In this document: one piece after another, positions 1-24,935 of the stretch
Position numbering within the stretch: position 1 is the stretch's first letter
Layout: each line of letters starts with the position of its first letter
Source of the DNA: a virus
Direction: 5' to 3' (one strand)
IMG/VR virus record: IMGVR_UViG_3300049596_000908
Coordinates: 1 to 24,935 of that record
Length of the DNA stretch: 24,935 bases
Position numbers and translations under genes: made by a program
The notes under the pieces: model-generated
Database searches by the model: none
Told to the model about the DNA's origin: nothing
Seen by the model: the letters and a program-made list of their open reading frames with translations, nothing else

Positions 1-1
1 C

Positions 2-232
2 GCTTATCAGGAATGCGATGATGAGGAAAAAAGAAAGGAAATCATTGAATTTAAAAAAGATTTGGTACATGATTTAGGTCACAATGACGGTGAGGGTTTT
101 GGTCATGTCGAAGACAATGAGAATGAAAATAACTTAATCAATAGAATCGCAAAATTTATCGACAAATATACACCCAAAAATTGGGACTCAAATATACATA
201 TTGAAATTAATCCAGAAGAAAGTGGTTCTTAA
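2..232 (+). CDS. 3' end of an unidentified gene (partial)
   Basis: An open frame enters from the left edge and ends at TAA 230-232, giving 76 residues with no start codon in the window. The visible C-terminus is strongly charged, rich in Glu, Asp, Lys and Asn, and has no hydrophobic segment. It includes the stretch HDLGHNDGEGFGHVEDNE and ends in PEESGS. I do not recognise the family. The gene converges on the minus-strand glutaredoxin, and their 3' ends overlap by 26 bp, so transcription of the two units meets here. The reading frame could be chance, but its length, its Asn/Lys/Glu-rich composition like that of neighbouring genes, and its termination right at the next gene favour a real coding end. 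Confidence 0.6.
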   Translation, partial: AYQECDDEEKRKEIIEFKKDLVHDLGHNDGEGFGHVEDNENENNLINRIAKFIDKYTPKNWDSNIHIEINPEESGS

Positions 233-476
233 CTAATTCTACTGCCTCATCAATTGTATTAAAAGATTTTTCTGGAACAAATGCAGTTCTATCTATTAGT
301 ATTGCAGGTAAAAATTCATTGTCAACCTTCTTAGAAAAGGTTTCATATAACTTTTCATTCTCATCAATATCGATTTCAATATAATCTATATTGTTTTCAT
401 TTAATTTATTTTTCAAATTTTCACAATGAGGGCAACCTTTCATCGAAAATACTTTTACTCTAACATCATTTTCCAT
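207..476 (-). CDS. Glutaredoxin-like thiol-disulfide oxidoreductase
   Basis: This 89-residue protein has the size and layout of a phage glutaredoxin. A first beta strand (VRVKVFSM) leads directly into the redox motif Cys15-Pro-His-Cys18, followed by a helix, a second strand (IDYIEIDID) and a cis-Pro-type segment FLPAIL around residues 56-61. Glutaredoxins and thioredoxins of large phages (T4 NrdC, for example) reduce ribonucleotide reductase for deoxynucleotide supply. That role is known for the family and only inferred here, since no reductase gene is in view. The start codon lies inside the end of the helicase gene (11 bp overlap), so the two are probably co-transcribed and translationally coupled. 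CPHC differs from the classical CPYC but is common among phage and bacterial relatives. Confidence 0.88.
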   Translation of the reverse strand: MENDVRVKVFSMKGCPHCENLKNKLNENNIDYIEIDIDENEKLYETFSKKVDNEFLPAILIDRTAFVPEKSFNTIDEAVELVKNHFLLD

Positions 477-2259
477 TTTCTATATTTTTTAAAAATTCAT
501 TTATTATTTCATCTTCACCCATTATAGTTCCGATAATTTTTCTTTTTTCATTTAATATATGCCATATTAAAGTATCGATAGTTTCATCTATCAACATATA
601 ATAAATATTCACAGTTTCCTTTTGTCCAATTCTATATGCTCTATCCTCTGCCTGCTCATGATTACCTGGTACCCAATCTAAAGAATTCATAATTACAATT
701 TCTGCCTTAGTTAAGGTTAACCCAACACCCGCAGCTTTTATTTGTCCTATAAATACCATACAATTATCGTCCTCTTGAAATCTATCTACTGATATTTGTT
801 TTTGTTTATCTGTCATTCCACCTCTTACTGAAACACATTTATTACCGAAATGTCGTATAAAGGTATCCATCTCTTCATTAAAATTACAAAAGATAATAAC
901 TTTTTTATTTAATTCTAAAGCTTCCTCCGCTTTTTCAATTGAGTATGGTACTGTTTCCATTGCAATAAAACTTCTTAATAGAGTCATCTCAACAAGATCC
1001 TTAGCTGGGTTACCCTTCTTACCATCAATTTTCCTATTTTTTAAATAGTCTTCCCAAACATTTCGATATCCATTAACATTTTGTAATTCTAAATAAACAG
1101 GTGTAATTAATTTTTCAGGTAAATCTAAAACTTCATCCTTTTTTCTTCTAAGTATTGTTCTTCTAGTTTTAGAAGATAATTCATCTAAATTAGACGCACC
1201 CTTAGTAACCCATACAAATTTACCACCTTTTTTAAACCTCATTCCTTCACAATATGTTTTTGCAAAATGAACCCAATTGTTTGCCACAGGAGAGTCAATT
1301 ATAGACAATAAATTATAATAATCCATAGGTCTATTTGCGATAGGTGTTCCAGTTAATAACCAAACTCTAGAATTATTAAAAGTTTTAGAAATATCTTTAA
1401 TAATCTTTCCTCTAATACTTTTATGATTTTTTATGTAGTGAGCCTCATCTAAAATTATTAAATCAGGATTAAAATCTAATAATTCTTTTCTAAGTTCCCA
1501 ATCCTCATATTCTTTACCTCTTTCTTTTACGGTATGGAAATTTTTTAAAATATCATAGTTAATTATAGTAAAACGTTCAGGATTCCATTGGTTACCATTA
1601 ATAATTGATACGTCTTCACAAAAATTCTCAATCTCCCTCTTCCAATTTATCTTAAGTGATGAAGGACATATGATTAAGACTCTTTCAGAATTACTTTCTA
1701 ATGCAGCAACTATTGACTGATAGGTTTTGCCTAAACCCATATCGTCAGCGAGAATACACTTTTTATTATTCATTAGAAATTTAATTCCATCTTCTTGATG
1801 TTTAAATGCCTTCCATCCCCTCTTATCCAATTCTATATATTTTTCAAAATCAACATCGATAGTTAATTCTTCATAATGAATGTCATCCAAAAGTTGGGTT
1901 ATAGGTACCCATATCAGTTTAAAATCATCTTGTTTTTTATGGAATTTACATAGAACATGAATCGCCTTTTCAGATTCCGCTAAAAGAGTGTCAATAAAAA
2001 TTTTTTTAGGCGTAATTTTTAATTTATGTTCTTCTTTAAGTTGATCAGAAAAATAGTTAGTTAACTCAACAACCCTATTTATGATTTTAGGTTCATAATA
2101 ATAGTAATTTTTGATATAATTAGACTGACTATTGGTTAAAAAATAATTCTTTTCAGTGGTTAATTTTTTACGCATATAACGTATATAAGGGTTTTTACCC
2201 TCATATGATGACAATAAACTTTCGCAATCCAAATTGTTAATATCGTTAATATCTAACAT
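466..2259 (-). CDS. SNF2/SWI2-family DNA-dependent ATPase (superfamily 2 helicase)
   Basis: A 597-residue protein with the full set of SNF2 motifs: Walker A DDMGLGKT (residues 172-179), Walker B DEAH (271-274), motif III LTGTP (302-306), and motifs V and VI in the C-terminal RecA lobe (GVGLTLT, about 511-517; QAEDRAYRIGQ, 536-546). The overall layout, a short N-terminal region and then two RecA lobes without a large insertion, resembles SMARCAL1/HepA-like annealing or remodelling helicases common in large phages. The likely role is DNA repair, fork remodelling or recombination, analogous to T4 UvsW; this is inference. It is the first gene of a leftward unit with the glutaredoxin, and divergent from the neck gene at 2325. 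An ATATTTAT motif touches its start codon. Confidence 0.92.
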   Translation of the reverse strand: MLDINDINNLDCESLLSSYEGKNPYIRYMRKKLTTEKNYFLTNSQSNYIKNYYYYEPKIINRVVELTNYFSDQLKEEHKLKITPKKIFIDTLLAESEKAIHVLCKFHKKQDDFKLIWVPITQLLDDIHYEELTIDVDFEKYIELDKRGWKAFKHQEDGIKFLMNNKKCILADDMGLGKTYQSIVAALESNSERVLIICPSSLKINWKREIENFCEDVSIINGNQWNPERFTIINYDILKNFHTVKERGKEYEDWELRKELLDFNPDLIILDEAHYIKNHKSIRGKIIKDISKTFNNSRVWLLTGTPIANRPMDYYNLLSIIDSPVANNWVHFAKTYCEGMRFKKGGKFVWVTKGASNLDELSSKTRRTILRRKKDEVLDLPEKLITPVYLELQNVNGYRNVWEDYLKNRKIDGKKGNPAKDLVEMTLLRSFIAMETVPYSIEKAEEALELNKKVIIFCNFNEEMDTFIRHFGNKCVSVRGGMTDKQKQISVDRFQEDDNCMVFIGQIKAAGVGLTLTKAEIVIMNSLDWVPGNHEQAEDRAYRIGQKETVNIYYMLIDETIDTLIWHILNEKRKIIGTIMGEDEIINEFLKNIENGK

Positions 2260-2265
2260 ATTTAT
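2258..2265 (-). promoter_or_regulatory. ATATTTAT-type motif at the helicase start
   Basis: On the minus strand this site reads TATAAATATG, so a T4-late-like TATAAATA overlaps the helicase ATG. That position is too close to be a promoter for the annotated start unless the message is leaderless. It could instead serve the divergent + strand unit. Confidence 0.25.
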
Positions 2266-2294
2266 AATTATAGGGAATTTTTTCTTAAAAATAA

Positions 2295-2311
2295 ATATTT
2301 ATCTATAAATA
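2295..2311 (+). promoter_or_regulatory. Candidate late promoter ahead of the neck gene
   Basis: The sequence ATATTTATCTATAAATA combines ATATTTAT (2295-2302), found upstream of most virion genes here, with TATAAATA (2304-2311), the T4 late-promoter core. The start codon is 14 bp downstream. It lies in the 65-bp divergent gap between the helicase and neck genes. Confidence 0.4.
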
Positions 2312-2324
2312 AGATTTAATAATT

Positions 2325-2837
2325 ATGCGTAAAGTACCAATAGAAAGATTAAACAAATTTTTTTCACAAGACGATTTTGAATTAGAAATTGACTTTGGAA
2401 GAGAGTGGTTAGAAGGAGATATCAATATTAAGGTAATTCTTTATCGTGTAGATAGAGTTGATACTACCAATGATGATATTTATGGTGAGGCAGGTAAGAA
2501 CGAAATAAGATTTAAACCACCTATAGAAATACCTGTTAGTTTTAGTTACGCAACACCTACTAATAAAAGTTATAATAGTGATGGTTCATTAAGATTACTT
2601 GAAAGGGGTAATATTACTTTAGGTGTATATCAAGATCAATTGGATGAATTAGGTATAGATATTAATTATGGTGATTATATTGCGTATCCTGAAACAGAAA
2701 CAAAAATTAAATATTTTACAGTTTCAAATGATGGTAAATTATTCTCAGATAACGCACATACTATTGGCGGATATAAAGGGTTTTATCGATCAATAACTTG
2801 TGTACCAACTGACTTAGACGAATTTAACGGAATGTAA
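2325..2837 (+). CDS. T4 gp14-like neck / head-completion protein
   Basis: This 170-residue soluble protein has no membrane segment. I match it to T4 gp14 from remembered local patterns: a strand followed by a D-x-(I/L)-(Y/F)-G-E segment (VILYRVDRVDTTNDDIYGEA, residues 37-56) and a later G-D-x-I-x-Y/F-P strand pair (YGDYIAYPETETKIKYFTV, 115-133), both in the same order as in gp14. In T4, gp14 assembles on the portal/gp13 ring and forms the neck that joins head and tail. The gene is shorter than T4 gp14 (about 256 residues). It stops one base before the gp15-like gene, which matches the T4 order 14-15. The match is from pattern memory, not alignment, so another head-tail connector is possible. 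Confidence 0.55.
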   Translation: MRKVPIERLNKFFSQDDFELEIDFGREWLEGDINIKVILYRVDRVDTTNDDIYGEAGKNEIRFKPPIEIPVSFSYATPTNKSYNSDGSLRLLERGNITLGVYQDQLDELGIDINYGDYIAYPETETKIKYFTVSNDGKLFSDNAHTIGGYKGFYRSITCVPTDLDEFNGM

Positions 2838-2838
2838 T

Positions 2839-3870
2839 ATGGGTTTACCAAAAAATTATAAAAAATATGTTAACATAACTCCTCATAAACAAGGTTTTGA
2901 GCAGAGACAAAGTATACTTGATGAAATTTCCGATAAGGGAACTTATCTACCTAAAGGTATTTTACATGAAGATATGGATAGTGAAATGATTAACTACGTA
3001 AATAATGATATAGATTTAAGTTTGGCGGGAGAAAAAGTTCCTGTTTTATTTTTAAGTGCACAAAGATGGGCGGAATTCTCTAAAACTTGGCAATTTACCG
3101 ATATAGATAAAAATATAAAATTACCATTTATTACCATAGTAAGAAAACCTGATGCCCAACAAGGTACTAATTATGCAGGAAAATTTAATATACCTGGTAG
3201 ACCTACCTTCACTTATATGAAGATACCGACATGGGATGGTAATAGAAATGGTTTCGATATTTATAAAATTCCGCAACCAGTATCAGTTGATATTCTATAT
3301 GAGGTTAGATTATTTTGTAATAGGATGAGAGATTTAAATTTTATGAATAGAAAAATGTTAACTTCTTTTTCATCTTTAGAAAAATATATTAAAGTGAATG
3401 GTCACCCAATACCATTAATAATGGATAGTATTGGTGATGAGAGTGTAATATCAAACTTAGATGAGAGGAAGTATTATGTTCAATTATTTACTATAAAAAT
3501 GTTAGGATATTTATTAGACGAAGATGATTTTATAGTAACACCAGCAATAAGTAGAGCAATAAATTTTTTCGAAATTAGTGAAGAATTATATAGGGCATCG
3601 TATCAAGTTAATTTAGATACTAAAAATAATGGGATATGTTTAAATGTTATTTTTAAATCAGGGACAAACAATGTCACAATACCAATAGATATATCTGCAA
3701 CGTATAATGATTTAACAGTGACAAATTCAAATTCAGTTTTATTTAAGAAAAATGGTAGTATTGTAACTTTACCATTTACCGTAAATAACGGAGATCAATT
3801 ATACATTAAGGTTAATAAAACTGATGTTAGTAAATCTTCAGAAGTAGAAATAAGTGGAATAATACTATGA
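2839..3870 (+). CDS. T4 gp15-like tail terminator / sheath stabiliser
   Basis: A 343-residue protein. Its central part resembles T4 gp15: a P-x-x-V-x-x-x-Y-E-V-x-L-F segment (QPVSVDILYEVRLFCNRMRD, residues 146-165), then a helix of the type 'NRKMLTSF', a short 'GHPIPL' loop, and a strand set ending in MLGYLLDEDDFIVTP (221-235). This mirrors 'YELSIFTRYEDDM ... FGNDIPF ... FEVNGWMYP' in T4 gp15 as I remember it. gp15 caps the finished tail tube and sheath and docks it to the neck. The C-terminal ~100 residues (from about 245) look like an added beta-rich domain absent from T4. The next gene begins in an ATGA overlap, so the two are translationally coupled. Confidence 0.6.
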   Translation: MGLPKNYKKYVNITPHKQGFEQRQSILDEISDKGTYLPKGILHEDMDSEMINYVNNDIDLSLAGEKVPVLFLSAQRWAEFSKTWQFTDIDKNIKLPFITIVRKPDAQQGTNYAGKFNIPGRPTFTYMKIPTWDGNRNGFDIYKIPQPVSVDILYEVRLFCNRMRDLNFMNRKMLTSFSSLEKYIKVNGHPIPLIMDSIGDESVISNLDERKYYVQLFTIKMLGYLLDEDDFIVTPAISRAINFFEISEELYRASYQVNLDTKNNGICLNVIFKSGTNNVTIPIDISATYNDLTVTNSNSVLFKKNGSIVTLPFTVNNGDQLYIKVNKTDVSKSSEVEISGIIL

Positions 3871-5396
3871 GTAGTTGCGATAATTCAAATATAAAACAAA
3901 ATTATATTGTAACAAACACAAATGAGTTTGAGACACTTACTGCGTGTACAGGTATATGGACAAGTAATATATATGGTTGTTCGCCTATAACTATCAGAGA
4001 TCAATTAAAATTAAATTCTGTATCTAATAACAACACACTTAATCGTATATTAGTTATCAATAATTTGACTGGGTTAGTCCAATATAGAAATATAAATAGT
4101 ATCATTTCTGGATCATCAGGTATATCTGATTTTACGTATGACAATGAAAATACATTTACGATAACAGACACTTCTGGTAATATACTTAGTTCGACAATAG
4201 ATGTTATGTCTGGTCTTACTATAAATGGTGTTTTATCTGCAACAACATATCAAGGATTACCTTTGGATATATATGTTACAGGTGGGACTTACTTCGATGG
4301 AGATTTAACATTAACAAACAATAGTGGTGCTACGTTTAACATTGGTGGTTTTTATACGGGACAAACAAATTATGTCAATTCTTTAACAACTGGTGTTGGG
4401 TTATCTGCCAATACAACAACGGGAAATATAAGTATTATAAACACAGACCCTGATCAAGTTGTGACAATAAGTGGAGGGACTGGAATATTAACTGGTGGTG
4501 CCTATCCTAATTTTACAATAGAAAATACATTACCTGATCAAACGGTTATATTAAACAATGGGACAAATATTAGTGTAACAGGAACATATCCTAATTTTAC
4601 AATAGATGTTACTGGACTTACAGATAACAACACTTATACAACTGGATTTACTTATCAAGATAATACATTTACAATATCAGACACTTCTGGTAACACACTT
4701 AGTACTACAATAGATGTTATGACTGGTCTTACTATAAATGGAGATTTAATTACTAATGAAATTACAGGAACCACTTTAAACATATCACAAACACCAAATA
4801 ATGAAACGAGTGTCTTAATAAATTTATTATCAAGAGATGGTGTCAATGGTGAGGTTAAGATTAAAACTTTACCTAATACTATTAATTATGGTTTATTTTC
4901 ACAAACTGGTGATTCACAAACAGTATCGGGAACGGATACAGAAACCTCAATAGTAGGTGGTGGTGTTGGTTCATTGACTGTACCTCCTAACGGATTCAAT
5001 GTAGGGGATAGTTTTCATGCGGTATTAATAGGTCACATATCTTGTGTAGGAAGTTCTACTTTACATATCAGAGTTAAAACTGTTGGGGGAGTATTATTGG
5101 CGGATACTGGAGTAATGGCAATGGAGACTGCTACAAATAAACATTGGAAATTAGATATAGATTTTACAATAAGAACTTTAGGTGGTACAACTGTAGGTTC
5201 TATATCATCAGGAGGATTATTTGCGTATACTAAAAATTCTGGTTTAAACTTTGAGGGAGTAAATTTTAGCATTGTAAACAACACAACTTTTGATACTACC
5301 GTGTCTAATTCACTTGTTATAACTGCTCAGTGGAATACTAATAACGCAGGAAATTCAATTTATACAGAAATACTCACTTTAAAAAGGTCGTATTAA
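3867..5396 (+). CDS. Fibre-like virion protein with internal repeats and C-terminal jelly-roll-like domain
   Basis: A 509-residue protein rich in Thr, Gly, Asn and Ser and poor in charge, typical of phage fibres. Two kinds of repeats are visible. One of about 33 residues occurs at 89-121 and 261-292 (core NTFTI-DTSGN-LS-TIDVM-GLTING). One of about 27 residues is repeated in tandem at 194-220 and 222-248 (core PDQ-V---GT---TG-YPNFTI). The last ~170 residues (about 340-509) change character to a beta-rich globular domain with patterns such as SLTVPPNGFNVGDSF and ILTLKRSY, resembling TNF/C1q-like heads of fibre tips; this is inference. The ATGA overlap with the gp15-like gene suggests it belongs to the neck/upper-tail unit, perhaps as a whisker or collar fibre, not a baseplate fibre. 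Confidence 0.65.
   Translation: MSSCDNSNIKQNYIVTNTNEFETLTACTGIWTSNIYGCSPITIRDQLKLNSVSNNNTLNRILVINNLTGLVQYRNINSIISGSSGISDFTYDNENTFTITDTSGNILSSTIDVMSGLTINGVLSATTYQGLPLDIYVTGGTYFDGDLTLTNNSGATFNIGGFYTGQTNYVNSLTTGVGLSANTTTGNISIINTDPDQVVTISGGTGILTGGAYPNFTIENTLPDQTVILNNGTNISVTGTYPNFTIDVTGLTDNNTYTTGFTYQDNTFTISDTSGNTLSTTIDVMTGLTINGDLITNEITGTTLNISQTPNNETSVLINLLSRDGVNGEVKIKTLPNTINYGLFSQTGDSQTVSGTDTETSIVGGGVGSLTVPPNGFNVGDSFHAVLIGHISCVGSSTLHIRVKTVGGVLLADTGVMAMETATNKHWKLDIDFTIRTLGGTTVGSISSGGLFAYTKNSGLNFEGVNFSIVNNTTFDTTVSNSLVITAQWNTNNAGNSIYTEILTLKRSY
4131..4229 (+). repeat. Fibre repeat A, copy 1
   Basis: Codes for residues 89-121 of the fibre-like protein. Copy 2 is at 4647-4742, and the two differ at only about eight residues plus one deleted residue. 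Confidence 0.7.
4446..4610 (+). repeat. Fibre repeat B, two tandem copies
   Basis: Two adjacent units of about 27 residues (194-220, 222-248) share PDQ-V, GT and YPNFTI. This is typical of repeated beta-structured shaft modules. Confidence 0.6.
4647..4742 (+). repeat. Fibre repeat A, copy 2
   Basis: Codes for residues 261-292 of the fibre-like protein. See copy 1 at 4131-4229. Confidence 0.7.
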
Positions 5397-5551
5397 TTAA
5401 TTTCATCACCATATATATCTGTTTTTGGTTTACACTTTTCTCTTATCAATTTCTCCACAAACGCAAACATTTTAAGTCCATTATTTTCACAATATTCCTT
5501 TAGAAGTTTATGTGTTTGAGGTGTTATTTTTAAATTCTTATCTCTTTTCAT
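5393..5551 (-). CDS. Small ribbon-helix-helix-type DNA-binding protein
   Basis: A 52-residue protein reads MKRDKNLKIT at its start and CENNGLKMFAFVEKLIREK at residues 21-39. The pattern is a short N-terminal strand with alternating basic and hydrophobic residues (KNLKIT), a first helix (PQTHKLLKEYCENN), a turn at Gly25 and a second helix. That fits an Arc/MetJ/CopG-type ribbon-helix-helix fold, which binds DNA as a dimer and commonly autoregulates. The last ~12 residues (KPKTDIYGDEIN) form a tail. It is encoded against the direction of all surrounding virion genes. Its stop overlaps the fibre gene end by 4 bp, and an operator-like cluster of repeats lies just upstream. No other ATG in frame precedes 5551. 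Too short to be certain by composition alone. Confidence 0.7.
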   Translation of the reverse strand: MKRDKNLKITPQTHKLLKEYCENNGLKMFAFVEKLIREKCKPKTDIYGDEIN

Positions 5552-5552
5552 A

Positions 5553-5598
5553 ACATATAAATATGTAAGTATGATAAAAGTATGATAAAATTCATACT
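5553..5598. promoter_or_regulatory. Operator-like cluster of palindromes and repeats
   Basis: Three copies of AGTATGA(T/A) lie within 31 bp. Two are direct, at 5568 and 5579, exactly 11 bp apart (one helical turn). A third is inverted at 5591-5598 (TTCATACT). Next to them is the palindrome ACATAT-AA-ATATGT (5553-5566). The cluster begins 2 bp from the start of the ribbon-helix-helix gene and lies 100-145 bp upstream of the sheath gene, so it could act on either or both. Confidence 0.5.
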
Positions 5599-5645
5599 AA
5601 ATTTATTTTATCAAACTCAAAAAATATTTTTTCATAAAAAACCGC

Positions 5646-5653
5646 ATATTTAT
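5646..5653 (+). promoter_or_regulatory. ATATTTAT motif upstream of sheath gene
   Basis: The shared intergenic octamer (here ATATTTATAATTA), 43 bp before the sheath ATG. The leader that follows is almost pure A/T, with a run of eight A residues and no Shine-Dalgarno sequence. Confidence 0.35.
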
Positions 5654-5696
5654 AATTAAAGAAATTAATTAATAATAAGTAAAAAAAATAAATTAA

Positions 5697-8546
5697 ATGG
5701 CATCAACAGACAGAATTTTTGTGAGTCCAGGTGTGTTCACATCTGAAAAAGACTTAACATTCGTAACTAGACAAGTTGGGGTTACTACGTTGGGACTATT
5801 GGGTGAGACACCTAAAGGACCAGCTTTTGAACCTGTATTCATCTCTAATTACGGTGAATTCATTAGTTATTTTGGTGGACTAAACCCCGAAAAATATAAA
5901 GCTAATGGTTTTAACAAATACGAATTAAATTACATCGCAAAATCGTTCCTATCTCAAACTAATCAATTATATGTTAGTAGAGTTTTAGGTTTATCAGGAT
6001 ATAAAGCTGGTAATGCGTGGTCAATCACACTAGATTCTTCAGAGGATCCAACAACAGAAGGTATTACAAATACAACAAGTTACCCACTACTATTAACATA
6101 TTCCGCAACTACTGCAGGATTACCTGTTACTATGACATTTAATGATCCTAATTTAACTGCATTATATGCGGATGGACAAATTAATGGGTTATTTACATCA
6201 GTAGGTTTATTAAGTACTGGTGACACAATTAATGTAACTACACCATATTATGTTAAAAATGGTTGTAATTTCAGTGGGGCTACATTTGATATGACAGTCC
6301 TTACAAAAGGAAGTGGTTCTACAGGATTTGTAACAGGAACTACAAGTGGTACAGTTGTTAGTTATACCGCAACTTGTTATACAGATATAGATGGTAGTGT
6401 AATTGCTACTTTAAGATCAAGAGGATCTTATGATGGGACAGAAACTTTAACATATGATGTAACAGGTGCTACTGATACATTTATGACTAATACATCATTA
6501 TTACCATCAAACGCATTGGCTTCATTTAATATTACAGGAACCACATTTAATGGGGTAAACTTCAATTATGAAGTTTCTATGGATAGAACTAAAAAGAATT
6601 TCTTACCTAGAGTATTCGGTCAATCTACACAAGATAAAGAAACTGAATTATGGGTAGAAGAAATTTATACTAATGTATTGGAAGATTTGATTAGTGCAGG
6701 TAAAGTTAGAGGTTTAGACACATCATTTGTAGAAATAGGTGGGACAATTACAAATAACCTTAATAATTATTTAGAGGGTTGGAAAACTGCATTATCTCCT
6801 TGGGTTCTTTCGGAAGTTAAGGGTGTTGGTTTAGGTTCAACATTACAAAGGTTATTTAGGTTTGTAACAATATCTGACGGTAATGCCGCAAATCAAGATA
6901 TTAAGTTCTCTATTATAAACATTCAACCTGATAATAAAACATTTGATTTGTTAATTAGAAGTTTTAACGATACAGACGCTAACCCTAATGTAATAGAGAA
7001 ATATTCTTCTTTATCTATGGATAGTAATTCTATTGGATTTATAGGAAGAAAAATCGGTACAATTGATGGTGAATTTCCATTAAGAAGTAAATGTGTTATG
7101 GTTGAATTATGGGACGGAAACGATCCAGATTTAGGTAACCATTTCCCATCAGGATTTGAGGGTGTGTTAAATAGAACATATGTTGGTTCTAATAGAACTG
7201 CATTACCACCAAAAATAGAATATAAAACTAAATACTCAGATTTCAATACATCTAAATTAAGAAAAACTTACTTAGGTTTAAATAGTGATATTGGAGTGGA
7301 TCAGGATTTCTTTGATTATAAAGGGTTAAATGCAGTTAATGACGGTATATATACAGGTAGAACGGATGGGTTCCATTTAGATGTGAACGCAACTGATTCT
7401 TTAATAGATTTAGGTAGTGCAAGTTATGTACCTACTTTACAAGTTGGTATATCAGCATTTACAACTGACTTATCATTAGTAGGTGGACCTTATGAAAAGA
7501 TAGCGTCTAGAAAATTCACTTTCGCACCTTACGGTGGATGGGACGGATGGGACGAATATAGAACTAAAAGAACTAATGGAGATAATTACGTTAAAAACGG
7601 AACTAAAGGAATTTTAGGTTTAAGTAAAGGAATATTTAATACATTTGTCACTAGTGAAGGTGATGACGGAATAACTTCTGATTATTATGCATTTTTAAAT
7701 GGTATTTACACATTTAATAATCCAGAAGCGGTAAATATAAATGTATTTGCAACACCTGGTATCGATTTGAGAGACAATACAAGTTTAATTGAAAATGCAG
7801 TTGATATGGTTGAGACTGATAGAGCGGATTCACTATATATAATTACAACACCTGACGTAGATGTGGATGGGGTTGTATTGTCAGCGGAAGAGGCGGTTGA
7901 TGTCGTAGAAGATTCAGGAATAGATTCTAATTATTCTGCCACATATTGGCCTTGGTTACAAATGAATGATACAGAAAACAACAGATACGTATGGTTACCA
8001 CCAACTGTAGAAGTTGTAAGAAACATCGCATTGACTGATAATGTTGCATTCCCTTGGTTCGCAGCAGCAGGTTTAAATAGAGGTACAACTACCGCAATTA
8101 AAGCTAGAGTTAAACTTAAATTAGACGAAAGAGATAATTTATATGAAGGTAGAATTAATCCTATGGCGACATTCTCTGATGTAGGGGTTGTTATCTTTGG
8201 TAATAAAACATTACAAGTTAGAGAAAGTGCACTTAATAGAATTAACGTTAGAAGATTGTTACTACAAGCTAGAAAACTTATATCTGCAGTATCTATCAGA
8301 TTGTTGTTTGAACAAAATGATGATGTAGTAAGAAATCAGTTCTTAAGTTTAGTTAACCCAATATTAGATAATATCAGAAAAGAAAGAGGATTAACTGATT
8401 TTAGAGTAACATTAGATGATACACCAGAATCTATTGACAGAAACGAATTAAACGGAAGAATATTTATCAAACCAACTAGATCATTAGAATTTATTTCGAT
8501 AGAATTTAATATCACTAACACAGGTGCTAGTTTTGATAACATTTAA
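5697..8546 (+). CDS. Tail sheath protein (T4 gp18-like), enlarged
   Basis: A 949-residue contractile-tail sheath subunit. The N-terminus has the usual sheath opening, VSPGVFTSEKD (9-19), then GLLGETPKGPAFEPV and a FxSYFGG segment. The C-terminal ~170 residues carry the conserved sheath core: NPMATFSDVGVVIFGNKTLQ, then INVRRLLL and RSLEFISIEF close to the end. T4 gp18 has 659 residues, so about 290 are added. A Thr/Gly/Ser-rich, beta-looking stretch at roughly residues 115-310 is the obvious candidate for an inserted surface domain. The protein polymerises around the tail tube and contracts at infection. Start choice is supported by the A-rich leader immediately upstream. In most contractile phages the tube gene follows directly; here it is 5.2 kb away. 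Confidence 0.96.
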   Translation: MASTDRIFVSPGVFTSEKDLTFVTRQVGVTTLGLLGETPKGPAFEPVFISNYGEFISYFGGLNPEKYKANGFNKYELNYIAKSFLSQTNQLYVSRVLGLSGYKAGNAWSITLDSSEDPTTEGITNTTSYPLLLTYSATTAGLPVTMTFNDPNLTALYADGQINGLFTSVGLLSTGDTINVTTPYYVKNGCNFSGATFDMTVLTKGSGSTGFVTGTTSGTVVSYTATCYTDIDGSVIATLRSRGSYDGTETLTYDVTGATDTFMTNTSLLPSNALASFNITGTTFNGVNFNYEVSMDRTKKNFLPRVFGQSTQDKETELWVEEIYTNVLEDLISAGKVRGLDTSFVEIGGTITNNLNNYLEGWKTALSPWVLSEVKGVGLGSTLQRLFRFVTISDGNAANQDIKFSIINIQPDNKTFDLLIRSFNDTDANPNVIEKYSSLSMDSNSIGFIGRKIGTIDGEFPLRSKCVMVELWDGNDPDLGNHFPSGFEGVLNRTYVGSNRTALPPKIEYKTKYSDFNTSKLRKTYLGLNSDIGVDQDFFDYKGLNAVNDGIYTGRTDGFHLDVNATDSLIDLGSASYVPTLQVGISAFTTDLSLVGGPYEKIASRKFTFAPYGGWDGWDEYRTKRTNGDNYVKNGTKGILGLSKGIFNTFVTSEGDDGITSDYYAFLNGIYTFNNPEAVNINVFATPGIDLRDNTSLIENAVDMVETDRADSLYIITTPDVDVDGVVLSAEEAVDVVEDSGIDSNYSATYWPWLQMNDTENNRYVWLPPTVEVVRNIALTDNVAFPWFAAAGLNRGTTTAIKARVKLKLDERDNLYEGRINPMATFSDVGVVIFGNKTLQVRESALNRINVRRLLLQARKLISAVSIRLLFEQNDDVVRNQFLSLVNPILDNIRKERGLTDFRVTLDDTPESIDRNELNGRIFIKPTRSLEFISIEFNITNTGASFDNI

Positions 8547-8556
8547 TAATAAATAT

Positions 8557-8576
8557 GGGGTGTAATAACCCCTTTT
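8557..8576 (+). terminator. Hairpin with T run after sheath gene
   Basis: GGGGT (8557-8561) pairs with ACCCC (8568-8572) around a 6-nt loop and is followed by TTTT. The stem is short but GC-rich for this genome and starts 10 bp after the sheath stop codon. Probably a weak or partial terminator, since no promoter motif precedes the next gene. Confidence 0.55.
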
Positions 8577-8598
8577 AACAATTTTAAAAACAAACAAG

Positions 8599-8883
8599 AT
8601 GAAAATTAGAAAAAACGGTAAAACGATAAGTTTATCTGAATCAGATATGAAGAGAATCGTAAACAAACTTTTGAAGGAAGAATCAGATCCAAAAGAAGAT
8701 TTAGTGAAATGTTGTAAGGATGCAGGTATTAAAGCACCTATGTCTTGTATATCAGGAGACTTTGCTAAATGTATTAAGGAAGTTGGGGAAATGATACTTA
8801 CGGATCCTGTGGGTGAAGGTATGAAAGCTATTACTGCACTAAATTGTCTTAAAGACAAACAAAATTCAAGTGTACAACACTAA
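8599..8883 (+). CDS. Small Cys-rich protein with leader motif (hypothetical)
   Basis: This 94-residue protein is not recognised by function. It begins with the leader shared by four other proteins in this window (ISLSESDMKRIVNKLLKEE, residues 10-28). Next comes a helical region with five cysteines (38, 39, 50, 58, 83), a number and spacing that would allow disulfides or metal binding. No signal peptide or membrane segment is visible. The leader resembles N-termini I recall from many hypothetical proteins of uncultured marine phages (RLTESDL-RIV-type), but I cannot verify that here. It lies 52 bp after the sheath gene with an A-rich leader and no promoter motif, so it may be expressed by read-through. 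A small virion-internal protein is my best guess. Confidence 0.7.
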   Translation: MKIRKNGKTISLSESDMKRIVNKLLKEESDPKEDLVKCCKDAGIKAPMSCISGDFAKCIKEVGEMILTDPVGEGMKAITALNCLKDKQNSSVQH

Positions 8884-8911
8884 TAATAACCCTTTTCAAT
8901 TTAGACGTTGA

Positions 8912-8941
8912 CGAATCTTTATATAGTTCGGATTCTTTTTT
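8912..8941 (+). terminator. Possible weak terminator
   Basis: GAATC (8913-8917) can pair with GATTC (8931-8935), followed directly by six T residues. The stem is only 5 bp with a 13-nt loop, so this is weak. Confidence 0.25.
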
Positions 8942-8992
8942 GATTTTACATATATCAGATATATTAAACAAATATACGATTCTTTTTTGATT
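8931..8992 (+). repeat. Direct repeat GATTCTTTTTTGATT, two copies
   Basis: An exact 15-nt repeat occurs at 8931-8945 and 8978-8992, 47 bp apart, in the 194-bp gap between genes. Purpose unknown; it may reflect duplication of a terminator-like segment. Confidence 0.5.
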
Positions 8993-9027
8993 ATACAAAA
9001 ATTAATGTGTATTTATTTTTCAATAAC

Positions 9028-9054
9028 AAAAACCCAACTTAGATTGGGTTTTTT
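9028..9054 (+). terminator. Strong intrinsic terminator
   Basis: AAAAACCCAA (9028-9037) pairs perfectly with TTGGGTTTTT (9044-9053) around the 6-nt loop CTTAGA, and the 3' arm ends in six T residues. It closes the sheath / small-protein unit just before the ATATTTAT motif of the next gene. Confidence 0.85.
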
Positions 9055-9065
9055 ACTTAATCACA

Positions 9066-9073
9066 ATATTTAT
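9066..9073 (+). promoter_or_regulatory. ATATTTAT motif upstream of gene 9078
   Basis: The octamer lies between the strong terminator and the start codon, only 4 bp before ATG. If it is a -10-like element, this message would be leaderless. Confidence 0.3.
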
Positions 9074-9077
9074 TAGT

Positions 9078-12068
9078 ATGAGTAAATTATTTTCAGAAAA
9101 GGAAATTAAAAAATTAAAAAAATTTTTAAGTAATAATTTAATTTCTGAACAAGGAATTGGTAGAAGATTGGTGGATGCGTTAGAAAATAGTTCTTCCGCA
9201 GTTGCTAAAGCTATTAAAAATATTGACCCAAAACTTGCAACTAATTTTTTAAATACCGAAATAAAAAGTTTTGATGATTTATCAAAACATTTAAATGACT
9301 ATAAATCTATATGGAAGTCAACAGGTATTGATTGGGATTACACAAATAAGGCAATTTTATCATTTAAAAAATGGTCAGATAGTGGATTCTTAAAAACTGC
9401 AGATGATAAATTAATTTTACAGGTAATAAATGATTTACCAACGGAAGGTGATGTAAGGGGAATAGCTTTTGACTTATGGAAAAAAAGTAAAGGTACATAC
9501 TCACCAACGAAACCAAAATCACAAACTATTGTAGTTAAAGATAAAAAAAGTGGTAACAATATAGTACAAAAAACTGAAGGTGGTGAGTTAAAAAACTATA
9601 CTATAGATAATGAAGGTAATTTATCAAATATAGATGATACTAAAATAGATTTAGATGTAGATTCTAAAGAAATACCTCAACAAGTATCGGGATTAAAATT
9701 GTCTGACATACCAAAAGATGAGTGGGATATTATAGATGCATCGTTTAAAAAATATGGTTTAGAGGATGACTGGGGGTATGATACAAATACTGGTGAACCT
9801 ATTTATGTTACATTACAGATAAATGGTGAAAACGTAAAATTTTCTTTAAATAGTAAGGGTCCTGAACAGTTTGATAATAAAAAAATTGGTGATGATGATT
9901 TATATGAATCATATAGAGGTGAATACGATAAGACTTTTGAAAATGTTGATTACGGTAAAAAACCAAATCTTGGTGATTGGGTTAAAAATGAAAAAATATT
10001 AAAAGACCCTAAATTAAAAGAAAAGTATGTTTATAGATTCGATGTTTCTTTAGGGGTAAAATTGTTTACTGATCAAATAAACGGTTGGTGGGGTGAATGG
10101 GTTATAGTTAATCCAAAAGAAATCAAAAATTATAGAAAAACTAAAGATTTAGAAGAATTAAAAAATAGTTTATTTCATACAATTTATCATGAATTAACAC
10201 ACGTCATACAACCTAAAAAAAGTTGGGACACATATAAATCAAAAGATTTTGTGGATGGTAAAGAGGCTTGGGAATATTTAAAAGGTAAAAAAGAAAAGAA
10301 ACCCTACAAAAAAGAAGAGGTCGATAAATTAGATTTTTGGCAATGGCAAAGAGAGGATAATGTTGCAGCAGAAAAGGCAATTAAACAATTTGGATTAGAA
10401 AAAAATATAGATACTACTAAGGATTACAGTTGGTTGACTGAATTCGAAAAATGGTCTTTTGAAAATAAAATTATACCTGAAAAATATATTAGTAAGGACT
10501 TAAAACAAATTGACACTCCTAAGTTTAATATAAATTTATTTGGGGATGATGTTAAAATTAGGGCATTAAAATTGTCAATCGATAATTGGTCCGAATTTGG
10601 GGTTGATTATAAAAAAATAAAAACCGATACAGAAAATTTAAATAATAGTCAATTTTTAAAATTCATAGAGAATAATATAACTACTCCTGAAATTGAGAGG
10701 ATTGTAAAAGAATCTGCTAGTGAATTAAGTTATTGGAGTAATGTTAAGGAAATTGAAGCGGAATTCACTGCAAATATTAAAAGTTTATTGGAGTTAGGTA
10801 CTTTAGAAAAAAATAAAGGTTTTGCCACTTTTTTAGTTGATTATCTAAGAGGTACAAATAAATCCCAAAAGTTAGTAGATATCGATTTACAAAAATACAA
10901 AACTTTGTTGGATTCAGAAAAATCATGGATTAATAACCCAACAGGTGTAGAAAAAATAAAAGATTATTTTAAAACATTTATAGATAAATTTTTAAATAAA
11001 AATGTTACTGACCCAGTTAAATTAGGGAATGAATTAAAAGGTGTTGATGGTTGGGTTAATAATATACCAAAAGATTTTTTTGATGTGTTAGGTAAATTAG
11101 AACGTAGATGGAAAAAAATATATCCTGAACAAGCAAAAAAACTTGAGAGTGATTTATATAAACAAGCATATGAATTAATTTCTAAAGGATATCCTGCAAT
11201 ATTACCATTTATTGTTAGTGGTTTAACCGATGATGAGAATGAAACTACCAAAAATGAATCTATTATATATAAAAAGAATTATTTAACTGAATCAATAAAA
11301 AAAACATATTCATTCGATTGGGATGATAATATTTTAAAAATGTCAACAAGAATTCATTTAGAATATAAAGTTGGTGGGTTGCACTGGGTACCTGTTTCAG
11401 TTTCTACTGAACAATTTAGATCCATTAGACATAAATTAGGTGATGAGTTTAGATATACTAATAATGACATATTAGAAGCGTTTAAAGATTTTAGAGAGTA
11501 CGATTCTTTTATAAGAGATGTTAAATATGCAATAGATAGTAGAAGTTACGGACCTAGTTTTAATGATTTTAAAGAGGCTTTAATTAATGGAGATGACTTC
11601 TCTATCATTACTGCTAGATCAAATTCACCACAGTCACTAATAGATGGTATTAAGGTATTAATAGAAAAAAACTTTTCTTATAGTGAAAAAGAAAAAATGA
11701 TGAAGAACCTTAAAGATACATCAATAAATGATTATCTTAAATTACAAGATTATCATCCTGTATCTTCAAAAGAATTTTTAAATAGTTTTGGTTTAGATAT
11801 AACAAGTACTAATCCCGAAAAAGGAAAAGAAATTGCGTTTAGGAATTTTGTGGAAAGAGTTATAGAACAAATTGATGAAATAAAGAATAATCCTGATTTT
11901 GAGGGTATTAGTGTTGGATATAGTGATGACGATTTAAGTAATATAGAGATTATTGAAACTTTAATAAGGGAAGAATTAAGTGTGAAATATCCAGAAATAC
12001 ATTTTAATGTGTTTGATACATCTGACCCAAATAACCCTAAAAAGAAAAGAATTATTATAAAGAAATAG
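9078..12068 (+). CDS. Large multidomain protein: leader, shared module, HELTH metallopeptidase motif, C-terminal HAD-like hydrolase
   Basis: A 996-residue protein. Residues 1-25 form an amphipathic basic leader ending LISEQ. Residues 21-141 are about 78% identical by hand count to residues 32-152 of the protein at 16973. Residues 366-378 (FHTIYHELTHVIQ) contain the zincin HExxH motif (371-375); a plausible third ligand lies in KEIEAEFTA near 557-565. From about 740 to the end there is a HAD-like hydrolase: motif I SFDWDDN (D747, D749), motif II IITARS (T845), motif IV GYSDDD (950-952), with Lys915/917 as a candidate for motif III. Peptidase and phosphatase activities are inferred from motifs. 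The 3' end overlaps the opposed homing endonuclease by 14 bp. Likely a virion cargo or ejected protein; a tail-assembly enzyme is the alternative. Confidence 0.75.
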   Translation: MSKLFSEKEIKKLKKFLSNNLISEQGIGRRLVDALENSSSAVAKAIKNIDPKLATNFLNTEIKSFDDLSKHLNDYKSIWKSTGIDWDYTNKAILSFKKWSDSGFLKTADDKLILQVINDLPTEGDVRGIAFDLWKKSKGTYSPTKPKSQTIVVKDKKSGNNIVQKTEGGELKNYTIDNEGNLSNIDDTKIDLDVDSKEIPQQVSGLKLSDIPKDEWDIIDASFKKYGLEDDWGYDTNTGEPIYVTLQINGENVKFSLNSKGPEQFDNKKIGDDDLYESYRGEYDKTFENVDYGKKPNLGDWVKNEKILKDPKLKEKYVYRFDVSLGVKLFTDQINGWWGEWVIVNPKEIKNYRKTKDLEELKNSLFHTIYHELTHVIQPKKSWDTYKSKDFVDGKEAWEYLKGKKEKKPYKKEEVDKLDFWQWQREDNVAAEKAIKQFGLEKNIDTTKDYSWLTEFEKWSFENKIIPEKYISKDLKQIDTPKFNINLFGDDVKIRALKLSIDNWSEFGVDYKKIKTDTENLNNSQFLKFIENNITTPEIERIVKESASELSYWSNVKEIEAEFTANIKSLLELGTLEKNKGFATFLVDYLRGTNKSQKLVDIDLQKYKTLLDSEKSWINNPTGVEKIKDYFKTFIDKFLNKNVTDPVKLGNELKGVDGWVNNIPKDFFDVLGKLERRWKKIYPEQAKKLESDLYKQAYELISKGYPAILPFIVSGLTDDENETTKNESIIYKKNYLTESIKKTYSFDWDDNILKMSTRIHLEYKVGGLHWVPVSVSTEQFRSIRHKLGDEFRYTNNDILEAFKDFREYDSFIRDVKYAIDSRSYGPSFNDFKEALINGDDFSIITARSNSPQSLIDGIKVLIEKNFSYSEKEKMMKNLKDTSINDYLKLQDYHPVSSKEFLNSFGLDITSTNPEKGKEIAFRNFVERVIEQIDEIKNNPDFEGISVGYSDDDLSNIEIIETLIREELSVKYPEIHFNVFDTSDPNNPKKKRIIIKK
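9138..9497 (+). repeat. Duplicated coding module, copy 1
   Basis: Paralogous with 17066-17425. Inside it, 9355-9448 matches 17283-17376 at 92 of 94 bases, far closer than the flanking parts, which suggests recent duplication or gene conversion. Confidence 0.9.
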
Positions 12069-13662
12069 AATAAACTAAGTTACCACAATCGTATATTTTA
12101 TTTATACCTCTACTTCTCATAATTTCATGTTCAGTTAATTTACTATCATATCCTTTTGAAACCAATACATCTTTTCGAAATTTAAATCTGTATTCTCTTT
12201 TTTTGTTTATAATATAAAAATAATTAGGTTTAGACTCTTTTATTTTAGTAAATCCTAAAATATTGTACAAGTTACCGTTACTCCATCTCATATCTGCGTA
12301 ACTAATTATATTTTTTGGTTTATAAGATTTAATAAAATGATTTAGTAATTTTGATGCACCACCATTTACAGTAAAATTAATTTTATTACAAAATCTTAAT
12401 AATTCCCATTCATAATTTGTACCATTCATAATTTTTCTACCATTACCGAAAGTCATTATGGAGACAAGTTCATCATTATAAAATAATCCGTAGTTTATTT
12501 TACTACCAACAGTACCTTGTATGTGATTATCGTTTAAAAATTTAGTTTTAACTTTAGTAGAAACTTCTTTTATTAAACATTTTCTTGCGTATACCTTTTT
12601 ATCGATTAAACCTAACAAATTTCTAATTCTACTTTTTACAATTTCTTTTTTAGAATCCCACTCGTCTTCAAAAACATGAACTAAACGAATACCTTCTTTA
12701 TTACATTCATTTGTTTTATCAATATGATAATTTTTGTCTTTAAATAAGTCACAATGATAATATAAACCATTTAATTCAAAACCGATATTTTTTTCCTCAA
12801 CTAATATATCAATTTCTTTTCCTTTTAATATATCTCTATTACCTGTCTTTACTGTAAATCCTAAACTACCTATGAAATCACAAAGTTCTTTCTCTTTAAT
12901 AGATCTTAACTCACTTACAGGATTACAGATAGTACAAGAGTTTAAATTATTATCAAAACGATAGAATAATAAACTTCTATCTATTTCATAATCATTAACA
13001 CATTTATCACATTTTAATGTGACATAAGTACCCTTATCATTAATAATATTTAATGATTTATATTTTTCATTGAATTTTTTAAGTTTAGATGTTACATTAT
13101 TTTCCCTATACCCATAAGAAATTAAGTTTGTTGTAACACCATATTTTTTTAAATTAGTGTTTTTCTTTTTTTCTTTAACAGATTCTAAACAATTTGGGTT
13201 GTGAACACCTAACTTTTCCGTAGTTTTCATTTTTATAAATTCTTTGTTTTTGAAGATATTATCTACACCATACCTTTCTTTAGTCGTAATTTTTACTTTA
13301 TTTTTTATTTCTTCATTTTTCATAGGATGTCCATTATACTTTTTAGTAAAAGTATTTTTTATTTTTTCCCTATGTGACTCTGAAGAATTAGTACACTTTA
13401 ATGAACAATATACACCATATCCCTCTTTTAAACTTTTTTTAAATTTTAATTCTTTCCCACAGTGATTACATTTTGGTTTTGAGGATATGTCATGTATAAA
13501 TAAAAATATTTTTTCCTTAAAAAATAAATTTTTATCTAAATTATTTTTTTCTATGAATAAATTTATTTCATTAAAAATATTATTATATTTTTTTTTAATA
13601 TATTCTTCTCTAGTTTTTAAACCAGATTTATTATCTAATAAAAAAAATTTTTTAAAATCCAT
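12055..13662 (-). CDS. Free-standing homing endonuclease (EDxHD / Vsr-like type)
   Basis: A 535-residue protein. Residues 65-90 form a zinc-binding knuckle (CNHC ... YCSLKC), and a second Cys set is at 218/221 and 243/246. Between them are several repeats of the type K-x-K-Y/L-G-V-x-N (for example TTKERYGVDNIFKN and TTEKLGVHNPNCLE), typical DNA-recognition repeats of phage homing enzymes. The nuclease core follows at about 255-335: KEIDILVEEKNIGFELNGLYYH, then HIDKTNECNKEGIRLVHVFEDEW. This is the pattern of EDxHD endonucleases such as I-Bth0305I, related to Vsr. It lies on the opposite strand to all neighbours and overlaps the end of gene 9078. Such genes spread by cutting and recombining into related genomes and usually serve themselves only. 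The surrounding frames are intact, so no intron is evident. Confidence 0.85.
   Translation of the reverse strand: MDFKKFFLLDNKSGLKTREEYIKKKYNNIFNEINLFIEKNNLDKNLFFKEKIFLFIHDISSKPKCNHCGKELKFKKSLKEGYGVYCSLKCTNSSESHREKIKNTFTKKYNGHPMKNEEIKNKVKITTKERYGVDNIFKNKEFIKMKTTEKLGVHNPNCLESVKEKKKNTNLKKYGVTTNLISYGYRENNVTSKLKKFNEKYKSLNIINDKGTYVTLKCDKCVNDYEIDRSLLFYRFDNNLNSCTICNPVSELRSIKEKELCDFIGSLGFTVKTGNRDILKGKEIDILVEEKNIGFELNGLYYHCDLFKDKNYHIDKTNECNKEGIRLVHVFEDEWDSKKEIVKSRIRNLLGLIDKKVYARKCLIKEVSTKVKTKFLNDNHIQGTVGSKINYGLFYNDELVSIMTFGNGRKIMNGTNYEWELLRFCNKINFTVNGGASKLLNHFIKSYKPKNIISYADMRWSNGNLYNILGFTKIKESKPNYFYIINKKREYRFKFRKDVLVSKGYDSKLTEHEIMRSRGINKIYDCGNLVYSISL
12055..13662 (-). mobile_element. Homing endonuclease insertion between tail genes
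   Basis: The endonuclease gene forms a single opposed cassette of about 1.6 kb separating gene 9078 from the tube gene. No terminal repeats or intron-like folds were seen, so the element is defined by the gene alone. Confidence 0.6.
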
Positions 13663-13678
13663 TTTTTTAAAGTTTGTG

Positions 13679-13686
13679 ATATTTAT
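13679..13686 (+). promoter_or_regulatory. ATATTTAT motif upstream of tail tube gene
   Basis: The octamer (GATATTTATAAG) lies 59 bp before the tube ATG and 16 bp from the divergent endonuclease ATG, where the minus strand reads TTATAAATATC. It could serve either gene. Confidence 0.35.
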
Positions 13687-13745
13687 AAGTAAAGATAAGT
13701 AAAATAATTAATACTTACAATAATAAATATTAAAAAAAATAAAAA

Positions 13746-14234
13746 ATGGCAGATTTATTAATGAGAATGCCTGTTCCTTACGAACCGTTAAGAAAGAATA
13801 GGTTTATTTTGAGATTTCCAGATGAATTGGGAATTCAAGAATGGTGGGTATCTACAACTAACCGACCAAAATATACGAGTCAAGAGGTGGAGATACCTTT
13901 TTTAAATACTTCTACATATGTAATTGGTAGATTTAACTGGGAATCAATCTCTGTAACTTTTAGAGATCCTATTGGTCCTTCTGCTACTCAGGCTTTGATG
14001 GAGTGGGTTCGTTTACACTCTGAATCTGTAACAGGTAGACAAGGTTACGCTGCAGGTTATAAGAAAGATATCGAGTTAGAGATGTTAGACCCAACAGGTG
14101 TAGTGGTTCAAAAATGGATTTTACAAGGTACACAATTAAACGATGTGGATTTTGGATCATTAGATTATTCATCTTCTGATTTGGCAGATATTACCGCAAC
14201 ACTTCGTTTTGATAGAGCAATAAGTGTATTCTAA
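13746..14234 (+). CDS. Tail tube protein (T4 gp19-like)
   Basis: At 162 residues it almost equals T4 gp19 (163). The N-terminus PYEPLRKNRFILRFPDEL (12-29), the segment WESISVTFRDPIGPSA followed by a helix 'MEWVRLHSES', and the late strand pair GTQLNDVDFGSLDYSSSDLA are characteristic of the contractile-phage tube subunit. It forms hexameric rings stacked on the baseplate within the sheath, and DNA passes through the lumen. The A-rich leader with eight and five A residues directly before ATG supports the start. The gene stands alone between its own motif and a terminator, which fits the need for high expression. Unusually, it is flanked on both sides by the leader-bearing cargo-like genes. Confidence 0.95.
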   Translation: MADLLMRMPVPYEPLRKNRFILRFPDELGIQEWWVSTTNRPKYTSQEVEIPFLNTSTYVIGRFNWESISVTFRDPIGPSATQALMEWVRLHSESVTGRQGYAAGYKKDIELEMLDPTGVVVQKWILQGTQLNDVDFGSLDYSSSDLADITATLRFDRAISVF

Positions 14235-14287
14235 TTTTTAGAATGACATATATATTTAATTAATCCCATCTTTAGGTGGGATTTTTT
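14228..14287 (+). terminator. Tail tube terminator (two hairpins)
   Basis: The main hairpin pairs AATCCCATC (14262-14270) with GGTGGGATT (14275-14283) around the tetraloop TTTA, with one G-U pair, and ends in six T residues (14282-14287). A smaller A/T hairpin ATTCTAA/TTAGAAT (14228-14244) overlaps the tube stop codon. Confidence 0.85.
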
Positions 14288-14298
14288 ATTTTTATCTA

Positions 14299-14306
14299 AT
14301 ATTTAT
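14299..14306 (+). promoter_or_regulatory. ATATTTAT motif upstream of gene 14326
   Basis: The octamer in TAATATTTATATA lies 11 bp after the tube terminator and 19 bp before the next ATG. This is the same terminator-motif-start arrangement as at 9028-9078. Confidence 0.4.
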
Positions 14307-14325
14307 ATATTAGAATAATTGTAAT

Positions 14326-16164
14326 ATGAAAAAAAAAATCTTCATAACAGAAAATCAATATAATAGAATATTTTTAAAAGAAGAAACTAAATCATCTACT
14401 AATGATGAGGTTGAGTCTACTAAAAATTTTTTAAGAAGTAATGGTTGGCCCAATTCATTAATAGGTGGTTCATTGTCAGCCAATCATGTTTTTGCTCAAT
14501 CAGCATTAAATGCTATAAAGGAATTAAATAATGTTTATATCGCACAAAAAGTAATTACAGGTACCAAAGGTATGTATGATGTTTGTATTGCAAAATCGGA
14601 ATTAGGTACATGTAATGTGGCAGCGGGAGGTGGACTATATGTCGCAAAAGATTTCAGTGATTTGGCAGATCAAATATCGGATAAAATGATAGGTAAATTG
14701 AGAGCATCTGATATTGCAAATAACAGAACTATATACTTTCAGTGGGGAAAAATACAAAAAGAATTAGAAGCAACTTTTAAGTATGATAAAAATGCTTGGA
14801 GATCATCTTATTTTCCTGAAGGTTGGTGGAACTTTTTTACTAAGTATTTTGGGACAGATAATTACAGTCAAATAAAAAACAGAATACAAAAAATTGCTAG
14901 TTATGATATTCCATACAATAAAGGAACTTTAAATCAATATGATAAAGCTACCAGTGTATGGGAATATATTGGGGATTGTTTTAGTGACTATCATTGTGCT
15001 TTGGATATCGCTTCTATTGCAGTTCTAGCAATACCAGGAGTTGGGTTAGCGTTAAGTGCAGGAATAGATTTTGCGAATGCTTCTACATATGGAGTAGAGG
15101 CTTTTAATGCGAAAACAAAAGAAGAAAGAGATGCTGCTATAATCGCTGGCGGGTTAACGCTTTTTGGTGGATTTTTAGGAGGAGGTGTTAGTCAAACTAA
15201 TAGAATATTAACTAAAGGTAGTGCAAATATTAAAGTTTATAAATATGCAGATGATGTAATTAAAAGGGTTGATAATGAATTACCTCTTTTAAAAAATGTA
15301 TCAACCAATGTAAAAAATCAAAAATTAGTAAAAATTTATAAAGAAACTGCGGATAAATACGGACTTAGCCAATCTGAAATATTAATCGGACACGATATAA
15401 TTAATAATTTTGCTAAAATTGATCCTAAAGTTGCTAAAATTTACAGTGATGCATTAACAAAAATAGAAAGTAGGGTAGGTAAGGCTAACTTACTTACAGT
15501 TTCAAAAAATAAAAACTTTAAAAATTTAGTTTTACAAAATAATGGTGATGTAGTTACATCATTAAAGGCGTATATGAAAACTGTTGCAGGAAAAGAAGCT
15601 TTACAAGAGTTAGGTATGTATGTTATATTATCAGAGGTTTTAAGTGAACCTGAAGTAGCTAAATGGTTATCGGATAAAATTAATTTAGTTCAACATTCCC
15701 TTAAACCAACTGTACAAACTAATATTAAAAATGATGGTTATGATTGGAAAGCGACTAAAGAAATATTTTTTTCTGATGGATCACTTACAGATAATACATT
15801 ACTTAATAACGCTTATACTAAAGGATGGAGACCTTGGACAAAAAGTGAAGAAATACCGACTGAAGACGATATAAAAAAATCAAGAGAGTGGTTAATAAAT
15901 AACCCTAAATTCCAAACTAAAAAATTTAAGGATTGGTTATCTACACAAACTTCTGAAATAATGAATAAAAGTATAAGTGGTAAAGAAGTATCTAATATAG
16001 AAATGACACCTACCGATGAAAAGGATAGAAAAGAAAATGTTAGGTACGTTGATGATAAAGAAGAGATGAATACATTGTCAGGTGTAGATGACGGTAAAAA
16101 AGGATCGGATGCAATAGATTTATTAGATCAACAACAAGAGGATTATTTAAAAAATCAAAAATGA
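14326..16164 (+). CDS. Leader-bearing protein with glycine-rich hydrophobic helices (putative virion cargo)
   Basis: A 612-residue protein of unknown family. It opens with the shared leader (ITENQYNRIFLKEE, residues 7-20). A globular part with paired cysteines (87/96 and 218/224) follows. Residues 225-250 (ALDIASIAVLAIPGVGLALS ...) and 268-288 (DAAIIAGGLTLFGGFLGGG) are glycine-rich and hydrophobic. A helical domain and a charged tail (from about 560) complete it. The Ile-Pro-Gly-x-Gly pattern followed by D-x-A-N-A-x-x-Y resembles the hydrophobic 'pretoxin' helices in bacterial polymorphic toxins, as I recall them; a membrane-inserting role during DNA delivery is possible but unproven. It is first in a unit of four genes, and its stop overlaps the next start as ATGA. 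Confidence 0.7.
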   Translation: MKKKIFITENQYNRIFLKEETKSSTNDEVESTKNFLRSNGWPNSLIGGSLSANHVFAQSALNAIKELNNVYIAQKVITGTKGMYDVCIAKSELGTCNVAAGGGLYVAKDFSDLADQISDKMIGKLRASDIANNRTIYFQWGKIQKELEATFKYDKNAWRSSYFPEGWWNFFTKYFGTDNYSQIKNRIQKIASYDIPYNKGTLNQYDKATSVWEYIGDCFSDYHCALDIASIAVLAIPGVGLALSAGIDFANASTYGVEAFNAKTKEERDAAIIAGGLTLFGGFLGGGVSQTNRILTKGSANIKVYKYADDVIKRVDNELPLLKNVSTNVKNQKLVKIYKETADKYGLSQSEILIGHDIINNFAKIDPKVAKIYSDALTKIESRVGKANLLTVSKNKNFKNLVLQNNGDVVTSLKAYMKTVAGKEALQELGMYVILSEVLSEPEVAKWLSDKINLVQHSLKPTVQTNIKNDGYDWKATKEIFFSDGSLTDNTLLNNAYTKGWRPWTKSEEIPTEDDIKKSREWLINNPKFQTKKFKDWLSTQTSEIMNKSISGKEVSNIEMTPTDEKDRKENVRYVDDKEEMNTLSGVDDGKKGSDAIDLLDQQQEDYLKNQK

Positions 16165-16349
16165 TAGTTTTAGAAATACAAGAAAGAATAGATAGTATAA
16201 AGAATAGATTAGACGAAATTAATAATTTATTTAATATTTATAATATAAATGATAAAGAGAGTATTGAAATCTTACAAGAAGAAATACAATTATATAAAGA
16301 AGAATTAAAAAATATATTTAATGAAAAACTTAACGGAGCAATTAAATAG
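16161..16349 (+). CDS. Small coiled-coil protein (hypothetical)
   Basis: A 62-residue, almost entirely helical protein (QERIDSIKNRLDEINNLF, and later EEIQLYKEELKNIFNEKL) with heptad-like spacing of Ile and Leu; no cysteines and no leader motif. It begins in an ATGA overlap with the upstream gene, and its last 29 bp overlap the next gene, so coupling is tight on both sides. No function recognised. It could be a chaperone or adaptor for one of the neighbouring large proteins. The conserved-looking overlap structure argues for a real gene despite its size. Confidence 0.6.
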   Translation: MIVLEIQERIDSIKNRLDEINNLFNIYNINDKESIEILQEEIQLYKEELKNIFNEKLNGAIK

Positions 16350-16971
16350 AATTAAAACTTTAATGTTGGTTAACGAACAATGCGGGGTAGATTTGGGACA
16401 ATGTGAAACTGATTTAGAAAATAAAGGATATACGGTATATACTCCAAATGAAAAAAAAGAGGTATGTGACGATAACCCAATTATTAAATGTGTGTATAAT
16501 GTGTTAAATTCTAATGGTATATTAGATTTAATTATAAATTCTACACAATCTTCTTCGAAAGATTGTTATGTTTTAGCAAAGTCTGTAAAAAAAGAAGGTG
16601 GGTTACCTAAGTATCATTTTACATTTTATGCAGATGGTCAAGTATATTTAAGTGTTAAATTAAAAACTAATAACAACAACGATAAGTTAGTATTTGTAGG
16701 TAAATTTGAATGTGACGAATCAAGTAATAATTTAACTATTAATAGATTTAAATATCAAGGTGTTTGGGGTGGTTCTTCGATAATATCTAAAGATGAAAAA
16801 GTAAAAAATGATAGTGGGGAGTCAATTGCAATAAGTAGTACTGAATCAGCCTCATTGAATATTCCCGTTGGAGATTTAATGTATAAAAATTTACTATCTT
16901 GGTTATTTAATTATGATGTAACCACCAATAATACACTTTTAACTAAAATAAAATCTTTATTAACGACATAA
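16321..16971 (+). CDS. Leader-bearing Cys-containing protein (hypothetical, putative virion cargo)
   Basis: A 216-residue protein with the shared leader at the very N-terminus (LTEQLNRIKTLMLVNEQ, residues 4-20). The remainder starts at Cys21 and contains six cysteines (21, 28, 49, 57, 82, 131). The segment from about 95 to 145 is predicted beta-rich by its alternation (YHFTFYADGQVYLSVKL and KLVFVGKFE). No family recognised. It overlaps the coiled-coil gene by 29 bp and ends 1 bp before the next gene's start, so it sits in the middle of a co-translated set. Placement of Cys21 immediately after the E-Q pair of the leader would put it at the new N-terminus region if the leader is removed; this is inference. 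Confidence 0.7.
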   Translation: MKNLTEQLNRIKTLMLVNEQCGVDLGQCETDLENKGYTVYTPNEKKEVCDDNPIIKCVYNVLNSNGILDLIINSTQSSSKDCYVLAKSVKKEGGLPKYHFTFYADGQVYLSVKLKTNNNNDKLVFVGKFECDESSNNLTINRFKYQGVWGGSSIISKDEKVKNDSGESIAISSTESASLNIPVGDLMYKNLLSWLFNYDVTTNNTLLTKIKSLLTT

Positions 16972-16972
16972 T

Positions 16973-19087
16973 ATGAAAGAAAAAATAACATTAAGTGAAG
17001 AATTAGGAAGAATAAAATCTCTTTTTTCTGAAGAAAGATTATATGGTAACATAATAGAAAGTAAGTTATTAACTGAACAAGGGATTGGTAAAAAATTAGC
17101 TGATGCATTAGAGACGGCTAGTTCTTCAATTGCTAAAGCCATTAAAAATGTTGATCCAAAACTCGCAACTAATTTTTTAAATTCAGAAATTAATACTTTT
17201 GGTGATTTAGCAAAACATTTAAACGAGTATAAATCTTTATGGAAATCTATGGGTATTGACTGGGATTATGCAAATGATGCAGTTTTATCATTTAAAAAAT
17301 GGTCAGATAGTGGTTTCTTAAAAACTGCAGATGATAAATTAATTTTACAGGTAATAAATGATTTACCAGCGGAAGGGGATTTAAGAGGTATGGTATTTGA
17401 TTTATGGAAAGAAAGTAAAGGTAAATATACGCCAGCAAAAACTAATCCTAAAACTACTATAGTTACTAAATCTAATACAGGTGAAAATGTGGTTCATAAA
17501 GTAGAAACTGTAGGTGGTAAAGAAAAAATTGAGACTTACACAATAGAGGGTGATGGAATTAAAAAAGATGACAGTTATGATACTAATAGGTCTAGTGAAG
17601 AAGTTAATGCGTATTTTGAAGGTAGAGATATCCCCACATCGACAATTGATAGTGGAGATGTAAAAGGAAATTCTATTTCTAGTGACGAACCAATTAATCC
17701 CAACGGTAATCCTGATGTAATTCAAGGTCAAATGATTGAATTATTAGAGAAAGTTAAGGATTTATTGGATAAAAAAGGAGATTTACCAAAACCTATTACA
17801 CCTAAAGGTTTAGAAGAAGGAATTAGTAATGGTGGTAATTTAATTGTAAAAGGTAACGATGGTAAATTATATAAAGTAGAAAAAGTAGATAACACAATAG
17901 TCACTATTGATGAAAATGGTATTATTATAGATATTAAAGAATTAGGTACCATTGATACAACACCTAAACCTGATCCTATAGAAACTGGTACTAAAAATTA
18001 TGGTGATAAAAATATTCCATCATCAACAAATAAAAATATAGATAAGTCCCTTTTAGGTGTTTTAAGATATGTTTTTCCAGTACTAAGTAGTGGGGTACGA
18101 GGGGTTAGATATATGGGTGATAAACTAAGTCTTTTATCTAAAGGTTATACTAAAAATAGGTATACTCGTTTCCCAAAAAGTACGGATGCTGGTACGTCAA
18201 ATTTCAACGTTGGGGCTAGACTCGGTGAAAATTTGGTAAGAGCTGGTGGAGAACAATTATTTTTAATTTATTTTTACGGTTCTTACAAATTATATCAAAG
18301 AGGTGAAGAAAACCCTTTTGGGTTAGATACATTATTCTCTAAAAAATTGGCAACATATACTTTTTTTTTAAAAGTAACTGTATGGGAAGGGTTTACAAAG
18401 AAAATTAATGATATGTTAAAATATTTTTCTAGTAAAGAAGGAATTAGTGAGTATTGTAAAAATGATTGTGAATTTAATAAAAAAGTTAGTCCATCAGAAG
18501 TAACTAAATCACCTTGTTATATAGAATGTGTCACTAAAACTGAAAAGGCTGCTCAAGAACTTACTGATTTGAAAAATTCGATAGAGAGTTATGCTAACAC
18601 ACTTAAGGAAATTGGTGATTTAGAAAATATGGATGCATCTGAAACAGAAAAATTTTGTTCAGGTGCAGATGGTAAAAAATTAAAATTTACAAATTCTTTA
18701 ACTAAAATGAAAACAAGTATTATAAAATTTGAGAAATACTTGGAAAAACTAAAACAAGATAATCAAATTTTAGGGTATTTTATAGATTTCTTTGGGTTAC
18801 CTAAAGACGCAAAAAATGATGATGTTTTAGATAAAGTATTAACCCCTCCTGGTGAAAAAGAAAGAATTAGTGTATCTCAATTAGAAGAATTGCAAAAACA
18901 AATAGATGAAAGATGTATAGATTGGTACAATAGGGAAGAAAGTGGTGAAATACCTATAAACAATGACGGACCAGTTAATGATACCCCTAATATTGATGGT
19001 GATGGTAAATCTACTGAAGAAAAAGGTGATATGGTATATTTAAATATAAGTATAATACCTATAGAACTTACTGGTGAAGAATCTTAA
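16973..19087 (+). CDS. Leader-bearing protein sharing a module with gene 9078 (putative virion cargo)
   Basis: A 704-residue protein. It has the shared leader (ITLSEELGRIKSLFSEE, residues 5-21), then a second similar end LLTEQ (32-36). Residues 32-152 form the module about 78% identical to gene 9078. A low-complexity Gly/Asp/Thr/Lys linker follows (about 155-350). A more hydrophobic region with aromatic stretches is at about 425-470 (EQLFLIYFYGSYKLYQ, TYTFFLKVTVW). A helical C-terminal region carries CKNDC (495-499) and C515/C519, and later C562 and C648. No catalytic motif is seen. It ends the four-gene unit. Sharing a module with the peptidase/HAD protein, in otherwise unrelated bodies, suggests that the module docks both to the same partner. 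Confidence 0.75.
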   Translation: MKEKITLSEELGRIKSLFSEERLYGNIIESKLLTEQGIGKKLADALETASSSIAKAIKNVDPKLATNFLNSEINTFGDLAKHLNEYKSLWKSMGIDWDYANDAVLSFKKWSDSGFLKTADDKLILQVINDLPAEGDLRGMVFDLWKESKGKYTPAKTNPKTTIVTKSNTGENVVHKVETVGGKEKIETYTIEGDGIKKDDSYDTNRSSEEVNAYFEGRDIPTSTIDSGDVKGNSISSDEPINPNGNPDVIQGQMIELLEKVKDLLDKKGDLPKPITPKGLEEGISNGGNLIVKGNDGKLYKVEKVDNTIVTIDENGIIIDIKELGTIDTTPKPDPIETGTKNYGDKNIPSSTNKNIDKSLLGVLRYVFPVLSSGVRGVRYMGDKLSLLSKGYTKNRYTRFPKSTDAGTSNFNVGARLGENLVRAGGEQLFLIYFYGSYKLYQRGEENPFGLDTLFSKKLATYTFFLKVTVWEGFTKKINDMLKYFSSKEGISEYCKNDCEFNKKVSPSEVTKSPCYIECVTKTEKAAQELTDLKNSIESYANTLKEIGDLENMDASETEKFCSGADGKKLKFTNSLTKMKTSIIKFEKYLEKLKQDNQILGYFIDFFGLPKDAKNDDVLDKVLTPPGEKERISVSQLEELQKQIDERCIDWYNREESGEIPINNDGPVNDTPNIDGDGKSTEEKGDMVYLNISIIPIELTGEES
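17066..17425 (+). repeat. Duplicated coding module, copy 2
   Basis: Paralogous with 9138-9497 in the same orientation, about 7.9 kb apart. The 94-bp core 17283-17376 differs at two bases. Homologous recombination between the copies would delete the endonuclease, tube gene and cargo genes. Confidence 0.9.
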
Positions 19088-19094
19088 TATTTAC
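19087..19094 (+). promoter_or_regulatory. Variant ATATTTAC motif upstream of gene 19124
   Basis: One-base variant of the shared octamer, overlapping the stop codon of gene 16973 and 29 bp before the next ATG. Confidence 0.25.
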
Positions 19095-19123
19095 TTTTAA
19101 TAATTAATAAATAGTTTTATAAT

Positions 19124-19900
19124 ATGGATAAAAATAGCTTTAATGACCCAAACTTCGTACCTGAAGATTATAAGGTACCTTACGATATAATAGAATTACC
19201 TTCACAAGGTTTATTATACCCAAATAAAAAAGATAAAATTAAAGTAGAATACTTAACTGCTTTTGATGAAAACATATTGACATCTCCAAATATATTGGCT
19301 AGTGGGAAACTTATAGATGTTTTATTAGAAAGAAAAGTTAAAGATTTAGGATTTGACCATAAATTACTTTTAGAGGGTGATAGAATGGCAATAATTATTT
19401 TCTTAAGAGTTTCCGCATTTGGTGAAAAATATATACAACCTATTATTGATCCTTTTTCTAAAAAGGTGGTAGAAGGAGAAGTTGATTTATCAACTTTAGA
19501 ACAAAAAAAATTAACTGTTAAACCAGACGAGAATGGGTTATTTGATTTCATTCTACCTAAATCAAATAAAAATTTAAAATTTAGATTATTAACAGGTAAA
19601 GATGAGGAAGAAATAGAAATTTTAGATCAACAAATTATGGAAAGATCTAAAAATGAAATTTCCACTAAAACAACTTTAAGGTTAGAAAGGTCTATCATGG
19701 ATATAGACGGTGAAAGAGATAAAATTAAAATATCCAATATTTTAAAAGCGTTACCAATTATGGATATTAGGAATCTTAATAAGTATTTGTTAGAAATTGA
19801 ACCAGGAATTAATTTTAATGTCATTGCTAGGACTCAGGGGGGAGAGTCCGTAAATACCTTTCTTAGAATCAATAAAAATTTATTTTGGCCTGACATCTAA
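19124..19900 (+). CDS. T4 gp26-like baseplate hub / tail assembly protein
   Basis: A 258-residue protein with the hallmark opening of the T4 base-plate protein family around gp26: ELPSQGLLYP (residues 24-33), then EYLTAFDENILTSPNIL and GKLIDVLL, and GDRMAIIIFLRVSAFGEKY (88-106). It ends in INKNLFWPDI. Relatives I remember continue past such an FWP segment into a tail with G-F-S-x-x-D and MP-x-Y-x-R motifs. Here that tail is present but in the +1 frame (see 19854-20027). The family acts in hub assembly. Its position a few genes before the probable tape measure also fits a tail-assembly chaperone of the gpG/gpGT kind. The gene has its own candidate motif and is not coupled to the cargo unit upstream. 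Confidence 0.7.
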   Translation: MDKNSFNDPNFVPEDYKVPYDIIELPSQGLLYPNKKDKIKVEYLTAFDENILTSPNILASGKLIDVLLERKVKDLGFDHKLLLEGDRMAIIIFLRVSAFGEKYIQPIIDPFSKKVVEGEVDLSTLEQKKLTVKPDENGLFDFILPKSNKNLKFRLLTGKDEEEIEILDQQIMERSKNEISTKTTLRLERSIMDIDGERDKIKISNILKALPIMDIRNLNKYLLEIEPGINFNVIARTQGGESVNTFLRINKNLFWPDI

Positions 19901-20027
19901 CCATCAACAATATCTTCTTAGGGAGATATTATTTTTAGTTAATAGAGGTTTTTCATACTCAGATATTCTGATTATGCCAACTTATATGCGTAAATATTAT
20001 ATAGATTATCTAATACCAAAAGAATAA
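19854..20027 (+). CDS. +1-frame C-terminal extension of the gp26-like gene (programmed frameshift, or broken end)
   Basis: After TAA at 19851-19853 this frame stays open to TAA 20025-20027. Its only ATGs (19974, 19986) would give 17 residues or fewer, so it is not a stand-alone gene. It reads NHQQYLLREILFLVN, then GFSYSDILIMPTYMRKYY and IDYLIPKE. That is a protein-like sequence, matching the C-terminal pattern (GFS-x-x-D, MP-x-Y-x-R) I associate with gp26-like proteins. Joining needs a +1 (or -2) shift between 19854 and 19900. Candidate spots are TTT-TGG (19883-19888, tRNA-Phe re-pairing on TTTT) or the stop itself, ATC-TAA-C. A stem-loop begins 8 nt after that stop. A genuine frameshift mutation or sequencing error would look the same. 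Confidence 0.6.
   Translation: MPFLESIKIYFGLTSNHQQYLLREILFLVNRGFSYSDILIMPTYMRKYYIDYLIPKE
19909..19936 (+). other. Stem-loop after gp26-like stop: recoding stimulator or terminator
   Basis: AATATCTTC (19909-19917) pairs with GGAGATATT (19922-19930) around TTAG, with one G-U pair, followed by ATTTTT. It lies inside the +1-frame extension, 8 nt after TAA 19898-19900. That is the usual distance for frameshift-stimulating structures, but the trailing T run also fits a modest intrinsic terminator. Confidence 0.55.
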
Positions 20028-20040
20028 ACTAAAAAATAGA

Positions 20041-20048
20041 ATATTTAT
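20041..20048 (+). promoter_or_regulatory. ATATTTAT motif upstream of gene 20064
   Basis: The octamer in GAATATTTATATATAAA is 15 bp before the ATG of the 165-residue gene. Confidence 0.4.
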
Positions 20049-20063
20049 ATATAAAAATATGTT

Positions 20064-20561
20064 ATGGATATAAATAAGTATTTAAAAACTATAGAAGATA
20101 TAAATATTCTAATAGAAAGTATTTCCACTCAAGATATAGAAGATGTACAGTCTAGTATTGATAGGACTAAAGAGAAGATGGATATTCTAAATGCTCGTAT
20201 TCAAAGTAGATTAGATCAACAAACAACCCAAAAATCACTACCTTTTACTGACATCACAATAGATTTTATTAATGTAACGAAAATTAGCATTAGATCCGCA
20301 GTAGAAAAAACAGAATACGAATTTAATGGTATCGAAGAGTTTAATGTTTTAGATGTTAATAACGATTTTTTAATTTTACAACAAGATGATTGGGATGAAC
20401 GAATTGGCTTAATATTATATCATAGAAATCTTAATACAAATCAGAGACAAAGAACAGATATACAACTTTTTTTTAATAAATACGGTAACCTTACTAGTGG
20501 TGAAAAAACTAGAATTGGTAATAAGGAGGAATCTACTTTTGAGATTAAGAGGTATAGATAA
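20064..20561 (+). CDS. Hypothetical protein between gp26-like gene and tape measure
   Basis: A 165-residue soluble protein of unknown family. The N-terminal ~55 residues are helical with coiled-coil spacing (EDVQSSIDRTKEKMDILNAR), and the rest alternates like a small beta domain (TDITIDFINVTKISIRSAV, EEFNVLDVNNDFLILQQDDW). It ends with a basic tail (FEIKRYR). No catalytic motif, cysteine cluster or membrane segment is visible. The place in the gene order, between the gp26-like gene and the tape measure, is where T4-like phages keep hub and tape-measure assembly factors, so a tail-assembly role is a reasonable guess. The start follows an ATATTTAT motif by 15 bp. The next small gene starts 2 bp after its stop. 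Confidence 0.75.
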   Translation: MDINKYLKTIEDINILIESISTQDIEDVQSSIDRTKEKMDILNARIQSRLDQQTTQKSLPFTDITIDFINVTKISIRSAVEKTEYEFNGIEEFNVLDVNNDFLILQQDDWDERIGLILYHRNLNTNQRQRTDIQLFFNKYGNLTSGEKTRIGNKEESTFEIKRYR

Positions 20562-20563
20562 AA

Positions 20564-20716
20564 ATGTTAGGTGACTTAACTAAAAATATAAAAAAAATTG
20601 TAAATAATTCTGTCAATAAAACAGAGTTTAGTGAAATATTAAAAATTTTTGATAAAATAAAAAAAGATTTTGAAAAAATAAAAAAAGACTTTGAAGAAAA
20701 TAAAAAAACACCTTAA
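20564..20716 (+). CDS. Small charged helical protein (50 residues)
   Basis: This frame codes for 50 residues starting MLGDLTKNIKK and containing an imperfect repeat DKIKKDFEKIKKDFEE in its second half, with heptad-like Ile/Phe spacing and a very high Lys/Glu content. It begins 2 bp after the upstream stop and ends 19 bp before the tape-measure start, which suggests a co-translated unit. No family recognised. The A/T-rich, Lys-coding sequence could stay open by chance, so confidence is moderate. Confidence 0.5.
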   Translation: MLGDLTKNIKKIVNNSVNKTEFSEILKIFDKIKKDFEKIKKDFEENKKTP

Positions 20717-20735
20717 AAAACTAAAATAAAGTATT

Positions 20736-22709
20736 ATGGCAGCAGCTACTGAAGACGATATAAAAAAGTTACAAAACCAAATTAATGAGTTAAATACAAA
20801 ACTAGATGAAATGTCTGGTAATATGGCTAAGATTAATAAGGATTCTGAGGGTGTAAGTAAAAATATAGGAGATAGTAAAAATTTATTAGAAGATGCGGTT
20901 TTATCTGTAAGAAATATATCTTCTGAATTTAGAAAATTTGCGACAGATAGTAAAGAACAATATAAGTTTGCCGAAGGATTGGCAAAAGAAAGTAAAAAAA
21001 CGGCAGTACAACTTGGGTTATCGGTAGGTAGAAGTAAAGAATTTACAAAAACGTTTAATAGAGCAACTGCAGAAGTAAATAAATTTGGTGGTGAAGCTTC
21101 GGATGTAAGAGAAATAATGACATCTATTTCCGATAAAAGTGGTAGGGCTAGAATTATTTCACCCGAAGAAGTTTCTAATATTTATTTACTACACAAAGGG
21201 TTAAATGTTAGTACACAAAGCGGTGCTGAACTGATGGAAAAAATGGATCTGATGGGTGTCGGTGTCCAAAACGCCTCACAATTTTTAAATAAATTAACTG
21301 TAGATAGTCAAAAATTAGGTTTAAATGCTAGTCTAGTGGCTAAAACATTGGCAAATAATTTTGATAAAATGTCAACTTATTCATTTAAAGGTGGAGTTAA
21401 AGGAATGATGGAGATGTCTAAATTGGCAGTTAAGATGAGAATGGATGTCAGTGATATGTTATCTATGGCAGATAAATTTTACAATCCTGAGGGGGCAATA
21501 GAGGCAGCAGCAGAATTACAACTTTTAGGTGGTGACATAGCAGAAGCGTTTGGTGATCCTTTCGAAACTATGTATTTAGCAAGAAACAAACCTCAAGAGT
21601 TGGCTGAGAAGGTTGGTAAAATGACTGAAAACATGTTACAGTTTAACGAAGAAACTGGTGAATATGAATTACCTCCAGAAGCTAAACAACAATTTGATGC
21701 TTTAGCAAAAACAATTGGTGGTAGTGCTGAAAACCTTATTAATATGGCTAGACAAGCCGCAAAAATAAAAGACATCAAAATGAATGTTTCTGGTAATATC
21801 GCTGATGAAGATATGAGAGAAGGTTTAGCTAGTATGGCTAAAATGAAAGATGGAAAATGGGTAGTTGATTTTGATGGTAAAGAAATAGGTATAGATGAAA
21901 TTGGTGTTGATATGGCAGAAAAAATGTTGGCAGCACCTAAAAATGAAGAAGAGGCGATAATGGATATGGCTAAAAATTCAATGACTACCAATGAAATTCT
22001 ACAGAACATTTTAGTAGCTATGAAAACAGGATATGTTGCAGAAACGAATGTTTATGAATTGACTGAGGACATATTAAGACCAGGTTTGGATTCACTTATG
22101 GAAGGTACTGAAAAACAAATTCAGAAGACAATAGAATATCTCCAAGAAACACCTTATGGTAAACTTAGGGAAGCTATGTTAGAACAGGCACAATTACTAG
22201 GTATTACTACTGGTGAAGGAATTCAAAAGGTATTTGATGCTGACTTTACAGAGGGGTTAAAGGATGCATTTAAAGATCTTGACTTAAAAACTACTTTAGA
22301 AGATATAGTAAAAGTGTTAAAAGATTTAGGTGAAGAACAAAAAAGAGGTTTAGTAGTGGATGAAACGAAGGTATCTGAAGATTTTATGATAAGATCAGAT
22401 GGTAAAAAAACTAATTTTACTAGTGAAGATGATGTGATGGGTGCTAAAAAAGGTGGACCTTTAGATAAATTAATGGATAAAAATATATCATCAGGTGGTA
22501 ATAGTGGTACAATTCCTTCCAAAATTGAGTTCGGGACATTAGATGTTTCAGGAAGAATAGAAATAGTTTCACCTGATGGTTCTACTAAAAATATGGATAT
22601 AGAATCTATTAAACCTGATATTATAAAAACTATAATTTCTCACTTAAACGGTACATTTAGAAATGGTGGAGTTCCATCAAGTAAAGAGGCAAGTGACTAT
22701 ATGGGATAA
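20736..22709 (+). CDS. Probable tail tape measure protein
   Basis: A 657-residue protein, predominantly helical. The N-terminal coiled coil is at about residues 5-80 (KKLQNQINELNTKLDEM). A long Ala/Lys/Met-rich helical body follows, with hydrophobic patches such as LQLLGGDIAEAFGDPFETMY. There is a flexible Gly/Ser/Asp region near 580-605 and a short C-terminal domain. The composition, length (T4 gp29 has 590), position a few genes after the gp26-like chaperone candidate, and the adjacent large baseplate-type gene all point to the tape measure, which sets tail length and fills the tube lumen. No lysozyme or peptidase motif is seen in it. Other long helical virion proteins could look similar, so the call rests on both context and composition. 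Confidence 0.7.
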   Translation: MAAATEDDIKKLQNQINELNTKLDEMSGNMAKINKDSEGVSKNIGDSKNLLEDAVLSVRNISSEFRKFATDSKEQYKFAEGLAKESKKTAVQLGLSVGRSKEFTKTFNRATAEVNKFGGEASDVREIMTSISDKSGRARIISPEEVSNIYLLHKGLNVSTQSGAELMEKMDLMGVGVQNASQFLNKLTVDSQKLGLNASLVAKTLANNFDKMSTYSFKGGVKGMMEMSKLAVKMRMDVSDMLSMADKFYNPEGAIEAAAELQLLGGDIAEAFGDPFETMYLARNKPQELAEKVGKMTENMLQFNEETGEYELPPEAKQQFDALAKTIGGSAENLINMARQAAKIKDIKMNVSGNIADEDMREGLASMAKMKDGKWVVDFDGKEIGIDEIGVDMAEKMLAAPKNEEEAIMDMAKNSMTTNEILQNILVAMKTGYVAETNVYELTEDILRPGLDSLMEGTEKQIQKTIEYLQETPYGKLREAMLEQAQLLGITTGEGIQKVFDADFTEGLKDAFKDLDLKTTLEDIVKVLKDLGEEQKRGLVVDETKVSEDFMIRSDGKKTNFTSEDDVMGAKKGGPLDKLMDKNISSGGNSGTIPSKIEFGTLDVSGRIEIVSPDGSTKNMDIESIKPDIIKTIISHLNGTFRNGGVPSSKEASDYMG

Positions 22710-22735
22710 TTTTTTAAAATTATTTCATTTTACTA

Positions 22736-22764
22736 TTGACTTTACGAAATAAATTTCCTATTAT
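22736..22764 (+). promoter_or_regulatory. Sigma70-like promoter candidate
   Basis: TTGACT (22736-22741) and TATTAT (22759-22764) are separated by exactly 17 bp, in the 186-bp gap after the tape measure. Bacteroidota housekeeping promoters differ (TTG / TAnnTTTG), so either this is a chance match or the sense of host assignment needs care. Confidence 0.4.
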
Positions 22765-22867
22765 TACAAGGACCTGCATATTTAACTATTAATTTATATC
22801 TTAATTAATAAAAAACAAGAATATATATAAATAATACTATTTAATTTTCCTGAATTTTATTGACCTA

Positions 22868-22875
22868 ATATTTAT
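22868..22875 (+). promoter_or_regulatory. ATATTTAT motif upstream of gene 22896
   Basis: The octamer in CTAATATTTATATAAT is 20 bp before the ATG of the last gene. TATAAT is embedded at 22875-22880. Confidence 0.4.
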
Positions 22876-22895
22876 ATAATAAGAAAATATTATAT

Positions 22896-24935
22896 ATGGC
22901 AGGAATATTAGATTATAGTAAAGGTATCTATTCAACACAAGGATTTAGAAATAGTCTATTAAATAGAAATTTACCTTTACCAGTTAATGAAACATTAACA
23001 CAATCAGGATTAGTTTCTAAATTACAGGATATTGGAACCGTTATAAGTGTACCAGTAAATGGTGAAGCCAATGAAAATATCCCTGTTCATTATGATGTAA
23101 ACAAAAGATTATTCCCATTAGGTAATTTATATAGAACAACACAAAATGTTAATTATAATAGATATATACCACAAGATGATGAATATGAAGTTTTTGAATT
23201 TTCATTTCCACCTAAATTAGGTTATCCACTACCTGAAGGGTTTGGTGAAAAAGTAAGAGATGACTACCCAACATACTATAATCAGGATCAATTTTTTCTA
23301 ATTAATAAAGGTGATCAAAAAGGTGTAAAATTTCCTTTTAATGTTATTGACACATATAAATCATTAAATTTCCAAAGAGAAAGTTCATTAGGTTTAATAG
23401 GTGGACAAGAATTAGAAAAAACAATTTTAAATAAAATATCACAAATTTCTGAAGAAACAGGTAATTCTAATAAAAAAACTGGATTTATAACTGAACCTAT
23501 TGGGAACATTGTTGACAATTATGTTAATAAACTAAGAGGTAGTGATCAATTCTTCAACACACTACCCAATAACGCAGTTGGGTGGAATGAATATAATAGT
23601 AGTGCAAAATCAGGATCAGAATTATTAAAATCAGATTTAGATATACAAGAAGGTGTAGAACCAACCCTGTCTACTGAAATAAGAATGAATACATTATTGA
23701 GTAGGACTAGTCCAACACAAGTTTCATTTGCGTTTAATCTAATGAATAGAAATGATTATAGACCGTTATATGAAGATAGAAGGTTAGCGGGTACATCTGA
23801 CGCAGGTTTAAATTCTAGGTATTATGTAGGTACAGAAAAAAGTACTAATAGAGGTAGTTTAATAACTAAAAAATTTACAAGTGCCGATTTTAATGGTGCG
23901 GTGGATACTTCAGGTAACGCTAAAAGGACTACAGTTGAGGGTATCGGTGAACCTTTCGGTGAAGATAATAAATTTTTCTGGACAACAGGTGGGGAACAAA
24001 ATTTTAATGAGAAGACATTATTATATAAAACTCAACAGTTAGTTAATGATTTTCAGAATGATGTTTTTATAAATCAGACTAAAAAATATTTTAAAGATAA
24101 AGAACAAAATAGGGTAATAAGTAGAGGTAATGCAATTAAAACACTTGATTTAATAGATATAGATGGAAATGGTAATTTCTGTAGAGTATGGACAGTTAAC
24201 GATAGATATAGTTACGCAAACGCTATAAGAAATACTGGATTATTTAGTTCACCTAGTATAGACTTACAAGGATTTTCAGTATCAAATAATCAGGCATCTC
24301 AAAGTGTATTGATGAGTAATGGTATACCAAAAATTCACCCCTCTATATTAGACTCAAGTACCACACGTAAAAAATTTATGTTATCAATAGAAAATTTGGC
24401 TTGGACAGATAATTTGGCAGATTTACCATTAAGTGAAATTGGTCCTGGAGATTTATTAAGTGGTAACAAAGGAAGAATAATGTGGTTTCCTCCATATGAA
24501 TTAACTTTTGATGAGAATACTTCTGCAAATTGGAATAAAACTGATTTCATTGGTAGAAGTGAACCAGTATATACATATAATAATTCAAGTAGATCAGGAT
24601 CATTAAGTTTTAAAATAATTGTTGACCACCCTAGAGTTATTAATTGTTATAGGGGAAATAGTACTAATTTAACAGAAAGATTTTTTGCGGGTTGTGCGAC
24701 ACCAGAAGAATTTTTAAGAGCGTTAGAGTGTTCTGTACCTCAAAGTGATTTAGAAGAAATAAAAAAGAAAATTAAGGAGAAAGAACCACAAAAAAAAGTT
24801 GACGTTGAGAGTGCAACGGATAAAGGTATAGTAATTTTTGAACAAGTTGTTGAATGTGACTCTACCAAAGAAAATTGTAAAGCTAAAAGAACTCCTGTTG
24901 AAGCGAATTTAACTTCCATAGTAACAGTAATAAAA
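22896..24935 (+). CDS. Large virion structural protein, probably baseplate (3' end outside window)
   Basis: The frame is open for 680 codons from ATG 22896 to the window edge with no stop. The N-terminus reads MAGILDYSKGIYSTQGFRNS and is not a signal peptide. The visible part is soluble, Asn/Ser/Thr-rich and mixed alpha/beta. Around residue 551 the segment FIGRSEPVYTYNNSSRSG is followed by SLSFKIIVDHP (about 569-579). I associate the pattern G-R-x-E-P-x-Y-x-Y ... R-S-G-x-(L/V)-S-F-K with large baseplate-linked proteins of T4-like environmental phages; this is from memory. A charged Lys/Glu linker begins near residue 620. Its position right after the tape measure fits a baseplate tube-initiator or hub component (T4 order 29-48-54), but the size exceeds those, so a fused or larger protein is likely. 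Confidence 0.65.
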   Translation, partial: MAGILDYSKGIYSTQGFRNSLLNRNLPLPVNETLTQSGLVSKLQDIGTVISVPVNGEANENIPVHYDVNKRLFPLGNLYRTTQNVNYNRYIPQDDEYEVFEFSFPPKLGYPLPEGFGEKVRDDYPTYYNQDQFFLINKGDQKGVKFPFNVIDTYKSLNFQRESSLGLIGGQELEKTILNKISQISEETGNSNKKTGFITEPIGNIVDNYVNKLRGSDQFFNTLPNNAVGWNEYNSSAKSGSELLKSDLDIQEGVEPTLSTEIRMNTLLSRTSPTQVSFAFNLMNRNDYRPLYEDRRLAGTSDAGLNSRYYVGTEKSTNRGSLITKKFTSADFNGAVDTSGNAKRTTVEGIGEPFGEDNKFFWTTGGEQNFNEKTLLYKTQQLVNDFQNDVFINQTKKYFKDKEQNRVISRGNAIKTLDLIDIDGNGNFCRVWTVNDRYSYANAIRNTGLFSSPSIDLQGFSVSNNQASQSVLMSNGIPKIHPSILDSSTTRKKFMLSIENLAWTDNLADLPLSEIGPGDLLSGNKGRIMWFPPYELTFDENTSANWNKTDFIGRSEPVYTYNNSSRSGSLSFKIIVDHPRVINCYRGNSTNLTERFFAGCATPEEFLRALECSVPQSDLEEIKKKIKEKEPQKKVDVESATDKGIVIFEQVVECDSTKENCKAKRTPVEANLTSIVTVIK

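Follow-up and report, generated by a model that had tools for sequence, protein, structure and literature searches.

Putative prohead-targeting leaders resembling scaffold and capsid precursor peptides in T4-like phages

Tagged genes between the tail sheath and the baseplate hub

The window analyzed in this study is an entire 24.9-kb record, a fragment without gp21, scaffold, or capsid genes. Five ORFs located between the genes for the tail sheath and the baseplate hub encode proteins with a short N-terminal leader (Table 1; ORFs are named by their first position, and a slash marks a predicted cut). Their coordinates and N-terminal starts were as given in an earlier note on this DNA, and the leader is absent from the annotated tail proteins of the window (sheath, tube, and hub), as that note had also reported. 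Its description of one leader on five unrelated proteins was confirmed in part. The leader is real and non-random, whereas a single common form was wrong: ORFs 8599 and 14326 carry class A leaders, ORFs 16321 and 16973 carry class C leaders, and ORF 9078 carries a variant. Moreover, the bodies do not all differ completely, since a domain of about 164-165 residues, 66% identical between the two, directly follows the leader in both ORF 9078 and ORF 16973.

Table 1. Tagged ORFs, leaders, predicted cleavage sites, and untagged tail genes in the window.
Feature	Position	Strand	Basis
Tail sheath, untagged flank	5697..8546	+	phrog_23, E 3.5e-61
94-aa tagged ORF, class A leader MKIRKNGKTISLSESDMKRIVNKLLKE/E	8599..8883	+	translation; HMM E 4e-10
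Leader of 8599, predicted cut after L-K-E27	8599..8679	+	sequence; T4 gp21 rule L/I-x-E (PMC9026906)
996-aa tagged ORF, variant leader, domain also in 16973, HExxH metallopeptidase-like motif, C-terminal HAD-like (DxD) domain	9078..12068	+	
Leader of 9078, MSKLFSEKEIKKLKKFLSNNLISE/Q, predicted cut after I-S-E24	9078..9149	+	aligned orthologues end PLNE/Q, ILSE/Q
HELTH motif of 9078, residues 371-375; HExxH kept in fused orthologues	10188..10202	+	
Internal predicted cleavage site Y-L-T-E/S of 9078, directly ahead of the HAD-like domain	11280..11294	+	
Tail tube, untagged	13746..14234	+	phrog_4542, E 8.5e-26
612-aa tagged ORF, class A leader MKKKIFITENQYNRIFLKE/E	14326..16164	+	HMM E 4.5e-9
Leader of 14326, predicted cut after L-K-E19	14326..14382	+	sequence; gp21 rule
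216-aa tagged ORF, class C leader MKNLTEQLNRIKTLMLVNE/Q	16321..16971	+	translation; profile match
Leader of 16321, like the scaffold C-terminal tail; predicted cut after V-N-E19	16321..16377	+	
704-aa tagged ORF, class C leader MKEKITLSEELGRIKSLFSE/E, second site LLTE/Q aligned to the 9078 site	16973..19087	+	
Leader of 16973 up to the second predicted cut, L-T-E35	16973..17077	+	sequence; alignment to 9078
Baseplate hub, untagged flank	19124..19900	+	phrog_150, E 6.7e-5

The leader of ORF 8599 was retained in its orthologues in two related records (G001 and G004), and homologues of ORF 14326 in related records were likewise tagged. A structure prediction for ORF 14326 from seven sequences had a mean pLDDT of 36. 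The body of ORF 16321 was only 40% identical to that of its orthologue in G001, even though the tube and hub genes were 99-100% identical. For ORF 9078, no Pfam or PHROG family was found above the cut-off. Its variant leader was missed by the profiles described below, and its orthologues retain an [LI]-x-E/Q end (LISE/Q, PLNE/Q, and ILSE/Q). Additionally, the internal site of ORF 9078 occupies the position of the leader end in records where the HAD-like domain is encoded by its own gene (G005, G007, G009, and G011), and L736 and E738 of this site were invariant across all aligned copies. Fused genes retain the [LI]-x-E site or the entire leader at domain junctions.

Leader classes, cleavage motif, and head protease

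Leaders were searched by iterated profile HMMs over 45-mers in ten related records and the window. The profiles matched 106 of 1107 N-terminal 45-mers versus 16 of 6403 internal 45-mers, counts that rule out chance or compositional similarity as the source of the leader. Several of the internal matches were leaders within fused proteins or behind mis-called starts. The recurring classes were A (ITENQ-KRLI-E), C (LTEELNRIK-LM), and D (IRKILKEE). Extending the search beyond the five genes, as the earlier note had proposed, we found 36 tagged ORFs in a 254-kb relative by profile search and approximately 50 with looser curation. The tagged bodies are unrelated and exchanged behind the tag, with rapid turnover among relatives. 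Whole-gene duplication as the sole origin was rejected, since most tagged bodies of G001 have no detectable similarity to one another. Occasional C-terminal and internal copies of the tag were also observed.

In a tblastn search of short tags against cultured phages, the RMQ-x-LAGI tag was found only in Flavobacterium phage vB_FspM_immuto (immuto), and class A was unmatched. Leaders of this kind were not described in the openly accessible literature searched, and a literature search on engineered P22 scaffold-tag packaging found none.

Nearly all leaders lead into [I/L/V/F]-x-E, equivalent to the rule by which T4 gp21 cuts after L/I-x-E (PMC9026906). The motif [ILVMF]-x-E occurred within 14 residues of the core in 79 of 84 leaders versus a background of 22-27%, and P3 was mainly L or I. 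When matching relied on the leader core only, the site was present at 31 of 33 (class A) and 16 of 20 (class C) N-termini, and at 6 of 10 and 3 of 11 internal matches, respectively. The predicted cuts mostly fall after about 10-27 residues, and after 35 at the second site of ORF 16973.

The earlier note had suggested looking for a gp21-type protease near the capsid genes and comparing its capsid sites with the leaders, and both were found to agree. PF03420 adjoins capsid genes in 3 of the first 15 related records, and it was present in 9 of 9 and 5 of 5 (14 of 14) further leader-bearing records with gp23. The capsid sites homologous to T4 FLTE/A include LLNE/S, LLTE/A, and IVSE/A, and the propeptide ends (LLNE/S, LLTE/A, LINE/A, and alike) correspond to the [LI]-x-E of the leaders. 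These sequence checks support the proposal that the leader is a virion-cargo sorting tag that a gp21-type protease cleaves at the final Glu, with incorporation and cutting being predicted steps.

Resemblance of the leaders to scaffold tails and capsid propeptides

The new point of this study is what the tags appear to resemble, namely parts of the scaffold and of the capsid precursor of the phage itself. In class C, the leader matches the tail at the C-terminus of the gp22-like scaffold of the same phages. A class C profile built from N-termini only and then run on 1248 C-termini placed scaffolds at ranks 1, 3, 6, 8, 9, 19, 20, 22, 23, and 24, with the scaffold of the window's own lineage (ITAIKDLMRRIS) ranking only about 19th-24th. 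Leader and scaffold tail co-vary, with (R)IK-x-LM in one lineage and RMQ-x-LAGI in another. In immuto, the cargo leader MKKQILSEQFKRMQKLAGIITE and the tail of its own scaffold, EIISE/VSEQVSRWQKLAGIIK, gave a score of 50, compared with 36 for the next non-tagged protein and ≤31 for shuffles. Five records were picked solely by the RMQxLAGIITE leader, and all five scaffolds ended in the motif of the leader with [LI]-x-E ahead of it. Among 1872 proteins, 18 had an RMQ-x-LAGI-type motif within the C-terminal 20 residues, and these were mostly scaffolds. The resemblance is that of a short motif, and its significance is strong only when lineages are combined.

For class A, the maximum of the matrix coincided with the capsid propeptide end in 13 of 13 capsid proteins tested. 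Classes A and D were rejected as scaffold copies, with profile scores no better than those of shuffles, and class D was not found to resemble any partner.

These resemblances bear on whether the leader is a mere gp21 cleavage cassette, in which case the bodies would target the prohead and the N-terminal peptide would be only a processing or activation site. The [LI]-x-E end is the most constant part across classes, and the likeness of class A to the capsid propeptide could be just that of an extended gp21 recognition site. However, upstream of the cut, class C leaders copy the scaffold tail, where the cut precedes the motif instead of following it (body-[LI]xE/tail), and therefore the motif is more than protease context. 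In addition, the bodies are unrelated and swapped behind the tag, and foreign proteins are targeted by the T4 capsid-targeting sequence (CTS) (PMC9026906). A simple cassette thus seems very unlikely.

Genomic context, putative prohead targeting, and known systems

In 10 of 10 records compared, sheath and hub flank the tagged island. The tagged genes of the window sit among tail genes and not head genes, and one tagged protein of G001 bears an M23 peptidase domain. Loading of the tagged proteins into the tail tube or baseplate instead of the head would be consistent with both observations; nevertheless, we consider it very improbable, since most tagged genes of G001 are located away from the island, other relatives have tagged ORFs inside head clusters between portal, gp21, scaffold, and capsid genes, the T4 head protease works in the prohead, and scaffold and capsid propeptides contain matches to the tag motifs. 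Pfam searches of the tandem ORFs adjoining the capsid gene of LR756508 gave no matches.

The earlier note had also named equal occurrence on early metabolic proteins as a finding that would speak against its proposal, and this was not seen. Pfam searches of 50 tagged ORFs identified peptidoglycan-binding and M23 peptidase domains and no replication or nucleotide-metabolism family, and 129 untagged ORFs of the same genome had 57 Pfam families, including IMPDH, thymidine kinase, NAPRTase, dUTPase, sigma factors, and methylases. A leader that directs proteins to another site (host membrane, replication compartment, or chaperone) or governs turnover, with a coincidental gp21-like end, would suit bodies that mostly have no known function and a virion location inferred from sequence, but it is highly improbable given this cargo content, the presence of gp21 in 14 of 14 leader-picked records with a capsid gene, the motifs common to scaffold and capsid, and the site kept in fused genes.

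Taken together, the leaders are most probably T4-type CTSs, greatly expanded in number, that mimic peptides of the prohead interior. Likeness of the leader to a peptide of the prohead interior would draw a tagged protein into the core. For class C this peptide would be the tail at the C-terminus of the gp22-like scaffold, and for class A it would probably be the end of the major-capsid propeptide. The gp21-type protease would cut after [I/L/V]-x-E and free the body within the head, and the freed body would presumably be ejected with the DNA into the next host cell. We infer from the sequences that the cargo is incorporated, cut, and ejected, and likewise what the tag binds. Approximately 50 cargo proteins per head are many (T4 has about four), and this number, the sequence difference of the tags from T4 CTSs, and the tail location of the window genes count against prohead targeting. 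The analogy to contractile injection systems in the earlier note is not needed.

Prohead targeting, if true, would allow the head-packed proteins of many uncultured phages with unknown cargo to be listed from sequence. Virion cargo would then account for about 17% of a 254-kb genome. Much of this cargo evolves fast and has no known domain, and it would be a good set to search for host-takeover or defence-blocking proteins acting at infection. It would also suggest that the CTS works by copying scaffold and capsid-precursor peptides, which makes the binding partner of the T4 CTS testable. More generally, we lean slightly towards the view that head addressing in a broad group of T4-like phages is a general system, in which any protein can be directed by a fused, protease-removed copy of the capsid- or core-binding tail of the scaffold or of the capsid propeptide end, that tag and tail co-evolve as a lineage-specific code, and that single jumbo phages deliver approximately 50 different proteins to the host in this manner.

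In T4, CTSs are found on IPI, IPII, IPIII, and Alt (PMC9026906). Like these, the leaders are short N-terminal propeptides (10-19 residues in T4) that precede unrelated bodies varying fast between relatives, they end in L/I-x-E, and they occur with gp20/21/22/23-type head genes, which were read in relatives of the window fragment. In contrast to T4, the tags form several classes that look unlike the T4 sequences apart from the L/I-x-E end, they are carried by about 36-50 ORFs instead of about four, and they resemble peptides of the phage itself (scaffold tail and capsid propeptide), with the occasional C-terminal or internal copies. The giant phages phiKZ and SPN3US likewise carry large cargo that a protease distantly related to gp21 cleaves on the C-terminal side of Glu (PMC10052503, PMC9026906). 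The cleavage rule of SPN3US is A-x-E, and its propeptides are mostly 111-254 residues long without a common short tag (PMC10052503), whereas P3 in the leaders is L, I, F, V, or M, the predicted propeptides are short, and the accompanying gp21 is a direct PF03420 match. The isolated relative immuto has fewer tagged ORFs, mostly annotated as hypothetical proteins, and another tag vocabulary. Nevertheless, it has gp21, scaffold, capsid, and leaders of like logic, with RMQ-x-LAGIITE, FDLKKFLVEN, and KKSQLRxIIKE carried by cargo-like ORFs as well as by ORFs located between portal and capsid.

Leader-bearing genes in the window and its relatives

All five ORFs reported to carry a leader (8599, 9078, 14326, 16321 and 16973, named by start position) were found in the window, a 24.9-kb viral fragment with T4-type tail genes, and their starts were as described. 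The leaders were present, although not in the single common form proposed in the earlier note, as more than one class was found (A in 8599 and 14326, C in 16321 and 16973). The bodies do not differ completely, since 9078 and 16973 have a domain of ~164 residues in common (66% identity) behind the leader. Coordinates are collected in the table, including a homing endonuclease gene whose position is likewise occupied by one in a related record (G005) and empty in G001.

G001, a 254-kb record (IMGVR_UViG_3300042868_007959) whose sheath is 99% identical to that of the window, was examined over its full length. Seed profiles of three leader classes (A, C and D), iterated on N-terminal 45-mers, matched 106 of 1107 N-termini versus 16 of 6403 internal 45-mers in the window and ten related records. 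G001 contained 37 matches, one of them likely false (a lipoprotein); the genome-wide count suggested in the earlier note gave 36 ORFs in this relative, covering 30 kb. Together with 15 ORFs with similar ends, hand-picked by judgement and not by a test, they make 51 ORFs, or 17% of the G001 genome. The strict DNA pattern MKIIITE-x-Q was found in 57 viral contig stretches and RMQ-x-LAGIITE in at least 120; copies of the latter among the matches listed were 111 N-terminal, 5 C-terminal and 4 internal (1020 ORFs of those loci).

Pfam searches of 50 tagged G001 ORFs gave six families (E 1e-3), and those of 129 untagged ORFs gave 57 (E 1e-8), many involved in metabolism, replication and transcription. 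Equal occurrence of the leader in early metabolic proteins had been named as evidence against virion cargo; the only clear matches of tagged ORFs were Peptidase_M23 and PG_binding_1. In relatives, tagged ORFs were located between the portal, gp21 (head protease), scaffold and capsid genes.

Features and their coordinates
Feature	Location	Remark
Sheath	window 5697	phrog_23
Tube	window 13746	
Hub	window 19124	
HNH homing endonuclease	window 12055-13662 (-)	phrog_3339; between 9078 and tube
Diverged genes	window 3867-5396, 20064-20561	
tRNA array	G001 ~75.6-77.6 kb, 91.1-94.4 kb (L087, L088)	28 genes (ARAGORN), all (-)
319-aa family	L239 6096-7055, L306 8182-9141, L267 9976-10935, L271 771-1730	scaffold-like tail
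Tag-like C-termini	L226 3220-3918, L226 3915-4685, L222 4842-5270	loci of relatives
Tandem ORFs	L231 22697-28576	LR756508, 484-kb uncultured phage

Cleavage motif, protease and capsid site

The gp21 protease of T4 cleaves behind L/I-x-E, and the propeptides of T4 internal proteins (10-19 residues) are termed capsid-targeting sequences (PMC9026906). Here, [ILVMF]-x-E lay within 14 residues of the core in 79 of 84 leaders versus 22-27% of background windows, with mostly L or I at P3. Because the profiles contain this end, the test was redone with the upstream core only, and the motif was present at 31 of 33 N-termini versus 6 of 10 internal matches for class A, and at 16 of 20 versus 3 of 11 for class C.

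The earlier note had proposed looking for a gp21-type gene near the capsid genes, and a gp21-family gene (PF03420, E 4e-24) adjoins the capsid gene in G001. The family was identified in three of the first 15 related records (G001 and two others), and in all gp23-holding records picked by leader pattern (9 of 9, from 20; 5 of 5, from 18); the other picked records had neither gp21 nor gp23 and may be fragments. The proposed comparison with capsid cleavage sites also bore out: propeptides end in LLNE/S (G001), LLTE/A (G009) and IVSE/A (the isolate Flavobacterium phage vB_FspM_immuto), where the slash marks the predicted cut, and T4 gp23 reads FLTE/A at its known cut.

Resemblance of tags to scaffold tails and capsid propeptides

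A class C profile, trained on N-termini only, was scanned over 1248 C-terminal 30-mers. Scaffolds (the ORF immediately upstream of the capsid gene) ranked 1, 3, 6, 8, 9, 19, 20, 22, 23 and 24, which count as a few independent cases, not ten, because scaffolds of one lineage are homologous. Their tails read LNE/STAYVDPQITAIKDLMRRIS, LIE/SKTYENPQFLRMKDLMSKIK or DPQLENQIKRMKDLMNYS. Tag (MKKQILSEQFKRMQKLAGIITE/S) and scaffold (EIISE/VSEQVSRWQKLAGIIK) of immuto are both of another form, and this pair scored 50, versus 36 for the next non-tagged immuto protein and at most 31 for shuffled proteins. In an independent test on five records, picked solely by an RMQ-x-LAGIITE leader and the presence of a capsid gene, all five scaffolds ended in KRMQKIAGIIK, TRMQKIAGIIK, ARWKVLAGIKK, ARFQKLAGII or ARMKKLAGL, with [LI]-x-E ahead of the ending in every case. 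Of 1872 proteins (≥100 aa), 18 had this motif among their C-terminal 20 residues; most were scaffolds, plus one gp21 and a few other families. Tags have the order motif-[LI]xE/body and scaffolds body-[LI]xE/motif, so that a cut would separate motif from body in both. A scaffold-tail addressing code as a general rule is slightly more likely than not.

A different, 319-aa protein family has a scaffold-like tail (LKEE-x-DFD...YRMKKLAGL). Tag-like C-termini (SMLNE/IRRIKEMMI, SMLNE/IKRIKEIMK and a class A copy) suggest that tags may also occur at the C-terminus.

A matrix based on class A leaders of the short kind (ITENQFKRLINE/S) was compared with every position of 13 capsid proteins; the best position in the entire protein was the propeptide end in all 13 (LYENQASALLNE/S, LLENQYQQLLKE/A, ILENQAKQLVVE/S), and the capsid protein ranked 4 of 270 among untagged G001 proteins. 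This likeness may reflect propeptide mimicry or a longer gp21 recognition site. For class D, no partner resemblance was found. Shortly downstream of the LR756508 capsid gene, about seven ORFs lie in tandem. They begin with short stretches of the MRLKEILLE or MKFKELLKE type, their bodies seem to be related to one another, and they had no Pfam match.

Fused genes and turnover of bodies

In four relatives (G005, G007, G009 and G011), the HAD-like domain at the C-terminus of 9078 is encoded by a gene of its own, whose start resembles a leader. L-x-E directly precedes the domain in all fused and separate copies (YLTE/S, YLVE/S, LLTE/F, LLKE/F, LLLE/F), while the flanks differ. In G002, a 16321-type body is joined behind a 14326-type body with the entire class C leader retained inside, as apparently also in G004. 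The neighbouring tagged G001 genes 131816 and 132375 form a single ORF in G008 and G011, with one class D-like and one class A-like junction segment; thus, the tag class of the second body varies between genomes.

The sheath, tube and hub of the window share 99-100% identity with those of G001; 16321 has 40% identity in the body versus 86% in the leader, and 16973 has 47% versus 68%. DNA identity ends in the interior of 16321, and the tagged G001 genes 191932 and 197122 are absent from the window. All records compared had an island of tagged genes, variable in content, between sheath and hub. Such fast turnover of bodies would be consistent with an arms race, an idea put forward for the internal proteins of T4 (PMC9026906). 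Two window genes (diverged genes in the table) match G001 almost exactly in their 5' part and diverge strongly from it in the rest, among neighbours of which several are 97-100% identical; no leader core was found in either.

Taken together, the best reading is that the tags copy prohead-interior peptides, with virion location, cutting and binding partner predicted. The leaders probably serve for targeting plus gp21 cutting, resembling the capsid-targeting system of T4 in an expanded form.
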